Positions 1 through 64,000 of a stretch of 64,000 bases of DNA are shown here, piece after piece (positions within the stretch are counted from its first letter, which is position 1; every line of letters begins with the position of its first letter). The stretch spans positions 744,001 to 808,000 of the forward strand of contig NZMW01000001.1 in the NCBI GenBank assembly GCA_002694685.1, written 5' to 3'. The notes below the pieces were generated by a model. That model worked only from the letters and a program-made list of their open reading frames with translations, did not search any database and was not told the DNA's origin. The position numbers and the translations under genes are program-made. The DNA is from Balneola sp. GTDB lineage: Bacteria > Bacteroidota > Rhodothermia > Balneolales > Balneolaceae.

Positions 1-289
1 GCTCGATTTTAGTTGGGTTTGTTCGATTGGAGCCTCGGTTACCATGAAAATAAATCACTAACCCTCTGGATGAATCTGCAAAAGCATGGATGGCATGGAT
101 CCGAACGTCTTTTTCCGGTTCGAACCAGCGCTCCTCAAATTTAAAATTGTAGCTATAGCTTTCGTTAGTATCTAGCTGAGAAGGTCTGAAGATGATGGTG
201 TTTTGGATCAGATAGAAATAGATACAGATACCCGTATAAGCTACTAGTATACCAACGGCTAAATAAGTGAGTAATTTGCGTTTCTTCAT
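1..289 (-). CDS. Alpha/beta hydrolase (Bem46/YfhR-like), 3' part cut by window edge
   Basis: The minus strand read from the ATG at 287-289 stays open to the window edge and gives about 96 residues beginning MKKRKLLTYLAVG. A single N-terminal hydrophobic anchor (about residues 7-30) is followed by the segment QNTIIFRPSQ and then by VIYFHGNRGS, the oxyanion-hole 'HGN' signature of membrane-anchored alpha/beta hydrolases related to Bem46 and YfhR. The catalytic Ser-Asp-His residues would lie beyond the window, so activity cannot be judged. It is divergent from the membrane protein at 331 with only about 40 bases between the starts, which must hold both promoters. The family is well supported; the substrate is unknown. 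Confidence 0.7.
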   Translation of the reverse strand, partial: MKKRKLLTYLAVGILVAYTGICIYFYLIQNTIIFRPSQLDTNESYSYNFKFEERWFEPEKDVRIHAIHAFADSSRGLVIYFHGNRGSNRTNPTKIE

Positions 290-330
290 GTACCAACGAA
301 CAATTTAGAAGTTTTTAAAGTTGTTAAGGT

Positions 331-1248
331 ATGATATCAAAAAAATTCGTGCTGCTGCTTTTTGAAAAATTCTTCAATGAGGATATTAAAGAACGTATCG
401 AGATCGGTACGCTTTATGTCGCAAGTATTGGATTTGGTATTCATCTGATTGCTGTTTTTTTAAATATGAGCGGTGTAATATCAGCTCATAGCCAACTTCA
501 GGGATTTCTTTCCAGTCCAATTTCAGCGCTTTATACACCCTTTTCTTTTATACTTTTTTATGAAGTATACCTGCTGATTTATTACTTACCTCGATCATTT
601 TCAGTGTCAATTGCCAAGCAATATGAGATTGTATCCTTAATCTTGATACGCAGAATTTTTAAAGACATCTCCTATTTGGATTTCCAGAATATCGAACTGT
701 TAAGTAGTGAAAACTTACCGCTTTTGTATGATCTCATCGGTTTTGTGGTGCTCTTTTTCCTCATATTTTTATTTAGATACCTACTGGTTAACAGAAAGAG
801 TCATACCGTAACGCCCAATATTGAGGGGTTTATAGTATATAAAAAAGTACTCTGTATTCTACTGATTCCTGTATTTCTGTTTCTATCCATCTATAGCTTT
901 ACACATTGGATTATTGAGCTCAATCAACTCAGTTTAGGATTGATCAATACCGTTAAAGATTTCAACAAAATATTCTACAACGAATTTTTCGTCGCCCTGA
1001 TTATTGTCGACGTCTTGATCTTAGTGGCTTCATTCAGATACACCGATCGTTACAGCCTGCTCATTCGAAATACGGGTTTTGTAGTGACTACAGTGCTTAT
1101 CCGGCTCTCCTTTTCTACGGATGGCTTGGCGAATATCCTATTACTCGTATCCGGTGTAGCATTTGGAGTAATCATCCTTTACCTCTATTCCCTGTATGAT
1201 AAAATTGATAAAGGAGAGAGTACTAAAGAAAGCTACGCATACTTATAA
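331..1248 (+). CDS. Hypothetical multi-pass membrane protein
   Basis: This 305-residue protein is rich in Phe, Ile, Leu and Val. It has roughly six or seven hydrophobic stretches suited to membrane helices, near residues 25-45, 65-90, 130-155, 170-195, 215-235, 248-265 and 265-288, and a charged C-terminal tail (KIDKGESTKES). I recognise no catalytic motif or family. The ATG at 331 follows AAGGT a few bases upstream. It lies alone between the divergent hydrolase and the retinal synthase gene, 121 bases before the latter. A functional link with the rhodopsin genes cannot be excluded but nothing in the sequence shows one. It is certainly a membrane protein; its function is unknown. Confidence 0.6.
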   Translation: MISKKFVLLLFEKFFNEDIKERIEIGTLYVASIGFGIHLIAVFLNMSGVISAHSQLQGFLSSPISALYTPFSFILFYEVYLLIYYLPRSFSVSIAKQYEIVSLILIRRIFKDISYLDFQNIELLSSENLPLLYDLIGFVVLFFLIFLFRYLLVNRKSHTVTPNIEGFIVYKKVLCILLIPVFLFLSIYSFTHWIIELNQLSLGLINTVKDFNKIFYNEFFVALIIVDVLILVASFRYTDRYSLLIRNTGFVVTTVLIRLSFSTDGLANILLLVSGVAFGVIILYLYSLYDKIDKGESTKESYAYL

Positions 1249-1369
1249 ATTCAGCTTATTCTTTTTTCGATTAGATCAAAAAGTCCCAGCGCTAAACATC
1301 TCTTACTCTAAGGAACTGATTGTAGAAGTTTGAAGTTTTTCTGGAACCTATTCATAAATAAAGATTCTT

Positions 1370-2305
1370 TTGGGCAAAACACATAACTCACATCTTAAAT
1401 ATCAAATTGCTGTTGGGGTTGGTTCTATTTTGATAAACTTTTTAATCCCGGATATTATTTATGAAATAAGGTTCTGGATACTCGGACTCGTGATCCTCGT
1501 GATTGGAATGCCCCATGGTGCCTTAGATCATATAATTGCGTTCAAAGCCTTTGATAGACCCAAGAATTTTAGAAATCAATTTATCTTCTACGCCGGGTAT
1601 TTGAGCGTGATGTTTTTGTATGGACTGTTTTGGGTGTTTTCCCCTTTTGCAGCTTTTATGTTTTTTCTGCTGATGACACTCTACCATTTCGGACAAGCTG
1701 ATGCAGAACGCTTTTCGTTTGAGGGATGGCATAAGCACCTTATGCTATATGCTCGCGGAATTACAATTGTCGGGTTAATACTTTTTAGCAGTGAGCCTTA
1801 CTACTCTTCTTCTATTATCGAAGAAGTAACGGGCTATTCCATCGCTGGTGCTTTGTTTCCGATAGTAGCACCTGATATTCTTTCCACAACATTGGCACTC
1901 ATCTATCCGGCTTGTTACCTGTTACTGTCCACCCTAAAAAAGCCGGACAACCTTTACTCTTTATTTTCTATTGACGCTCTCATTGTGCCTTTTCTATTCT
2001 ATTATTGTGATCCAATTTTTGCATTCTCAGTTTATTTTGGATGCTGGCATGCCTTTAATCATACCAAAACTATGCTAAACTATTTAGAGAAGTTTGGTGA
2101 GAATGTTTCTTTTATGTGGTTTTATAAAAGCACCTTTCTGTACTCTGTTATCTCCTACGCTGGTCTAATCTTTTTATATTTTATGCTGCAGGCATTCGGG
2201 AATGAGGAGTTACTTGTAGCCCTTCTTTTCATTTTGATAAGTGTACTTACTCTCCCTCATATGTTTGTTGTTGAAAAGATGTATAGCAACTTCCACCAAG
2301 AATAA
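1370..2305 (+). CDS. blh: Beta-carotene 15,15'-dioxygenase, Brp/Blh family
   Basis: Brp/Blh proteins are integral-membrane, iron-dependent oxygenases that cleave beta-carotene into two retinals, the chromophore for microbial rhodopsins. The 311 residues match the family's usual length and carry its conserved histidine motifs: GMPHGALDH (about residues 46-54), LYHFGQADAE (about 104-113), GCWHAFNHT (about 225-233) and LTLPHMFVVE near the C-terminus. The histidines are the expected iron ligands. Several hydrophobic helices alternate with these motifs. The reading frame is closed by a TAA at 1355-1357, leaving TTG at 1370 as the best start (ATT at 1364 is the alternative). The gene is convergent with the rhodopsin gene downstream, an arrangement that strongly supports retinal supply for that pump. 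The precursor beta-carotene pathway is not in the window. Confidence 0.9.
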   Translation: MGKTHNSHLKYQIAVGVGSILINFLIPDIIYEIRFWILGLVILVIGMPHGALDHIIAFKAFDRPKNFRNQFIFYAGYLSVMFLYGLFWVFSPFAAFMFFLLMTLYHFGQADAERFSFEGWHKHLMLYARGITIVGLILFSSEPYYSSSIIEEVTGYSIAGALFPIVAPDILSTTLALIYPACYLLLSTLKKPDNLYSLFSIDALIVPFLFYYCDPIFAFSVYFGCWHAFNHTKTMLNYLEKFGENVSFMWFYKSTFLYSVISYAGLIFLYFMLQAFGNEELLVALLFILISVLTLPHMFVVEKMYSNFHQE

Positions 2306-2318
2306 AGTCCATAAAAAA

Positions 2319-2344
2319 ACCCTGCCGCTTTTAAACGACAGGGT
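2319..2344. terminator. Bidirectional hairpin terminator between blh and the rhodopsin gene
   Basis: ACCCTGCCG and CGACAGGGT form a GC-rich stem (one internal mismatch) around a CTTTTAAA loop. A run of seven A lies on the 5' side, which becomes a U-tract for minus-strand transcripts. It sits between the two convergent stop codons, so it most plausibly ends the rhodopsin transcript and perhaps also blh. Confidence 0.7.
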
Positions 2345-2371
2345 CATTGCTCTCTTTGTGAATGATCAGAA

Positions 2372-3166
2372 CTAGGCACTTACTGTGCTTTGTCCTACTT
2401 CATAGCCTTCAGCTTCAGATTTAGCTCGTGCAATAGCATAAATCATTACACCGTAACCTGCTTTAGCTAATACATCAGCAATGGAATAACCAACCTGGAT
2501 AGCAATCTCTGACTCAGCGCCAGTCCATCCAAAAAATGGTGCCATATACACAATTGGGTAAAAACCCCAAGTAGCTAGCAACAGCAACCGGATATTTCTG
2601 AAAAGAATTTGAACCTTACCAGTCTGATCTGCCATAGCGGTTCCTAATTCACCCCACAATACATACACTATGTAAATGAATGGGATAGTACTTAACAGAC
2701 CCCATAATCCTCGCATTGAGAATAAGCTGTCATCCATTAAAATTTCTCCCGGGTAGCCCAAAAGAATCATTAAAAAAGCAGCTATCACTAATTTTGTTAG
2801 CATACTGCTTTGTTTGTCTTTAGCCAGACCAATTACTAATACCAGTTCTACCACTAGCAGTGGTACTGTTAAAAGCCAATCAATGTATCGGTAGGCGTCA
2901 TTGAAAGGTTTACCTGATGCGATATAATTACCTGCGTCGGTTATCATGTATGCGGCTTCCCAAGAATTGAAAATCCTTAAATAGTGATATGCTGCAATAC
3001 CTACTACGAGTGTTGAGACCACTAAAGAAATTCTATACTTAGGAGCTACTCGATCGCGGGAAAGCACAAAAAATAAACCCGAAAATATCATCGAGGCAAT
3101 CGCGAATGATAACATGTTATAGACGAGTGTATACTCGCCAAATGTTAAGGTTGGTTGTTCCAACAT
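2372..3166 (-). CDS. Xanthorhodopsin-type light-driven proton pump
   Basis: A seven-helix microbial rhodopsin of 264 residues. Helix C reads RYIDWLLTVPLLVVE, giving Asp96 (Schiff-base counter-ion), Thr100 and Glu107 (proton donor), the DTE pattern of outward proton pumps. Lys235 in DVLAKAGYG is the retinal Schiff-base lysine. His61 in helix B matches the histidine that pairs with the counter-ion in proteorhodopsins and xanthorhodopsin. Leu104 is at the spectral-tuning position where Leu means green absorption. Gly156 in GLWGLLSTIPF occupies the site which, in xanthorhodopsin and Gloeobacter rhodopsin, opens the fenestration for a carotenoid antenna; most proteorhodopsins have a bulky residue there. 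The start is well supported by AGGAGA seven bases upstream. Retinal would come from the convergent blh gene. Proton pumping is near certain; antenna binding is an inference from one residue and its context. Confidence 0.95.
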   Translation of the reverse strand: MLEQPTLTFGEYTLVYNMLSFAIASMIFSGLFFVLSRDRVAPKYRISLVVSTLVVGIAAYHYLRIFNSWEAAYMITDAGNYIASGKPFNDAYRYIDWLLTVPLLVVELVLVIGLAKDKQSSMLTKLVIAAFLMILLGYPGEILMDDSLFSMRGLWGLLSTIPFIYIVYVLWGELGTAMADQTGKVQILFRNIRLLLLATWGFYPIVYMAPFFGWTGAESEIAIQVGYSIADVLAKAGYGVMIYAIARAKSEAEGYEVGQSTVSA

Positions 3167-3296
3167 AGCGTCTCCTTTATAGTTATGATTAGTACAGGCA
3201 TAACTTTCATTTCATTTTGAAAGTTCCGGAATTATTTGTCGGAATGATTAGTCCTTAATTTTTATTTATTAAGCGAATCAGAACTAATTCTACTAA

Positions 3297-3470
3297 ATGA
3301 AATTATCCGACTATTTTATACTGGGATCAGCATTCTTATCGATGTTGCTTTCAATCTACTTATGGTTTACCACCAATCCTGAAGCAGGAATATTTGTAGG
3401 TATCTGGGTTCCGTCGCTATTAGGCTTCGGAATTTATATCAAGAACATTTACAGGAGTCCAAATGAGTAA
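3297..3470 (+). CDS. Small hypothetical two-helix membrane protein
   Basis: A 57-residue frame, MKLSDYFILG..., with two hydrophobic stretches (about residues 6-24 and 30-48) split by FTTNPEAG, and a basic C-terminus (KNIYRSPNE). The second stretch begins IWVPSLLGFG. No known function. It is supported as a real gene by the membrane topology, the plausible ATG, and the 8-base ATGAGTAA overlap with a second small frame, typical of translational coupling. It is divergent from the rhodopsin gene, with 130 bases between the starts. Confidence 0.55.
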   Translation: MKLSDYFILGSAFLSMLLSIYLWFTTNPEAGIFVGIWVPSLLGFGIYIKNIYRSPNE

Positions 3471-3615
3471 TACAGTTATACTATTCTGTGGAATCTTCAC
3501 AACCATACTTTTCTTGATTGGATTTGGATTAACCATAAAAGAATTCAGAGAATTGGAAGACGAGCGTAAAACAAATTCATTCCCTGAAGAAAGTAATGCT
3601 GAGATCAAGAAATGA
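3463..3615 (+). CDS. Small hypothetical single-helix membrane protein
   Basis: A 50-residue frame whose ATG overlaps the stop of the preceding small gene by 8 bases. It has one N-terminal hydrophobic helix (about residues 4-24) followed by a highly charged tail (KEFRELEDERK). The size and shape recall small accessory subunits of membrane complexes, but I cannot name a family. The coupled arrangement suggests that the two small proteins act together. It ends 28 bases before the stop of the convergent EVE gene. Confidence 0.5.
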   Translation: MSNTVILFCGIFTTILFLIGFGLTIKEFRELEDERKTNSFPEESNAEIKK

Positions 3616-3643
3616 ATTAATCTCAGCATTATAAAAGGTCAGT

Positions 3644-4117
3644 TTACTTTATATCAGCGCCGGCCATTTCGTGGATTTTTTTCCATTCGGCTTCTGTTAC
3701 CGGGGTAATCGAAAGTCTAATCCGATTGAAAATTACCATTTCTTCGAGTGATAGTTCTTTCTTCATAGCTGTGCGTGTTACCGGTTCATCAAACTTCTGA
3801 ACAAACTTCACATCAACAAGTTGCCACCTCGGATCTTCTTCGCTACTCTTGTCATCAAAGTATTTTGAGTCGGGGTCAAATTGGGTGGGATCAGGATAGG
3901 GCTCACTAGCAACTTCCATTGTGCCCACAATGACCGGGGGAGATACTCTGGAATGATAAAACAGGACACCATCCCCAACTTTCATGTCATCTCGCATAGT
4001 ATTTCGGGCTTCATAATTTCGAATGCCATCCCATGGTTCTACCCCATCGCGTTCAAGGTCATCAATGCTGTAAGCATCCGGTTCGGATTTCATTAGCCAA
4101 TAATTTCTGTCACTCAT
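3644..4117 (-). CDS. EVE domain-containing protein (ThyN1-like)
   Basis: The 157-residue protein is a single EVE domain, a PUA-like fold known to bind modified bases in DNA or RNA. Diagnostic segments are YWLMKSEPDAYS at residues 6-17, WDGIRNYEARNTMRDDMKVGD (two aromatic/charged motifs at about 29-49), and VLFYHSRVSPPVIVGTMEV. The length is normal for the stand-alone bacterial form. It follows the rhamnose operon on the same strand after a hairpin and is probably transcribed separately. The ligand in this organism is unknown. Confidence 0.85.
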   Translation of the reverse strand: MSDRNYWLMKSEPDAYSIDDLERDGVEPWDGIRNYEARNTMRDDMKVGDGVLFYHSRVSPPVIVGTMEVASEPYPDPTQFDPDSKYFDDKSSEEDPRWQLVDVKFVQKFDEPVTRTAMKKELSLEEMVIFNRIRLSITPVTEAEWKKIHEMAGADIK

Positions 4118-4149
4118 TATTTTTTCTTTAGAATTAAAAATTTAAAATT

Positions 4150-4195
4150 AAAGATTAAAAATGAGCACTTCGCTCCATCTTAATTTTTAATCTTT
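4150..4195 (-). terminator. Stem-loop terminator after the rhamnose operon
   Basis: A perfect 12-bp inverted repeat, AAAGATTAAAAA / TTTTTAATCTTT, encloses a second small hairpin GAGC-ACTTC-GCTC. It lies just beyond the rfbB stop, and on the minus strand the following bases are U/A rich. It is AT-rich, so termination strength is uncertain. The same stretch also contains the upstream region of the EVE gene. Confidence 0.5.
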
Positions 4196-4201
4196 AGTTC
4201 T

Positions 4202-5206
4202 TCATTTTGAATTATACTTTCTAACATACCACAAAATTGTTTGGCGGAGCATTCCGTCAAAGTCTTGAGAAGGCTCCCAGCCTAATTCATTCTTAATTTT
4301 TGAGGCATCAATGGCATATCTGAAATCATGGCCTAAGCGATCCGTTACAAAGGTAATCAGGTTTTTGTAATCGCCATCCGGTCCATTACCCACTTCTTCA
4401 TTTAAGATATTACAGATTTTATGGACCAGCTCTATATTCTTCCACTCATTATTACCGCCGATAGTATAAGTCTCACCGGCTTCACCTTTTAGAAACGCAG
4501 TATCTAGGGCATCACAGTGATTATGGACAAACAGCCAGTCACGTACATTCTCACCTTTTCCATAAACTGGAATTTTATCATGGTTGATGGCGCTTCGAAT
4601 TACAACGGGAATTAGTTTCTCATCATGTTGATGAGGTCCGTAGTTGTTAGAGCAATTGGTGGTTACTACGTTCATGCCGTATGTGTGATAATATGCTCGA
4701 ACAATCATATCACTTCCCGCTTTTGAGGCGGAATAAGGTGAATTTGGTGCGTATGGAGTTTCTTCCGTAAAAAAGCCCTCATCCTCGAGCTCACCATACA
4801 CTTCATCCGTTGAAACATGCAGAAAACGGTTATTCTTCCACGCTTCTTCATCGTCTTTCCAAAGCAGCCGGCATTCTTCCAAAATGTTGAATGTGCCCAC
4901 AATATTAGACTGTATGAAAGGCTCGGGACCTTGAATTGAGTTATCAACATGAGATTCCGCCGCCAGGTGAAAAACTCCCTGCGGTTTGAAAGTATTAACC
5001 ACATCATGCACTTCATCCCTGTTTACTAAATCAACCTTCTTAAAATAGTACTGACCTGAATCTTTTAATGGCTTCAGATAAGACTGATCCGAAGCATAGG
5101 TAAGCTTATCAATGTTATAAATTTCCCATTCGGGATGGGCTTCAGCTAAACGTAAAATTAAATTAGAACCAATAAACCCGGCTCCTCCTGTGACTATAAC
5201 GCGCAT
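4202..5206 (-). CDS. rfbB: dTDP-glucose 4,6-dehydratase
   Basis: RfbB/RmlB catalyses the second step of dTDP-L-rhamnose synthesis, converting dTDP-glucose to dTDP-4-keto-6-deoxyglucose with bound NAD. This 334-residue extended short-chain dehydrogenase starts MRVIVTGGAGFIGSN, the NAD-binding GxxGxxG motif. It has HVSTDEVYGEL with the catalytic Asp-Glu pair, and YSASKAG with the YxxxK catalytic pair. A longer frame opens 81 bases upstream inside rfbC, but the methionine directly before RVIVTGG is the conventional start and lies one base after the rfbC stop. It is the last gene of the rfbA-rfbD-rfbC-rfbB operon. Confidence 0.95.
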   Translation of the reverse strand: MRVIVTGGAGFIGSNLILRLAEAHPEWEIYNIDKLTYASDQSYLKPLKDSGQYYFKKVDLVNRDEVHDVVNTFKPQGVFHLAAESHVDNSIQGPEPFIQSNIVGTFNILEECRLLWKDDEEAWKNNRFLHVSTDEVYGELEDEGFFTEETPYAPNSPYSASKAGSDMIVRAYYHTYGMNVVTTNCSNNYGPHQHDEKLIPVVIRSAINHDKIPVYGKGENVRDWLFVHNHCDALDTAFLKGEAGETYTIGGNNEWKNIELVHKICNILNEEVGNGPDGDYKNLITFVTDRLGHDFRYAIDASKIKNELGWEPSQDFDGMLRQTILWYVRKYNSK

Positions 5207-5207
5207 A

Positions 5208-5753
5208 TTAAAAGAGGTCTTCTTCTTTGAGTGATGAAAATAAAGGCAACTTACGATCCTTTTCGGAAAGTATAGGTCGGGCAACATCCCAGTGAACTCG
5301 GATTAAGGGGTCGTCCCAACGTACTCCCCGCTCTCCTTCTGCATTGTAATAATCTGAACATTTATAGGAAACGATGGCATCGTCCGAAAGCACCGAAAAA
5401 CCGTGTGCAAATCCTTTGGGGATAAATAGCATCTGCTTGTTAACATCTGACAGCTTAAATGCCACATAATTACCAAAAGAAGGCGAATCCTGGCGAAGGT
5501 CAACCGCTACATCCAGAATGGTTCCTTCAAGACATTGCACCAATTTATCCTGTGGATTTTCGATTTGATAATGAAGTCCTCGGATAGCATCCTTATAAGA
5601 TTTTGATACGTTATCCTGTACAAAATCTACTGTTATCCCTGCTTCTTTCAGGATTGATTCCCGGTAAGATTCGTAAAAGTAGCCCCGATCGTCTTCAAAA
5701 ACTTTAGGTTCAATAAGTTTTACAGCAGGTATTCTTGTTTCTGTAATTTTCAT
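5208..5753 (-). CDS. rfbC: dTDP-4-dehydrorhamnose 3,5-epimerase
   Basis: RfbC/RmlC epimerises C3 and C5 of dTDP-4-keto-6-deoxyglucose, the third step of the pathway. The 181-residue cupin shows DDRGYFYESYRE near the N-terminus, the catalytic-histidine segment IRGLHYQ at about residue 60, and FIPKGFAHGFSVLSDDA at about 113-129. The start chosen is the methionine in MKITETRIPAVKL, which overlaps the end of rfbD by 4 bases (translational coupling). The longer open frame inside rfbD adds 14 residues not expected in this family. Length is normal. Confidence 0.93.
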   Translation of the reverse strand: MKITETRIPAVKLIEPKVFEDDRGYFYESYRESILKEAGITVDFVQDNVSKSYKDAIRGLHYQIENPQDKLVQCLEGTILDVAVDLRQDSPSFGNYVAFKLSDVNKQMLFIPKGFAHGFSVLSDDAIVSYKCSDYYNAEGERGVRWDDPLIRVHWDVARPILSEKDRKLPLFSSLKEEDLF

Positions 5754-6613
5754 ATCTCCAATTCTGCCAACAATGATTTTAACCCATCTTTCCAATCTAT
5801 AATTGAAACGCCTGAGATGTTAGTGATTTTTTCTGTACTTAGCAGTGAAAAAGCCGGACGTTTTGCCTTTGTTGGAAATTGTGAGCTATCTACCGGATTC
5901 AAGCTAACTTCAACACCCGTTTGTTTAAAAATTTCGGCTGCAAAATCATACCAAGTGCACTTACCCGCAGAGCTAACATGAAACGTCCCTTCTTCTTTTT
6001 GTTTAATTAACTGCCAGCAGTTTTCAACAACATTCTTAGTGAAAGTCGGGCTGCCATATTGATCATTAACCACGCTAAGCTCGTCTCTATCTTTGCCGAG
6101 CCTAAGCATCGTTTTAACAAAGTTATTTCCATACTTACCACATAGCCACGAAACTCTAATCAGTAAAAATTCACAACCAGAATCAGCAAGAGCTTTTTCG
6201 CCTGCTAATTTTGAAGCGCCATATACATTTGTCGGATCGGTCTTATACTCTTCGGGATACCCTTTAGCAAGGTTTTCCATATCGCCTTCGGTTCCGGGAA
6301 ATACATAGTCTGTGGAAAAGTGTACTAATTTAATTTTGTTGGAGTCACAATACTCAGCCAGGTTTTCAACAGCGTCTGCATTTACTTTAAAGCCTAATTC
6401 CTTTTCTTCCTCAGCCTGATCCACTTTTGTGTAGGCAGCACAATTTATTATAACGGTAGGATTAAGATTGCTCAGCACCCGATTGGTATCAGCATGGTTG
6501 GTGATATCCAGATCTGAAGAAGGGAGTGAAATAAATTCAACTTCCTGCTTATTTAGAAACTGCACCCATTCTCTGCCAAGCTGCCCATTTCCTCCGGTAA
6601 TCAAAATCCGCAT
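5750..6613 (-). CDS. rfbD: dTDP-4-dehydrorhamnose reductase
   Basis: RfbD/RmlD performs the last, NADPH-dependent reduction to dTDP-L-rhamnose. The 287-residue Rossmann protein begins MRILITGGNGQLGREW (nucleotide-binding motif). It has INCAAYTKVDQAEEE, the typical RmlD segment that contacts cofactor and substrate, and STDYVFPG and VYGASKLAGEKA with the catalytic Tyr and Lys. It lies three bases downstream of the rfbA stop and overlaps rfbC by 4 bases, so the four genes form a single tightly coupled operon. Confidence 0.93.
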   Translation of the reverse strand: MRILITGGNGQLGREWVQFLNKQEVEFISLPSSDLDITNHADTNRVLSNLNPTVIINCAAYTKVDQAEEEKELGFKVNADAVENLAEYCDSNKIKLVHFSTDYVFPGTEGDMENLAKGYPEEYKTDPTNVYGASKLAGEKALADSGCEFLLIRVSWLCGKYGNNFVKTMLRLGKDRDELSVVNDQYGSPTFTKNVVENCWQLIKQKEEGTFHVSSAGKCTWYDFAAEIFKQTGVEVSLNPVDSSQFPTKAKRPAFSLLSTEKITNISGVSIIDWKDGLKSLLAELEI

Positions 6614-6616
6614 TTG

Positions 6617-7318
6617 CTAACCCCGCACTAATTCATTAGCTATTCTATATGATTCAGGTGTGCCAGCGTCCGTCCACCATCCTTTCATAACCGAACTTTT
6701 CATTCCCCCCTGCTGAATGTAGTAGTTATTGACATCGGTAATTTCCAACTCTCCCCGGCCAGAGGGCTTCAATGTTTTTATACAGTTAAAAACTTTCGAA
6801 TCATAAAAATAAACGCCTGTTACTGCAAAGTTGGATTTAGGCTGTTTAGGTTTCTCTTCCACCGACAACACTTTCTCTCCATCAAGTTCAGCTACTCCAT
6901 ACCGCTTTGGATCTGGTACTTCCTTTATAAGGATTTGAGCGCCATTTCCGTCATAATTATCTACGGCTTTTTGGAGTGAGTGCTCAAAAATATTATCCCC
7001 CAAAATTACGACCACCGGCTCATCGCCTGCGAAGTTTTCAGCTAACCCCAAGGCTTGTGCAATTCCGCCCGCCTCATCCTGAACTTTATAGGTAAACCGA
7101 CATCCAAAGTCTTTACCAGAACCCAATAGATTTACCACAGCACCCATGTGGTCTGTCCCCGTAACAATTAAAATTTCCTGAATGCCAACTTCCGTTAACT
7201 TTTCGATGGGATGATAAATCATCGGTTTATCACCAATCGGAAGAAGATGTTTATTCGTAACCTTAGTTAAGGGATAAAGTCGGGACCCGGTTCCTCCCGC
7301 AAGTATGATTCCTTTCAT
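6617..7318 (-). CDS. rfbA: Glucose-1-phosphate thymidylyltransferase, short form
   Basis: RfbA/RmlA joins glucose-1-phosphate and dTTP to give dTDP-glucose, the entry step of rhamnose synthesis. The N-terminus MKGIILAGGTGSRLYPLT carries the nucleotidyltransferase signature GGxGxRL, followed by TNKHLLPIGDKPMIY (the catalytic-lysine region) and VVILGDNIFE (the metal-binding Asp). At 233 residues it is shorter than the usual proteobacterial RmlA of about 290 and matches the short nucleotidyltransferase form that lacks the C-terminal allosteric region, so feedback inhibition by dTDP-rhamnose may differ. It is the first gene of the operon. Confidence 0.9.
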   Translation of the reverse strand: MKGIILAGGTGSRLYPLTKVTNKHLLPIGDKPMIYHPIEKLTEVGIQEILIVTGTDHMGAVVNLLGSGKDFGCRFTYKVQDEAGGIAQALGLAENFAGDEPVVVILGDNIFEHSLQKAVDNYDGNGAQILIKEVPDPKRYGVAELDGEKVLSVEEKPKQPKSNFAVTGVYFYDSKVFNCIKTLKPSGRGELEITDVNNYYIQQGGMKSSVMKGWWTDAGTPESYRIANELVRG

Positions 7319-7602
7319 AAAAAACTGTGAATTAATTTTCGCTAAACCTAAGGATAATCTTAAGAGACTGCATAATACACCGATAAAAAAATAATATTGA
7401 CTTATTACAGTTCTGACTGCAGTAAAATTGTACCGAATTTATGGCTTGCACATGCAATCTGTGTTTAAGTTTGGAGTTCTATTTCCTTGTGTTTCCAGAT
7501 AACGTTAAGACCTTTTAATGTAGGTTATAAATAGCTCATAATCGCTCTCTAAAGAACTAAAGAAGCTTTATATGCTTACTTTAGTCTACATTTATAATAA
7601 GT
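7319..7602. other. Divergent intergenic region, rfbA versus first giant T9SS protein
   Basis: About 284 AT-rich bases separate the rfbA start from the start at 7603 and must hold both promoters. There are imperfect inverted repeats, for example CTAAG/CTTAAG around 7345-7362, but no motif that I can assign with confidence. No open frame of interest. Confidence 0.4.
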
Positions 7603-10600
7603 ATGAATATCAAGCTTCAAATAACGTTTTTCTTAACTCTTTTTCTTGTGCTCTGCGGAACTACTTCGCTGAGTGCACAGGATAAGATATGGACTGGAGC
7701 GATTGATTCATCATGGCATACCGCCGGAAACTGGAATCCGTCAGGTGTTCCAACATCCGGGCAAACTGTGGGTATGAGAGGGAACACTACACCCTACCCG
7801 GTAATAACCTCCAATGTGACAGTTCGCTCTGTTAGCATAAATGTGTGGTACAGCAATCCAGGGGATCAGCTTCGAATTCGAAACAATGCTACGCTTACCA
7901 TAACTGATGATCTAATAATTAATGGTGCAGGTAAATTAAATATCATCAACGGGCATGTTGAGATGACGGCTACATCAGGAGGACAAAACAACTTTGATGT
8001 GAATTCAGCAGAATCAGAAATTAACATCACAAATGGTTCTTTTACTGCCGGTACTATTTCGGAAGACGTTGATGTGGAGATCATTGGTACATTTAACCTT
8101 GGAAATGGAGTTCTGAATGTGCGAGGCGATTTTGATATCTCAAACAGTGACACATTTAATGCCCAGGATGGAACTGCTAATATCTATGGCAGCACCACTG
8201 TAAATGGAACTTACAATGGAAATGATGGGGTTACGAATTTCAATGGCGAAGTAACCGTTCGAAGCGGCGGCATCATTAATTTGGATACCGGTACCATTAA
8301 TTTCAACGATGTTACTTCCATTGGAAATAGTGGTTATGCCAATTTTGGCTCAGGTACTGTTAACATTAATTCTGATGTGGATGTTGGCAGTGGCGGCTAC
8401 TTTAACGTTCAAGATGCCGAGGTCACTGTTACCGGAAATGCAGCTTTTACTAGTAATGGTAATATGTCGGTTGATAACGGGTCGATCACTATCGGTGGGA
8501 ATGCATCTTTGAGTAGTGGCGGAACTATTGACTTAAATTCAGGAAGCTTGAATGTAGGTGGTGATGCTTCATTTACCTCCGGAGGTACCGTTAATGCCGG
8601 TAGTGCTACCGTCACTCTGGAAGGTGATTTCACTGTGCAAAACGGAAGTAATTTCGAGGCTGATTCTAGTACAGTCGTATTTAGCGGTGATTCAACTCAA
8701 ACCATAAACTCTGGTTCTGATCTTACTTTTTATAATGTTCAGGTTGACTCAGGGGCTGTTTTTAACACAGATGGCGGTACTCAGAATACCGTAGTCATTG
8801 AAGGAGATCTTATTGTTGATGAAGATGGCGGTGTTATAGTTGAGGGCGACGATCAATTGGATGTTCAAGGTGAAGTTGGTGGTGGAGGTGCCGATAACGT
8901 CCAAAGCCCTTCCCCTTTTGCAGTTTCGGCAACGGCAACAGATTTAAATACTGTAGTTATAACTTTTAACAAGGCTATGTTACAAGGTCCGGCTGAGACA
9001 ACAGGAAACTATAGTATTGCCAGAGTAAATAACCCCGCAACAACCTTAACAGTAAGTAATGCCTCTTTAAATACCGGCGGTGACAGTACAGTAGTTACAC
9101 TAACCGTTTCAACTATCACGGAAGATATTCAGTATGAAATTACCATGAACCCTGGCGGAACCATGGAAAGTACCGACGGCGGTGAACTCTCAGACAATCA
9201 CAAAAAGAGATTTACAAAATTTGGCCCTATAACTTTTTATAGCCGAACCTCCGGTAGCTGGGCTACAAACAGTACGTGGTCCAGAGTAAGTCATTCCGGT
9301 CCGGCTGCTACTACAAATCCTTCAAGTACAAGTAATGCTACAATTATTGTTGGGGATGGAGATTTAGTTACCATTTCCAGTACAACATCAATTGTCAACC
9401 AAACCTCGGTACAGGTAAGCGGTGGATCAGAACTTCGGGTTGGATCAGGGGGGAATCTTACTCTCGGCACTAAGACTATTTCCGGGGCAGGAATCTTTCA
9501 GCTTACTACAGGAACCATTCAGATTGGATCACCGGGAGGAATCAGCGCTTCCGGAGCTACAGGCAATATTCAAACCACAACGCGAACATTCGGAACAGGT
9601 GGTTCTTATGTTTATAACGGTTCAGCAGCACAAGCTACCGGTACTGGTCTCCCAACAACCGCGGCCAATGTTACCATAAATAATGCCTCGGGTGTGACGC
9701 TAGATAATAACCTTCAAGTGAATGGCACCCTCTCCTTAACCAATGGATCATTAATTATTGAATCCGGAAACAACCTTATTGCCAATACAAAATCAATTGG
9801 CTCTGGCGACTTAGTAATGAGGCAAATCATTACGGGAACCCAGGGATGGAGACTCTTTTCCTCTCCGATCAGTTCTGACTACGATGACTTTTTTGACGGC
9901 ATTGTAACCCAAGGTTATACCGGCGCTTACTACAGTACCGGATCAAATCCAGGTGATACGTTGCAGCCTAACGTTCTTTACTACCTAGAAAACTATCCAG
10001 GAACCGATAATCAAAGATGGAGAGCTCCGGCAAGTGCGGCTACTTCGCTAACCCCAGGTCAGGGTTTATTCACCTATGTTTTTGGTGATATTGATGCGGA
10101 CCCTCTTTATAATGACATACTTCCCCTGCCAGCTACCTTAGAGGTTCAGGGACAAGAACATGAAGGGCCTGTTGACTTTGGAGTAACCTACACCACCACA
10201 GCTGATTCTGGGTGGAATTTCATTGGTAATCCCTATGCAGCAACCATAAACTGGGACAATTCTGGCAGCTGGACCAAAACCAATATCGACAACACCATTT
10301 ATATCTGGGACTACGACAGCAATCAATACCTGACATGGAATGGAACTACCGGAGATTTAGGAAATGGCTTGATTTCTCCTTTTCAAGGTTTTTGGGTTAA
10401 GGCTAACGATACTTCCCCCACTCTTGAAGTTGAAGAAACTGCTAAAACAACGGGTGGCACTTTTGTAGGCAAAACGATAGCTAACCAAAAAATCACTGCA
10501 CATCCGTCGTTTTCTGTATCACTGGGTGATGATAAACATGAAGTCTCTACCCATTTTATGTTTACTGAGCATGCCAAAATAGGCAAGGATAAATCTGATG

Positions 10601-11286
10601 CTTACCGCCTTTTGCCAATTCCGGGCATCACTAATTATTTGGAGCTTAGTTCTGTAACGGAGAATGGAGATAAATACGCCATCAACAACTTGCCTCGCAA
10701 TTTTGGCCGTACAATAGAGATCCCCATTATGGTAGAATCCTTTGAAGCTGGAATCTCAACTTCAAAACCCCTCAACCTTTCATTTAAGAACTTCGACCAT
10801 ATTCCCAATGGATGGAGTTTAAGTATCATCGATAAAAAAACAGGGGAAGAATTTCCTGTTACTGACGGAGGGATCTACCCTTTCAATTATAATGGAAACA
10901 AGAATAAGATTGCACCAAATGGTAATGCACAAAACCGTGCAAAAGTAACCAGTAAAACCAGTAGTGCAAAGGCACGATTTGTACTAAAAATTAATCCCGG
11001 CTCTGATGCCTCAGACCTTCCACAGAGTTTTACACTTGAACAAAATTACCCCAATCCATTCAACCCAACTACAAATATTCAGTTTGACCTTCCTCTTCAA
11101 AGCTTTACTCAGCTTACCATATTTGATATGCTTGGACGAGAGGTAACAACTCTCGTCAGTGAAGAGCTTCCTGCAGGAACTCATACTTATACATGGAATG
11201 CAGCCGGCAATTCTAGTGGCGTTTATTTGTACAGACTGGCAACACCGGAAAATATTGTCACCAAAAAGATGACACTGATTAAGTAA
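7603..11286 (+). CDS. Giant secreted beta-helix protein with T9SS sorting domain (paralogue 1)
   Basis: This 1227-residue protein has a Sec signal peptide (residues 1-25, ending SLSAQ) and a NWNPSGVP motif. About residues 60-430 form a low-complexity run of short strands rich in Gly, Asn, Thr and Ser (GGNASLSSGGTIDLNSG type), as in right-handed beta-helices. From about 438 (SATATDLNTVVITFNKAML) comes an Ig-like domain resembling bacterial S-layer/SbsA Ig domains, then a second strand-rich stretch. A module shared with the two following giant proteins begins at about 747 (GWRLFSSPISSDYDDFFDGI). The last 80 residues are a T9SS type A sorting domain, with NYPNPFNPTTNI and a C-terminal KMTLIK. 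It is expected to be exported by T9SS and fixed at the surface; no T9SS machinery is encoded here. The role is unknown, with adhesion or coat a reasonable guess. It has its own terminator. Confidence 0.85.
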   Translation: MNIKLQITFFLTLFLVLCGTTSLSAQDKIWTGAIDSSWHTAGNWNPSGVPTSGQTVGMRGNTTPYPVITSNVTVRSVSINVWYSNPGDQLRIRNNATLTITDDLIINGAGKLNIINGHVEMTATSGGQNNFDVNSAESEINITNGSFTAGTISEDVDVEIIGTFNLGNGVLNVRGDFDISNSDTFNAQDGTANIYGSTTVNGTYNGNDGVTNFNGEVTVRSGGIINLDTGTINFNDVTSIGNSGYANFGSGTVNINSDVDVGSGGYFNVQDAEVTVTGNAAFTSNGNMSVDNGSITIGGNASLSSGGTIDLNSGSLNVGGDASFTSGGTVNAGSATVTLEGDFTVQNGSNFEADSSTVVFSGDSTQTINSGSDLTFYNVQVDSGAVFNTDGGTQNTVVIEGDLIVDEDGGVIVEGDDQLDVQGEVGGGGADNVQSPSPFAVSATATDLNTVVITFNKAMLQGPAETTGNYSIARVNNPATTLTVSNASLNTGGDSTVVTLTVSTITEDIQYEITMNPGGTMESTDGGELSDNHKKRFTKFGPITFYSRTSGSWATNSTWSRVSHSGPAATTNPSSTSNATIIVGDGDLVTISSTTSIVNQTSVQVSGGSELRVGSGGNLTLGTKTISGAGIFQLTTGTIQIGSPGGISASGATGNIQTTTRTFGTGGSYVYNGSAAQATGTGLPTTAANVTINNASGVTLDNNLQVNGTLSLTNGSLIIESGNNLIANTKSIGSGDLVMRQIITGTQGWRLFSSPISSDYDDFFDGIVTQGYTGAYYSTGSNPGDTLQPNVLYYLENYPGTDNQRWRAPASAATSLTPGQGLFTYVFGDIDADPLYNDILPLPATLEVQGQEHEGPVDFGVTYTTTADSGWNFIGNPYAATINWDNSGSWTKTNIDNTIYIWDYDSNQYLTWNGTTGDLGNGLISPFQGFWVKANDTSPTLEVEETAKTTGGTFVGKTIANQKITAHPSFSVSLGDDKHEVSTHFMFTEHAKIGKDKSDAYRLLPIPGITNYLELSSVTENGDKYAINNLPRNFGRTIEIPIMVESFEAGISTSKPLNLSFKNFDHIPNGWSLSIIDKKTGEEFPVTDGGIYPFNYNGNKNKIAPNGNAQNRAKVTSKTSSAKARFVLKINPGSDASDLPQSFTLEQNYPNPFNPTTNIQFDLPLQSFTQLTIFDMLGREVTTLVSEELPAGTHTYTWNAAGNSSGVYLYRLATPENIVTKKMTLIK

Positions 11287-11334
11287 TCCTTTCTACAATC
11301 TGCTCTGTACCCTACATCGTAATTAAATAAGAGG

Positions 11335-11363
11335 CCTTAATATTCTTCTTGTTAAGGTTTTTT
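11335..11363 (+). terminator. Rho-independent terminator after first giant protein
   Basis: CCTTAA and TTAAGG form a short stem with a TATTCTTCTTG loop, followed directly by six T. It lies about 50 bases after the stop at 11286, so the three giant genes are probably separate transcription units. Confidence 0.6.
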
Positions 11364-11445
11364 AATATTATATTGAATTAAGGACATTAAGGAAGCTAAA
11401 AAAAGCAACTATTTAGGTTTCAAAAATTTTCAGCAAAAAAGAATA

Positions 11446-14400
11446 ATGAAGTTGAAAAACTTTAAATATCTGCTATTGGCATGTTTGGTTTTAACAACTC
11501 CTATAAAAATGGTAGCCCAAACGATAACCCCTGCTACCGGGGGTACAGGTATTTCTGCTGATAACTTTTCTACGGGAACATGGACTACATTAACAGGCCC
11601 TATTATTCAGGAAACTGCTCCCGGACAGTTACAGTCAGGTAATATTAGGTTACAGGCACCAAGCGGTTTTATTTGGGATACAGGCGGTACGGCTCCTACA
11701 ATAACAGTTACACAACCTAAAGGAAATCGGGTTACGGTAACTCTTAATAGCAGAACAAGCTCCGAAATTATTTTTGATGTATCGGGTAATAGTGGTGGAT
11801 CACCTCCCAACAACCCTCACCGTGTAGAATTTGGTAATATAAGACTTCGACCTTCCCAAGGCTCCCCTCTTTCTTCCGGCCAAATTCAGAATGCAGGAAG
11901 TGCAGCACCAGGAGGAACCAATAATTACGGCTCCGTTTCTACTGTTGCGGGAGCGGACAATAAGATCCGTGTTGAGACTTTACCTACTTCTGGAGGAGCT
12001 CTTGTAAGCGCCCAAAATGTAGAAGCGGGGACTTCTATCACCGTTTACTCAAATGTTCGTGATCAGTTTAATAACTTCAAAAGAAATGAAAGTTCAACAT
12101 GGTCACTACAAAATATTTCCGGAGGAATATTAACAGGAGACCTTTCAGCTTCTGGCGGCAATGCTACTTTTACCGGGGATTTAGTTGGCTCAGCAAATAT
12201 ACAAGCCACATTTGGAGGACTTACTCCTACATCATCAGGAACTATTTCGGTAACCCCATCAGACGCCGCTACCTTAGCGATATCTACACAACCCTCCTCT
12301 ACAGCCACTGCTGGTCAAGCATTTTCAACTCAACCGGTTATAGAAATAAGGGATGATTACACGAATGTAATAACAAGCGATAATTTCACAGAGATATCAG
12401 TTAGTCGTGGTGCAGGTTCGGGAGACCTTCAGGGAACAACAACAGCTACAGTAAGCAGTGGAGTAGCTACTTTTTCTGGATTGAATCACCTTGTAGCCAA
12501 TTCCATTGATTTAGATTTTGCTGCTTCAGGTTTCGCGACTATTTCTTCAAATACCATATCTGTGAGTCCAGCTGCTGCAGACAGTCTTATTTTTCTGGTT
12601 CAGCCTTCAAATGCTAACCGCAATGATAATCTAACACCTCCAATTGAGGTACAAATTGTTGATAGTTATGGCAACTACGTGGCTCAGTCTGGCACACTAA
12701 TAACCTTATCGATTAACAGTGGCTCAGGAAATATTAGTGGGAATACTGCAAATACCGACGGTACTGGTAAGGCAACTTTTAGCACCGTCTCCTTTAATCA
12801 AACTGGAAATAAAAATATTACAGCTGAAGCTACCGGCTTAGATGCGTCAGAGCCCAGCAATAATTTTACGGTAGCAACTGCAGGCTCTTTAGCCGGATTT
12901 GAAGTTGAGATATCTGGAACTGGTGCAATAGGGACTCAAACTGCAGGAAATAATTTTGACATACGTATTGAAGCTGTAGATGGTGTTGGTGACCTTTTAG
13001 ACGGTAACATGGGCCGAGACAATTTTACAGGTTCAGTTGATTTAACAACAACGAGTGAGTTCTCCGGAACCACCACCACTACAAGTGTGGGCCCTTTTGT
13101 TGATGGAGTCTATGATCCACATAATGTTGAACTGATACTTTCCGGTAATAACACAACCATCACCGCTACCAACAGTGCTGGAAGTGAATCAGGTAGCAGC
13201 AACACCTTTACTGTTAATCCCGCCGCTGCAGATGCCGATAGCTCAACGATTTCCGTTTCCGCTGATACACTTATTGCAGATGGCTCAAGTCAGTCCATAA
13301 TTACCGTTCAACTTAAAGATGAATTTGGAAACTACTTAACTTCAGGTGGAGAGACAGTAGTGATCTCAAGAACCGGGACGGGTGTTCTTTCCTCCACCAC
13401 TGATAATGGGGATGGTACATATTCTGCCACACTAACCGCCCCCAACGATGTAGGTTCAGCTGATATTAGCGCAACGGTCAATGCATCTTCTATTACAAGC
13501 GGAGACCCAGAAATAGTTTATACCTTTGACGAACTTTCGACCTTTTTAGTAGAAATAAGCGGAGGTGGCAGCATATCAACACAAACAGCTGGCGTTTCTT
13601 TTGATCTTCGAATAACAGCCCAGGATGCATTTAATAATACGGTAACAACTTTTGACGAGACCGTACAAATCACCTCCTCCGGTACTTTTGATTCAGGAAG
13701 TGGCACCACCGCCTCTTTTACATCCGGTATCCTAGACCCACACTCCGTTACTCTTACTTCGGTAGGTTCTACTACAATCTCTGCACGGAAAACCGCTTCT
13801 ACAGAATCAGGAACTAGCAATAGCTTTACGATTAACCCCGGTTCTGCTGATGAAACAACATCTACAATTACATCTAGTGAAAGCTTTCTTCAAAATGACG
13901 GCGCTGACCAAACCCAAATTACCGTTCAGCTTAAAGATGAATTTGGTAATAACTTAACCGCTGGCGGTGATGCTGTTACACTAAGTACTACGGCTGGTAC
14001 TTTAAGCGATGCAGATGGAGGTACCGCTGGAAATCAACCTGCTGATAATCTTGATGGAACTTATACCGCTACCTTAACAGCCTCATCTTCCATTGAAACC
14101 GCCACCATTACCGGAACACTTAACGCTGTTTCTATTACCGATGATGAAGTTGTTGAAATAACTCAGTTCAACATATGGGATGGTTCAGACAGCGGCGGGA
14201 ACCCTGCTGGTCGGTCTGACTGGGGGAACACCGGAAGATGGAGTCTGGGAAGCTTACCTTCCACGGGACAGGTAGTCTTAATAGAATCTGGTCAAACCTA
14301 TTATCCGATTATTGATGGAGAAGATCCTGTAATCGATTTTTTAAGTATTGAACTTGGAGCTACAGTGACGCTTTCGGGCAGAACTATTACCATTAACAAT

Positions 14401-16476
14401 GAAATTTCCGGTGATGGTAGCTTTTCTGGTAATAATGGAACTATAAATTTAGCGGGTGACTCTGAAATTGCTAATTTCATTTCAGGTTCATCCACCGTAA
14501 ATCTAAATGGGACTTCCACTCAAACATTATCGGGTGATTTTACTGCGAATACGTTAAATGTTCAGAATGATGTAAACGGCAATGGTTATCTGGAAGCCTT
14601 CACACTAATATCTATTGAAACAGGAAATACCCTCACTATGGGTGCCGGCTCAGAATTAGTTGCCCTTGGAGATATTACCGTTGATGGTAATTTAGTTGGA
14701 AATAACTCAACATTTAGGTTTGGTGGAGATATTACCGGATCTAACTTCACTCTCAATAATACTTCTTTAACCCTCAATGGAAGCAGCCTTCAAGAAATTA
14801 ATGGTATTGAAGAGATCAAAAGCTTTACCATAAACAATGTTGCCGGTGTACAAGTAAATAATGATCTGGCTGTAACGGATACTCTTTTTCTTACCAATGG
14901 AGTGCTGACTATAGGGTCAGGTTACAGCTTCGCGAGTAATGTAAAACAAGGGAATACCGAAGATATTCGGATGCTTAGAGCTACGAACGGAAGCATGGGC
15001 TGGCAAGTTATTTCTTCCCCCATGAGCACCAAATATTCTGACTTTATTGATGGAATTATTACTCAGGGATTTTCCGGCGCCTTTTATGCTACCGGTACTC
15101 AACCCGGCGATACTCTTCAGCCAAATGTGTTGTTTTATGAGGAATCATATAACGAGAGTGATTCTTTGGACGCCGCAGGTAATCCTTTTCAGGCAACCGA
15201 TAATGAACGCTGGAGAACTCTTACTGATACCAGTTCCACAGTTACTGCCGGATTAGGTCACTACATCTACTTTTTTGGGGATATAGCTGCCGACCCTTTA
15301 TACAATCAGCCTTTACCAGATACTATCTCCGTTCAAGGAGAAGAGAATGAGGGAGTAAGCGGCAACTTCACTTTCCCAATTACTTACACATCTGATGGAG
15401 GTGAAGGTTGGAATCTTGTAGGTAACCCTTATTCTGCTACCATCGATTGGGATGACGGAAACTGGACAAAAACCAATATGGATAATGTAATCTATATCTG
15501 GGACCCCTCATCCGGTGAGTATTTGGACTGGAATGGAATTGGGGGAACGTTACCTGACGGTACAATCAAACCATTTCAAGGTTTTTGGGTAAAAGCTAAC
15601 GGCAACGGGGCTCCTACCCTTTCTGTGAACGAAAACTCAAAAACAACCGGGGGTACTTTTTATAAAGAAAGGGAAGAAGTCTCTCTTGAACTTATTCTCG
15701 AGTCCTCCGGGATAACAAAAAGATCTTTTATCACTTTTTCATTAGACGGGAAGGTTAGCAAAGATAATCTTGATGCGATAAGACTCCTTCCTTTTGAGCA
15801 AAATACCTATCTGGAACTTTTCTCCATGCTGGGTGATGGAACTGAGGTTTCCATTAACAACATGCCAAGGAACTTTGGGATCCCAATCGAAATTCCGATT
15901 TATATAGGAGGTTATGAAAATGGTATTCCGATAAACGGCCCTGCTGAACTATCATGGAAAGGTGTGAAGAATTTGCCTGAATCCTGGACGCTTTCACTTA
16001 TTGATAATTCAAAAAAGAAAAGTCTGCAGAAATCAGCATTAGATTTACGCAAGTCAGACCGAGTAAAACGAAACCTTAACCATTCAGACACTCTGAATAC
16101 AAGGAACAGCATTTCAAATTTTAAACTGACAAACGAGGCTTCCACTGATAATCTTCAAAAAGCCCAATTTATCCTGAAGATTGAACCCGGTGAAGATGCG
16201 GATGGTATTCCTGATTCCTACAATCTTGAAAGAAACTATCCAAACCCCTTTAACCCCTCTACTACTTTAGAGTTTTCTACCCCTTTGGAAGGGTTAGTAT
16301 CTATTGAAGTTTATGATATACTTGGCCGGAAAGTATCGACTATAACCAATGAAAATTATCAAGCCGGTTTTCATAAAGTAACTTGGAATGCGTCTCAATT
16401 TTCAAGTGGTATCTACATTGCCATATTCCGTGCCGGAGACAAAGAGTTCACTCAAAAACTCACCTTGATTAAATAA
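11446..16476 (+). CDS. Giant secreted Ig-repeat protein with T9SS sorting domain (paralogue 2)
   Basis: A protein of 1676 residues with a Sec signal peptide (to about residue 25, KMVAQ). An N-terminal domain with LTGPIIQETAPGQLQSGNIR is paralogous to one in the next gene (LTGPIIKEGFAGELTASGTF). About residues 165-905 hold a chain of repeated Ig-like domains of the bacterial Big/invasin type; repeats such as ITVQLKDEFGNYLTSGG and ITVQLKDEFGNNLTAGG recur. A strand-rich region follows, then the shared module from about 1184 (GWQVISSPMSTKYSDFIDGI), and a T9SS type A sorting domain over the last 80 residues (NYPNPFNPSTT, ending KLTLIK). The architecture is that of a long surface stalk or adhesin. 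Ligand unknown. Confidence 0.85.
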   Translation: MKLKNFKYLLLACLVLTTPIKMVAQTITPATGGTGISADNFSTGTWTTLTGPIIQETAPGQLQSGNIRLQAPSGFIWDTGGTAPTITVTQPKGNRVTVTLNSRTSSEIIFDVSGNSGGSPPNNPHRVEFGNIRLRPSQGSPLSSGQIQNAGSAAPGGTNNYGSVSTVAGADNKIRVETLPTSGGALVSAQNVEAGTSITVYSNVRDQFNNFKRNESSTWSLQNISGGILTGDLSASGGNATFTGDLVGSANIQATFGGLTPTSSGTISVTPSDAATLAISTQPSSTATAGQAFSTQPVIEIRDDYTNVITSDNFTEISVSRGAGSGDLQGTTTATVSSGVATFSGLNHLVANSIDLDFAASGFATISSNTISVSPAAADSLIFLVQPSNANRNDNLTPPIEVQIVDSYGNYVAQSGTLITLSINSGSGNISGNTANTDGTGKATFSTVSFNQTGNKNITAEATGLDASEPSNNFTVATAGSLAGFEVEISGTGAIGTQTAGNNFDIRIEAVDGVGDLLDGNMGRDNFTGSVDLTTTSEFSGTTTTTSVGPFVDGVYDPHNVELILSGNNTTITATNSAGSESGSSNTFTVNPAAADADSSTISVSADTLIADGSSQSIITVQLKDEFGNYLTSGGETVVISRTGTGVLSSTTDNGDGTYSATLTAPNDVGSADISATVNASSITSGDPEIVYTFDELSTFLVEISGGGSISTQTAGVSFDLRITAQDAFNNTVTTFDETVQITSSGTFDSGSGTTASFTSGILDPHSVTLTSVGSTTISARKTASTESGTSNSFTINPGSADETTSTITSSESFLQNDGADQTQITVQLKDEFGNNLTAGGDAVTLSTTAGTLSDADGGTAGNQPADNLDGTYTATLTASSSIETATITGTLNAVSITDDEVVEITQFNIWDGSDSGGNPAGRSDWGNTGRWSLGSLPSTGQVVLIESGQTYYPIIDGEDPVIDFLSIELGATVTLSGRTITINNEISGDGSFSGNNGTINLAGDSEIANFISGSSTVNLNGTSTQTLSGDFTANTLNVQNDVNGNGYLEAFTLISIETGNTLTMGAGSELVALGDITVDGNLVGNNSTFRFGGDITGSNFTLNNTSLTLNGSSLQEINGIEEIKSFTINNVAGVQVNNDLAVTDTLFLTNGVLTIGSGYSFASNVKQGNTEDIRMLRATNGSMGWQVISSPMSTKYSDFIDGIITQGFSGAFYATGTQPGDTLQPNVLFYEESYNESDSLDAAGNPFQATDNERWRTLTDTSSTVTAGLGHYIYFFGDIAADPLYNQPLPDTISVQGEENEGVSGNFTFPITYTSDGGEGWNLVGNPYSATIDWDDGNWTKTNMDNVIYIWDPSSGEYLDWNGIGGTLPDGTIKPFQGFWVKANGNGAPTLSVNENSKTTGGTFYKEREEVSLELILESSGITKRSFITFSLDGKVSKDNLDAIRLLPFEQNTYLELFSMLGDGTEVSINNMPRNFGIPIEIPIYIGGYENGIPINGPAELSWKGVKNLPESWTLSLIDNSKKKSLQKSALDLRKSDRVKRNLNHSDTLNTRNSISNFKLTNEASTDNLQKAQFILKIEPGEDADGIPDSYNLERNYPNPFNPSTTLEFSTPLEGLVSIEVYDILGRKVSTITNENYQAGFHKVTWNASQFSSGIYIAIFRAGDKEFTQKLTLIK

Positions 16477-16597
16477 ATTTCTGTAACATTAATTTTTATT
16501 AAGAAACTAATATTACAGTGAGTTAGAAATAGCTAATGAACCATTAGTTTAGCTTACCAAATTTTATATTCCATGCAAAATCAGTCTAATCACGCGT

Positions 16598-19500
16598 GTG
16601 AATATCATCAAATACACACATATCGCGCTATTAATCCTGTTGATTTCTATCATCAGTTCTGAGGCTTTATTTGCACAAGTTTCAGGCTATACATTTAGAA
16701 AGAAATTTGCAGTCGATAATGCACAAGTCAGTGGAGCTACCGACCTGACCGACTTCCCTGTTCTCATCTCACTTACAGATGCAGATTTACGAAGCACCGG
16801 TAACGGCGGTGATGTGGAAAGTCCCAATGGATATGATATCACTTTTACCTCTGCAGACGGCTCCACTGTTTTAGATCATGAACTTGAGTCATATGACGCT
16901 TCGACCGGAGAAATTCTTTTTTGGGTACGCTTCCCTACCCTTAATGCTACAACCGATACTGAGTTTTTTATCTACTATGGAAATTCCAGCCAAACCACAG
17001 ATCAATCTGTAAATACAACCTGGAACTCCGGCTACCAGATGGTATTGCATCTGGATAGTGACCTCAGCGATGCTACTGCTAACGGCAACGATGGTTCCAC
17101 CAGCGGAACTTCTGTAACAACAGGAGTTATTGGAGATGGCCGTGATTTTAATGCTGGAAGCGGAACCGATATTATCACTATTGCCGATGATCCGTCTATT
17201 GAAATTACCGGGGATATTACGATCTCTTTTTGGGTAAATGGTTCCAACCTCAATTCCGTAGGCCCTGATTTGGTAACCAAAGGTGCATACAACAGTTCGT
17301 ATGCTGTTTACTACTTCAACAATATTACGGTTAACGATGATGGAACTGCTTTTGATGGCTCTGCCTTGAGCGACGGCACTGACTATTACGTTACCTTCAC
17401 CAACAGCTCAACAAATGGGCGAACTATTTATATTGATGGTGCTCAGGATGTAACCAACGCCACCGCCTTCAACTTCACCCCTAACGGTGACAACCTTACC
17501 CTCTCCAGTGGAGACTACCAGTTTGATGGTATGATGGATGAGGTCAGGATTTCAAATGTAGCTCTTTCTGCTGACTGGATTGCAACCGAATTTAATAATC
17601 AGGGCTCACCGGGTTCATTTATTTCTGAGATTCCCGATCCCCCTGTACTTGCTGACATTGAATCAACCCCACAAAGTTTCTTTGCCGGAGGTTCACCAGT
17701 ATTTATTACTTCTTCTATCACTGCAACTCATCCTTACACTACAAATCTTTCAAGTGCCGAAGTTGAAATCACTGGCAATTATAACGCTTCTGAGGATGTG
17801 CTTGCCTTTGTTGATCAAAATGGGATAACCGGAAGCTGGAGTTCGGGTACCGGTATCTTAACGCTAACTGGGTCCGCTTCTTTTGCCGACTACCAAACTG
17901 CGCTGCGCTCGGTTACCTATGAGAATACCGAAGCCTCTACTCCAGATCAGAATACAAGAACAATTTCAATTACTGTAAATGACGGTTCCAATGACAGTAA
18001 TACCGAGACCAGAGACATCAATATCATTACTACTCTTACGGATCTTTCAACAGATTTATCCAATCCGGTTTTTCATTTCGATGCGCAGGATTTGAATGGA
18101 GATCTAACAGCCAATCAACCAGGAGATGGGACTGCCGTAGCTACATGGGGCGATCGTTCTGATAACGCTGTAGGCTCCGGAACCGACCTTTCATTTTCAG
18201 GAACTGGTGCTGAGCAACCTACCTTTAATTCAAACTATTTTGGGGAAAGAAGCGGGATATTTTTTAATGGAACCACAAACCAGCTGGATAGAGGTAACGA
18301 TGCCTTGTTAAATACCAGTGCATTTACAGAGAAGTCTTTCGCAGTTATCTTTCGAACAGGTAATTCTACAGCCGGTCTTCAAATTATTTATGAACAAGGC
18401 GGAGGCAGTAATGGATACCAAATATCTGTTAAAGATGGGGAAGCATTTGCCTACGCTTGGAGTGTAAATGCCGAGTGGAACGGTACAGGTGGAGATGACC
18501 AGTCTATTAATCTGGGATCTGTTCAACCCAACGAAAGTTATATCGTTGTAGCAAGTCATGATGCCGGTCCCGGCACCTGGCAAGCTAGTTTGAATGACGG
18601 AACCGTATTATCAAGCGCCGGGACAGCCGGAACTATGAATACTCATGGTGGAGGACCAGTTATCGGAGCTGAAGATGGTACTAAAGACCCTGTTACTTTT
18701 GCAGGTAATCCTGGAGGTACTAATTATTTCGATGGTTTTATCGGTGAATTTGTATCCTGGAATACAGCCCTTAACGGTGGCCAAATGGCCAGCGTGTATG
18801 ATTTTCTTTGTGATAAATGGTGCAACGAGCCTCCGGTGCTTGCTGCTATTGAAATGACAAACCTGGATTTTACAGAAGGCGATGCGGCCACTCTTATTAC
18901 TTCTTCTATCACAGTAGCTGATAGTGATAATACCGTATTGGACAGTGCCAGAGTATCTATTTCAAGTAACTTTGAGTCGTCTGAAGATGTACTGGCCTTT
19001 ACCCCAGTTGGCAGTATAACAGGCAACTATGATTCCGGTACTGGGATTCTCACTCTTTCAGGCTCCGATACAAAAGCTAATTACCAAACAGCTTTACGCT
19101 CGGTTACTTATGAAAACACAAATGGCGTAAGTCCATCCACAGCACTTCGCCAAATTGATTTTGAGGTTTTCGATTGGGATGATATAAGCAATACCGTTTC
19201 ACGAAATATCAATATAATCGCTAATAACTCTACTCCTTCTCTTTCGGGAATAGCTGGTGCAGATTTGATCTACAATGAGGGCAGTGGAGCAGTTGATGGT
19301 AGTGCAGCCTTTACTGTATCTATTTCAGATGTTGACAATACGAATATGGAAAGTGCCACCATCGCCATCACCAATAATTACTTTTTAGGGGAAGATGAAC
19401 TTGGGTTCCCTAACCAACTGGGAATCACAGGTAGCTGGAATTCTACCACTGGCATACTAACCCTAACAGGAACAGCATCCCTTGCTGATTACCAAACTGC

Positions 19501-22500
19501 ACTTGAAGCCGTTACCTACGAAAACCTCAGTGCCGATCCGGTAGAACTTGTTCGTACTATTTCCTTCACGGTGAATGATGGTATAAGCAATAGTAATACA
19601 GAATCAAGAGGTCTGGACGTAGTTGCTACAAATTCTCAACCCATCTTAACTAACCTTGAAGTTTCTGAGCTGAGTTATGACAATGTTCCCCTTCAGCTTA
19701 CTTCAACAATTGAAGTTTCAGACCCTGATAACACCCAGCTTGATAGTGCATTTGTTCTAATCACGCAAAACCTCAAGACCTCAGAAGATTCTCTCTTATT
19801 CACGGATATCTTTGGTATTACTGGCTCCTACAATGATGCGAGTGGTATTTTAAAGCTTGAGGGAACCAATTCTTTAAGTGATTATCAGACGGCTTTACGA
19901 ACTGTTGAGTATAAAAACTTTGCCACCATTCCTACTGGTCCTGAACGCGAAATCAGTTTTGTCGCTCATGACGGAGACCTTGCCAGTGATACTGTAAAGC
20001 GGGTCATTGAAGTAAATGCGGTTGAAGCCATAAGTGGACTTGAGGTTTGGCTGCGTGCTGATACCGGAGTATTAACCAGCGGAAGTGTAGTGACTACATG
20101 GGAAGACCAAAGTGGAAATAACAATGATTTTGTAGGTGTTGCCGATGCCGGAACTGCCCCCACTTTTGTTAGCAGTTCAACTGCGCTAAACAACGAACCT
20201 TCTATAAACTTTGCTGGAAATGGAGATCATTTCGTTGATTCTGATGGAGAAAATTACATCAATGGATCATCTGAATTCACCATCTTTATGGTCTATAAAT
20301 CTGATCTTACAAATACTGATAGAGGGTTATTCAACGCTCGGGTACCCAATAATGAAGACGCGGGTTTAACTTTCAGGTATGATGCGTCAGGTGCTAATAA
20401 CGGAGGTTCTTTCACGAATGTAGTTAAAACCGGTATTCTTGGTAATGACCCCGACAATCAATTAGAAAGCTTTTCTGATATCCAATCTACCAGTGGACAG
20501 ATTTTCAGCTTCCAGTGGCAAAGTGGGAATACTTACGACATTTTTATTGACGGTATTTTGAATAACCCGTCGTCGGCTGGCCCTCCTCCTACAGGAACCT
20601 TATCTGGAGCTACAACAGCCATTGTTGGAAAAGGCGGAAAAGACGATCCTAACACAAACAACCAAAGCTGGGATGGAGAAGTAGCTGAGTTTATTTATTA
20701 CAGCAGGTTGCTTTCACAGGCAGAACGTGAAAATGTAGAAGATTATCTTTCTGAGAAATACACCCTATCCATTCGTAAGATTACGCCAGCAGATAATGGT
20801 GAAAACATTTCTTCTGACGATGCCAATACTACCTATACAACCCTAACCGGGCCTATCATTAAGGAAGGTTTTGCTGGCGAACTAACCGCTAGCGGAACTT
20901 TTGTTTTGGATGCTCCAACCGGCTTTGAATGGAATACCGGGGCCACTCCTACTGTAGTTACTTCAGCAGTTTATGGGGGTACTACTACTCTTGCTGCTTC
21001 ATTTACCAGTATTACCACTTCTCAGGTTACTTTCACGGTAAATACCGCCTCTACTTCTAATCCCGGAGAAATCGATATTAGCGGCTTGGAAGTTCGCCCC
21101 ACTACTACCACCCTTCCAAATACTGGAAACATTGTGAATACAGGAACCACAGGGTTAGGTGGAGGAACAAATTATGGGACTTTAACCATGGTTCCCGGCG
21201 TTCTTGACAGCCTGGTGATTACTCAGCAACCGGGTACCTCGAATGTGAACACCAATATTAGCCCGGCTGTACGTGTTCAATTAACCGACCAGTATGGTAA
21301 TAGCGTAAAACAGGCCGGGGTAACGGTAGATATAGCTTTAACTTCTGGCTCAGGATCTTTATCAGGGACTACCTCCCGTCTGACCAACTCTTTGGGTATA
21401 GCTGATTTCTCTGACCTGCAAATTGATGCTGTGGGCTCAAAACAACTGACTGCAACTAGTTCTGGGTTGGATGACGCTGTGAGTTCTACCTTCAGTATTG
21501 TCAATGCTGGCGTACTCACAGGCTTCACTGTGGAGCGCGTTCCTTCCGGAAATATAAGTCCCAAAATTGCAGGTAATAATTTCAACATAAAAATTACTGC
21601 TGTTGACGGTTCCGGCACCCCCGTAACTACATTCTCTGGTACTACAGTCGTTACCTCTTCATGTTCTATGGGTACCGGGCAGGGAACAACCTCAAACTTC
21701 AGTTCCGGAGTACTTTCTTCATTAACAGTGAGTATCACCAGCGTCGGAAATTGTACCATAACGGCTACAAATTCAGCCGGATCTGAAAACGGAGTCAGTA
21801 ACTCATTCTCAGTTTCTTCTGGTACCGTAGATGCTGGGAGTTCAACGATTACTGCCTCCCCTACGGTAATCTTAAACGACGGTGCAAGTACGTCTACCAT
21901 TACCGTTCAGGCCAAAGATGCTTTTGGTAATAATAAAACAGCGGGTGGTGCAACCGTAGTTTTAAGTACAGATCAGGGATCTATAGGTAGTGTTACAGAT
22001 AATTCAAACGGTACTTACACGGCAACCTTAACATCCTCTACAAGCATCGTTACGGCAACCGTGACGGGTACTTTGAACAGCACGGCAATCACTGACAATG
22101 CTTTAGTCGAATTTGCCTCATTCAGCCACATTTGGGAAAGTCAGTTGGGTTCCGTTGTAGATGCATCTAATTATGACGACCCCGACAACTGGAATGTAAA
22201 CTCCGTTCCGGGACCTGCATCGGTAGTTTTAATACCGGCTAGTCCTGCCGTTGGTAATGAATTCCCTGTAGTTGATCAAACAGATACCGAGATAGCTGCA
22301 CTTTCCATTGAAGCAAGCGCTGAGTTAACAGTTTCAGGTGGTGTTAACTTTATTGTCTCTGGTAATGTTTCTGGTGATGGAGAGTTGCTGGGCAGTAATA
22401 TTGATTCCTTAACCATTGGAGGTGATTTAGACCTGCCTACGATCACCTTAGGAAATATAATTTTAAATGGTGGTGCTGATCAAACCATCAACAGCCCTCA

Positions 22501-24157
22501 GTCATTTGTCAATCTTGAAGTGGACAATCCTAATACTGTTTTTGTGACCGATAACTTTACCGTTACTGATCAGCTTACACTAACAGACGGTGAACTGTTT
22601 ATCCCAAGTGGAAAAAATCTGATAGCTAATAATCAGGTTTATGGCACCGGTGTTATCCGTTTTCAGCGAAAAATTTCCGGGGTACAAGGTTGGCGAATGC
22701 TTTCTTCCCCTGTAAATTCTACTTTTGGAGATTTCTTGGATGGCACCTTAACCCAAGGTTACACCGGGGCTACTTACAGTACAGGTTCCAATCCAGGTGA
22801 CACTCTTCAGCCCAATGTTCTTTGGTATCTTGAAGATTATGATACCAACCGGTTTGGCCTGCCAGCAACCGATAATGACCGCCTCAGAGCTCCAACAAAC
22901 GCAACCAATTCAGTAGTTGCCGGTCGTGGCTATTGGGTGTATTTCTTTGGAGATATTGCTGCTGATCCGCTTTATAACGATCCCCTTCCTGATACTCTGG
23001 ACGTAGCAGGACAAGAGTTTGGTTCTGGAGACATTGAGGTTGACTTCCAGGTAACCTACACTCCTGAGGCAGACTCAGGCTGGAACTTTATCGGAAATCC
23101 TTTTGGCGCAGCCATAAACTGGAATAACGCCGCAAACTGGACAAAGACTAACATGGAGTCCACAATCTACATTTGGGATCCTGCAGCAAACAGTGGCAAT
23201 GGAGAGTTTTTGACCTGGAATGGATCTACCGGTTCGTTGGGAAGCGGGATTATCCCTCCTTTCCAAGGCTTCTGGGTGAAGGCAAATGATGCTAACCCGG
23301 TTTTGAAAGTTAAAAATGCTGCTAAAACAACCGGCGGTAATTTCCTAAGAAAAGTGAATGTAGCTGAGCAGCAAGAATTTGAAAATGCTCCTCCTGTGGT
23401 TGAAATTAAAGCGGAAGGAAACGGACTTTCTAAAGTAACACATGTGATGTTAAGCAAGTCAGGATCTGAAGGCCGTGATACTCAGGACGCATTGCGTTTA
23501 ATTCCTTTTTCAGACTCTCATATTGAGCTGTATTCGACTTTAGAGAACGGAACTGAACTCGTTATTAACAACCGTCCTTCAGACTTTAAGAACCGGCAGA
23601 ATATCCCTCTTCATTTTGAGGCTTACCGACAAGGTGAGATTGCTATCGGAAGCTATACCCTTAGCTGGCCAGGTTTGAGAAATGTGGCAGAAGAATGGTT
23701 AGTGCTACTGCTTGATCATGAAACCGGAGAAGAAATAAATCTCAGAGAACAGGAAGAATATACCTTTAATTATTCTTCAAAGTCTAAACTTGCTAAATCT
23801 AGTCCTTTAAACGGTCCGGCCAAGAAAAAAACGAAGAAAAAATCTCGCTTTACATTAAGAATTACTACCGAAGCTATCGAAGCAAACATACCGGAACAGG
23901 TATATTTGAGTCAGAACTATCCAAATCCTTTCAACCCAACTACCATTATATCTTTTGGTTTATCTGAAGAGTCAGAAATGAACCTTGAGGTATTTGACAT
24001 TCTCGGACGAAAAGTTCAAACCCTCATTTCGGGAAGAATGCCGGCCGGTTCCTATACCATACCTTTCGACGGGAAAAATTTAGCAAGTGGTATTTATCTC
24101 TACAGAATCTTAACAAATCAGAAAGTTATTACGAATAAAATGGTCCTCATTAAATAA
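16598..24157 (+). CDS. Giant secreted LamG/Ig-repeat protein with T9SS sorting domain (paralogue 3)
   Basis: At 2519 residues this is the largest protein in the window. It begins with GTG at 16598 and a signal peptide (to about residue 27, EALFAQ). Next come a DUF2341-like domain (about 35-150), a LamG/concanavalin-like domain (about 150-340), and cadherin-like repeats recurring as LRSVTYENT (about 350-485). A second LamG-like domain (about 490-745), three more of those repeats (to about 1130), a third LamG-like domain starting GLEVWLRADTGV (about 1145) and invasin-type Ig repeats (about 1535-1840) follow. The module shared with the two upstream genes starts at about 2030, and a T9SS sorting domain forms the C-terminus (NYPNPFNPTTI ... 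KMVLIK). LamG domains often bind glycans, so glycan adhesion is plausible but unproven. Confidence 0.85.
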   Translation: MNIIKYTHIALLILLISIISSEALFAQVSGYTFRKKFAVDNAQVSGATDLTDFPVLISLTDADLRSTGNGGDVESPNGYDITFTSADGSTVLDHELESYDASTGEILFWVRFPTLNATTDTEFFIYYGNSSQTTDQSVNTTWNSGYQMVLHLDSDLSDATANGNDGSTSGTSVTTGVIGDGRDFNAGSGTDIITIADDPSIEITGDITISFWVNGSNLNSVGPDLVTKGAYNSSYAVYYFNNITVNDDGTAFDGSALSDGTDYYVTFTNSSTNGRTIYIDGAQDVTNATAFNFTPNGDNLTLSSGDYQFDGMMDEVRISNVALSADWIATEFNNQGSPGSFISEIPDPPVLADIESTPQSFFAGGSPVFITSSITATHPYTTNLSSAEVEITGNYNASEDVLAFVDQNGITGSWSSGTGILTLTGSASFADYQTALRSVTYENTEASTPDQNTRTISITVNDGSNDSNTETRDINIITTLTDLSTDLSNPVFHFDAQDLNGDLTANQPGDGTAVATWGDRSDNAVGSGTDLSFSGTGAEQPTFNSNYFGERSGIFFNGTTNQLDRGNDALLNTSAFTEKSFAVIFRTGNSTAGLQIIYEQGGGSNGYQISVKDGEAFAYAWSVNAEWNGTGGDDQSINLGSVQPNESYIVVASHDAGPGTWQASLNDGTVLSSAGTAGTMNTHGGGPVIGAEDGTKDPVTFAGNPGGTNYFDGFIGEFVSWNTALNGGQMASVYDFLCDKWCNEPPVLAAIEMTNLDFTEGDAATLITSSITVADSDNTVLDSARVSISSNFESSEDVLAFTPVGSITGNYDSGTGILTLSGSDTKANYQTALRSVTYENTNGVSPSTALRQIDFEVFDWDDISNTVSRNINIIANNSTPSLSGIAGADLIYNEGSGAVDGSAAFTVSISDVDNTNMESATIAITNNYFLGEDELGFPNQLGITGSWNSTTGILTLTGTASLADYQTALEAVTYENLSADPVELVRTISFTVNDGISNSNTESRGLDVVATNSQPILTNLEVSELSYDNVPLQLTSTIEVSDPDNTQLDSAFVLITQNLKTSEDSLLFTDIFGITGSYNDASGILKLEGTNSLSDYQTALRTVEYKNFATIPTGPEREISFVAHDGDLASDTVKRVIEVNAVEAISGLEVWLRADTGVLTSGSVVTTWEDQSGNNNDFVGVADAGTAPTFVSSSTALNNEPSINFAGNGDHFVDSDGENYINGSSEFTIFMVYKSDLTNTDRGLFNARVPNNEDAGLTFRYDASGANNGGSFTNVVKTGILGNDPDNQLESFSDIQSTSGQIFSFQWQSGNTYDIFIDGILNNPSSAGPPPTGTLSGATTAIVGKGGKDDPNTNNQSWDGEVAEFIYYSRLLSQAERENVEDYLSEKYTLSIRKITPADNGENISSDDANTTYTTLTGPIIKEGFAGELTASGTFVLDAPTGFEWNTGATPTVVTSAVYGGTTTLAASFTSITTSQVTFTVNTASTSNPGEIDISGLEVRPTTTTLPNTGNIVNTGTTGLGGGTNYGTLTMVPGVLDSLVITQQPGTSNVNTNISPAVRVQLTDQYGNSVKQAGVTVDIALTSGSGSLSGTTSRLTNSLGIADFSDLQIDAVGSKQLTATSSGLDDAVSSTFSIVNAGVLTGFTVERVPSGNISPKIAGNNFNIKITAVDGSGTPVTTFSGTTVVTSSCSMGTGQGTTSNFSSGVLSSLTVSITSVGNCTITATNSAGSENGVSNSFSVSSGTVDAGSSTITASPTVILNDGASTSTITVQAKDAFGNNKTAGGATVVLSTDQGSIGSVTDNSNGTYTATLTSSTSIVTATVTGTLNSTAITDNALVEFASFSHIWESQLGSVVDASNYDDPDNWNVNSVPGPASVVLIPASPAVGNEFPVVDQTDTEIAALSIEASAELTVSGGVNFIVSGNVSGDGELLGSNIDSLTIGGDLDLPTITLGNIILNGGADQTINSPQSFVNLEVDNPNTVFVTDNFTVTDQLTLTDGELFIPSGKNLIANNQVYGTGVIRFQRKISGVQGWRMLSSPVNSTFGDFLDGTLTQGYTGATYSTGSNPGDTLQPNVLWYLEDYDTNRFGLPATDNDRLRAPTNATNSVVAGRGYWVYFFGDIAADPLYNDPLPDTLDVAGQEFGSGDIEVDFQVTYTPEADSGWNFIGNPFGAAINWNNAANWTKTNMESTIYIWDPAANSGNGEFLTWNGSTGSLGSGIIPPFQGFWVKANDANPVLKVKNAAKTTGGNFLRKVNVAEQQEFENAPPVVEIKAEGNGLSKVTHVMLSKSGSEGRDTQDALRLIPFSDSHIELYSTLENGTELVINNRPSDFKNRQNIPLHFEAYRQGEIAIGSYTLSWPGLRNVAEEWLVLLLDHETGEEINLREQEEYTFNYSSKSKLAKSSPLNGPAKKKTKKKSRFTLRITTEAIEANIPEQVYLSQNYPNPFNPTTIISFGLSEESEMNLEVFDILGRKVQTLISGRMPAGSYTIPFDGKNLASGIYLYRILTNQKVITNKMVLIK

Positions 24158-24448
24158 CTCATTTTCAATTAACTCGCCCCTTTTTAAGATAAAGTATCTA
24201 CTTAAGTTGTAAATGAGCTCGCTATAAACATTATTTTATTTTAAGAAATAATCTAATTTAACGCCCAAAAAGGCTTTTTTGGCACATTACCAGTTTCTGT
24301 ATTTCATTTGAAATATTTAATTCGAAAAAACCTCTAATTATTCGTTCATTTATATAACAGAAAAAGCTAAAACTACTTTTTTTGTAACAACCGATGTTCT
24401 CATACTTCTTGTATGTGATGGCTTTTTTAACTTTAAAGCTGAATCGTT
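24158..24448 (+). other. Intergenic region before the first pilin-like cassette
   Basis: About 290 AT-rich bases. AAAAAGGCTTTTTTGG near 24267-24282 could form a small hairpin with a T-run and serve as the terminator of the giant gene. The promoter of the cassette at 24449 must also lie here, but I see no motif that I can assign. Confidence 0.35.
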
Positions 24449-24874
24449 ATGAACGACATTTCCGATATCCTATTCCTTAGCGCAGCCATGGTTATTTTTT
24501 CCATGCTCACCATTAATACTACCAGAAGTTTTCAATCTACTTCTAACACAGTAGTCAGATCCGACTTAGAATATAGAGCTATATCTATAGCTCAGGATGA
24601 GATTGATGATATTAGGTGGGCCCCTGAAGAAGAGATTGACCCTTATGGTGTCGATTATTTATATGGTGGAAATGACGAGGTTATTACAAAATCAATAGAA
24701 TATGGCTTTGACGACGAATATTCTGAGTCATTTGAGATTACACGTTCTTCCACACAAATTGAAAATTCCTCTGACCAAAACAGATATAAAGTTACAATTT
24801 TAGTTGAATCAGAGAATGCTAACCCTGCTGTTTCCGTACAAATGGAATACATAAAAACTTACTTTAAGGATTAG
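24449..24874 (+). CDS. PilV-like minor pilin candidate, cassette 1 (A1)
   Basis: A 141-residue protein with a single N-terminal hydrophobic helix (about residues 6-24) and a globular remainder. After the helix comes VRSDLEYRAISIAQDEIDDIR, comparable to the 'A..lA...le..R' region of PilV-like pseudopilins. The usual basic leader and G-F-T-L-x-E prepilin cleavage site is absent: the chain starts MNDISDILFLS. It is the first gene of a three-gene run (24449, 24883, 25493) matched gene for gene by 27521-29791. I infer an inner-membrane-anchored pilin-like subunit; the resemblance is in layout and short motifs only. Confidence 0.5.
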   Translation: MNDISDILFLSAAMVIFSMLTINTTRSFQSTSNTVVRSDLEYRAISIAQDEIDDIRWAPEEEIDPYGVDYLYGGNDEVITKSIEYGFDDEYSESFEITRSSTQIENSSDQNRYKVTILVESENANPAVSVQMEYIKTYFKD

Positions 24875-24882
24875 GTGTAGCT

Positions 24883-25470
24883 ATGAATTTGAGCATTATT
24901 ACAAGTTTTGTGATTGGTGGTTTAATGTTGCTTTCTATCCTAGCCTTTAACATGAGGCTTACTTCAAGCACTCAGGAAACCACCCTATCTACCATTAATC
25001 AACAGAAGATGGATAATCTGGTTGAGATTCTTTCCTACGACATCAATAGGATTGGCTACAATAACGACACCAGTGTAGATATGGACAATCCTATTATGAC
25101 TGCTGAAGATGATGAGATTGAATTCCAGACTTCTGACGGTAACATCCGTTGGTATATCAACACTGCTGATGAAGTTAGCACGACATCTAACCCCAATGAT
25201 TTCTATCTGTATAGAGACGATGGCCCAGGAGTAGACGCTAGGTTTCCAGTCACTTTTTTTAGTCTGAAATACTATGACAAAGATGGAGCCGAGATTTCTG
25301 ACATATCTTCCATCAGACAAAGGAATCTTAGCGTTGAGGTAAAATTAGTTGTGGAGTCTGCTGAACCTACTTCCTCAAGAAAATCATCTTCTGGGATCAG
25401 TGATACATATCATAGAACAGCGTGGAATAGAGTTTTTCATCCAACAAATATTAATAAGCCCTGGTATTAA
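24883..25470 (+). CDS. PilW-like minor pilin candidate, cassette 1 (B1)
   Basis: A 195-residue protein with an N-terminal membrane helix (MNLSIITSFVIGGLMLLSIL) and the segment LVEILSYDINRIGYNND at about residues 46-62. PilW-type minor pilins carry a similar 'L..Dlr.aGy' motif just after the helix. The rest is predicted to be beta-rich and ends in SGISDTYHRTAWNRVFHP. It starts eight bases after A1. Its paralogue at 28053 shares the helix position, the DI..IGY motif and the W-x-x-x-F-x-P-x-N ending. No prepilin peptidase site is visible. Function inferred from context. Confidence 0.55.
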   Translation: MNLSIITSFVIGGLMLLSILAFNMRLTSSTQETTLSTINQQKMDNLVEILSYDINRIGYNNDTSVDMDNPIMTAEDDEIEFQTSDGNIRWYINTADEVSTTSNPNDFYLYRDDGPGVDARFPVTFFSLKYYDKDGAEISDISSIRQRNLSVEVKLVVESAEPTSSRKSSSGISDTYHRTAWNRVFHPTNINKPWY

Positions 25471-25492
25471 ACCTAACAAATAAGGAGTTATT

Positions 25493-26866
25493 ATGGGTCG
25501 AGCAATGTTATTATTAGTGAGCGGACTTGTTATTCTTTCCGGAATAATACAGTACTCTAACAACAGAAGAGCTGAAATCTTGCCTCAGGAAACAAATGAG
25601 TACTATTATGAGCAACAGGCAAAAAATATATCCACAAGCCTGATTGATAATGCAATCCAAAATCTATTCCGGGACATGGAGTGGACTGGCAGTATTGATG
25701 CAGATGAAAATTTTAGTGGTGAAGGAAGTTTACGAATGTACAACATGGGTACCAGTGGGCTTGATACTGTCGAAAATAGTGTCCTAGAATGGGATCAATA
25801 TAAGGTACTTATTGTAAGTGAAGGTAATTATGGCGGTTATGAATCTGAAATCGAGGTTCTTTTGCAGCGTGATTCATTCTCTAAATTTTCCTATTTCACA
25901 AACGAAGAACGCCTTCCAAATAGCAATACCCAAATATTCTTCTCCACCGGCGATGTTTTAACTGGTCCTATTCATAGTAACGGAACCTTTAGTATGGCGG
26001 GATCTCCCACATTTAATGGTGATGTTAGTAGCCCAAATGATTGGGTTGGTCAAAGTGGAGACTATGATGGTGCCACTTCAGAGGAACGCCACGGGAGTGA
26101 TACTCCGCAATTTAACGGAACAGCGAACTTTGATATGGCAACGCCGCGTAACCTCCCGGGGCCAGAACAAATTGATGATTTAAAGGCTGCAGCACTTTCA
26201 GGTGGCATCACTTTTGATAGCGATGCTGAACTGGAATTTTATGTTGCTGATGATATAGGATATGTAAAAGAAACAGATACTGAGTGGCAACAGGAATGCG
26301 TATGGAAAGGCTGGTGGGACTGTGATTGGGTAGAGGTTGTAATAGGTGAAACGTCATACAACCTAGCTGATTACAACGGTTTAATTAGCGTTAACGGCAT
26401 TGCAAAAGTAAAGGGCGAAGTAAAAGGTCAGGTTACTCTTCACGCTACTCAGGAAATTGAAATAATGGGTGATATCTACTACAACCAAAACCCAACCGCA
26501 GATCCTGATGTAGTTTCAAATGATTTGATGGGATTGGTAAGTGAAGGAAATGTAATTGTTGACAGGTATGCACATCAAGATAACGGAAGTAGTGATTTAA
26601 CTATCCATGCGTCTATCATGGCTTTAGACAATGCATTTACTGTTGAAAATTATTCATCTGGAGGCAACAGAGGAGTGTTAAATATCCTGGGTGGTATCAT
26701 ACAGAAAAACCGAGGACCCGTAGGAACTTTTAATAGCTACGGAACAGCTTCAGGGTTCTCCAAAAACTATATTTATGACGAACGGTTACTAGAAACAATA
26801 CCGCCATCGTTTCCAAGAGAAAGTATCTTCACAATTGTGTATTGGAAAGAAAGAACTTCGAGCTAA
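25493..26866 (+). CDS. PilX-like minor pilin candidate with beta-helix body, cassette 1 (C1)
   Basis: A 457-residue protein starting MGRAMLLLVSGLVILSG, an N-terminal helix nearly identical to the start of the paralogue at 28658 (MGRAMLIISIGAVMALG). After a linker comes a strand-rich body with FFSTGDVLTGPIHSNGTF and LISVNGIAKVKGEVKGQV, the ladder-like repeats seen in PilX/DUF4900-type proteins that cap or prime type IV pili. GGAG-type Shine-Dalgarno (AAGGAG) lies seven bases before the ATG. A WQQECVWKGWWDCDW stretch carries two Cys that could form a disulfide. Larger than C2 by 80 residues. Function is inferred. Confidence 0.55.
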   Translation: MGRAMLLLVSGLVILSGIIQYSNNRRAEILPQETNEYYYEQQAKNISTSLIDNAIQNLFRDMEWTGSIDADENFSGEGSLRMYNMGTSGLDTVENSVLEWDQYKVLIVSEGNYGGYESEIEVLLQRDSFSKFSYFTNEERLPNSNTQIFFSTGDVLTGPIHSNGTFSMAGSPTFNGDVSSPNDWVGQSGDYDGATSEERHGSDTPQFNGTANFDMATPRNLPGPEQIDDLKAAALSGGITFDSDAELEFYVADDIGYVKETDTEWQQECVWKGWWDCDWVEVVIGETSYNLADYNGLISVNGIAKVKGEVKGQVTLHATQEIEIMGDIYYNQNPTADPDVVSNDLMGLVSEGNVIVDRYAHQDNGSSDLTIHASIMALDNAFTVENYSSGGNRGVLNILGGIIQKNRGPVGTFNSYGTASGFSKNYIYDERLLETIPPSFPRESIFTIVYWKERTSS

Positions 26867-26931
26867 TACTACTTACTTTCTCTAAACTGACTCAACAAAA
26901 CTAATTCAAAAGAACACCTATAAGTACTAAT

Positions 26932-27321
26932 ATGGCTAAGAAAACAATCTCATTATTTCTATTTACACTATTTTTTACTTTAGGCGCACAGGCTCAAACA
27001 GTGATTTTTAATGTAAATCTAAAGCCAAATTTAGAGGATAGCATGTTTGTTCCTAATCAGGACAAGATGGTTATTATAGGTAACTTCTACCCTCTTGGTG
27101 TAAATCGTTCAGTCCAGATGTTTGATGAAGCTCCAATCGACAGTATTTACACAGCTGAAATCAGGTTTGGTTCTCGCTACCAGGGACAAGTTCTTGAATA
27201 TAATTTTCAAATAGTTGATGAAAACGGCAACAAAAACACAGAAAGCATGGTCCGAAAGATCACTCTTAGTGCCGGTGAAACTGAAATCCCTCCTTTATAT
27301 TTTAACGCGTTCGCCTGGTAG
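26932..27321 (+). CDS. Small secreted protein, possibly carbohydrate-binding-like fold
   Basis: A 129-residue protein with a clean Sec signal peptide (residues 1-21, ending AQAQ). The mature part starts TVIFNVNLKPNLEDSMFVP and has VIIGNFYPLG, an arrangement reminiscent of starch-binding-like (CBM20-type) beta-sandwiches with their 'F.V......v.i.Gn...lG' pattern. The key aromatic ligand residues cannot be confirmed by eye. It sits alone between the two pilin-like cassettes on the same strand and may belong to the first transcript. It could be a tip or matrix component. Confidence 0.5.
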   Translation: MAKKTISLFLFTLFFTLGAQAQTVIFNVNLKPNLEDSMFVPNQDKMVIIGNFYPLGVNRSVQMFDEAPIDSIYTAEIRFGSRYQGQVLEYNFQIVDENGNKNTESMVRKITLSAGETEIPPLYFNAFAW

Positions 27322-27434
27322 TTTTTTTATTAAGACCAACCGCTTTATCCCTCCTCATCTTAAAGCCTGATTTGAAACTTTTTTAAAAGATTTCCAATCC
27401 CTCATAGAACAATGTTCGTATGTACAAGAACAGA

Positions 27435-27478
27435 ATTCTAATGTTAGAATCAGTCTAAAAATTTCCTAACGTTAGAAG
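27435..27478. promoter_or_regulatory. Pair of palindromic operator-like sites upstream of cassette 2
   Basis: ATTCTAATGTTAGAAT (27435-27450) has perfect 7-bp arms around a 2-base centre, and CTAACGTTAG (27466-27475) is a perfect 10-base palindrome within TTCCTAACGTTAGAAG. Their centres are 28 bases apart and lie 45-85 bases before the ATG at 27521. Two like palindromes at this position suggest a dimeric repressor or activator site for the second cassette. No regulator is identified. Confidence 0.45.
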
Positions 27479-27520
27479 TTTTTAATAATATTGTTTTGAA
27501 AATAAATTAAACCAAAATCT

Positions 27521-28051
27521 ATGAGCGGTTACACTGAAGTTTTATATGTCATCTTTGCTATGACCATCGTTTCTACCATGGCTCTCAATGCCAACCGGTT
27601 TATTCAAGTCAACAATTATTCAATGGTTGAGGGACAGCTCGAAGAGCAGGTAATTGCCTACTCCCAGAATATCATTGAAGAATCTCGAGCATTGGCTTTC
27701 GATGAAGCCACTACTTACGACGCAACTGGAAATAGTACGGTTCCAGTTTACATTCCTAATGGATTCTCAAGCCTTGGAACCGATGGCGAAGCAGGCAGAA
27801 CCCAATTTGATGATTTCGATGATTTTAATGGATTTTCTGAGACTGTTAGTATCGCTGGCGTAAAGTACGATGTTAATGTAGTTGTTGAATATGTAGTTAC
27901 AAGTGATTTTGAGACTTACACTAAGTCATTCAACAAGTCTACCTTAAAAAGAATCACGGTTAACATGGAGTCCGATTTTTTAAGGAAGAATCAGAATTCT
28001 GATAACACTAATTACAACTTTAGCTTTATAAGAAGCTACTACGCGGATTAA
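27521..28051 (+). CDS. PilV-like minor pilin candidate, cassette 2 (A2)
   Basis: A 176-residue protein laid out like A1 at 24449: an N-terminal hydrophobic helix (MSGYTEVLYVIFAMTIVSTM), then QLEEQVIAYSQNIIEESRAL in place of A1's 'ISIAQDEIDDIR', then a beta-rich globular part ending in an aromatic-rich tail (NFSFIRSYYAD against A1's MEYIKTYFKD). It has no classical prepilin leader. It is the first gene of the second cassette and ends one base before B2. I call it a paralogue of A1 on position, layout and tail motif. Confidence 0.5.
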   Translation: MSGYTEVLYVIFAMTIVSTMALNANRFIQVNNYSMVEGQLEEQVIAYSQNIIEESRALAFDEATTYDATGNSTVPVYIPNGFSSLGTDGEAGRTQFDDFDDFNGFSETVSIAGVKYDVNVVVEYVVTSDFETYTKSFNKSTLKRITVNMESDFLRKNQNSDNTNYNFSFIRSYYAD

Positions 28052-28052
28052 T

Positions 28053-28649
28053 ATGAATTTCGGAATTATTATCAGCTACATCATTGCCGGTTTTCTCTCC
28101 ATTACTATTCTCATGGTTACTTATAACGTGGGGTTCAGTAATCAGGAGGTAACTACCACTTTGATAAAAAAGACACACTCCAGAAGTATTCAGGACATCA
28201 TTGTCAATGACATTCCAAAAATCGGATATCAAAATAAAACAGTTCTTGCCAACAAGTTTGTAACTGCAGATAGTGATGAGATTTCCTTTTACAGTGATTT
28301 AAATAACGATGGTACTATAAACCAAATTACCTGGAAATATACTGACCTCCCTTCTCCTGGATCAAAAAATCCCAATGACAATATTTTGAGACGCACAGTT
28401 GACGGAGATGAAACTGAGATTAATGTTGGAGTTACAAGTTTCACTATTCGTTACTACGATGAGTATGGTTCTACAACGCCAATGGCTACACCAATAAGCA
28501 GTTCAAACTTTGATGATATTATACAAATTGAGGTCGAGCTGGAACTTCAAAGTAGTTATGATCTGAGCTATAGAAACTCTGATGATGAAAACTACATTAC
28601 AACAAGCTGGCAAAAACGATTTTCTCCAGTCAATCTTAGACCAAATTAG
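28053..28649 (+). CDS. PilW-like minor pilin candidate, cassette 2 (B2)
   Basis: A 198-residue protein, paralogous to B1: membrane helix MNFGIIISYIIAGFLSITIL, then IQDIIVNDIPKIGYQNK matching B1's DINRIGYNND, and the end TTSWQKRFSPVNLRPN matching B1's HRTAWNRVFHPTNI. The body contains DSDEISFYSDLNNDG, matching B1's EDDEIEFQTSDG. Start and preceding stop are separated by one base, so translation is probably coupled. Likely a membrane-anchored pilin-like subunit. Confidence 0.55.
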   Translation: MNFGIIISYIIAGFLSITILMVTYNVGFSNQEVTTTLIKKTHSRSIQDIIVNDIPKIGYQNKTVLANKFVTADSDEISFYSDLNNDGTINQITWKYTDLPSPGSKNPNDNILRRTVDGDETEINVGVTSFTIRYYDEYGSTTPMATPISSSNFDDIIQIEVELELQSSYDLSYRNSDDENYITTSWQKRFSPVNLRPN

Positions 28650-28657
28650 GTGAATTT

Positions 28658-29791
28658 ATGGGACGAGCAATGTTAATTATTAGTATCGGAGCTGTAATGG
28701 CACTTGGTATCCTCCAACTAGGGATTCAAGGGCAACGCACAGGAATTGTGCAAAATTCAGCTTCTTCCGCATACGAAGTTCAAATACGTAACAAAGCATT
28801 TACAGCCGCACAGCTTGCGATGGAACGTATTAATGAAAGCGGTGGAACATGGCATCCAGAAAAGAACAGCCCTTGGGTTGAAGATATTGACGGTGACTCC
28901 ATCTCTCTTTTCTATGATCTATCTACCGGTTCTACAGGTGGTACTTTTTCATTACTAGAAGGCGATACTGTTGAAATCAATGCAACCTCCTGGTATCAGG
29001 ATCCAAATTCAGGCGATCGTAAGGAAATCAACATTGTAACATCCTACGTTAAAACGGCCATGCACTTTGTGCCGGAATTTCAGTCTGCCATGGCTTTCGC
29101 CGTAGATGCTGATGACTTTTCTTTCGCTGCAAGCGGCAGTGCACTTATCTCCGGAAACGACGCAAGTGGTACCTGCCCGTCTAAACCGGCAGTATCAGTT
29201 CGGGATAATGAATCAGCAGATAAGATTACCGGCGCGGACAATCTTTTCGAATATCTCTCAGGTGGAGATAACTCAGATCACTTGGAAAGTGACTCAACAG
29301 CCATTGGCGTAGATCCTAATCTTTCCTATGAGCCAGTTGATGATTTAGTGGCAAGGCTTTCTCAACTTAGCGATGTGATTAAGATATCAGGCAACTACAA
29401 AGGCACCATGGGATCGGCTGATAACCCCGGTGTATTTTTTGTTGAAGATTACGCCAAACTTACCGGTGGCATCTCTGAAGGATTCGGTATCATGGTGGTT
29501 CGAAGTGGCGGTGAACTTGAGTATGAGGGAGAACTGTCGGTGGCCGGTAATTTTAAGTTTAATGGCTTAGTCATCTTTGAAAATGCCTACAATATGACCG
29601 GACGTGGAACACCTCGAATTAATGGATCTGTATTAGTAGGAAAAGCTAATGATACCAATGAACGACTGGACATCGATCTTGGCGGTACTATAGACATTCA
29701 GTATGATTGTACAGCTGAGAAATATGCTCAGCTTGCCTCCGCTTCTCGTTTAGGCCAGAACCGTTACAAGCGCCTCAGTACCTACGAATAG
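28658..29791 (+). CDS. PilX-like minor pilin candidate with beta-helix body, cassette 2 (C2)
   Basis: A 377-residue protein with the same first residues as C1 (MGRAML) and a single N-terminal helix. The C-terminal half is a strand ladder: DNPGVFFVEDYAKLTGGISE, GIMVVRSGGELEYEGELSV, NFKFNGLVIFENA and GTPRINGSVLVGKA. This is the order of strands seen in PilX-family pilus assembly proteins ('GNFTFNGLIIV...G.P.INGAVLV'). It lies eight bases after B2 with AGGTG before the ATG. It is the last gene of the cassette; a 209-base gap follows. Confidence 0.6.
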   Translation: MGRAMLIISIGAVMALGILQLGIQGQRTGIVQNSASSAYEVQIRNKAFTAAQLAMERINESGGTWHPEKNSPWVEDIDGDSISLFYDLSTGSTGGTFSLLEGDTVEINATSWYQDPNSGDRKEINIVTSYVKTAMHFVPEFQSAMAFAVDADDFSFAASGSALISGNDASGTCPSKPAVSVRDNESADKITGADNLFEYLSGGDNSDHLESDSTAIGVDPNLSYEPVDDLVARLSQLSDVIKISGNYKGTMGSADNPGVFFVEDYAKLTGGISEGFGIMVVRSGGELEYEGELSVAGNFKFNGLVIFENAYNMTGRGTPRINGSVLVGKANDTNERLDIDLGGTIDIQYDCTAEKYAQLASASRLGQNRYKRLSTYE

Positions 29792-30000
29792 TTTTAATTC
29801 TAGTCTTTATTAGCTTTTTATAAATCTCCTACTCAACTTATTACGTACTGATAGTTGGAAAGGAGTTTTATTTTGTATTCTCCTCTTTGTACAGCCCGTT
29901 ACAATAGTCTAATTAAAATATATTAACTGGTATTAGTAAGCGATAAGCAAGAACTTTAATGCATAGCAATCTAGGTTTCATCCGTTTATACATTTCATTT

Positions 30001-30504
30001 ATGAAATACTCTTTAATAGCAATCTTTATAATTGTTTCAAGCTTTTCTGCTTTTGCCCAGATCGATGATAGTAACAGCATAACTGCAAATATCAATGTTA
30101 GTGCTGAGGTCATTCAGTCCATAGAATTGATTACTGTGAATACAATGCAGTTTGGAAATGCACAACCAGGACAAAGAGAAATTTATGTCAATCCTGTAAA
30201 TAGCTTAAATGCCGGCTACATGATTGCAGTTGGAACCCCCGATGCTGAATTCAGACTTAACTACCTGCCAGAACTTGAACTCACTCAGATTCAAGGACAA
30301 GGTACTCTCAATTTTACCTACGAAATATCCGGTAATTCGGAAGAGAATCAATCTACTTCTGAATTATTAGAACTCGATAATCGTAATATTCGGTTTAACA
30401 ACGAAGGTCGATATTATATTTGGGTAGGCGGAAGAGTAAACATTGAAAATGCTCCTCCTGGAAATTATGAGGGAGATTTCACGATTGAAATAGATTACAT
30501 ATGA
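30001..30504 (+). CDS. DUF4402-like fimbrial subunit 1
   Basis: The ATG at 30001 gives a 167-residue protein with an immediate signal peptide (MKYSLIAIFIIVSSFSAFAQ); an in-frame ATG 42 bases upstream would add a non-signal extension and is rejected. The mature protein shows ITANINVSAEVIQSIELI, then TMQFGNAQPGQ and a C-terminal strand GDFTIEIDYI. The order 'strand - FG - ... - [VI]-x-[VI]-x-Y at the end' is that of DUF4402/Csu-type subunits assembled by chaperone-usher systems. It overlaps the next gene by 4 bases (ATGA). Confidence 0.65.
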   Translation: MKYSLIAIFIIVSSFSAFAQIDDSNSITANINVSAEVIQSIELITVNTMQFGNAQPGQREIYVNPVNSLNAGYMIAVGTPDAEFRLNYLPELELTQIQGQGTLNFTYEISGNSEENQSTSELLELDNRNIRFNNEGRYYIWVGGRVNIENAPPGNYEGDFTIEIDYI

Positions 30505-31151
30505 TCATTAACAAATATAGAAATTGCCCTGAGATCAAGCCTTTCCAAATGAAAGGCTTTGGGTGTTTTATATTTTTTATGGTGACTAGTTTTCTGACAG
30601 TATTCAATCCCTCTCTTGCTGCACAAGAAATAGATTTTGGTGATTTCAGCAGTAAGTACAGTGTAAGTATTTCTGAACTTATTCCAGCTGAAGACTTGGC
30701 TTTTGGCATGGTCATTCAGAATGAAGGACTAAAAACGATAGATCTTATTGATGCCAAGGTACTTATGATTGAAGGAGTCAAATATCTGGATGTGATTGTA
30801 GATGTAACTGCTGATAACTATTTATACCTTGATACCGATATTGCCTGTAATGGCAGTAATACAAATTGCATTCCCTTTACACTTCAGGCTGCTTATGCCA
30901 ACAGAGGAAATAATAATACTAACGAAGCTATCTTAATGCAGACTGCTTCTAATGTAGCTTCAGCGCAGTTTCCTATTGAGGCTCGCGGCAACCGACCACC
31001 CGGACCGCCTCCCACTCCAGTTTATGAAGGTTATAACCCCGCCCTTTATAATGAGACTGCATACTTATACATTTATGGATCCCTGAATATTGGAAATGTA
31101 GATGCCGGAAGTTACTCAGGTGAAATTACTATTACGGTTAGCTATGACTAA
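30501..31151 (+). CDS. DUF4402-like fimbrial subunit 2
   Basis: A 216-residue protein with a hydrophobic signal region (residues 20-41, ending SLAAQ) after an unusually long polar N-terminus of about 18 residues; the methionine at residue 17 (MKGFGCFIFFMVTSF) is an alternative, more conventional start. The mature chain has LAFGMVIQNEGLKTIDL near its start and ends GEITITVSYD. One Cys pair (IACNGSNTNCIPF) may form a disulfide, and a proline-rich loop RPPGPPPTP lies at about residues 167-175. Overlaps both neighbours (4 and 8 bases). Likely a fimbrial subunit. Confidence 0.6.
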   Translation: MIINKYRNCPEIKPFQMKGFGCFIFFMVTSFLTVFNPSLAAQEIDFGDFSSKYSVSISELIPAEDLAFGMVIQNEGLKTIDLIDAKVLMIEGVKYLDVIVDVTADNYLYLDTDIACNGSNTNCIPFTLQAAYANRGNNNTNEAILMQTASNVASAQFPIEARGNRPPGPPPTPVYEGYNPALYNETAYLYIYGSLNIGNVDAGSYSGEITITVSYD

Positions 31152-31665
31152 GCGATTTGTTTCCATATTTCTTTTTGCTTTAAGCCTGTCGCCCATCGCT
31201 CATGCCCAGTATATTAACCTCCAGCTAAAAATTGAGCCCGAACTTAGTGCAACTATAGAGCAAGATTTAAATTTTGGTACTCAAGTAACTAATTCGGGTA
31301 GAACTGAAATTCAGCTTGGGGATGTAAATATGGGTGTTTTCAGCATCAAAGCCTTCCATACCCAGAATGTCTATTTAAACCTGCACTACCCTAATGCATT
31401 GTCAAATGATAATCCTGCAATTGACTCTGATATCCCGTTAGAGCTGAATTTGGCTTATAACAATACCGGTACTAACAATGCAAATAACTCTAATCCTGTA
31501 CCGTCAAATGGGGGCTTTATTTCCATTCACGAATACACAGCTCTGGAAAGCAGAAATGATGTCTGGAAACAGATGTATCTATACGTTTATGGGGCTATAG
31601 AAATTGGAAACATCCCAAATGGTGTTTACACCGGTGATATCGTTCTTAGTGTGGATTACGACTAA
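31144..31665 (+). CDS. DUF4402-like fimbrial subunit 3
   Basis: Starting at the ATG at 31144 gives 173 residues with a signal peptide (MTKRFVSIFLFALSLSPIAHAQ) and eight bases of overlap with the preceding stop. A longer frame upstream would bury the signal peptide. The mature chain has DLNFGTQVTNSGRTEIQLGD, nearly in register with subunit 2 (LAFGMVIQNEGLKTIDL), and the two share LYVYGAIEIGNIPNGVYTGD against LYIYGSLNIGNVDAGSYSGE near the C-terminus, so they are paralogues. The end is IVLSVDYD. Probably a minor fimbrial component. Confidence 0.65.
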   Translation: MTKRFVSIFLFALSLSPIAHAQYINLQLKIEPELSATIEQDLNFGTQVTNSGRTEIQLGDVNMGVFSIKAFHTQNVYLNLHYPNALSNDNPAIDSDIPLELNLAYNNTGTNNANNSNPVPSNGGFISIHEYTALESRNDVWKQMYLYVYGAIEIGNIPNGVYTGDIVLSVDYD

Positions 31666-31678
31666 TCCATTTTCTGAA

Positions 31679-31866
31679 ACTCCTTTGCGAGGCGTCCAAA
31701 TACTCAAACTACAACACTACCCTCCTTCGCCGAAGCAATCTCGCTAATCCACCCTCTCATTCTTCAAAGTCTCGTTGTTACACTTGGCAGCCATGGCTTC
31801 GAGATTGCCGCGTCGTTAATCAAACCAAACCTACATTCCACAACTCACTCTCCTCGCAAATGACTG
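31679..31866. repeat. Palindromic intergenic repeat, copy 1
   Basis: About 185 bases bounded by TTGCGAGG (31686) and CCTCGCAA (about 31852-31859), a perfect 8-bp inverted repeat. Inside lies a second inverted pair, GCAATCTCG (31735-31743) and CGAGATTGC (31800-31808), which flanks TCTCGTTG-like and CCATGGC segments. It resembles the widespread 'CATTGCGAGG ... GCAATCTC' intergenic palindromes of many bacterial phyla. It starts just after the stop of fimbrial subunit 3. Confidence 0.8.
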
Positions 31867-31880
31867 CTTTTTTTAAAACT

Positions 31881-32068
31881 CTCCTTTGCGAGGCGCCCAA
31901 ATATCCAAACTAAAGCACACTACCCTCTTTCGCCGAAGCAATCTCGTTGATCTACTCTCTCATTCTCCAAAGACTCGTTGTTGCACTATATAGCCATGGC
32001 ATCGAGATTGCCGGGTCGTTATTCATCCAAACCTACATTCGGCAACATATTCTCCTCGCAGAAGTGTA
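31881..32068. repeat. Palindromic intergenic repeat, copy 2
   Basis: Same organisation as copy 1, about 14 bases further on: TTGCGAGGCGCCCAAAT at 31886, GCAATCTCG at 31938-31946, CGAGATTGC at 32003-32011, and CTCCTCGCA near 32052-32060. It is in the same orientation as copy 1. Its right end abuts the stop codon side of the GIY-YIG gene at 32073. Confidence 0.8.
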
Positions 32069-32072
32069 GTTT

Positions 32073-32372
32073 TTAATATTCAAATCCTTCGGACAAATCT
32101 TTCCAATCCGGATTTATGGACTCTATAAGTTCAATCTTCTTTTGCCTGGAGCCGGCCTTAATTTGGTTTTCCCTATATATAGCTTCTTCACTTGACCCAA
32201 ACTCTTCAAAATAGACCAGCTTGTTCATATTATATCTTTTTGTAAACCCTTTCACTGCTTTATTCTTGTGCTCCCACACTCTTCGAACTAAATCAGAACT
32301 TTTACCGGTATAAAGAACGGTGTGTCGCTTATTAGTCAATATGTATACATAGTAACGTTGATCTAATTCCAT
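32073..32372 (-). CDS. GIY-YIG nuclease family protein
   Basis: A 99-residue single-domain GIY-YIG endonuclease. YYVYILTN (residues 7-14) and LYTGKSSDLVRRVWEH (20-35) supply the two aromatic-Gly strands plus the conserved Arg and His; YRENQIKAGSRQKKIELI near residues 66-83 supplies the metal-binding Glu and the basic helix. Size and sequence fit the UPF0213/YhbQ-like group rather than UvrC. It lies in a gap between copies 2 and 3 of a palindromic repeat and interrupts the run of fimbrial genes on the opposite strand. A role in cutting or mobilising those repeats is possible. Its own target is unknown. Confidence 0.88.
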   Translation of the reverse strand: MELDQRYYVYILTNKRHTVLYTGKSSDLVRRVWEHKNKAVKGFTKRYNMNKLVYFEEFGSSEEAIYRENQIKAGSRQKKIELIESINPDWKDLSEGFEY

Positions 32373-32408
32373 TCAGTAATTTAATAAAGCCTGTATTTTT
32401 AAAAAACA

Positions 32409-32595
32409 TCCCGTTGCGAGGCGCCCAAATGCCCAAACTAAAGCAGCACACTCATTCGCCGAAGCAATCTCGTTAATCTACTCTCTCATTCTCCAAAGTC
32501 TCGTTGTTACACTTGGTAGCTATCACTTCGAGATTGCCGCGTCGTTATACTTCCCAAACTTACATTCAGCACCTCGCCTCCTCGCAAATGATGAC
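32409..32595. repeat. Palindromic intergenic repeat, copy 3
   Basis: Same plan and orientation as copies 1 and 2: TTGCGAGG at 32414-32421, GCAATCTCG at 32464-32472, CGAGATTGC at 32529-32537, and CCTCGCAA at 32580-32587. It starts about 40 bases upstream of the GIY-YIG start codon, so copies 2 and 3 bracket that gene closely. Confidence 0.8.
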
Positions 32596-32629
32596 TTCTT
32601 TTTAAACCCCAATCACATTCACCAGACTG

Positions 32630-32682
32630 CTGCGTCGTGCATTTATTGGCCTTTAGCCAAAGAATAATTCTCCTCGCAGACA
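32630..32682. repeat. Decayed right-half copy of the palindromic repeat
   Basis: CTGCTGCGTCGT at about 32635 and TTCTCCTCGCAGA at about 32669-32681 match the right end of copies 1-3 (GATTGCCGCGTCGTT ... TCTCCTCGCA), but the left half is missing. The remaining bases to 32880 are AT-rich and hold no frame that I can support. Confidence 0.5.
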
Positions 32683-32880
32683 TTTCACACTATTGAAATC
32701 GGAACGGAGCAATCTACTTTCAAATTAAATGCGTAGTAACTGTAAAGACATGAATTATTAAAGAAAATTAAATAAACTACTGCCTGTATTTAATTATTTT
32801 CAAGAATTGATAAATCATCTACAACAGAAACAACACAGGTTTCAGCCATTAGTTAAGACGTTTTAATTAAGACTATCTAA

Positions 32881-32911
32881 TTGGACAACTCAATAAACTT
32901 CGATAATTTTC
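32881..32911 (+). promoter_or_regulatory. Candidate Bacteroidota-type promoter for the major DUF4402 subunit
   Basis: TTGG at 32881 and TAATTTTC at 32904-32911, 20 bases apart, approximate the TTTG / TAnnTTTG promoter boxes known for Bacteroidota, about 40 bases before the ATG at 32952. The match is imperfect and unverified. Confidence 0.3.
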
Positions 32912-32951
32912 TCTCAGAAATTAAATAAACACAAAACTCAATCTCACGATT

Positions 32952-33461
32952 ATGAAAACTTTTAAAAACCTTCTATCCGTTCTTGCAATAGCCGCTGTCT
33001 TTTCAGCCGGTGCTTATGCCCAACAAGACGTCCAAGTCTCTGCAATAGTTCAATCAACCTTAGCTTTTAGCGCTGTTAATAATGTAACATTCGGCGTTAT
33101 TACACAAAATACTGAAGCAGTACAGGGAGCTAATGGAAACACTTCTTTAACTCCAGCAAATAATACTAATGCATCATCTGGTTCTGTTACAGTTACAGGT
33201 AATGCTGGTGTTTCCATTGCTATCAGCTATAATACTGGTGTTCAATTGTCTGATGGAACTAATACAGTAGATTTTACTCCTGAGGTTATGGTTGGTTCAA
33301 CTACAATAGCTCAGTCAGGTACAAATGTAACATTAAGTGGAACAACTGGTCTAGGTACAGCACTTGTGGAAATTGGTGGTACCCTTGATGCAATAGCTAC
33401 TGCAGGTACTTATTCAACTACCAGCGGTACTCCTATTACTCTAACGGTTGCTTACAATTAA
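32952..33461 (+). CDS. DUF4402 protein, likely major fimbrial subunit
   Basis: A 169-residue exported protein: signal peptide MKTFKNLLSVLAIAAVFSAG (to about residue 24, AYAQ), then VQVSAIVQSTLAFSAVNN, NVTFGVITQNTE and a C-terminal strand ITLTVAYN. This order is that of DUF4402/Csu-type subunits. The composition (Thr, Ser, Asn, Gly, Ala, almost no charge, no Cys) fits a robust structural pilin. It is followed by a strong terminator and preceded by its own upstream region, while the chaperone and usher genes start 153 bases later. A separate, strongly terminated gene just before the assembly genes is what is expected of a major subunit expressed at higher level. Confidence 0.75.
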   Translation: MKTFKNLLSVLAIAAVFSAGAYAQQDVQVSAIVQSTLAFSAVNNVTFGVITQNTEAVQGANGNTSLTPANNTNASSGSVTVTGNAGVSIAISYNTGVQLSDGTNTVDFTPEVMVGSTTIAQSGTNVTLSGTTGLGTALVEIGGTLDAIATAGTYSTTSGTPITLTVAYN

Positions 33462-33481
33462 AAAACTGTATAAAGTATTTT

Positions 33482-33516
33482 AAAAGCCATGAAGAATTCC
33501 TTCGTGGCTTTTTTTT
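33482..33516 (+). terminator. Rho-independent terminator after the major subunit
   Basis: AAAAGCCATGAAG and CTTCGTGGCTTTT pair over 13 bases (one G-T pair) around a short AATTC-type loop, followed by a run of eight T overlapping the stem base. A strong terminator that separates the subunit from the assembly and motor operon. Confidence 0.85.
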
Positions 33517-33614
33517 ATCAAATATCCAAATTGAGCAAGTGCAATAATTGATCATAGCTAATTGAATCTTTTTAGTTAAGTTTCAACAACATCATGATTT
33601 AATACCTAAACACT

Positions 33615-34451
33615 ATGAAACGACTTATTACGGCATTATTTCTATTTGGAAGTCTATTTACTTGTTCAATTCAGGCTCAAGTGACTATCGCTCCCACAAA
33701 TATGTTTTTAGATAATCAAACAAGGTTTGGGACGTATATGGTTATCAACAATTCGAATACTCCTCAAGAGGTCTCAGTTGACTTTTTCTTTGGATATGCA
33801 GTTACAGATGAAAACGGTGAAAGACAAAATGTATCAGGTGCTGAGGATTTAAAAGGCACTCATTCTATTGCTGATAACGTTCGTGCTTTTCCTAGAAATT
33901 TTATTCTACAATCAGGTCAAAGACAAGTTGTAAGGATTAGATTAACTCCATCGAATGATTTACAAGACGGAACATATTGGACTAGAATCAAAACTCATTC
34001 TACACCTGAAAGTCCACCTGTTGAAATAGGATCAAATGAAAATGTTACGGCAAGTGTGGGGATTAATATTGAGCAAATTACTGGTTTGTTTTATAAAAAT
34101 GGTGATGTTACTACAGGTATTAAAGTAGATGGTATAAGAAGTTCTTTTCAGGGAGATGGCAGTGAACAATTAATTGTACTTACAGATTTTCAAAGAACGG
34201 GAAATTCTCCTTTTCTAGGTTCTATTACTACTATTTTAAAAAATCAAAATGGAGAAACCATGGCTCAGGGATTCCGATCAACGACCTTATATTTTGATGG
34301 CACTCAAAAAGAAACCTTGGATATTTCCGGATTACCTTCTGGCGAATACACCATTCAGGTTCATTTTGAAACACGGAGAAGCGATATTTCTCAAAGCGAT
34401 CTTGTCCAAATGCAACCCGTCACATCAACTAACACTGTAATCATACCTTAA
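33615..34451 (+). CDS. PapD-like periplasmic fimbrial chaperone
   Basis: Periplasmic chaperones of this type hold fimbrial subunits by donor-strand complementation and hand them to the usher. The 278-residue protein has a signal peptide (to about residue 22, SIQAQ), then VTIAPTNMFLDNQTRFGTYM and INNSNTPQEVSVDFFF, the first strands of a PapD-like Ig domain. PRNFILQSGQRQVVRIRL at about residues 95-112 corresponds to the 'P..f.L.pg..Q.VRi' chaperone motif. A second Ig-like domain follows (about 140-278). It precedes the usher by one base. Sequence is divergent from proteobacterial chaperones, so the subunit-binding residues cannot be named with confidence. Confidence 0.75.
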   Translation: MKRLITALFLFGSLFTCSIQAQVTIAPTNMFLDNQTRFGTYMVINNSNTPQEVSVDFFFGYAVTDENGERQNVSGAEDLKGTHSIADNVRAFPRNFILQSGQRQVVRIRLTPSNDLQDGTYWTRIKTHSTPESPPVEIGSNENVTASVGINIEQITGLFYKNGDVTTGIKVDGIRSSFQGDGSEQLIVLTDFQRTGNSPFLGSITTILKNQNGETMAQGFRSTTLYFDGTQKETLDISGLPSGEYTIQVHFETRRSDISQSDLVQMQPVTSTNTVIIP

Positions 34452-34452
34452 G

Positions 34453-37440
34453 GTGCCTATTTTTTGGAAATCTTCAATATCAATCATAACAATTATTGTT
34501 TTATGTTTTGGGATTTCCGAAAAGAATCTACAAGCGCAAGATAATAATTCTGATGAATTCGAAGTCTACCTCGATTTCCGTCACAGAGGAGTTATAAATT
34601 CCGTAGTTATCTCCTACTATAAAAACGATGAATTTTACCTTCCGGTTTCTGAGCTCTTCTCTCTTTTCAACATCGACCATACCGTTAATGGTCTTTCCAT
34701 TGATGGATACTTTGGTACCGAACGAATTCCCTACCAAATAAATCTCCAGTCTAACAAAATTAGCTTTGATGAAACTACCATCATATTAAACGCTAATGAT
34801 TATCTCATAAAGGAAATCGACTCCTATTTAAGAGCCGATATATTGTATGAAGCATTCGGTCTCAACTTCACCATAGACTTTAATAACCTGACGCTGAATC
34901 TGGAAACCGACCGAGAACTACCCGCTGTTCAGCAAGCAATAAGACAGCAACGACGACAGCTTGCAGATGCAAATCGATTTCAACAAGAACAATATGATCT
35001 CAGATACGGTAGACAACGCCCTTTTTTAGATGGTGGATTTCTGGACTATAATCTATCCGCTAATGTTTCTTCTGTACAAAATGTATATAATTTCAATTCT
35101 AATATTGGGTTGCAACTATATGGTGGAGATGTTCAGGGAGTGGTATTTGGAAGTTATTCGCAAGACTATAGTAATTTTGCTACTGATAATTTGCGGTGGA
35201 GCTATAGGTACCGAGACCAATCTTGGTTAACAAATCTTACCATAGGCCAAACCACTACCGATGGTTTTGCAAGAAACACTTATACAGGAATCAGACTTTC
35301 TAATGAGCCCATAGAGCCACGCCGACTTTTTGATGAGTATGTGGTTCAGGGAGAAACGATTCCTCAATCTGAAGTAGAATTATATATGAACAATGCTCTT
35401 GTTGACTTTCAACAGGCGGATGAGTTAGGAAATTACCGTTTTCTCACTCCTATTACCTATGGTTCCTCTCAGCTTGATTTAAAAATTTATGGCCCTACTG
35501 GACAGATTATTGAACGCTCCAATCGTATTCAGGTTCCTTTTACTTTTCAGCCAGAAGGGGTTTTTAATTATTCGCTAAATGCCGGACGACTTGATAATCC
35601 AATTTTTGGCGAAACCTCACAAGATTTCACTGCACAGGGAAATGGCGCTTATGGTATCACTGACTGGCTAACCGCTAAAGCCGGTGTAGAATATTATCAG
35701 GGTTACCATGATGCACTACCCACTTTTACAACAAGCTTTTCGTCACGTATCGCCTCAAATTATATTCTAACCCTTGAAGCTGCCAGTGAAGCTTATTACA
35801 GGGGATTGCTCAGCGTGATCTACCCCAATTCAGCAAGTATTAATTTTGACTATACTGATTTCAACAGTGGTTTTAGTATTTATAATCCCTCTAATGATGA
35901 TAAACGATTTGTGGCGAGTGTCTTCTATCCATTTAATTTTTGGGGTCTACCCTTCAATGTACGTGCATCTACCTTTTCACGAATTCGCCCCACTACAAAC
36001 AATACAACAGTGCGATTTGATGCCAACTCCAGAATTGGAAAACTAAATATACGGCTCGGTTATAGTGATCGTTTTGTTGGAGATATTGATCTCTTTAATC
36101 CATCTAATACTGCTTACGTTGAAAGCTCAGCAACTTATAATATTTCCAGAAACAGGAACCTCCCCTCCTATTTAAGAGGAGTCTTTTTGAGAACTCAAAT
36201 GCGCTATCAACCAACTCTCAATCAGCTTGAGTCAACTGAATTTTTGATTTCCCAGAACGTTTTTGATCAAGGTCGATTTCAACTTTCATTGGGAAGAAAT
36301 TTTACAGGAGAGTATAATACGGTCCGCTTTAGCTTAGTGATTGATTTTAATAAGGCACGATCAAGTTCAACATTTAGCAACATCCGTGGAAGCAATAATT
36401 TTAGTCAAAATGTAAGAGGTTCTATAGGGTACGATTCCAACTACAATAATTTTATTTTTACCAGCCGAGATCAAGTTGGGCGCTCAGGTACTGCGGTACA
36501 ACTTTTTGTTGATAATAATAGTGATGGTACTTTCAACGAAGGCGATGACCGTATTGAAGGAAATGCTGTTCGCGTACAAAGGTCAGGTGCAACAAGTACT
36601 ACCAAAAATGGAGTACTTTATTACACCCAGATGCAGCCTTACTTCTACTATAACATGGAGATTAATAAGGCCAATATTAAGAACCCAATGTTGGTTCCTG
36701 AATTCGAAAAGTTTGGGTTAATCAGCGATCCAAACCGTTTCAAAAAAGTAGAAATACCCTTCTACATGTCAGGAGTTATGGAAGGGATTGTAGAGCGGCA
36801 GTTGGCCAATGGGAAAAAGACAGGAGTAGCAGGGTTAAGAGTTCTAGTCAGGCAGAAAGACGGTGATTACAACAAAGAGTTACGATCGTTCTCAGACGGT
36901 AGTTTTTATGAGTATGAGATACCCCCGGGAGAATATGTGCTTGAAGTGGATTCCACGCAGCTTAATATTCTGGAGAGCAAATCGCTCCCGGCGAAGATCG
37001 AGTTTGAGGTAGAAGCGATTCCAGAAGGTGACTTTATTGAAGGACTTCAGTTCTTACTCGTCCCAAAAGACTATCAACCTCCTGCTGAGGCTCCACTAAC
37101 GGCTGAGGCAGTTACTGAAGAAATTAAAACGAATGATGAGATTTTGAATTTTGAAAAATCTTTGTCGGAAGGTGTGGATGAATCCCTTAGACTTATTGTA
37201 AAAGCACAAAATGCTTTTTACGATAAGGAAATTAAAAAAGCTCTAACATTTGTTGAGCAATCATTAGAAATTTTTGAGACAGCCCAGGGATATGCCCTGA
37301 AAGGCAGTTTACATTACCTGATTGGGGAAAGAGATCAAGCGGAAAAATTTTGGGAGTTAGCTGTACGTCTAAATCCTGATATCTATATTCCTGATATTGA
37401 AATGCTTGATACATTGATCACAACTGAACTTGTAGAGTAG
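34453..37440 (+). CDS. Usher-like outer-membrane assembly protein with C-terminal TPR
   Basis: Starts with GTG one base after the chaperone stop. Of the 995 residues, 1-28 are a signal peptide. About 30-155 resemble an usher N-terminal domain (VYLDFRHRGVINSVVISYY). A beta-barrel of Tyr/Phe/Asn-rich strands spans about 195-690, interrupted near 300-375 by a usher-type plug or middle domain: VELYMNNALVDFQ, GNYRFLTPITYG, LKIYGPTGQIIERS. About 676-770 hold LFVDNNSDGTFNEGDDRI and a strand-rich domain, and about 772-880 a carboxypeptidase-regulatory-like sandwich. About 905-990 form a TPR-like helical tail that is unusual for an usher and is homologous to the lipoprotein at 39318. I infer subunit translocation plus docking through the TPR. 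Confidence 0.75.
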   Translation: MPIFWKSSISIITIIVLCFGISEKNLQAQDNNSDEFEVYLDFRHRGVINSVVISYYKNDEFYLPVSELFSLFNIDHTVNGLSIDGYFGTERIPYQINLQSNKISFDETTIILNANDYLIKEIDSYLRADILYEAFGLNFTIDFNNLTLNLETDRELPAVQQAIRQQRRQLADANRFQQEQYDLRYGRQRPFLDGGFLDYNLSANVSSVQNVYNFNSNIGLQLYGGDVQGVVFGSYSQDYSNFATDNLRWSYRYRDQSWLTNLTIGQTTTDGFARNTYTGIRLSNEPIEPRRLFDEYVVQGETIPQSEVELYMNNALVDFQQADELGNYRFLTPITYGSSQLDLKIYGPTGQIIERSNRIQVPFTFQPEGVFNYSLNAGRLDNPIFGETSQDFTAQGNGAYGITDWLTAKAGVEYYQGYHDALPTFTTSFSSRIASNYILTLEAASEAYYRGLLSVIYPNSASINFDYTDFNSGFSIYNPSNDDKRFVASVFYPFNFWGLPFNVRASTFSRIRPTTNNTTVRFDANSRIGKLNIRLGYSDRFVGDIDLFNPSNTAYVESSATYNISRNRNLPSYLRGVFLRTQMRYQPTLNQLESTEFLISQNVFDQGRFQLSLGRNFTGEYNTVRFSLVIDFNKARSSSTFSNIRGSNNFSQNVRGSIGYDSNYNNFIFTSRDQVGRSGTAVQLFVDNNSDGTFNEGDDRIEGNAVRVQRSGATSTTKNGVLYYTQMQPYFYYNMEINKANIKNPMLVPEFEKFGLISDPNRFKKVEIPFYMSGVMEGIVERQLANGKKTGVAGLRVLVRQKDGDYNKELRSFSDGSFYEYEIPPGEYVLEVDSTQLNILESKSLPAKIEFEVEAIPEGDFIEGLQFLLVPKDYQPPAEAPLTAEAVTEEIKTNDEILNFEKSLSEGVDESLRLIVKAQNAFYDKEIKKALTFVEQSLEIFETAQGYALKGSLHYLIGERDQAEKFWELAVRLNPDIYIPDIEMLDTLITTELVE

Positions 37441-37449
37441 ATATTATTT

Positions 37450-39318
37450 ATGGCTTTAGGGAAGTTTATTCGCGATAGATTCTACTATTTACCGCGGAAG
37501 GAAATCAAATTATTACGAACCGGATTTTCCTGTACTTCGCTGTGTCATTTCATTTTTTTGCTCGTTTTCTTTTCCACCCTCTTCTTTGGTAGTCATGGTG
37601 TACAAGCACAGGGGAATTCGATAGGAACGACCGAATCTTTAGAGCTTCGTATCGCATCTCTGGAGCAAAAGTACGATGCTCAAATCATTAGCATTATGTC
37701 TAACTACTTTGACCAGCAGAAGTTCTTTGTTGATGTTAATGTTAATGCTGACATGATTACAGAAACGTACTCTACCACTCAGAACCAGGTTGTCAGAGAG
37801 CGTCAACAAAACCTGGTAATGCCCGGTCTCCCCTTCCTTCCACAAGAGAATTTACAGGCTAACGGCCTTGGGGAACCTTCAACTGAACAAATTATCAGTG
37901 AGAACATCCTGAGAATGCTCAGATTGAATAATCTTAGAATTCGGGTTTACGCTGACTCCTCATTTACCCAACAAGAAATTGAATTCATGTCTTTAATTGC
38001 AGGCATTGCCGCGAAAGTGGATGAGTCGAGAGGAGACTTAGTCACTGTTGATCAGTTAAAGATGCCGGATTTCAGCTTTAAATCTGAAGGTCAAAAGATC
38101 GAGCTTATCCAGCCTGCTAATGATACCTTAATGGCGTCATTAGAGCAGTATTTGCCCGGTTTTATCCTATTTCTACTTTTTGCGATAACATTGTTGCTTA
38201 GTCGTTTTAAGGGACCTAGCGATGCTGATGATTCTTACAGAAGACAGGCAGAAAGAGATAGTATAAGAAGAGAGATAGCTACCCCTGATTTCAGCCCTGA
38301 TAAAACGCAAACTTCAGAGCCAAAAAATAACACCTCTACATCTTCTACACTAGATGAGCTGGCAGATTCATTTTTCAAATCTCCTAAAGAAATCGCTTTA
38401 TTATTTGAGTACTGGCTTGAAGAAGATCCATCGAATGGTCCTAAAAGATCAGCCAAAATTGTTGACTGTATCGATAAACATATGCTGAAGCTACTGAGGA
38501 AGGAATTAGATCCAGATAAATACCAGCTGATAGAGCAGGAATTGGAACAGCTATCGCCAATGAGCATGGAAGAAAAAAGAGAGCTTGCTGGGGAATTTAT
38601 TCAAGCCTTATACTCAAAGAGAGCAGCGTCTTCTTCAAATGAAAAACACAGTCAGCTTGACCTTTTTAAATTCCTGAGACATTTAAGTTCCCATCAGGTT
38701 GTATCATTATTAAATGGTGAAGACAGGAATACATCTGCATTGGTCATGGATTACCTTCCCAATGAAAAAGCATCTGATGTCTTTGATTTACTTAGCCAGG
38801 ATAGAACAGCAGAAATCATGCTGGGTATGACAAACCTTAATCAGCTTTCTTATCAGCAACACAAGGATATCTCCACCCACCTTTTTGATAAAGCTACCGA
38901 TATCATAGAAATAAATAGAGAACAGCAAATTGGCGCTGATAGCATTCTTCCTATACTTCAAAGACTCCCACTTAAAGACCAGAGATCTTACATCGAGCAG
39001 TTGATATCTATGGGATCTCCGGTTGGTAATTTTCTCCAAAATAAGTTTACTACTGTCGAGCAAATCCCCAAAATTGACAAAAGCATACTTAGGGATTCCT
39101 TACAAAACATAGATACTGCTACCCTGTTGGCTGCCTCCAAAGGTTTTGATCAGGATATTATTGATGCTCTTTTTTCAGTCCGACCTACAAGGGAAAGAAA
39201 GTTGTTACAGATTGAGTTAGAACAAAATCCGCAGTTTAGTGAAAAACAAGTCGAACATGCGCAGAAAACGATAATGAGGGCCATAAGACAAACCCTCACT
39301 AACCAAAACTCAAATTGA
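37450..39318 (+). CDS. FliF(C-terminal)-FliG fusion protein, flagellar-type rotor
   Basis: A 622-residue fusion. Residues 31-50 are a signal/anchor helix and about 60-230 are periplasmic. The segments KFFVDVNVNADMITETYSTT (91-110) and SFTQQEIEFMSLIAGIAAKV followed by DESRGDLVTV (171-200) match the third ring-building region and pre-membrane 'RGD.v.V' motif of FliF. A helix at 235-252 returns to the cytoplasm. About 300-395 resemble the FliG N domain, about 405-480 the middle domain (SALVMDYLPNEKASDVFDLL, with EDRN in place of EHPQ), and 495-615 the torque domain (IPKIDKSILRDSLQ, then VEHAQKTIMRAI). Of the E. coli torque residues, Arg281 and Asp289 align with Arg581 and Glu589, while Asp288 and Arg297 align with Ile588 and Ser597. 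The N-terminal ring domains of FliF are missing. Confidence 0.8.
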   Translation: MALGKFIRDRFYYLPRKEIKLLRTGFSCTSLCHFIFLLVFFSTLFFGSHGVQAQGNSIGTTESLELRIASLEQKYDAQIISIMSNYFDQQKFFVDVNVNADMITETYSTTQNQVVRERQQNLVMPGLPFLPQENLQANGLGEPSTEQIISENILRMLRLNNLRIRVYADSSFTQQEIEFMSLIAGIAAKVDESRGDLVTVDQLKMPDFSFKSEGQKIELIQPANDTLMASLEQYLPGFILFLLFAITLLLSRFKGPSDADDSYRRQAERDSIRREIATPDFSPDKTQTSEPKNNTSTSSTLDELADSFFKSPKEIALLFEYWLEEDPSNGPKRSAKIVDCIDKHMLKLLRKELDPDKYQLIEQELEQLSPMSMEEKRELAGEFIQALYSKRAASSSNEKHSQLDLFKFLRHLSSHQVVSLLNGEDRNTSALVMDYLPNEKASDVFDLLSQDRTAEIMLGMTNLNQLSYQQHKDISTHLFDKATDIIEINREQQIGADSILPILQRLPLKDQRSYIEQLISMGSPVGNFLQNKFTTVEQIPKIDKSILRDSLQNIDTATLLAASKGFDQDIIDALFSVRPTRERKLLQIELEQNPQFSEKQVEHAQKTIMRAIRQTLTNQNSN

Positions 39319-39836
39319 TGATGAAGCTATACAACATCTTTTTATTCTTCGGCCTGCTTGTAGCGCTTTCTGCCTGTAGCTCATCAAATAAAGTAAGTGA
39401 AGATGCTTCTGTTGAGGAACCTGAACAGGAAGCGGTTCAGCAACAAAGCAGTGAGGTGGCTGACACGGACAGCGAAGAAGATAAGAGGAAAGCAGAGCTT
39501 GAAGAGCTGTACAAAGAAGAATTAAAAAAGACTTATCAGGCCAAAGCAAATGGAGTAACTACCTACTACATTTTAGCCCAGCAGCAGTTTCATCAGGCCC
39601 AGTACCAGAATGCACTCTATCTTATTAACAAAGCCTTGGCAATCAAAGAAACAGCAGACGTTTATGCTCTAAAAGGGAATATTTTTCTGGGATTAGGATC
39701 CAAAGAGAAGTTTACTGAAAACTGGAAAAAAGCATTAGAAATGGATGCGAATATTCCCATCCCCATATTACCTTTCATAACCAGTGAACTGCAAAATCAG
39801 GGTTTGGTTGATGCAGATTTTAAACGAAATTTTTAG
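39318..39836 (+). CDS. TPR-containing lipoprotein of the motor operon
   Basis: The ATG at 39318 overlaps the preceding stop by one base (TGATG); a second ATG follows directly and a TTG precedes it. The 172-residue protein has a lipoprotein signal with lipobox LSAC and the cysteine at about residue 20, then an acidic linker (EDASVEEPEQEAVQQQ). A TPR-like helical repeat region (about 75-160) contains YYILAQQQFHQAQYQNALYL and DVYALKGNIFLGLGSKEKF. The same pattern ends the usher at 34453 (AQNAFYDKEIKKALTFVEQS, GYALKGSLHYLIGERDQAEK). It may be an outer-membrane or periplasmic pilotin-like factor for the usher or motor. Confidence 0.7.
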   Translation: MMKLYNIFLFFGLLVALSACSSSNKVSEDASVEEPEQEAVQQQSSEVADTDSEEDKRKAELEELYKEELKKTYQAKANGVTTYYILAQQQFHQAQYQNALYLINKALAIKETADVYALKGNIFLGLGSKEKFTENWKKALEMDANIPIPILPFITSELQNQGLVDADFKRNF

Positions 39837-39849
39837 GTAGGCTGATTCT

Positions 39850-40653
39850 ATGCGTACATCTATTCTAAATATTTTAGGCTTTTGTATCTCTGCTGTAATT
39901 CTTGCGTGGGGAGCTTTAATTATAACCGGCTTTACCACCTATGATGTTATTCCCTCAGGATTAGAGTTTTTGAATTTACCCAGCCTTGCTATCGTTTTTG
40001 GAGGGATTTCAGCTTCTGTATTCATCAGCTTTACTTTTTGGAATGTAATGAAGGCTGTAAGGCAGTGTTTCCGCCTTTTTTCTTACAGTAACATCGATAA
40101 TGAGCTGCTTGATGAGGATGTAAAACATATCTTAGATTGGCAGAAACGCATTCAAGAGAATAAAATCAGAGCTATCTCAGAACTTAGTAATGAATATGAA
40201 GGTCAGTTTGAAGGGTATCTATTTTCTGTGCTAGACACGAATTATTCGTCGGAAGAACTTCGCGAACTTGGCGAGGCAAATATTGAAGAAAGCTACATAC
40301 GGCAGCAAAAGATAAATGAAATCATAGCAAGCATGGGTAAGTCAGCTCCGGTCTTTGGTATGCTTGGCACCCTGTTTGGGTTGATCGTAATTTTGTCAGG
40401 ATTCAATGAGATTGAATCCTTATTAGCAGGATTAGCGGCCGCCTTAATGACAACGCTTTATGGTATTTTAATTGGGAACTTCATCTTTAACCCAATGGCT
40501 AAGAAGATGAATAACATTGCCTCTCTTCAGTATTTTAGAGAAAAGCTTATTCTGGAAGGAATTCTACTTATCGAACAACAAAAAACATCTCTTCAGATAT
40601 ACGACAAACTTCAGGCTCACATGAATCGAAGCAGCCAAAAATTCAACTTCTAA
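39850..40653 (+). CDS. motA: MotA-like stator subunit
   Basis: A 267-residue four-helix inner-membrane protein of the MotA family, the ion-channel stator part that exerts force on FliG. Helices lie at about residues 8-28, 43-64, 165-185 and 190-215. GKSAPVFGMLGTLFGLIVIL (163-182) is the MotA signature; Pro167 and Pro215 (NFIFNPMAKKM) correspond to the two conserved prolines needed for torque. MTTLYGILIGN and ILEGILLIEQQ also match the family. The large cytoplasmic loop (65-160) is highly charged, as expected for contact with FliG; DEDVKHILDWQKRIQENKIR lies in it. It starts 13 bases after the lipoprotein gene. Confidence 0.88.
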   Translation: MRTSILNILGFCISAVILAWGALIITGFTTYDVIPSGLEFLNLPSLAIVFGGISASVFISFTFWNVMKAVRQCFRLFSYSNIDNELLDEDVKHILDWQKRIQENKIRAISELSNEYEGQFEGYLFSVLDTNYSSEELRELGEANIEESYIRQQKINEIIASMGKSAPVFGMLGTLFGLIVILSGFNEIESLLAGLAAALMTTLYGILIGNFIFNPMAKKMNNIASLQYFREKLILEGILLIEQQKTSLQIYDKLQAHMNRSSQKFNF

Positions 40654-40670
40654 ATCCTGAACATCCTGCT

Positions 40671-42179
40671 TTGAGTAAACAGCCTCCTTCACAGAATAAT
40701 AAATCCCTTTATCCGAATGAAATTTTGGATACTGAAGATGATAATAGCTGGCAGGTAAGCTACCTGGATATCATCACTATTATTCTTGGCTTTTTAATTA
40801 TTCTGCTCTCGCTTTCAGAGTTTACCAGCGTTACCAGCTTAACTTCCGTATCACAATTATTTAAGTCATCTGTTCAGGAGACAGAATTTCTTACAACTCC
40901 TATTGAAGAAATTCAAAGTGAACTTGAAGCCTCTTTGTCTGGTGATCTTAAAAGTGGTGAAATTGAAATAATCCGTGATTTGAATGACCTCCTGATTAGA
41001 TTCAGCAGTGATGATCTCTACCGGTCCGGGAGCGCTACGCTACAGCAAGGTGCTTTACCCCTTTTTGACCGGGTTATTTCTGCTATTAAGTCCAACCGTT
41101 TTAATGACTTTAATGTAGAAGTTGAAGGACACACTGATAACACCCCTATTTCATCTTCTGCCTATCCGTCTAATTGGGAGCTCTCAACCACTAGGGCCAC
41201 AAATGTCGTAAAATACTTTAGGGGGATGGGTATTGAAGAAGGCAGGCTCAAAGCTTCAGGTTATGCTGATTCAAAGCCACTGGTTCCAAATGAAGATGCA
41301 TCAGGAAATTCAATTCCAAGAAACAAGGCCTTAAATCGCAGAGTAGATATCAGGCTATACTATGCTTCAGTTCCCAAGCACGATTCCACTAGTTCCATCT
41401 CTCCTGTTCTTGCGGACAATAATAACTGCAGGTATTCTGTACAGATTGGAGGATTTCAATCATTTAACAACAGCTTTAGTCTTGCAAATGACGCTTCAAG
41501 AAAAACTAACTACTCATTCGAAATAACCTTTAATAATAATTTGTTTTCAGTGAGATCTGAGCCTCGGAATTCCCTGGAAGATGCTCTCAAAATTCATAAA
41601 GAACTTGCTAGTTACACAGGTGATGACGCCATTGGTTTGATTCATCAGTGCTATGAAGATACAGGTCTTCGCCCCGACCCTATTCGTTATCAAATACAGG
41701 TGGCAGCGTTTCAGAATAAAAGCAATGCAGAAAGATATATTTCAGAAATCACTTCAAACCTAACTGTCTTAGCAAGCATATCGTCCACAGATAACGGTTC
41801 CCATAAAGTTATGCTTGGGCCTTACCAAAGTCCTTTCACTGCTTCCGAGAAACTGGCTGAGTTTAAGAAGTCAGGCTTACCGGAGGGCATTTTTATAAAA
41901 CCCGTCATAGAAAGTATTCTGCCATACTCATTTAATTTTAGAATTCAGTTGGCAAAATTCGAGAACCGTAATGACGCTGAAGATTTATCCCAGAGTATAG
42001 CTTCCCTTATGGGTTTACAAACGGAAATATCAGAGGGAGAAAACGAGGCAGTATATCTTCTTACAGGTGAGTTTCAAGATTGGAAAAATGCTAAACAGGT
42101 GTTTAATGATTTAAGGAACAGCAGTTATGACTTATCACCTGTGCTCTATTTGCTGGAGCAAGTTAAGCCGCCAATTTAG
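40671..42179 (+). CDS. motB: MotB-like stator subunit with OmpA and SPOR-like domains
   Basis: Start is TTG at 40671, 17 bases after motA; no in-frame ATG precedes the membrane helix. Residues 27-50 (WQVSYLDIITIILGFLII) form the single membrane helix, with Asp33 at the place of the essential proton/ion-carrying Asp of MotB. The OmpA-like peptidoglycan-binding domain covers about 95-232: VEVEGHTDNTPI, NWELSTTRATNVVKYF and NKALNRRVDIRLYY. The protein is 502 residues, well beyond the usual 300, because of about three SPOR-like repeats in the C-terminal half: CRYSVQIGGFQSFN (253), IRYQIQVAAFQNKSNAE (about 338) and FNFRIQLAKFENRNDAE (about 422). SPOR domains bind denuded peptidoglycan. Stator anchoring is the likely role. 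No regulation visible; the gene ends six bases from the convergent rpoN stop. Confidence 0.88.
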   Translation: MSKQPPSQNNKSLYPNEILDTEDDNSWQVSYLDIITIILGFLIILLSLSEFTSVTSLTSVSQLFKSSVQETEFLTTPIEEIQSELEASLSGDLKSGEIEIIRDLNDLLIRFSSDDLYRSGSATLQQGALPLFDRVISAIKSNRFNDFNVEVEGHTDNTPISSSAYPSNWELSTTRATNVVKYFRGMGIEEGRLKASGYADSKPLVPNEDASGNSIPRNKALNRRVDIRLYYASVPKHDSTSSISPVLADNNNCRYSVQIGGFQSFNNSFSLANDASRKTNYSFEITFNNNLFSVRSEPRNSLEDALKIHKELASYTGDDAIGLIHQCYEDTGLRPDPIRYQIQVAAFQNKSNAERYISEITSNLTVLASISSTDNGSHKVMLGPYQSPFTASEKLAEFKKSGLPEGIFIKPVIESILPYSFNFRIQLAKFENRNDAEDLSQSIASLMGLQTEISEGENEAVYLLTGEFQDWKNAKQVFNDLRNSSYDLSPVLYLLEQVKPPI

Positions 42180-42185
42180 AAGAGA

Positions 42186-43694
42186 TTAAATAACCTGCTT
42201 TCTCATTCGGGCTACAGGCTGATTCAACTGCTCTCGATATTTACTGACCGTTCTGCGCGCTACTTTATATCCCTTTTCATTTAGCAAATCGGTCAGCTGC
42301 TGATCACTCAGTGGCTTTTGTTTGTCTTCCCCATCAATAAGCTTTTCAAGGAAATTCTTCACTTCACGATTTGAAACCTCTTCTCCACTTTCAGTTTCAA
42401 GACCTTCATTAAAGAAATATTTTAGCTCATAGACTCCAAAGTGGGTCTGTACATACTTACCATTAACTACTCGGGAAACAGTTGATATATCCATTCCAAT
42501 TCGTTCAGCAACATCCTTAAGAATCATCGGCTTGAGTCCTTCCCCATACTTAAAGAAATCTTCCTGCAGAGCAACTATGGTCTTCATTATGTTCATCAGG
42601 GTGTTTTGGCGCTGACGAATGGATTCAATAAACCACTGAGCAGAGTTAATTTTATTCTTCATGAAAGAATGTGCTTCCGCGTCCGTATTCTTTTTCTTCT
42701 TAGCTTTAATTTCATCCCACATCTGCTTGTACTCGGGGGATATGCGGAGCGAAGGAGCATTACGCTGGTTCAAATTAATCACAAACTCTCCTCTTTTACT
42801 TTCACCCTCACCGGCACCTCTCCAATACACTTCGAAATCCGGCTCTATGTAATTCTGGGTTTCTTCCATACTGCTTGCCACTGCACCCGGACGCGGATCC
42901 ATTTGGCGGATGGCTTCAAAAGCTTCCTGCAATTTCTCACGGTCAACGTTGAACTTTTGCAGCAGCTTCGAAAAGTGCTTTTTCTCAAATGCCTTCCAGG
43001 CCTGATCTACAATTTTAATTGCCAGGTTTTTACCCGGTAAGTCTTTTTCTGAAGCTTTTAGCTGTACCAAAAGACAATCCCTTAAATCTTGTGAAGCGAT
43101 ACCGATTGGATCCAGCTGCTGAATCCGCTTCCGAACATCATCCACCATTTCCTCATCAACAAGAATACCTTTATTGAAAGCGATGTTGTCTACAACGGCT
43201 TCTAATTCCCGACGGAAATATCCATCTTCATCCAAAGACCCCAGAATCTGGTCTGCGATGAGCTGCTCTTCTTCCGAAAGATTCAAAAATACTACTTGCT
43301 CCTCCATCTCTTCTAAAAAAGAAGCTTGATAAGGGTTCGGCAAATCCCTCCACTCATCCATATCCGGATTGTAAGTAGAACTGAATTCTTCCCCGTCGTA
43401 CTCAGTATTGGTCTCAAATTCATCCCAGTCAACCTCATGCTCTTCCAGGCTCTCGAGGGCTTCTTCCCTTTCTTCCTTCGGCTCTTCTTCCCTTTCTGAA
43501 AGACTTACGATTTCGACCTCACCGGGGTCAACTTCCTCAAGTACAGGGTTAGCCTCCATCTCTTCCTTGATACGCTGCTCCAGGGCAATGGTAGGCAGCT
43601 GCAGCAATTTGATATACTGCAGCTGTTGCGGAGATAGCTTTTGCTGTAAACTCTGCTGCTGCCTCTGATTTAAATTCTGTTGGTTACGGAGCAT
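42186..43694 (-). CDS. rpoN: RNA polymerase sigma-54 factor
   Basis: Sigma-54 directs RNA polymerase to -24/-12 promoters that need an AAA+ activator. The 502 residues begin MLRNQQNLNQRQQQSLQQKL and SPQQLQYIKLLQLP, the Gln-rich region I, then an acidic region II (ESLEEHEVDWDEFE). They end with the diagnostic RpoN box ARRTVSKYRE at about residues 479-488. DVAERIGMDISTVSRVVNGKY is the helix-turn-helix that recognises the -12 element. The methionine at 43694 is chosen because it starts region I; a longer frame inside the upstream gene adds 12 residues. It overlaps the DUF3109 gene by 11 bases and is convergent with the motor operon. Confidence 0.95.
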   Translation of the reverse strand: MLRNQQNLNQRQQQSLQQKLSPQQLQYIKLLQLPTIALEQRIKEEMEANPVLEEVDPGEVEIVSLSEREEEPKEEREEALESLEEHEVDWDEFETNTEYDGEEFSSTYNPDMDEWRDLPNPYQASFLEEMEEQVVFLNLSEEEQLIADQILGSLDEDGYFRRELEAVVDNIAFNKGILVDEEMVDDVRKRIQQLDPIGIASQDLRDCLLVQLKASEKDLPGKNLAIKIVDQAWKAFEKKHFSKLLQKFNVDREKLQEAFEAIRQMDPRPGAVASSMEETQNYIEPDFEVYWRGAGEGESKRGEFVINLNQRNAPSLRISPEYKQMWDEIKAKKKKNTDAEAHSFMKNKINSAQWFIESIRQRQNTLMNIMKTIVALQEDFFKYGEGLKPMILKDVAERIGMDISTVSRVVNGKYVQTHFGVYELKYFFNEGLETESGEEVSNREVKNFLEKLIDGEDKQKPLSDQQLTDLLNEKGYKVARRTVSKYREQLNQPVARMRKQVI

Positions 43695-44274
43695 GACCTT
43701 CCTTTTTTCGAATCTCTTTACAAGCTTCAATAAAACTTGAGAACCATTTTTCGCCGTATCTGCGCACCAATGGTCTCTCTAAAAACTCAGCCAAATACGT
43801 ATTTTCCTTTTCTGCTTTTTCGCATGCAGCAGAACATAGTTTCGGAACATATTCAAAGTTCGCATAGTCAAAATTGGCGATTCTCTTTAGTCGAACCGGA
43901 AATAGATGACAGCTGATGGGTTTTTCCCAACTCATTCTTCCGTCAAAGTAAGCTTGTTGAATAGCGCAGTAAGCAACTTCATCGTCATTATATTTCACAA
44001 AAATACATTCGTTGCTCTCAACTGTTGAAATTTCATAACCCGCCTTCTGAGATCCAACAACTACCCCATCCCTTTCAGCCACCTCAATAGCTTCCGGGCG
44101 TAATTCACCTTTTAGCTTTTTATAGGCTTTATGAAGTACCGGAATTTCCTCTTTTGAAACGGGAGCTCCGGCATCACCCACCACACAGCAGGCACCTTTG
44201 CAACGAGGAAGGTCGCACGCAAACTTCGCGGTAGCGATATCATTTGAAAGGATAGTATTTTTAACTTTGAACAT
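43684..44274 (-). CDS. DUF3109 family protein
   Basis: A 196-residue cysteine-rich protein of the DUF3109 family, found mainly in Bacteroidota and relatives. CDLPRCKGACCVVGDAGAPV (residues 20-39) has four closely spaced cysteines. Others are in NECIFVKY, AYCAIQQAYFDG, ISCHLFPVRL and LCSAACEKAE, a pattern like the zinc/iron-chelating YkgJ group. The function is not established; metal binding is inferred. It lies upstream of rpoN with an 11-base overlap, so the two are cotranscribed. It is divergent from the small gene at 44415. Confidence 0.8.
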   Translation of the reverse strand: MFKVKNTILSNDIATAKFACDLPRCKGACCVVGDAGAPVSKEEIPVLHKAYKKLKGELRPEAIEVAERDGVVVGSQKAGYEISTVESNECIFVKYNDDEVAYCAIQQAYFDGRMSWEKPISCHLFPVRLKRIANFDYANFEYVPKLCSAACEKAEKENTYLAEFLERPLVRRYGEKWFSSFIEACKEIRKKEGHAP

Positions 44275-44414
44275 GATTCAAGATAAGAATCAGCGGGACA
44301 CTTTTCGAAGATCAACTTTTTGTTTTTTCAGACTAAGTATGCGCTTTCGGAATTCATTAAATTTAGCATCTAATAATTTGTGATAATTTAGCATCGGTTC
44401 TATCTTCAAAGGGT

Positions 44415-44681
44415 ATGAGAAAACTTACCCCCTCCGAACATAAAATTTTAGACCGGCTTATTTTTCCTGAACCTTTTGACGTCATTCAGGACGAAACTCA
44501 GCTTAAGTATGGTGAATTGCGGGATGATATTATCAACCTGATGAATTCACGGCTTATCGAAGCTGTGAATCCGGAGGAGCCGAACCAAAATAAAAGTTAT
44601 CCCTTCGATTCTGACAACGTTAAAGATTCTACCTTTCGAATCACAAAATCTGGCATCAAACATATGGAGAGTCAAAAATGA
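44415..44681 (+). CDS. Small hypothetical protein, possibly winged-helix-like
   Basis: An 88-residue soluble protein beginning MRKLTPSEHKILDRLIFPEP. LRDDIINLMNSRLIEAVN followed by STFRITKSGIKHMES resembles the recognition-helix and wing order of a winged-helix protein ('L..Li.....FRiT..G'), but no family is certain. It overlaps the biotinyl-carrier gene by 4 bases (ATGA), so it is translated with it. Its job may be linked to that protein or to murA. Confidence 0.5.
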   Translation: MRKLTPSEHKILDRLIFPEPFDVIQDETQLKYGELRDDIINLMNSRLIEAVNPEEPNQNKSYPFDSDNVKDSTFRITKSGIKHMESQK

Positions 44682-45184
44682 AATTACAGGCAACTATAGG
44701 CGAAAACGAGCATGATATTGAACTTTCTCCTGAGAGCGGGACCTTCAAGTCCGGCGACAAAGAAGGAAACTACAGCTTCGAGTTTGTGAACGGCCGGCAC
44801 ATTCTCAGAACGGGAACAAAAACCTACAAAATCGATAATGTAAGTTATGAAGGTTCTGCCATTGAGTTTTCAATGAACGGCGTTTGGCATTCTATTGAAG
44901 TCAAAGATGAACAAGAACTCCTGCTCGACCGACTCGGCTTTAAAACCGGAGCTGCTGCAGCTGAAGGTATTCTGAAAGCCCCAATGCCCGGTAAGATTCT
45001 GGAAATAATGGTAGCTGAAGGCGATGAAGTTGAACAAGATCAACCGCTCGTCATCCTCGAAGCCATGAAAACGGAAAATGAGCTAAAGGCACCTATAAGC
45101 GGAACCATCGCAAGTATCTCGGCGGAAGTCGGGCAATCATTAGAAAAAAATTCACCCATACTGGAGATCGAAACCATTGGATAA
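44678..45184 (+). CDS. Biotin/lipoyl attachment domain protein (carboxyl-carrier-like)
   Basis: A 168-residue protein. The N-terminal half is beta-rich and of unknown role. The C-terminal 75 residues are a biotinyl domain: APMPGKILEIMVAEGDEVEQ, then PLVILEAMKTENELKAP with the biotin-accepting lysine in EAMKTE (canonical EAMKM), and SGTIASISAEVGQSLE. It would carry CO2 for an acyl-CoA or oxaloacetate carboxylase/decarboxylase. No carboxylase partner is in the window. It overlaps the upstream gene by 4 bases and murA by 8, an uncommon pairing. Confidence 0.8.
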   Translation: MKLQATIGENEHDIELSPESGTFKSGDKEGNYSFEFVNGRHILRTGTKTYKIDNVSYEGSAIEFSMNGVWHSIEVKDEQELLLDRLGFKTGAAAAEGILKAPMPGKILEIMVAEGDEVEQDQPLVILEAMKTENELKAPISGTIASISAEVGQSLEKNSPILEIETIG

Positions 45185-46448
45185 ATTTATTATTGAAGGC
45201 GGCACCCCACTCAAAGGAACAATCCCAATCAGCGGTTCAAAAAATGCCGCTTTGCCTCTCATGGCCGCTTCGCTTTTAGGAAATTCTGCATCCACTATTA
45301 ATAACATTCCCCGGCTTAAAGACATTTATACCTTCAACAATGTGATTCGTGTTGTTGGCGCTCAGGTTGATTTCAAAGAAGATGAGAATACCCTGATTAT
45401 TGATCCTACTAACGTCAATCACCTCGAAGCACCCTACGACTTAGTTCGCAAGATGCGTGCGTCGTTCTACATGCTCGGAGCTTTGGTTGGAAAACATGGC
45501 TATGCGAAGGTATCTCTTCCCGGTGGATGTGCATGGGGGCCCCGTCCTGTAGATCTTCACCTAAAAGGCATGGAAGCCATGGGAATTAACATCGAGCTTG
45601 AGAAAGGCTATGTAATTGCCAAAGCCGATGAAAAAGTTGAAGGCGGAAGTTTTACCCTTGAACCCAGTAGTGTTGGCGCAACGGTGAATCTATTATTGGC
45701 TTCTGTTTTGAAAGCAAAGAAATTCACCATCAATAATGCAGCTAAAGAGCCGGATGTGGTTCAGCTTTGCAATTTCCTAACTAAGATGGGTGCTGATATT
45801 GAAGGAATTGGAACCGATACGTTGACCATCAAAGCTGTAGATTCTTTACAAGGCATTGAAGTCTCAAACGATCCGGATAGAATTGAGTTAGGAACCTTTA
45901 TGATTGCCGGAGCGATGTTTCCCGGATCTGAGTTAACGCTCACGGGATGTAATCCTGAGCAACTGGGTAACTTCACGAAAAAGCTAAAGCAAACCGGTAC
46001 TTCTGTTGAAGTTGACGGAACGACCATCCATGTAAAGGCGCCCGAAAAGCTAAAACCGGTTTCCATTAAAACTGAAATTTACCCCGGCTTCCCAACAGAC
46101 CTTCAAGCCCAATGGGCGACGATGATGACACAAGCTGAGGGCGAATCTAAAGTTACCGATACGGTTTATTTTGATCGATTCAGCTATGTCCCGGAACTCA
46201 ATCGTTTAGGTGCTGAGCTGGAGGTAGAAAAGAATACGGTTCATATTTCAGGAAAGACTCCACTGACCGGAGCTTCCGTAATGAGTACCGACCTCCGTGC
46301 GAGTGTCAGTTTGGTTTTAGCGGCTATGGTTGCGGAAAATCATACCGATGTACTTCGTATTTATCATTTAGATCGCGGATATGAATCTCTTGAAAACAAA
46401 CTGAGTGCTGTCGGAGCTTCCATTAAGCGGGTTGATGAGGAAGGATAA
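45177..46448 (+). CDS. murA: UDP-N-acetylglucosamine 1-carboxyvinyltransferase
   Basis: MurA transfers enolpyruvate from PEP to UDP-GlcNAc, the first committed step of peptidoglycan synthesis, in the cytoplasm. The 423 residues match the family length. Lys22 in GSKNAALP and Cys118 in LPGGCAWGPRPVDLH are the conserved catalytic residues; cysteine at the latter site means the enzyme should be fosfomycin-sensitive. The start is a TTG that overlaps the preceding gene by 8 bases; MDKFIIEGGTPLKGTIPI is the expected N-terminus, so the start is secure. Confidence 0.95.
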   Translation: MDKFIIEGGTPLKGTIPISGSKNAALPLMAASLLGNSASTINNIPRLKDIYTFNNVIRVVGAQVDFKEDENTLIIDPTNVNHLEAPYDLVRKMRASFYMLGALVGKHGYAKVSLPGGCAWGPRPVDLHLKGMEAMGINIELEKGYVIAKADEKVEGGSFTLEPSSVGATVNLLLASVLKAKKFTINNAAKEPDVVQLCNFLTKMGADIEGIGTDTLTIKAVDSLQGIEVSNDPDRIELGTFMIAGAMFPGSELTLTGCNPEQLGNFTKKLKQTGTSVEVDGTTIHVKAPEKLKPVSIKTEIYPGFPTDLQAQWATMMTQAEGESKVTDTVYFDRFSYVPELNRLGAELEVEKNTVHISGKTPLTGASVMSTDLRASVSLVLAAMVAENHTDVLRIYHLDRGYESLENKLSAVGASIKRVDEEG

Positions 46449-46886
46449 TCTTCTCCTTTACTTTATCTTCTGTTATCAATAAAAAGCGTTTACATTAATC
46501 CCCTTTCACAGTTATATTGATCGCAGAAGAAATCGACCTAAACAAACTTTTTTAAACTATTTTTTGATTGCATAACGCACAGAATACATACCAAAAACAA
46601 ACTTTGGTGGCATCATTGATTACCTTTTGTAACGATGCCTTCATCGATTTTTTCTTTTTCTGCGGTTTAATAATTACAGCCTTAACCCAGAATCTCTTTT
46701 CTGATTCCGATACGGAATCCCCTAATAAAACAATTTTAACAGATATTATTCCCGAAGTAGCCGCTCGTCCGCTTGCTTCAAACCCCGCTCTCAATAATGA
46801 GACCGTAATCAATTTGCAACGTAAATTAATACGATGGTTCGTTTGCAGGGGTAGCAGTGGCTTCCGGGATAGGAAGAATTTTACCA
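46449..46886 (+). other. 438-base gap upstream of RNase G
   Basis: No gene that I can support. A plus-strand frame from 46568 has some hydrophobic content but runs into the RNase G gene in another frame, and a minus-strand frame over the same bases is Lys-rich without family resemblance. The region may be the promoter and long leader of the RNase G gene; AGGAAG about 12 bases before the ATG at 46887 is a good ribosome-binding site. Confidence 0.4.
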
Positions 46887-48560
46887 ATGAAAAATCAAAT
46901 TATTATACACTCTTCGGGGAATCAAACCCGAATTGCGCTTTTAGAAAACAGCGAGTTAGCGCAGCTATTCATAGAAACGGAAGAAAACCAGCGTACTGTT
47001 GGTAATATTTATGTAGCCCGTGTTCATAAGGTGTTAAGTGGTATTCGTGCCGCTTTCATCGATATGGGTACTCCTAAAGACGCCTTTTTACACTTTTCGG
47101 ATGCCGGCGACCATTTGGATGAATACGTTACCAAGCTAAATGGTGAGAACGCAATTCCTAGCCACGCTAAAAAAGACATTGCCAATAAGGACAATCTTTC
47201 AAACGTACAGAAGCAGGTTCTCGCGGGTAAAATTCTACGTACCGGACAAAAGCTTTTAGTTCAGATCGTTAAAGAGCCTATTGGTTCTAAAGGCCCTCGT
47301 ATTTCAACGGATATCACCATTGCAGGGCGTTTTCTCGTTCTTATTCCTATGGGTGATTACATCGCGGTTTCTAAGAAAATTGGCCATTATAAAGAACGCC
47401 GTCGCCTTAAAGGAATCCTTAACAATATGGTTCCCGATGGGTTTGGTGTGATTGTACGAACCGTTGCTCAGGGGCAGGATAAAAAAGCTCTTGAGGACGA
47501 TCTTCGCAACGTTCTGAAGAAATGGGAGCAAATTGTCGATAAACTGGAAGACGCCAAGCCCCCTTCTCTTTTGTACCGTGATTTGAATATGACGGAAAGC
47601 CTGATTCGTGATTTATTTGCTAAAAACTATGATCGCGTACTGATTGATGATCAGAAAATGTATCGTCAAATTAAATCATATGTGAGTCAAATAGCTCCTC
47701 AGATGGTTCCAAATGTGGAATTGTATAAAGGGAAAGAGCATATTTTCGATTACATGAAAGTTGCTCACGACGTGAACTCCATCTTCAGTCCAAGAGTGAG
47801 AATGAAGTCGGGTGGATATCTGATTTTTGAACAAACTGAAGCTATGTATGTAGTGGATGTTAACTCAGGGCCTTATGCCGCTAAAAAACGTCAAGAGGAT
47901 AATTCCCTCAAAACCAACCTTGAAGCCGCTCGTGAGATTGCCAAGCAACTCAGGCTGAGAGACATTGGTGGTATCATTGTAGTCGATTTTATTGACTTGC
48001 GCGATGACAAGAACCGTAAGAAAATCTACGACGAGCTCAAGAAAGAGTTTGTTAAAGACCCGGCTAAGACCAATGTAATTGGAATGAGTGATTTTGGCTT
48101 GGTTCAAATTACCCGCCAGCGAATTCGCCCAAGTGTGGTTAACTCCGTATCAAAAGTTTGCCCTGTTTGTGGTGGCTCCGGTAATGTAGTTACTCAAGAC
48201 ACTATCCTAACCGACCTTGAAACTTGGTTGAGCAAATTCAAGCATAACACCAGCTACCGAGCTGTTGACCTGTATGTGAATCCATACCTCAAGTCTGTAC
48301 TGACAAAAGGTCTGATGAGTACAAAATTGAAGTGGATGGCTAAATTCCGCATCAAAGTATCTCTTATTGGTGATGAGACGGTTTCCATGAATGAATTCCG
48401 TGCAACACTTGTAGGTTCTGATATAGACATCACTGATATTGTTATGAGGGATGAGTCTATTGAGGAAGTTCTTAACCGTGAAGGCGAATTAATTGAGCTT
48501 GAAAGCGGAAAAGGGAACAAAGAAAACCTTGATATCTCAAAAAAAGAGAAGAGCAGCTAA
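46887..48560 (+). CDS. rng: Ribonuclease E/G family endoribonuclease
   Basis: RNase G/E cleaves single-stranded RNA in rRNA processing and mRNA decay. From the ATG at 46887 there are 557 residues. An S1-like domain is near the N-terminus (GNIYVARVHKVLSGIRAAFI, DAFLHFSD). YVVDVNSGPYA and GGIIVVDFIDLRDDKNRKKI supply the two catalytic Asp residues, and VCPVCGGSGNV supplies the Zn-link cysteines that join the dimer. There is no long C-terminal scaffold, so this is the compact RNase G type rather than RNase E. A GTG/ATG frame 30 bases upstream is less likely because the chosen ATG has the ribosome-binding site. Confidence 0.92.
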   Translation: MKNQIIIHSSGNQTRIALLENSELAQLFIETEENQRTVGNIYVARVHKVLSGIRAAFIDMGTPKDAFLHFSDAGDHLDEYVTKLNGENAIPSHAKKDIANKDNLSNVQKQVLAGKILRTGQKLLVQIVKEPIGSKGPRISTDITIAGRFLVLIPMGDYIAVSKKIGHYKERRRLKGILNNMVPDGFGVIVRTVAQGQDKKALEDDLRNVLKKWEQIVDKLEDAKPPSLLYRDLNMTESLIRDLFAKNYDRVLIDDQKMYRQIKSYVSQIAPQMVPNVELYKGKEHIFDYMKVAHDVNSIFSPRVRMKSGGYLIFEQTEAMYVVDVNSGPYAAKKRQEDNSLKTNLEAAREIAKQLRLRDIGGIIVVDFIDLRDDKNRKKIYDELKKEFVKDPAKTNVIGMSDFGLVQITRQRIRPSVVNSVSKVCPVCGGSGNVVTQDTILTDLETWLSKFKHNTSYRAVDLYVNPYLKSVLTKGLMSTKLKWMAKFRIKVSLIGDETVSMNEFRATLVGSDIDITDIVMRDESIEEVLNREGELIELESGKGNKENLDISKKEKSS

Positions 48561-48584
48561 AGCAGATAGTCAGGTAACAGTGAC

Positions 48585-48612
48585 AATTCGAACGGAATAA
48601 ACCGTTCGAATT
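48585..48612. other. Perfect 11-bp stem-loop between rng and hslV
   Basis: AATTCGAACGG and CCGTTCGAATT pair perfectly around an AATAAA loop, 25 bases after the rng stop. No T-run follows on the plus strand, so it is a weak candidate for an intrinsic terminator. It could be an RNA-stabilising or processing hairpin, or an operator for hslV. Confidence 0.6.
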
Positions 48613-48688
48613 ACCAACAAGTCTTCTATTTGGCCCTTGGCTTGGTTTTTGTACCTCTTCCATCAACTATCAAGAACAAATTTATTTT

Positions 48689-49237
48689 ATGAAATTATCT
48701 GATTTACATGCGACTACCGTTGTTGGTGTGATTCATAATGGTAAAGCCGCCATTGGAAGTGACGGCCAGGCTACTATGAATAAAACGGTCATGAAAAGCA
48801 CCGTCAAAAAAGTACGCAAACTCCATGAAGGTAAAATTCTTGCCGGGTTTGCCGGTTCCACCGCCGATGCATTCACCCTTTTCGAGAAATATGAAGAGAA
48901 GCTGAATGAGTATAACGGAAATATGGAACGCGCAGCAGTTGAGTTGGCCAAAGAATGGCGGAAAGATAAATTCCTCCAAAAGCTGGAAGCCCTGCTTGTT
49001 GTTATGAATAATGAGAAAGGATTGTTGATCTCCGGCCAGGGTGATGTTATTGAACCCGACGATGAAGTTGCAACCATTGGAAGTGGCGGTTCCTATGCCC
49101 TTTCAGCGGCAAGAGCGATGAAAAAACACGCACCAGAATTATCTGCCCGTGAGATCGTTGAAGAATCCCTGCACATCGCAGCCGACATCGACATCTACAC
49201 CAATCATAATATTACGATTTTAGAAATTGAAGACTGA
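48689..49237 (+). CDS. hslV: ATP-dependent protease subunit HslV
   Basis: HslV is the proteasome-like N-terminal threonine peptidase that works with HslU. In the 182 residues, MKLSDLHA is the short propeptide and Thr9 of [13 protein letters not shown] the expected catalytic threonine after processing. [39 protein letters not shown] and [17 protein letters not shown] are family signatures. It precedes hslU with one base between stop and start. Confidence 0.95.
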
Positions 49238-49238
49238 T

Positions 49239-50651
49239 ATGCTAACTATTGAAGAAAAGAATTTGACCCCGCAGCAAATTGTAGCTGCATTAGACAAGTA
49301 TATTGTCGGGCAAAAGTCAGCAAAGAGATCTGTATCCATCGCACTTCGAAACCGATGGAGAAGGCTGAATTCCGATGAGGAAATCAGAGATGAAATTATC
49401 CCAAATAACATTTTACTGATTGGACCAACTGGTGTCGGTAAAACCGAAATCGCCCGACGTTTAGCGAAACTTGCTCACGCTCCATTTATGAAAGTGGAAG
49501 CATCCAAGTTCACCGAAGTTGGGTATGTCGGCCGCGATGTTGAATCCATGATCCGTGACCTGACCGATGTAGCCATAAGCATGGTGAAAAAGGAAATGCA
49601 GGATCGTGTTAAAGAGAAAGCTGCTCATAAAGCTGAAGAACGAATTTTAGACATCCTCATCCCTCCCGTTAAAAAGGCGGGTGCCGGCTTTAAAAGCAGC
49701 TCCAGTAATGGCGATGATTTTGATCCAGGTAATGCAAGCGATTCTGAATTAAACGAACGCACGCGCGAACGATTCCGAGAGAAACTCAGAAATGAAGAAC
49801 TTGAGGAACGTGAAATTGAAATTGAAGTCAATTCTTCTAAAAACCCAATGATGAAAGTTTTTGGACCTCAGGGTATGGAGGAGATGGGCATCAATCTACA
49901 GGATATGCTGGGCAACCTCGGCAAAGGAAATAAAAAGTCTAAGCGTAAACTTCCTATTAAAGAGGCCCGCGAGATTTTAACTGAAGAAGAAGCTGAAAAG
50001 CTTATTGACCATGAATCTGCTGTTCAGGAAGCTCTTGAGCGCGTTCAAAAACAAGGTATCGTCTTTATTGATGAGATTGACAAAATCGCCGAATCCTCTA
50101 CCGGAAGTGGCGGAAAGGGTGGTCCTGATGTAAGCCGTCAAGGTGTGCAGCGTGATCTCCTCCCTATTGTTGAAGGTAGCGCGGTAAATACCAAACATGG
50201 TATAGTGAAAACAGATCACATTCTGTTTATTGGTTCAGGTGCATTTCATGTATCCAAACCATCAGATTTAATTCCTGAACTGCAGGGACGTTTTCCAATT
50301 AGAGTTGAATTAAACTCACTGACTGAAGACGATTTCGTTGATATTCTTTCTAAACCAAAGAATGCCTTAACCAAGCAGTATATAGCAATGCTTGATACTG
50401 AAGGCGTTCAAATTGAGTTTAAAGAGGATGCCATTCGTGAAATTGCTCGGATTGCAGCTGAAGTGAATTCATCTGTTGAAAATATAGGAGCCCGACGGTT
50501 ACATACCATCATGTCTTCCCTGTTTGATGAACTTTTATTTGCCGTTCCGGATGATATCAACTCGGGTGAAATCACCATTGATAAAACCTACGTTGATAAA
50601 CAACTGGCTGGAATTGTCAAAGACAAAGACTTGAGTCACTACATTTTATAA
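49239..50651 (+). CDS. hslU: HslU ATPase subunit
   Basis: HslU is the AAA+ unfoldase that feeds HslV. The ATG at 49239 starts [20 protein letters not shown], the usual N-terminus; a TTG 12 bases upstream overlaps hslV and is less likely. [18 protein letters not shown] is Walker [14 protein letters not shown] is Walker B, and [17 protein letters not shown] precedes the sensor and C-terminal domain. [20 protein letters not shown] is the pore region (GYVG). The end [11 protein letters not shown] is the tail that inserts into HslV. The 470 residues are normal length. Confidence 0.95.
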
Positions 50652-50663
50652 GTGACAAATTTT

Positions 50664-50698
50664 AAAAAGTCAGATCATTTATTTGGTCTGACTTTTTT
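50664..50698 (+). terminator. Rho-independent terminator after hslU
   Basis: AAAAAGTCAGATC and GGTCTGACTTTTT pair nearly perfectly around an ATTTATTT loop, ending in a run of six T. It lies 12 bases after the hslU stop and closes the hslV-hslU operon. Confidence 0.9.
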
Positions 50699-50844
50699 GT
50701 TATAACTAATATTGGTATTCAACATCTTAATATTACAGTTCGATATCTTTGAAATTGTACTATACTACATTATTTAGTACAATCGTTAGCGATGAAACTA
50801 TATGCCGTAATATTGGTTATTAGTAAAAACACTACTTACGTAAG

Positions 50845-52752
50845 ATGATATTTATGCACTTAAAGAAATTTTTGTATCCCAACCTTGTAATATTTCTGAT
50901 TCTAGCTACTCTCAGATTCACTGGTGTAGACCCTGTATTTCAGTCAAATAACGATGACACCAAAAATTTGACTAAATATCATCAGGCGCAAAGAAGCATC
51001 ATTGCTAATTACTTTCAAGATCCTGATCTGAATAAGATGTACCGGGCCAGTATCAAAAGAATGGTGGAGTCTATTGAAGATTCAACTCTTCAAATCGATG
51101 GGACTCCAATTGATACTACCTTTCAGGGAGTAAATATTAGAAGCATTCGCGATTCTTTCACCAATTTTGAGAAAGCTTACCTCTACGTTTCAAACAACAG
51201 CCCTGATGAAAACATGGTTAAGCTGACTGAGTCAGCCATCAGAGGCATGTTTTCAACTTTAGATCCCCATTCAATCTATATTGAACCTGAGGATAATGAG
51301 CAGATTCAGGCCGAATTCGCAGGTAAATTTCAAGGTATTGGTGTCCAGTTTCAGGTAATAAAAGATACTATTACAGTTGTAACTGCAATATCGGGTGGTC
51401 CCAGTGACCAGCTTGGAATCCGTTCCGGAGATCGCATAATTAAAATAGAAGATTCTACAGCTATAGGTTTTACCAACGAGATGGTTGTTAACAGGCTGCG
51501 TGGTGAGAAAGGATCAAAAGTTAAGGTCACAGTAAAACGACCCAATGTCAGACAGCCAATCAACTTTGTTATTACCCGTGACGATATTCCACTTTATACC
51601 ATTGATACTTCTTATATGCTGGATGAACAAACCGGCTATATCAAAATAAATCGTTTTGCCGCTACTACGCATGATGAATTTATGCAGGCAGTACTCGACC
51701 TTGAAGATAAAGGCCTGGAGCGTCTGGTTCTTGATTTAAGAGGAAATCCGGGTGGATATCTGAGTCAGGCCATTGCCATCGCTGAAGAGTTTTTCCCGCA
51801 GGGAACTGAACTGGTTTCAACCAAAAGTAAGAACAGCCGTTTTAACGGGGAATATTTCTCTCGTAAAGATGGTGAACTCAAAGACCAGCCGGTCATCATT
51901 CTTGTTGATGAAGGTGCCGCTTCAGCAAGTGAAATTGTTAGCGGAGCTGTTCAGGATCATGATCGTGGCTTAATTGTCGGTAAACGAACTTTTGGAAAAG
52001 GCTTGGTCCAACAACAATATGAACTGGTTGACAAAAGCAGTGTACGGGTAACCATATCTCGCTACTACACTCCTTCCGGACGTTTAATCCAGAAACCATT
52101 TGTAGAAGGTGGCGAAGAGTACGCTTATGAAATTTTTCGACGTGATCAAGCAATGGATGACGCTTCTGAATTTATAAATCATATACCTGACTCATTGAAA
52201 TATACCACAGATGCCGGACGTACTGTTTACGGCGGTGGTGGAATTGTACCCGATTATATCGTCCCTAACGACACGACCACATCTGCGTATGTATTCAATT
52301 TCTCAATTCGAGAAAGAGTCGCTTTTGATTATGTCAGAAACTATCTAGATGAACAAGGCGATGATTTCAGAGCAAGTTGGGGTGATGATTTCCAGAACTT
52401 CAGAGAAAATTTCACCTGGGATCAAGAGCATATAGACGGTGCTAAAAATCTGCTCGTTGAAAGAGGGATGATTGTAACTGACACCGCTTCTTCCCCAAGC
52501 TTTAGAAATGATTCTCTGTTTGTACCTGAAGGACATTTCGAAGATGTCGCATTCCTCATTGAAGGTAGAATGAAGGCCGAAGTTGCCCGACAAGTTTGGG
52601 GGATGCAGTACTTCTATCCTATCGTTAACGATGTATTCGATAACACTCTAAAAGAAGCCATGACGCTGTGGGATGCTGTAGCTAAACTTGAAGCTCTGGC
52701 TAGTGGGAAAGCTGATGCGAGTTCAATTGGAAATCTGAACGACCAGAACTAA
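50845..52752 (+). CDS. S41 family C-terminal processing peptidase
   Basis: A periplasmic tail-specific protease (CtpA/Prc type) of 635 residues. An N-terminal hydrophobic segment (about residues 8-25) serves as signal or anchor. A PDZ domain spans about 165-235 (FQGIGVQFQVIKDTITVV, GIRSGDRIIKIEDS), and the peptidase core follows with LVLDLRGNPGGYLSQAI. Ser360 in EGAASASEIVSG and Lys385 in GKRTFGKGLVQQ, 25 residues apart, are the catalytic dyad. A C-terminal domain of about 170 residues is of unknown role. The ATG at 50854 is an equally possible start. Confidence 0.9.
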   Translation: MIFMHLKKFLYPNLVIFLILATLRFTGVDPVFQSNNDDTKNLTKYHQAQRSIIANYFQDPDLNKMYRASIKRMVESIEDSTLQIDGTPIDTTFQGVNIRSIRDSFTNFEKAYLYVSNNSPDENMVKLTESAIRGMFSTLDPHSIYIEPEDNEQIQAEFAGKFQGIGVQFQVIKDTITVVTAISGGPSDQLGIRSGDRIIKIEDSTAIGFTNEMVVNRLRGEKGSKVKVTVKRPNVRQPINFVITRDDIPLYTIDTSYMLDEQTGYIKINRFAATTHDEFMQAVLDLEDKGLERLVLDLRGNPGGYLSQAIAIAEEFFPQGTELVSTKSKNSRFNGEYFSRKDGELKDQPVIILVDEGAASASEIVSGAVQDHDRGLIVGKRTFGKGLVQQQYELVDKSSVRVTISRYYTPSGRLIQKPFVEGGEEYAYEIFRRDQAMDDASEFINHIPDSLKYTTDAGRTVYGGGGIVPDYIVPNDTTTSAYVFNFSIRERVAFDYVRNYLDEQGDDFRASWGDDFQNFRENFTWDQEHIDGAKNLLVERGMIVTDTASSPSFRNDSLFVPEGHFEDVAFLIEGRMKAEVARQVWGMQYFYPIVNDVFDNTLKEAMTLWDAVAKLEALASGKADASSIGNLNDQN

Positions 52753-52775
52753 CCAGCGATTTTATCTTTTTAAAT

Positions 52776-52809
52776 AAAAACAGGCTTCTTTTTGGAGGCC
52801 TGTTTTAGT
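52776..52809 (+). terminator. Rho-independent terminator after the S41 protease
   Basis: AAAAACAGGC and GCCTGTTTT pair around a TTCTTTTTGGAG loop, followed by T-rich bases. It lies 24 bases after the stop. Confidence 0.8.
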
Positions 52810-53148
52810 TTAAACGAGCGTTCAATTTAAAAAAACAATTGCTGAAACCAATCAGCCTACAAATGGCACATCTGTATGTATAGCTTTTTAGGTTATCCTA
52901 AGGCAGATATGGCTGGAAGAGCTAACAGGTTGCCATGCTTAACCATGTGCTGAACGTAGATGTAGATTCAATATTGATTCAGCACCTGAAAAGGACGAGG
53001 TTTTAGCGAACAAACTTCCCAGTATCGGAAAGTCACTCTTCTCAGACCCTGAATCAAGTTCAGGGTGACAACTTACTTACCGATACACAAAGTAGAGGAT
53101 ATCCGAACTCAGGTTTTAAGCATATGCCAATTTTAACGAGATCGATAA
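52810..53148. other. Gene-free stretch of about 340 bases with a small palindrome
   Basis: No gene supported. At 53046-53066, ACCCTGAA-TCAAG-TTCAGGGT is a perfect 8-bp-arm palindrome of the 'CCCTGAA..TTCAGGGTGACA' kind that is often dispersed in intergenic regions of Bacteroidota-like genomes. A 10-base palindrome, TCAATATTGA, lies near 52968. The region ends at the 3' end of the minus-strand acyl-CoA synthetase gene. Confidence 0.5.
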
Positions 53149-55032
53149 TTAATCGTTATCGTCTCTGAATATGTCTTCAATCAAGTGACCGTATTTATCA
53201 GAAATCACTCTTCTTTTCACTTTAAGAGTCGGTGTTATTTCTCCGGTGTCAACGGTAAATTCATTAGCTACCAACCTGAAGTCTCTAATTTTCTCGTGAG
53301 AAGCTAGTTCTTTAGAGAAGGACCGAAGCTCTTTCTTGTAGATATTCTTCACTTCATCAAGCTCAATAAGATCTTCGTTTCCATTAAACTTCAAGCCTTC
53401 TTGTTTGGCGAACTTTTCAACAGCCTCAAAATCCGGCACTATTATAGCGGCCATATAATTTTGAGCTTCTCCAACTACAACAATTTGATCAATCCATTTA
53501 CTGGTTTTGAATAAATCTTCGATTGGTCCCGGGTAAATGTTTTTACCGCCGGCATTCACAATCATATGTTTAATACGATCGGTGATTTTCAGGAATCCTT
53601 CATCAAACTTCCCAACGTCTCCAGTGTGGAGCCACCCATCTTCATCAATCATCTCTTTAGTGGCATCCTCATTGTTCCAGTAACCCTTCATTACATTTGG
53701 GCCTTTACAAAGGATCTCTCCTGCTTCGGAGCTTTTATTAGTTGGGTAATCTTCTCCGCTTATCTGCTCTATAATTTTTCCATTCTCAAGTCCTTGTATG
53801 GCTACTGTGACGCCGGGAATGATTGTCCCTACTGCACCAACCTTTTCCTGTCCGGGCTTGTTAGCGGCCATTACAGGAGAAGTTTCGGTAAGTCCATACC
53901 CCTGAAGGATGCTCATTCCGGCACATTGGAAGAACGTATCAATTTCAGGAGGAAGTGCAGCGCCACCGGATACAAAAAGCCGAACATGTCCACCGGTACG
54001 TTCCTTTAGCTTATCAAAGACTAGTTTATCGGCGATCTTCTTTTGGAGCGTTACAAACCCTCTTTTGCCTTCAGAATACTTACGACCGGTTTCAACCGCC
54101 CAATTGAAAATCTTCTTCTTGGTGTCACTTCCTTCTTCTACACTTTTCACAATTAGGTTATACATTTTCTCAAAAAGGCGAGGTACACTAATCATGATGG
54201 TAGGTTTGGCTTCCGGCATATTTTTAGAAACCGTATCTACACTTTCGGCATAATACACTTCAACACCCGAAGAAATCATAGCATAATAGCCTGCTGTGCG
54301 CTCAAATGAGTGGCAAAGCGGCAGAAATGAAAGCAAGCGATCCTTGTCGTCCCAATAAATATGCTGGGTTGCTGCTTTTACGTTGCTTACAATATTTCGG
54401 TGAGTAAGCATCGCACCTTTAGGCTTACCTGTAGTTCCGGATGTATAAATTAAAGTGGCCACATCTTCCGACTCAATCTTCATTGTACGCTTCTTAATGC
54501 TCTCCTTATGCTCTTCAAGATGCTTCCCTCCCTCCAGCAGCATATCGTCGAACATCTTCACATAATTCTCATCCATTAAATGCTCAAGCTTAGGAACATC
54601 AAAAGCGATTACTTCTTTCAGATCTTTACAATTATCAAAAACTTCGACGGCTTTTTTGAGCTGAAGGCCGGTGGATACAAAGAAAATTTTAGCGCCGGAA
54701 TCTTGCAAAATATATTCACACTGACCGGAAGGAAGTGTGGTATAAAGGGAGACATTCACCCCTCCAACAAGCTGAATAGCCAGATCAACAGCGGCCCACT
54801 CATATCTGTTTTCACTTAAAATCCCTACACGGTCACCACGCTCAACCCCTTTCTCAACTAAATAAGCCGCAATAGAATACACATCGTCAGTAACCTGATC
54901 CCAGTATATGGGCTGATAAGCTTCGTCTGGCTTAGGTTTATAATAAAATTGAGCTTTACCTGCTCCTTTATATTTCTGCGAAAGGTTTAGAAACAACTCT
55001 GTGAGTGTTTCAAAAGGGACTATAGTAGGCAT
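53149..55032 (-). CDS. Long-chain acyl-CoA synthetase (AMP-forming)
   Basis: A 627-residue member of the adenylate-forming superfamily that activates fatty acids with ATP and CoA. ATLIYTSGTTGKPKGAMLTH (about residues 191-210) is the AMP-binding P-loop. Next come QGYGLTETSPVMA (A5 motif), WLHTGDVGKFDEGFLKITDR (A7-A8) and VNAGGKNIYPGPIED. Length and segments fit the FadD15-like long-chain group rather than acetyl-CoA synthetase. It is divergent from the Fur-family gene and transcribed alone. Confidence 0.9.
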   Translation of the reverse strand: MPTIVPFETLTELFLNLSQKYKGAGKAQFYYKPKPDEAYQPIYWDQVTDDVYSIAAYLVEKGVERGDRVGILSENRYEWAAVDLAIQLVGGVNVSLYTTLPSGQCEYILQDSGAKIFFVSTGLQLKKAVEVFDNCKDLKEVIAFDVPKLEHLMDENYVKMFDDMLLEGGKHLEEHKESIKKRTMKIESEDVATLIYTSGTTGKPKGAMLTHRNIVSNVKAATQHIYWDDKDRLLSFLPLCHSFERTAGYYAMISSGVEVYYAESVDTVSKNMPEAKPTIMISVPRLFEKMYNLIVKSVEEGSDTKKKIFNWAVETGRKYSEGKRGFVTLQKKIADKLVFDKLKERTGGHVRLFVSGGAALPPEIDTFFQCAGMSILQGYGLTETSPVMAANKPGQEKVGAVGTIIPGVTVAIQGLENGKIIEQISGEDYPTNKSSEAGEILCKGPNVMKGYWNNEDATKEMIDEDGWLHTGDVGKFDEGFLKITDRIKHMIVNAGGKNIYPGPIEDLFKTSKWIDQIVVVGEAQNYMAAIIVPDFEAVEKFAKQEGLKFNGNEDLIELDEVKNIYKKELRSFSKELASHEKIRDFRLVANEFTVDTGEITPTLKVKRRVISDKYGHLIEDIFRDDND

Positions 55033-55151
55033 ATGATTTTATTTTATTCCTTGTGTAACTCCGCCTCAAATATAATACTCTTGAAATCAAATGCATGAGT
55101 TTCATAAGCAAGTTTACAAATCGTATATTTGGAGGGAATTTAATAGATACT

Positions 55152-55658
55152 ATGGCACACCCAGCACAAGAAGATACCGTACATTTAGTAAAGGAAATTT
55201 TTCGTTCTTATCTAAAAGAGCGAAACCAACGCCAGACACCGGAGCGTTTCATGGTTTTGGAAGAAATCTATACCGCCGATGGCCACTTTGATGCCGACGA
55301 TATTTTCTTCCGAATGAAAGAAGCTGGTACTCGAGTTTCTCGGGCAACGGTTTACAATACTCTGGATTTACTGGTTGAATGTGGCTTGGTTCAGCGCCAA
55401 CAGTTTGGGAAAAGTCAGTATTACTATGAGCGTGCATATGCTTATCAACAGCACGATCATATTATTTGCAGAGAGTGTGGGCATGTTCTTGAATTTTGTG
55501 ACCCAAGAGTTGGTGAAATTCAGCGCATGCTTTCAGAAATTCACGATATGGATATTGACGGGCATTCTCTCCATTTCTTCGGAACCTGCAGCAATAAAGA
55601 AGCTTGTGAAGAGCGCCAGAAAACAGATAAAAAGACTGCTGACCTCAAAGAATCCTGA
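55152..55658 (+). CDS. Fur/PerR-family transcriptional regulator
   Basis: From the ATG at 55152 there are 168 residues: a winged helix (RQTPERFMVLEEIYTADGHF, AGTRVSRATVYNTLDLLVE) and a metal-binding dimerisation domain with HDHIICRECGHVLEF (a CxxC pair and adjacent His) and a second Cys pair (GTCSNKEAC). Fur proteins repress iron or peroxide genes; Fur cannot be told from PerR or Zur by eye. An upstream in-frame ATG at 55095 adds 19 residues; GGAGGG at 55133-55138 favours the shorter form, although the 13-base spacing is long. Convergent with ftsX. Confidence 0.88.
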   Translation: MAHPAQEDTVHLVKEIFRSYLKERNQRQTPERFMVLEEIYTADGHFDADDIFFRMKEAGTRVSRATVYNTLDLLVECGLVQRQQFGKSQYYYERAYAYQQHDHIICRECGHVLEFCDPRVGEIQRMLSEIHDMDIDGHSLHFFGTCSNKEACEERQKTDKKTADLKES

Positions 55659-55673
55659 ATTCTTTCTAAGGTT

Positions 55674-56558
55674 CTATCCTGAGATATAGGTTTCCTGAAT
55701 AAATCTGCGTGCCGCCCAGCGGCTGCCCCACCATCCCATCAAAACTGAGAGCAGCAGCATTGCTCCTACCAAAAAATACCAGCGACCAAATGGCCAGCTT
55801 AGTGTTCCAAGATCTGCCAGGTAGAACGGGATCGCAAATTCAAAAATCACAAAAACGCTGAGTATTGCTAGTGAGCCCGCAATTAGTCCCTGTAATAATC
55901 CTTCGACTATAAAAGGACTTCGGATAAATTTGTTGGTAGCGCCAACCAGCTTCATAGCCCGGATCAAATCCCGCTTGGCATAAATGGTAAGTCGGATCGT
56001 GTTGTAAACAAGAACCAAAGCGGCTAAAAGTATCAGGATTCCAAGTCCGCCCCCAACCAGTGAAAATGTATTCAGGTTTGATTCCATCACCCTAAGTAAA
56101 GCGGCATTATATTCAATTTCATCAACGCCGCGGAGGTTTCTAAGTCTTGATACCAAGGTCTCAATTTTATCTGAGCCGGCATCAGTATCCACGCTGAGCC
56201 TGAATGATGCAGGCAAGAAGTTTAATTCAGCTAATTCCTCAACTCCTGTCCCAAATTCTTTACGCATTACCGCAGAGGCACTGTCTTTTGAAATGTAGGT
56301 TACTTCCTGAACCAGTTCCTCATCTTCTAAATCCTGGCGAATCTGATCGGTTGTTCGCTCATCCACATCAAACAAAAACACCTCTACTTCAATCAATTCT
56401 TTGATCGACATGGCCTGACTGTAGACATTGAACCCAATGCGGGTTAAAATTCCCAATAAAAGCACCGCTATAAACAAAGAGAATATTGAAGTAGTAGCCG
56501 CAAGTTTAGCTCGTCTAATCCCGGTAAATCCTTCTCGAACAATGTATTTTAAACTCAT
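55674..56558 (-). CDS. ftsX: Cell division protein FtsX
   Basis: FtsX is the permease half of the FtsEX complex, which controls peptidoglycan hydrolases at the septum. In 294 residues there is a first helix at about 22-45, a periplasmic loop (about 50-165) with EVEVFLFDVDERTTDQIRQD, and three further helices at about 172-192, 222-245 and 265-282. GLGILILLAALVLVYNTIRL and YAKRDLIRAMKLVGATNKFI match the family. The ATPase partner FtsE is not adjacent, as is common in this phylum. It follows the outer-membrane protein gene by one base and is the last gene of a three-gene run. Confidence 0.9.
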   Translation of the reverse strand: MSLKYIVREGFTGIRRAKLAATTSIFSLFIAVLLLGILTRIGFNVYSQAMSIKELIEVEVFLFDVDERTTDQIRQDLEDEELVQEVTYISKDSASAVMRKEFGTGVEELAELNFLPASFRLSVDTDAGSDKIETLVSRLRNLRGVDEIEYNAALLRVMESNLNTFSLVGGGLGILILLAALVLVYNTIRLTIYAKRDLIRAMKLVGATNKFIRSPFIVEGLLQGLIAGSLAILSVFVIFEFAIPFYLADLGTLSWPFGRWYFLVGAMLLLSVLMGWWGSRWAARRFIQETYISG

Positions 56559-56559
56559 A

Positions 56560-58533
56560 TCAATTTCTGAATTGTGCTCTTATTCCTACAATTAAACGTC
56601 TTGGCGGCATTGGAAATCCGGCCGACTCAAAGTACCCTGCCTGACCTAATCCGTCAAGGGCATTTTCCCATCTCAGTACAACCATTATTCCCCGAACACG
56701 GGCGGAAAGTTCCCCGTCTAATCTAAAGAACGAAGGAAGCTCTTGGTAGGTACTATTTCCCTGCCAGTAGCCTAACTCGGTATTGAATGTTCGTGCCGAA
56801 TAATACAATGGGGATAATAAGGTTTTTACTCCGATTTTCAGATAGGCAGCACGATCAAAAACATACCCTTTCACAAATGCTGAGTTTCGTAACCAAACAA
56901 TTTGATCCTGCTGGTTAAGCACTGCAGATGGAGCATCTTGATCATCATAATTAAATTGCTGAAGCGTGCCTGAACTTTCTATTTCAAAAAGATGATTTTC
57001 AAACCTACCATATACCGTTCCGGCAAGGTGGTCAATTTTTCCACTGTTTATAAACGAACTATCCTGTGATAGAAACGTGGAGTTATCTGAGATTTTATAT
57101 CTCCCGGAAGCTCCAAAGGTGATAGTCGGAGTCAGCTTAAAATCGATTTTCCCGGCTGCAGAAATACCTGTCTCATTCTCCAAATCGGGATTTCCTGTAT
57201 AATTCTTAGACTCCCAATACATAGCCTGCATGGTTGGAATACGGCTAAAACTTGATGCACTTACCCCCGCTGTAAATCTTTCAAAAAGCTCTCCTTTTAA
57301 GCCTCCGGTTACATCATAACCGAATGATCCATCATTTCTGTTATCCATGTTAGCTATTCCATAAATGCGGCTGCTTCTGAATAAATTATAGGAAGCAGAA
57401 AGTTCTCCATTCAATTCTGACCAGGAACTTTCACTTAGCGTGGAAGCACCTTCTAATGAATGGTTTTGTGCTCCTACTTCTGCTCTAAGTAAAATTCCAC
57501 CCAGATTAAAACTCTTGAATACATCGGCATTGAGAGTTCGCAGATCCCATCCCAAGGTATCCCCCGAGAAGCGCAGGTTCTTCATATTTTTTGAAATAGA
57601 TAGCTCTAGTCCGGCATCTTCAACCGATGACGAATCTTTTCTATGATAAATTCCACCAATTAAATCCCATCGGGTGAGCTTAGAATTACCGTTCGAACTT
57701 TGAGGAGCAGATCCAAATTCACTGAACGGGAAAGTGACCGGATCACCAACCACATAACCAAAAGGTTCATCATTGGTAAACTGGTTTCTCATATACATTC
57801 CCCGAATCAGAAACTGTTCATTCAAATGATGATACACTTTCCCAAAAACCTGACTTCCGTTTATACTGCTGTTTGGATAATAGCCCCCTCCTCTTCGATC
57901 CCAATAGGAAAGTTCGAGGTTTGTCCGCTCGGTAAAATTTTGCGATACCAAAAATTCCAGGTTTCGATACGCTCCTCCGGCTTCATCATAATTCAAATAA
58001 CTGATGGGTTTTACGATATAATAATCTCTCAACTTGATATCTGAATAGTAGTTACCGCCATAGCTCTCTGTGGCCAATCCAATTTTACGGTGGGGAACGA
58101 GGTTAAAGTTGGCCAAGCCGGTAATCGGATTATTGAGCGAGATTCCTTCCATCTCAAATTCCTGCTCAAGCGGTTCGTACCCATTTATATGATAGGCATC
58201 TACCCGACCATTGGTACCTTGCCGAAATGAAATCACATCGTTGCGGTAAGCCTGAAAATCGCCCCAGTTTGGCCAAATCTGCCAACGCATTAAACTATCG
58301 TTGGTAATTACATGAGAACCCACGGGATTGGATTCCCTCCAAGGTGAAACGTCTTCAGGTTTCGGTTTTTCTTTTTTCTTTTGAGCTAATGAATCATTGG
58401 GTTTTGTTTGAAGGGAATCGGGTGAAGTCGTTTCAACGTTGACAGAATCAACAGCCGTAGAGTCAGAAACCTGTGCAAAAAGTGAAGCTGACATCAGCAA
58501 AAAACCGATATGGAGTGCAACGAATTTTTTCAA
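56560..58533 (-). CDS. Outer-membrane beta-barrel protein, TonB-receptor-like
   Basis: A 657-residue protein with a signal peptide (to about residue 21, LFAQ), a Pro/Lys/Ser linker (EKPKPEDVSPW), and a plug-like segment (GRVDAYHINGYEPLEQEFEM, LNNPITGLANFNLVPHRKIG). A long barrel of alternating aromatic strands ends in VGIRAQFRN, a C-terminal barrel strand. It resembles the 'putative porin'/TonB-dependent receptor group of Bacteroidota but lacks an obvious TonB box or carboxypeptidase-like N-domain. Substrate unknown. It overlaps cinA by 4 bases and precedes ftsX by one base. Confidence 0.75.
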   Translation of the reverse strand: MKKFVALHIGFLLMSASLFAQVSDSTAVDSVNVETTSPDSLQTKPNDSLAQKKKEKPKPEDVSPWRESNPVGSHVITNDSLMRWQIWPNWGDFQAYRNDVISFRQGTNGRVDAYHINGYEPLEQEFEMEGISLNNPITGLANFNLVPHRKIGLATESYGGNYYSDIKLRDYYIVKPISYLNYDEAGGAYRNLEFLVSQNFTERTNLELSYWDRRGGGYYPNSSINGSQVFGKVYHHLNEQFLIRGMYMRNQFTNDEPFGYVVGDPVTFPFSEFGSAPQSSNGNSKLTRWDLIGGIYHRKDSSSVEDAGLELSISKNMKNLRFSGDTLGWDLRTLNADVFKSFNLGGILLRAEVGAQNHSLEGASTLSESSWSELNGELSASYNLFRSSRIYGIANMDNRNDGSFGYDVTGGLKGELFERFTAGVSASSFSRIPTMQAMYWESKNYTGNPDLENETGISAAGKIDFKLTPTITFGASGRYKISDNSTFLSQDSSFINSGKIDHLAGTVYGRFENHLFEIESSGTLQQFNYDDQDAPSAVLNQQDQIVWLRNSAFVKGYVFDRAAYLKIGVKTLLSPLYYSARTFNTELGYWQGNSTYQELPSFFRLDGELSARVRGIMVVLRWENALDGLGQAGYFESAGFPMPPRRLIVGIRAQFRN

Positions 58534-59816
58534 GGAAGCTGCTTTTTGAGATCATAAGGCATGGGTTCAATGCCCTTCAGAATCCGCCTTGTAACTTCCA
58601 GAAGCACCATCTTGGTTCTTTCTTTATTGATGAGGCGATCTTTGGTAAACATCGCTTTTATGGCAAAATGCTCTCCGCCTTTTTGGTAGAAACCCATCCA
58701 AACTGTGCCTACCGGTTTTTCTTCAGTTCCTCCTCCCGGACCAGCAATTCCGGTGGTTGAAATCCCAATTTCAGTATTCAATTTCTCAGCTACACCTTTA
58801 GCCATTTGTAGCGCAACCTCTTTGCTAACGGCCCCAACGGTATCCAAGTGCTTTTGTAAAACTCCCAGCTGATTTACCTTCACATGATCGGCATAAGAAA
58901 CAATTCCCCCGTCAAAATAATCACTGCTGCCAGCTACATCGGTGAAGGTGTTTGCGATTAATCCTCCTGTGCAGCTTTCAGCAACCGATATCCTCAAACT
59001 CTTCTCCTTCAACAGTTCTCCTACAGCCTCGCTGATACTAAACTCTTTACCCTCTCCATAAATGTATTTTCCGGCTTTTTGGTGAATGATATTTGATAGA
59101 TTCCGGAGATTTTCTTTGGCTTCCTCTTTCGTTGCACCACTTCCATTCAGGCGAAAAGTAACACCTCCAGGCGATGGCAGATAAGCCATGCTTACTCCAT
59201 TTTCGAAATACCCGGAAAGATCTCCAAGGATCTGATCGCTAAGCGTGCTTTCTCCAATCCCTGCAGTTTTGATGTAATGTGAATACAGATATCCAATATC
59301 GCCGAACGCATCCCGCAGTTTAGGAGCTACCCTCTTCTTCATTAAATACTTCATCTCGTATGGCACGCCGGGCAGAACCGCGAGATAGCTTCCAACATCA
59401 AACCACATCCCGGGGGCGGTTCCCGTTTTATTAAACAATACTTCCGAATTCTCAGGCACTTCCGCCTGACTATGATTCGATTTCGAAAAAGGAATATTCC
59501 GCTTCTCAAAAATAGACTTAATATAATCCAGAGTTTCCTGATCAAGTTTGTAGCCGACATCAAAGAGCTCAACCATAGCTTTCTTGGTCATGTCGTCGTG
59601 AGTGGGGCCCAGACCACCGGTACATATAACGACATCAGATTCCTCAAGAGAATTTTTCACCGTTTTTTTAATTAGCTCAAGTTCATCAGAAATGGTGTGA
59701 ACTTGGGTGACTGTAAAACCCAATCCTGTTAAAAATTCCCCCAACCAAGAGGCATTGGTATTAATGGTATCGCCAATAAGAAGTTCGTTGCCAATAGAGA
59801 TGATCTGTGCTTTCAT
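58530..59816 (-). CDS. cinA: CinA: nicotinamide-nucleotide amidohydrolase family protein
   Basis: CinA deamidates nicotinamide mononucleotide and has an N-terminal MoCF-like ADP-ribose pyrophosphatase domain. From the ATG at 59816 there are 428 residues, starting MKAQIISIGNELLIGDTINT; a longer frame adds 13 unneeded residues. The N-domain has CTGGLGPTHDDMTKKA and LPGVPYEMKYLM, and the C-domain VAESCTGGLIANTF and GIAGPGGGTEEKPVGTVWMG. It is the first gene of the cinA-porin-ftsX run on the minus strand and divergent from pgsA. Confidence 0.92.
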   Translation of the reverse strand: MKAQIISIGNELLIGDTINTNASWLGEFLTGLGFTVTQVHTISDELELIKKTVKNSLEESDVVICTGGLGPTHDDMTKKAMVELFDVGYKLDQETLDYIKSIFEKRNIPFSKSNHSQAEVPENSEVLFNKTGTAPGMWFDVGSYLAVLPGVPYEMKYLMKKRVAPKLRDAFGDIGYLYSHYIKTAGIGESTLSDQILGDLSGYFENGVSMAYLPSPGGVTFRLNGSGATKEEAKENLRNLSNIIHQKAGKYIYGEGKEFSISEAVGELLKEKSLRISVAESCTGGLIANTFTDVAGSSDYFDGGIVSYADHVKVNQLGVLQKHLDTVGAVSKEVALQMAKGVAEKLNTEIGISTTGIAGPGGGTEEKPVGTVWMGFYQKGGEHFAIKAMFTKDRLINKERTKMVLLEVTRRILKGIEPMPYDLKKQLP

Positions 59817-59948
59817 GGGGCGTAAATTCCGTATTAGCCTGTCCAATTTCCACAACTGTTTTGTGGTATTATAGCTAAGATAAATTCAATCATGTTATGG
59901 AATAAATTAGTTAGTAAGTTTGGCTGACAAAAGAAGTTTTAAAACCGC

Positions 59949-60542
59949 ATGAAAAACCTACCCAACATACTGAGCAGCATACGCATGGTGCTGGCTCCCA
60001 TTTTCCTGTTTATGTATGTTCAGGACGAACTTATCTGGCGTTCGCTTAGTATCGCAGTCTTCGCTACTGCCGCCGTTACTGATTACTTTGATGGCAAAAT
60101 TGCCCGCTACTATCAACTGGAAAGTGATTTTGGGGTATTCATCGATCCGCTTGCCGATAAATTTCTCACTTTTGCTGGTTTTCTTTGCCTTCCTTTTTTA
60201 GATGCTTCTCAGTTTCCATGGTGGGCCGTTGCTGCAATCGTCATAAGAGATGTGCTTATTACTGCTTTGCGATTGTATGCCGGGCGAAAAAAGATCCCCC
60301 TGAAAACCCGGTTTACAGCTAAATTTAAAACGATGGTACAGATGATCTTTTTGTATGCCGTCATCCTGCTTGGGGTATTTAAACAGGCTGATATAGAATT
60401 CGCAGACCAAGCCGCCCTATTCTTTAACTCGGGTATTTTGTTCTATGTTATGATGTTCGTAACTGCTCTTACAGTTTACTCCGGCATTGAATACATCTGG
60501 GTGAATAGCGAACTCTTCAAAAAAGAGCAGCAACCATCGTGA
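59949..60542 (+). CDS. pgsA: CDP-diacylglycerol-glycerol-3-phosphate 3-phosphatidyltransferase
   Basis: PgsA makes phosphatidylglycerophosphate in the inner membrane. The 197-residue protein has the CDP-alcohol phosphotransferase motif DYFDGKIARYYQLESDFG with GVFIDPLADKF (D-x2-D-G-x2-A-R-x8-G-x3-D-x3-D) at about residues 42-70, and five or so membrane helices. The N-terminus MKNLPNILSSIRMVLAPIFL is typical. It is followed by pgpA with a 4-base overlap, the next enzyme of the same pathway. Confidence 0.93.
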   Translation: MKNLPNILSSIRMVLAPIFLFMYVQDELIWRSLSIAVFATAAVTDYFDGKIARYYQLESDFGVFIDPLADKFLTFAGFLCLPFLDASQFPWWAVAAIVIRDVLITALRLYAGRKKIPLKTRFTAKFKTMVQMIFLYAVILLGVFKQADIEFADQAALFFNSGILFYVMMFVTALTVYSGIEYIWVNSELFKKEQQPS

Positions 60543-61024
60543 ATGCTTTAAAACGATTTTTAGGAACGGGATTCTATTCCGGACTCATTCCCAAGGCACC
60601 CGGAACTGCAGGCAGTTTTGTCGCTTTACTCATCATCTTTGCTATCATTCAAAGTCAGGTTTACGAACTGTTACTGGTTTTTGCAGTACTCTCATCTGCA
60701 ATTACACTATGGGTCGGCTCTTTTTTTGAAGAAAAATATGGAGAAGATCCCGGATGCCTGGTAAGCGATGAATGGGCAGGCCAAGCTCTAACCTTCTTTG
60801 CTATTTCTTTTACAGACATCATTATGACCAATATTTGGATTCTGGCAGCCGGATTTCTGCTCTTTCGGTTCTTTGATATTCTCAAGCCTTTAGGAATAAA
60901 ACGCCTCCAAAATTTAGAAGGGAGCTGGGGCATTTTAACCGATGATTTATTGGCAGGATTATATGCGCTTATATGCTTAAAAACCCTTATTTTTAGCTGG
61001 CCTAAAATATTAGGGATGGCCTGA
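60539..61024 (+). CDS. pgpA: Phosphatidylglycerophosphatase A
   Basis: PgpA dephosphorylates phosphatidylglycerophosphate to phosphatidylglycerol. The 161-residue membrane protein has the family N-terminus LGTGFYSGLIPKAPGTAGSF, then VSDEWAGQALTFFAIS with the conserved acidic residues, FRFFDILKPLGIKRLQ and GILTDDLLAGLYAL (DDxxAG). It starts with GTG, overlapping the pgsA stop by 4 bases, so the two lipid enzymes are translationally coupled. Confidence 0.92.
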   Translation: MNALKRFLGTGFYSGLIPKAPGTAGSFVALLIIFAIIQSQVYELLLVFAVLSSAITLWVGSFFEEKYGEDPGCLVSDEWAGQALTFFAISFTDIIMTNIWILAAGFLLFRFFDILKPLGIKRLQNLEGSWGILTDDLLAGLYALICLKTLIFSWPKILGMA

Positions 61025-61070
61025 TACCTCACTCATCGCAGCGGTACCACTAACAGAATTTAAAAGACTT

Positions 61071-61727
61071 ATGATACTCAATACCTCATTTGCACGTGAG
61101 CTGGCTGCTCATTTGCTTGAAATTAATGCCGTAGTTTTACGGCCCAATGACCCTTTTACATGGACATCCGGATGGAATTCGCCGATTTATTGCGATAACC
61201 GATTGACGCTACGCTTCCCGGAAATAAGAAATAAAATTGAGAACGAATTCACTGCAATTGTAGAAGAAAAATTCTCAAAAGTTGATGTAATTACGGGAAC
61301 AGCAACAGCAGGAATTCCGCACGCAGCATGGGTTGCAGCAAATCTGAATAAGCCGATGGCTTACGTTCGTGCAAAAGCAAAAGCCCACGGTATGGGCAAC
61401 CAAATTGAAGGCGGTGTTAAAAAAGACGAATCAACTGTAATAATAGAAGATTTAATTTCGACCGGCGGTTCTGCTATTTCTGTTGTGGAAGCACTGAAAT
61501 TTGTAGGCGCTAATGTTGAAGCCGTTCTATCAATCTTTACCTATGATTTTGACAAAGCTTCTCAGCGATTTGAGAATGCGAATGTTCCTGTTTACAGTCT
61601 CACTGACTATAAAACACTCGTTAACGTAGCTGTTGAAAAGGGAATCATAGATGGAGACGATCTTGACTTACTTTCAAGTTGGAGAGATCATCCCGATGTG
61701 TGGCCTGATAGTCCTTCGGATCAATAA
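61071..61727 (+). CDS. pyrE: Orotate phosphoribosyltransferase
   Basis: PyrE joins orotate and PRPP to orotidine monophosphate in pyrimidine synthesis. The 218 residues show FTWTSGWNSPIYCDNRLTLR at about 28-47, VITGTATAGIPHAAWVA, MAYVRAKAKAHGMGNQIEGG (the catalytic loop) and the PRPP-binding motif VIIEDLISTGGSAISVVEAL at about 123-142. Normal length. It lies 46 bases after pgpA and 36 before miaB, so a common transcript is possible. Confidence 0.93.
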   Translation: MILNTSFARELAAHLLEINAVVLRPNDPFTWTSGWNSPIYCDNRLTLRFPEIRNKIENEFTAIVEEKFSKVDVITGTATAGIPHAAWVAANLNKPMAYVRAKAKAHGMGNQIEGGVKKDESTVIIEDLISTGGSAISVVEALKFVGANVEAVLSIFTYDFDKASQRFENANVPVYSLTDYKTLVNVAVEKGIIDGDDLDLLSSWRDHPDVWPDSPSDQ

Positions 61728-61763
61728 TTTGTATATTTCGAATTCATTAAAAAATTCAGTGTA

Positions 61764-63122
61764 GTGAAAGACAAGAAGTTTTACATAGAGACCTACGGTT
61801 GCCAGATGAACTTTGCGGATTCTGAAATCGTGAATTCCATCTTGCTCGAAGAAGGCATGAAACCGGTTCACGAAGCAGAAAGTGCCGACGTAGTTTTGGT
61901 TAACACATGCTCAATTCGTGAAAATGCGGAGACCAGAGTATGGAACAGACTTAAAGAATTGCGATCCATCAAAAAAGAAAATGGAGAGCTTACGGTAGGT
62001 GTGCTTGGTTGTATGGCTGAGCGTATTAAAGATCGTATAATTGAGCAAGAGCATTTGGTTGATATTGTAGTCGGACCTGATGCTTATCGTGATATTCCAC
62101 GTTTGCTTGAGGAAGTTGAAGACGGCCGTAAAGCTGTAAATGTACTCCTTTCACTCGAAGAGACTTATGCTGATATAGCTCCGGTTAGAACTACCGGTAA
62201 TGGCGTAAACGCTTTTGTATCTATCATGCGCGGATGTGATAATATGTGCGCTTTTTGTGTAGTGCCCTTCACACGTGGACGGGAAAGAAGCCGCCCAATG
62301 GAATCGATCCTTAAGGAAGTTCGGCAGCTTAGCGACGAAGGTTATAAAGAAATTACCCTGCTAGGCCAAAATGTGAATTCTTACCTCGATGGTGAGAACA
62401 CATTCACTAAGCTTATGGATGAGGTAAGTAAGGTTGATCCTGAAATTCGTTTCCGATTCTCCTCTCCCCACCCCAAAGATTTTCCAAACGACTTACTGCA
62501 CTTAATAGCAGAGCGACCAAACCTTTGTAATTATATCCACATCCCTGCTCAGGCTGGAAGCGACACCATGCTGGAACGCATGCGACGCCCTTATACACGG
62601 GAAGGATATTTGGAGCTGATCGAGAATATGAAGTCCATTATTCCGGGTGTTTCTCTTTCTACCGATATCATTACCGGTTTTTGTGATGAGACTGAAGAAG
62701 AGCATCAGCAGACCTTGTCTCTTATGGCTGAAGTGGAATATGACCTCGCCTATATGTTTGCCTATTCTGAACGGGAACGAACGCTTGCTCACCGCAAGTA
62801 TGAAGATAATGTACCTGAGGAAGTTAAAAAGCGCCGATTGACTGAGATCATCACTCAACAGCGTGAACTTCAGGAAGAACGAAATAAAGATGAAGTGGGT
62901 CGCCGGCATCTGGTTTTAGTTGAAGGTACCAGTAAAAAGTCAGACGAACAGATGAGCGGCCGAACGGATACCAACAAAATGGTAGTATTTGACCGTAAGG
63001 ATTTTGAGCCCGGTGATTATGTGGAAGTAGAAGTTACAGAAACAACTTCAGCAACATTAATTGCTCGTTCCATCAGAAAAACAACTCTGTCCGAATATTA
63101 CGGAGCGGAAGTTGTAGCCTAA
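61764..63122 (+). CDS. miaB: tRNA-2-methylthio-N6-dimethylallyladenosine synthase
   Basis: MiaB adds the methylthio group to i6A37 in tRNAs. The start is [23 protein letters not shown] is the typical N-terminus. Cys13, Cys49 and Cys83 bind the auxiliary cluster; Cys158, Cys162 and Cys165 in [19 protein letters not shown] bind the radical-SAM cluster. [20 protein letters not shown] and a C-terminal TRAM domain (about 385-445, [12 protein letters not shown]) follow. The 452 residues are normal. Confidence 0.95.
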
Positions 63123-64000
63123 GTGGGTGGTATTAAAACATATCTTAATACAGCTCTACTGATTTTTTTCCTGCTTGGAATAACAATGCAGGCGGTAGCA
63201 CAGCCAGCTTTAGGTGTTGTTTGGGACCAACCGGAAACGCTGGAGGAAGCTCAATCTGAGTTAGATTTATTTAAAGGCTCCGGAGTTGAGTATATTGAAC
63301 TCTCCCACCCTGTAAATAATGAAATACTTTCTTTGCTTGAAGGTACTTCATTTACGGTTTTCGTCAGACTCCAACCCGAGTTTTTAACTGTTTCCGACCT
63401 TTCTGAAAACAAAGATACCCTTCTAAGACAACTAACTTCCGATGTAAACAGGTACCAGAATAATACTTATATCAGAGGCATTGGTTTATTGAGTAACAGC
63501 CAAATAGCCCATCCAGGTTTTGATGAAATTATTAAGCCTTTCCTGGCATCATTCGCTGGCATGTCTAGTATATCATTCTATGCCTTCAATACTGACAAGT
63601 GGTATTATTTAGATAATACTGAGCAACACTTTGCTATTTACTTACCTCACCTGAGTTTTTCCGAGACTGATCTATATCGCTTTGATGAACTCATGAATTC
63701 AAGAAATTCATTAGTCTTTGTAAACAGTAATTGGCTGATTGAGGCTGTTAAAAACTATGCTGAGCTTTCGCAAAGTATCGTTGAGTATAAGGAAACTAAT
63801 AATTGGCAACTGGCACTTCCGAACGCCAAACCAGACCCCACTCCTTTTCCCAATTGGCTGGTGCTAATACTATTGCTCTCTTGGCTGGGGCTATCCATTC
63901 AGCTTCGTTTCCTGCCCTACATTCGTCCTATGCTGTTACGATACTTTTTAGCACATCGTTTTTTTGTTGATGATATTCTTCACTACCGTGAACGGGCGGC
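63123..64000 (+). CDS. Hypothetical exported, membrane-anchored protein, 3' end cut by window
   Basis: The frame from GTG at 63123, directly after the miaB stop, is open to the window edge (about 292 residues). It begins MGGIKTYLNTALLIFFLLGI with a signal peptide ending at about AQP, and is followed by LGVVWDQPETLEEAQSELDL. A soluble domain of about 200 residues has VFVRLQPEFLTVSDL and IRGIGLLSNSQIAHPG. A membrane helix near 240-260 (LVLILLLSWLGLSIQLRF) is followed by a cytoplasmic basic stretch. I recognise no family. It is probably cotranscribed with miaB. Confidence 0.6.
   Translation, partial: MGGIKTYLNTALLIFFLLGITMQAVAQPALGVVWDQPETLEEAQSELDLFKGSGVEYIELSHPVNNEILSLLEGTSFTVFVRLQPEFLTVSDLSENKDTLLRQLTSDVNRYQNNTYIRGIGLLSNSQIAHPGFDEIIKPFLASFAGMSSISFYAFNTDKWYYLDNTEQHFAIYLPHLSFSETDLYRFDELMNSRNSLVFVNSNWLIEAVKNYAELSQSIVEYKETNNWQLALPNAKPDPTPFPNWLVLILLLSWLGLSIQLRFLPYIRPMLLRYFLAHRFFVDDILHYRERA

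Follow-up and report, generated by a model that had tools for sequence, protein, structure and literature searches.

We describe a locus of the order Balneolales in which chaperone-usher pilus genes are joined to genes for a flagellar-type rotor and stator. That the usher and the motor form a real, conserved and non-flagellar unit we consider very nearly certain, and we give even chances to the further reading that the locus encodes a non-flagellar rotary motor built into a chaperone-usher pilus machine. The motor probably acts mechanically on the usher or the fibre; that it rotates the fibre, as we infer, has at best an even chance. Our analysis suggests that these marine members of the Balneolales turn or pull surface fibres by means of an ion-driven motor.

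Organization of the usher-motor locus

The sequence analysed, referred to here as the window, is a 64,000-nt stretch from Balneola sp. (contig NZMW01000001.1, positions 744,001-808,000, forward strand). Between positions 33615 and 42179 (ORF coordinates), six ORFs follow one another on the plus strand and encode, in order, a putative periplasmic chaperone (33615..34451), an outer-membrane usher with a C-terminal TPR tail (34453..37440), a FliF/FliG fusion (FliFG; 37450..39318), a TPR lipoprotein with the lipobox LSAC (39315..39836), MotA (39850..40653) and MotB (40671..42179). All six were found in the order, at the coordinates and on the strand given in an earlier note on this DNA. The gaps of 1 to 17 bases are as described there (1 between chaperone and usher, 9 between usher and FliFG, 13 between TPR lipoprotein and MotA and 17 between MotA and MotB), and the FliFG and TPR ORFs overlap by a single base if the latter starts at ATG 39318 and by 4 bases with the start TTG 39315.

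Further upstream on the same strand lie genes for candidate fibre subunits, one of which has a DUF4402 match just above the cut-off, the others being weak. The product of 29959..30504 (subunit a), a putative fibre subunit, is the one that passes (Pfam DUF4402, 25.6 bits against a cut-off of 25.2), and its gene is found upstream of the usher in motor-bearing and motorless loci alike. The DUF4402-like subunits b (30501..31151; 17 bits) and c (31102..31665; very weak match) are both encoded at syntenic positions, the former in type A loci. Adjoining the chaperone gene, 32952..33461 encodes a putative major fibre subunit with a signal peptide read from its sequence; a Pfam search of this product gave no match, and a small secreted ORF occupies the same place in related loci too.

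Two other gene groups lie in this part of the window. Two sets of short proteins encoded within 24449-29791 have an N-terminal hydrophobic helix and resemble minor type IV pilin-like proteins; NCBIfam gave no match for those tested, and the sets adjoin the usher locus in motor-bearing and motorless genomes, where they are conserved. A run of three giant secreted proteins (1227, 1676 and 2519 aa) is encoded within 7603-24157, and the C-terminus of each reads like a sorting tail for type IX secretion.

A predicted FimD/PapC-like usher with a TPR tail

The 995-aa usher has no Pfam Usher match and no NCBIfam or PDB-profile match. Despite this, in an AlphaFold model built, like that of the fusion, from an alignment of homologues, residues 175-868 superpose on FimD and PapC (Foldseek E 7e-30; VIA Z 24), and by this predicted fold the product of 34453..37440 is a FimD/PapC-like usher, as had been proposed. 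The TPR tail claimed for it was likewise recovered: the last 100 residues form TPR-like helices in the model, and Pfam TPR_2 matches above its cut-off. Junction and tail together occupy 37081..37437, and it is at about residue 877 that sequence identity with motorless ushers breaks off. The tail is kin to the TPR lipoprotein of the same locus (E 5.6e-15), which itself has TPR matches, and to TPR proteins of usher-less operons, termed type B below (E 1e-17 to 1e-22).

The product of 33615..34451 matched neither HMMs nor PDB profiles nor a FimC profile. Because of its position and a conserved motif, FPR..L..GQ.Q.VR..DGtyw, we assign it as the putative chaperone of the usher pair. One related usher ORF, that of G151 (L097, 3893-8494), opens with some 500 Pro/Ser-rich residues in near-repeats; this may be a repetitive region that the ORF reads through, and the true start probably lies later.

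The rotor and stator resemble those of the flagellum

The 622-aa fusion carries all three FliG domains (38407..39309), with Pfam matches above the cut-offs for FliG_C (1.5e-11), FliG_M (1.7e-10) and FliG_N (1.8e-7), further matches to PDB profiles of FliG and, in the AlphaFold model, superposition of residues ~329-620 on FliG with Z up to 16. Its FliF part gave no Pfam, NCBIfam or PDB-profile match and is seen only by predicted structure, in which residues 60-206 (37627..38067) superpose on the periplasmic RBM3/beta-collar domain of FliF (residues 229-438, Z ~13). Only about 60 residues precede this domain, too few for RBM1 and RBM2, which in flagellar FliF surround the export gate. The earlier assignment of 37450-39318 to FliF and FliG is therefore upheld for FliG and, on the FliF side, holds for RBM3/collar and transmembrane segment and not for a whole FliF (RBM1-2-3). 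Within the FliG part, R581 and E589 take the positions of E. coli FliG R281 and D289, and both are invariant in the type A alignment (11 rows).

The two stator genes were also correctly named, since MotA_ExbB, OmpA and SPOR all pass their curated cut-offs. MotA (Pfam MotA_ExbB 7.2e-17) matches NCBIfam MotP at 2.9e-33 against 0.0096-0.09 or weaker for ExbB, aligns over the full MotA/PomA cytoplasmic loop and has two conserved proline motifs, SPVFGMLGT and F.P; judged by its sequence it is of the flagellar rather than the ExbB/TolQ type. The positions of R90 and E98 align inexactly in the window protein, with charged residues within one or two positions. MotB has a transmembrane helix with D33, then an OmpA-like domain (Pfam 1.7e-15) and then SPOR repeats (4.6e-19, in three stretches; tail at 41421..42161), and the ion-binding Asp is kept in 29/29 non-flagellar MotBs aligned. 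OmpA domains bind peptidoglycan, and SPOR domains bind its glycan strands. As the MotB Asp, the MotA loop and proline motifs and the FliG charges are all kept, FliFG-MotAB looks functional as a motor.

The usher-linked motor is distinct from the flagellum

The genome from which the window comes also has a flagellar gene cluster, some 55-90 kb away on the same contig, and the earlier note had considered that a flagellar set elsewhere in the genome might explain the genes at 33615-42179. Such a set is present, but it has its own FliF, FliG, FliM, MotA and MotB, as well as FlhA, and does not explain them. FlhA is absent from the genomes of 10/15 complete loci (two of them single-contig assemblies), carriers g5, g17 and two f2 among those that lack it, and no FliM/FliN (FliMN_C) domain was found in any of the 11 FlhA-less carriers (the ten and G078), against two such domains in the window genome. 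In a FliG tree, non-flagellar and flagellar FliG fall on opposite sides of a long branch (support 100/99), and all usher-linked FliFGs, the divergent G023 copy included, form one clade (99/94); some long branches meet in this tree, so that deep placements are unsure. We therefore give almost no credence to the view that these are degenerate or accessory flagellar genes that by chance lie beside a pilus operon: the nearby flagellar cluster is what speaks for it, and the comparative data, including the exchange of domains with the usher described below, already contradict it.

The FliM-docking motif EHPQ reads EDRN in the fusion and is kept in the window genome's flagellar FliG. With neither FliM/FliN nor EHPQ, flagellar-type direction switching is probably absent from the motor. 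The lack of FliM/FliN also weighs on the idea of a mechanosensor, in which the stator-rotor ring would read tension on an adhesive fibre and report surface contact. We hold this rather improbable: flagellar stators do respond to load and a DUF4402 fibre is plausibly adhesive, but among the loci read the cassette contained no recognisable signalling gene.

The usher-motor order recurs across Balneolales

The complete order usher-FliFG-TPR-MotA-MotB was found in 15 loci of the order Balneolales, besides partial ones at contig ends (window genome, G051, G024, G005, G034, G026, G028, G010, G017, G053, G037, G381, G207, G196 and G151, the last from another family of the order). The named carriers include the isolate Balneola sp. 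EhC07, which is in culture, lacks flagella and has the cassette at locus L118. Within the family, the fusion is conserved at 37-43% identity in one fixed gene order: three DUF4402-like genes, a small secreted protein, chaperone, usher, FliFG, TPR lipoprotein, MotA and MotB. The usher and motor genes thus do occur together in other genomes, and chance adjacency is ruled out, since 15 loci of divergent sequence share the order.

Motorless loci reveal an exchange of TPR and SPOR domains

In four genus-mates, G003, G022, G032 and G040, a motorless form of this pilus locus is found in an identical gene setting (DUF4402 genes, chaperone and usher, followed by rpoN, YkgJ-like, biotinyl-domain and MurA-like genes), and in another genus G043 and G049 also have the corresponding pilus locus without a motor. 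Having genus-mates with and without a motor at one pilus locus amounts to a natural experiment. L137-L148 represent the motorless version, whose usher has SPOR repeats at its own C-terminus. One motorless usher match, at G052:C33:124021-126630, has two internal stops and is a possible pseudogene.

The usher barrel of motorless G032 is 80% identical to that of the window, against 66% for motor-bearing G051. Identity between the window and G032 ushers stops at about residue 877, after which motorless ushers run into SPOR repeats. The TPR tail is present in 14/14 ushers of motor or FliF-only loci and in 0/27 motorless ushers (Fisher 3e-11, counting sequences without regard to relatedness). The C-terminal 250 residues of MotB, in turn, are homologous to the SPOR tail of motorless ushers (BLAST 9e-25; profile-profile E 1.4e-33); the two tails are of equal extent, and both end a few bases before rpoN. 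A generic SPOR likeness was ruled out, since a search of the whole genomes of seven motorless relatives with the MotB tail matched only the usher tail in each. Since barrel identity ends at the TPR junction and the SPOR tail is now on MotB, the cassette (TPR tail, FliFG, TPR lipoprotein, MotA and MotB core) fits precisely into the join between the usher barrel and its former tail.

On the usher-barrel tree, the motor/motorless state has switched at least six (6-7) times, a minimum that the tree sets without giving the direction (gain, loss or recombination), and the placing of all motor ushers in one clade is rejected (p-AU 5e-43). Because of these state changes and this rejection, the cassette is, judged by sequence comparison, exchangeable. 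The earlier note had read the locus as a rotor-stator unit that powers or twists the fibre; one conserved non-flagellar unit stands, and on the coupling itself, the gain of TPR by the usher and the passage of SPOR from usher to MotB argue for a direct mechanical link. Such an exchange would be expected had the usher been released from the wall and linked to the rotor, with the anchor passing to the stator.

The same conserved unit and TPR tail would also fit a motor that powers fibre assembly, extension or retraction and not rotation, with ion flow making the passive usher an energised gate, and type IX secretion (T9SS), in which a proton-driven motor is coupled to secretion at the outer membrane, offers a precedent (PMC9127263). 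We consider such a gate unlikely: the motorless sister loci share chaperone, subunits and barrel, so that assembly evidently works without a motor, and a FliF/FliG rotor is built for torque.

FliF-only loci and an usher-less FliFG operon

Two loci, L047 (G045; 3358-4606) and L098 (the second locus of G151; 7931-12966), encode a TPR-tailed usher, a FliF-RBM3/TM protein and a TPR protein, with no FliG and no MotAB at the locus. L098 has two further peculiarities: its TPR protein has a SPOR-like C-terminal end, and next to its chaperone gene, which is shortened, there is a transposase-like ORF. As both loci keep usher, FliF and TPR protein without FliG/MotAB, the usher may have the FliF collar or ring itself as its partner, and FliF may have a structural role as a static platform. 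Such FliF-only derivatives would also suit the view that FliF/FliG and MotAB together serve as a wall-anchored platform that positions or holds the usher, with rotation unused. The ion-path Asp and the FliG torque charges, however, are conserved over deep divergence and would be needless for a platform, and we regard this view as distinctly improbable.

A second arrangement, the type B operon, lacks an usher and encodes, in varying order, FliFG, a 360-aa secreted protein, a TPR lipoprotein, MotA and MotB (L049-L063, L099-L102 and L119-L123). Its hosts are Balneolaceae, another Bacteroidota family, Fibrobacteres and one KSB1 genome; a full-length FliFG fusion was found in 8/121 Fibrobacteres genomes sampled. 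The 360-aa protein has a beta-rich C-terminus and gave no Pfam or PDB-profile match. In the FliG tree, usher-linked motors branch beside the Balneolaceae type B members, and type B operons may represent a broader, undescribed family of FliG motors outside the flagellum.

Proposed mechanism

We propose that FliFG would oligomerise into an inner-membrane ring and that MotAB, anchored to peptidoglycan by its OmpA and SPOR domains, would use ion flow to drive FliG, as the flagellar stator does. Torque would reach the outer-membrane usher by way of the periplasmic RBM3 collar and the TPR elements (usher tail and lipoprotein), and the usher, because it has lost its wall-binding tail, could then turn together with the DUF4402-type fibre. 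In the static form the usher itself has the SPOR tail; in the motor form SPOR is on the stator and the motor-family TPR on the usher, as would be expected with a stator fixed to the wall and an usher moving with the rotor. In geometry, a single usher might sit on the axis, or several ushers might be carried round on the ring; the MS-ring of a flagellum is much broader than a single usher, so that one-to-one coaxial coupling is geometrically doubtful. To the full proposal, a new ion-driven rotary organelle in which a minimal FliF/FliG-MotAB motor rotates chaperone-usher fibres and is exchangeable with a static, wall-binding usher tail, with type B as its wider family, we give a little less than an even chance.

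Comparison with known systems

FliG is known from the flagellar rotor, whereas ushers are known as passive gates. The earlier note knew of no system of this make-up, and open-access PMC text likewise yielded no description of an usher-motor system or of the type B operon. A 2025 survey found that 11% of non-motile species have rotor proteins (FliG, FliM or FliN) but no filament proteins, and it raised an alternative function as a possibility (PMC12199754); a 2022 review counted three ion-driven rotary motors (PMC9127263), and a 2025 study placed flagellar-type stators together in a single group of flagellar ion transporters (PMC12505986). The usher-motor locus offers a concrete, testable function for rotor proteins that lack a filament. 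A FliFG-usher machine, if true, would be a new use of a known rotary motor and would bear on the modular reuse of rotors and stators.

With the flagellum the locus shares the FliF RBM3/collar and transmembrane segment, FliG N-M-C, the PomA-type MotA loop, the MotB Asp and OmpA domain and the FliG torque charges. Unlike the flagellum, it lacks FliF RBM1-2 and EHPQ, has FliF fused to FliG, SPOR on MotB and linkage to an usher, and has no FliM/FliN, export gate, rod, hook or filament. With the chaperone-usher pathway of type 1 and P pili (FimD/PapC) it has in common, by predicted fold, the usher barrel and the domains that follow it, together with adjacent chaperone-like and small secreted subunit genes; it differs in an usher too distant for Pfam Usher that bears a TPR tail and is accompanied by motor genes. 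To our knowledge, the ushers described so far work without an energy source and lack both a TPR tail and motor genes. MotA is set apart from ExbBD/TolQR transporters by its full MotA/PomA cytoplasmic loop. The type B operon shares the FliFG fusion, TPR lipoprotein, MotA and MotB but, in place of usher and pilins, has the 360-aa secreted protein. The T9SS/gliding motor GldLM resembles the locus as an ion-driven Bacteroidota motor tied to outer-membrane machinery; it has, as far as we know, no FliF/FliG rotor and no usher. The proteins of the cassette match MotAB and FliG.

Follow-up and report, generated by a model that had tools for sequence, protein, structure and literature searches.

The window analysed here is a 64,000-nucleotide stretch of the Balneola sp. 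contig NZMW01000001.1 (assembly GCA_002694685.1, positions 744,001 to 808,000 of the forward strand). It encodes a protein in which a FliF-like periplasmic domain and a FliG-like cytoplasmic part are joined in a single chain, within a one-strand run of genes ordered probable chaperone, probable usher, FliF-FliG fusion, TPR lipoprotein, MotA and MotB, in which neighbouring genes are 17 bases apart at most or overlap slightly. The features are listed below in window coordinates, together with the evidence for each; type A denotes the kind of locus to which the window belongs.

29959-30504, 30501-31151 and 31102-31665, + strand: three exported DUF4402-like proteins (Pfam DUF4402, conserved order)
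32952-33461, + strand: further exported protein (conserved in several type A loci)
33615-34451, + strand: probable pilus chaperone (precedes the usher in all type A loci; weak PapD_N matches in relatives)
34453-37440, + strand: probable and divergent outer-membrane usher ending in a TPR tail (Pfam Usher in relatives; TPR)
37450-39318, + strand: FliF(RBM3)-FliG fusion gene (open reading frame of 622 aa; Pfam, profile and fold matches)
37450-37611, + strand: export signal of the fusion, residues 1-54 (read from sequence; same pattern in relatives)
37624-38067, + strand: FliF RBM3/collar-like periplasmic domain, residues 59-206, with RGD at 194-196 (profile, model and fold matches)
37822-37842, + strand: PGLPFLP motif, residues 125-131, between two long collar strands (alignments)
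38128-38208, + strand: membrane helix, residues 227-253 (AlphaFold2 model)
38344-39312, + strand: FliG-like cytoplasmic part, residues 299-621, with N, M and C domains (Pfam, profile, model and fold)
39181-39216, + strand: torque helix with R578, R581 (equivalent to R281), E582 and E589 (equivalent to D289) (alignment)
39315-39836, + strand: TPR lipoprotein (encoded in each of the four kinds of locus)
39850-40653, + strand: MotA of flagellar type (nearest MotP/MotA, far from ExbB/TolQ)
40671-42179, + strand: MotB with the ion-binding Asp33, an OmpA domain and three SPOR domains (Pfam, alignment)

The operon around the fusion gene

The identities of the usher and the chaperone are probable, and were assigned mainly from weak matches in relatives together with the gene order. 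The Pfam Usher model did not match the window's own usher copy; it was seen in 3 of the 15 usher family members and exceeded its cut-off in the relative from locus L069. PapD_N gave weak matches in 2 of the 15 chaperone family members, and neither the usher profile nor the chaperone profile found a convincing solved relative when compared with the PDB by sequence. The usher's TPR tail (36600-37440) and the TPR lipoprotein look mutually related, and the best match of the lipoprotein from locus L048 was the usher tail. The first of the three DUF4402-like proteins was over the Pfam cut-off, with the other two below it; these three, as well as the exported protein at 32952-33461, are candidate fibre subunits.

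MotA and MotB lie directly downstream of the TPR lipoprotein and keep the channel Asp and Pro/Thr residues. On the window's MotA, the ExbB and TolQ models scored far below the flagellar MotP/MotA models. In E. coli, MotA R90 and E98 pair with FliG D288-D289 and R281 (PMC12505986). The equivalent columns in the window hold Gln and Ser, and nearby basic residues vary; since the R90 and E98 equivalents are not kept, the rotor-stator contact must differ from that in E. coli.

Several other genes flank the operon. Region 7603-24157 encodes three exported proteins of very large size (1227, 1676 and 2519 aa) with ends resembling the type IX secretion sorting tail, and two sets of small membrane-anchored pseudopilin-like proteins (24449-29791) are encoded upstream of the DUF4402 genes, a position kept in several type A loci. 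At the operon end, a convergent gene on the - strand (42186-43730) is probably rpoN (sigma-54), and an rpoN-like gene also lies near locus L069. Near the start of the window, genes judged by eye to encode a probable Brp/Blh-type carotene-cleaving enzyme (1370-2305, + strand) and a probable light-driven proton-pump rhodopsin (2372-3166, - strand) stand side by side; an ion gradient made from light by these products could in principle feed a motor.

The N-terminal half corresponds to the FliF collar

The original prediction, made from the DNA letters, was of a natural FliF-FliG fusion without the ring-building domains RBM1 and RBM2, and it proved right in all points tested by fold and profile comparisons with controls. 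An AlphaFold2 model of the fusion monomer, built from 19 natural sequences, recovered both the FliF RBM3/collar and the FliG folds, with a mean pLDDT of 73.7 and values of about 85-91 in the domain cores; the pTM was 0.34, so the relative placement of the domains is not predicted. The N-terminal block consists of a helix (64-83), a long hairpin (strands 92-115 and 144-168), a second helix (174-187) and a strand (197-202). It is followed by the membrane helix that had been anticipated, which the model places at 227-253, and then by helices from 299 to 621.

Residues 61-206 of the model matched the FliF RBM3/collar (6scn_A, FliF 230-438) with a Z of 11.9 and an rmsd of 1.9 over 99 residues, and the RGD lies at 194-196, in agreement with the FliF-like collar and RGD read earlier. 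The Pfam FliF model did not match the N-terminal half of the window's protein, and the Pfam FliF C-terminal model was over cut-off in two relatives (G092 and G095). A profile of the family's N-terminal parts matched canonical FliF with a score of 64.9, as compared with at most 22.3 for 20 column-shuffled controls, 27.7 for the reversed profile and at most 22 for nine other families of the loci. For a profile of this kind, the best PDB matches were three FliF chains, and three canonical FliF genes were also retrieved when it was run against whole genomes.

FliF residues 1-215, the RBM1-RBM2 half, gave no match to the family's N-terminal profile. The fusion has no room for RBM1, RBM2 and the first membrane helix: the export signal directly precedes RBM3 and occupies the place of that helix. 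The fusion is therefore not FliF proper, as these three elements are missing. Residues 1-54 comprise a hydrophobic stretch followed by VQAQ, with a cleavage-like AQ at the end, and the pattern is common to the relatives, suggesting that the signal is cleaved. The PGLPFLP motif was nearly invariant in alignments across the whole fusion family.

The C-terminal half is a FliG with altered torque residues

Pfam FliG_M matched residues 415-483 of the fusion (41 bits, cut-off 25) and FliG_C residues 529-615 (45 bits, cut-off 23.3). The profile-profile match between the fusion family and canonical FliG extended over 290 columns, with a probability of 99.6 and an E value of 5e-25. Residues 328-619 of the model matched full FliG (8wiw_3) with a Z of 15.8, in line with the three-domain cytoplasmic part originally proposed; the rmsd of 16.7 arises from the different placement of the domains. 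Full-length FliG folds matched the C-terminal block with Z values of 13-16. The C-terminal domain resembled both isolated FliG_C (1qc7_B, residues 533-620, Z 12.8, rmsd 2.5 over 88 residues) and the MotAB-bound FliG (8ucs_H, residues 535-620, Z 11.5, rmsd 2.5). Thus, a FliG fold is present at residues 300-615 and an RBM3 collar match at residues 91-200, the two regions on which the original prediction depended. The fusion scored 65 bits with the NCBIfam equivalog for FliG (TIGR00207), below the cut-off of 226.7.

Torque residues are numbered by the E. coli FliG sequence, in which K264, R281, D288, D289, R297 and EHPQ (125-128) stood where expected. The R281 equivalent was Arg in 45 of 51 fusions and Lys in another 5, and the D289 equivalent was Glu in 39 of the 51. 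In the window's protein these are R581 and E589, whereas the D288 and R297 equivalents are lost (I588 and S597), and additional charges, R578 and E582, are gained in the torque helix. The alignment upheld the original statement that two torque charges are kept and two lost, and adds a qualification: the R297 position is mostly absent also from the canonical FliGs of the phylum, and hence only the loss of D288 is informative. The EHPQ motif for FliM binding, which nearly all canonical FliGs keep, reads GEDRN in the window and is lost in the fusions.

When a tree was built from the M and C domains of FliG, one fully supported branch separated the fusions from canonical FliGs, indicating that the fusion is an old, separate lineage. 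A single origin of the fusion is compatible with, though not proven by, this tree, which has long branches and includes canonical FliGs from this phylum only.

Relatives fall into several kinds of locus

More than 50 relatives of the fusion came from 128 genomes of the order and others beyond it; they belong to Balneolales, to a further family of the same phylum, to Fibrobacterota and to KSB1. The contigs were scanned with the type A profile alone, since the profile of all subtypes was too diverse. The relatives mostly have 580 to 770 residues, and the same joined frame in all these relatives rules out a sequencing or assembly error as the source of the fusion.

The type A locus contains DUF4402 genes, chaperone, usher, fusion, TPR lipoprotein, MotA and MotB, and type C shares this core in a more divergent form. 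In type A and type C loci, the usher adjoined the fusion gene wherever that side was sequenced. Type B (L048-L053, L058-L064 and L116-L120) spans three phyla, with L116-L120 representing Fibrobacterota and KSB1, and consists of the fusion, a 370-aa exported protein, the TPR lipoprotein, MotA and MotB, with no usher. Type B thus has the motor core without an usher, showing that the usher is not essential to that core. A related cassette with a different gene order is found in L121-L124 (family f40 of the phylum). Every kind of locus in the order retained the PGxPxxP motif, which lies at the tip of the hairpin, outside the RBM3 core.

The 370-aa protein of type B ends in a C-terminal aromatic Phe, like an outer-membrane barrel. 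Its model was poor (pLDDT 43.7), and a sequence comparison with the PDB gave no relative. The N-terminal half has a succession of strands and helices reminiscent of CsgG/LpoB-like domains, a resemblance that we treat only as a lead.

The fourth kind of locus (L068-L071) encodes an usher, an RBM3-type membrane protein and a TPR lipoprotein, and has no FliG torque domain; the protein of L068 retains only a FliG_M-like part of FliG. No MotA or MotB was found within 6 kb in these loci, L071 being covered by 2.8 kb of downstream sequence, where MotA normally starts within about 0.6 kb. These loci are possibly a motor-less form. All of the full-FliG loci with enough downstream sequence carried MotA and MotB within 3.3 kb. 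That the FliG domain and MotAB are either both there or both missing is what a rotor-stator relationship predicts, and it is observed among loci that are related by descent and are not independent events.

The fusion occurs in genomes without a flagellum

The genome of the window has separate, canonical FliF, FliG, MotA, MotB, FlhA and FliM, with FliF and FliG encoded by two neighbouring genes. The export gate protein FlhA and the switch protein FliM were both absent from 15 fusion-carrying genomes (G001, G002, G004, G005, G006, G007, G035, G038, G039, G040, G092, G094, G095, G298 and G384), nearly all of which are 97-100% complete (G094, 89%), and the control genomes gave the expected results. 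Balneola sp. EhC07 (locus L115) is an example of a carrier without flagella. The system therefore needs no flagellum, and the fusion is not a variant of the flagellar rotor. This flagellum-independent operon setting was absent from the original prediction, whose domain reading otherwise held.

Interpretation and proposed mechanism

From the domain identities, the operon and its conservation, the flagellum independence and the finding that the FliG domain and MotAB occur as a pair or not at all, all observed by computation, we favor with moderate confidence the reading that the fusion is the switchless, MotAB-driven rotor of a non-flagellar motor of flagellar type, which drives a machine of the outer membrane, in this case a chaperone-usher fibre. 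The early steps of the mechanism draw on the folds and on established knowledge of FliF, FliG and MotAB. The exported RBM3 domains would assemble as a periplasmic ring, one helix per subunit would span the inner membrane, and on the cytoplasmic side a torque ring would be formed by the fused FliG domains. MotA-MotB, presumably held to the cell wall by the OmpA and SPOR domains, would conduct ions and push the FliG ring into rotation. With the FliM-binding motif lost and FliM missing from the non-flagellated carriers, the motor would have no known direction switch. In engineered Salmonella flagella, FliF-FliG fusions function (PMC7355467), making a one-chain rotor mechanically credible.

The PGxPxxP tip and the TPR lipoprotein, kept in all kinds of locus, form a likely joint between the ring and the outer-membrane partner. 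The conserved collar tip probably touches the TPR lipoprotein and, in type A, the usher and its TPR tail, and motion or force could thereby reach the chaperone-usher fibre or its outer-membrane pore. The partner would be the usher in the window's kind of locus and perhaps the 370-aa protein elsewhere. The fibre might serve surface movement, or it might itself undergo powered turning or assembly.

The same parts might instead act as an ion-powered energizer without continuous rotation, in which MotAB and the FliFG ring send force through the periplasm in the manner of ExbBD or TolQR, aiding subunits through the usher or opening an outer-membrane pore. The replacement of the usher by a different exported partner in type B would suit a general energizer, and the MotA R90 and E98 positions are not kept. 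However, an energizer would have no need of a torque ring built from an entire FliG in which the R281 and D289 equivalents are conserved, the MotA is of flagellar type with the ExbB and TolQ models far below, and chaperone-usher assembly is not known to require an energy source. We regard this explanation as unlikely.

Still less likely, in our view, is that the protein is mainly a scaffold, with an RBM3 ring and membrane helix holding the usher complex and with FliG and MotAB as accessory or decaying parts. Such an arrangement is suggested by L068-L071, with their usher, RBM3-type protein and TPR lipoprotein in the absence of the FliG torque domain and MotAB, but most loci keep FliG and MotAB together, with the charges and channel residues conserved over deep divergence. 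A role as a part or regulator of the cell's own flagellum, through an alternative rotor or stator exchange, could be read from the flagellar gene set of the window's genome, but is contradicted by the 15 carriers lacking FlhA and FliM, the lost FliM-binding motif, the operon's own stator genes and the deep separation from flagellar FliG, and is very improbable.

We judge it an even call whether these loci represent a new class of rotary machine: a minimal, switchless, one-protein FliF-FliG rotor that, with its own MotAB, turns or powers an outer-membrane chaperone-usher fibre (elsewhere another outer-membrane partner), separate from the flagellum and in bacteria without one. The machine so formed appears to be new; its parts are of known kinds. 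The literature searched, which covers few subscription papers, yielded neither a natural FliF-FliG fusion nor a FliG associated with an usher system. A 2025 survey of MotAB concluded that flagellar stators are a single group linked to flagellar motility; FliG is mentioned once in its text, and FliF, usher and Balneolales never (PMC12505986). Here a flagellar-type stator occurs alongside a FliG rotor in non-flagellated bacteria, and the two are present or absent as a pair. If the fusion rotates, it would be a flagellar-type motor outside the flagellum and would reveal a set of parts sufficient for a rotor; individual steps by which the flagellar motor arose could then be tested, and a powered chaperone-usher fibre would be added.

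Comparison with known systems

The window shares with chaperone-usher pili a probable chaperone, a probable usher and exported subunit-like proteins in one gene run, and differs in the TPR tail of its usher. Such pili are not known to include an inner-membrane ring, FliG or MotAB. GldLM, ZorAB, ExbBD and TolQR are likewise ion-driven inner-membrane motors, several of them acting on outer-membrane machines; we know of none with a FliF or FliG rotor ring, and the window's MotA, unlike theirs, is of flagellar type. The engineered Salmonella fusions also unite FliF and FliG in one chain, but they retain the whole of FliF and serve the flagellum, whereas the window's fusion is natural, shortened and non-flagellar. 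The closest comparison is with the bacterial flagellar motor, which has the same RBM3/collar fold, the FliG fold with its two main torque charges and the MotA/MotB channel residues. Here, in contrast, FliF and FliG form one chain lacking the first membrane helix, RBM1, RBM2 and the FliM-binding motif, and this chain is present in genomes without FlhA and FliM, where its gene accompanies one for an usher or for the 370-aa exported protein.
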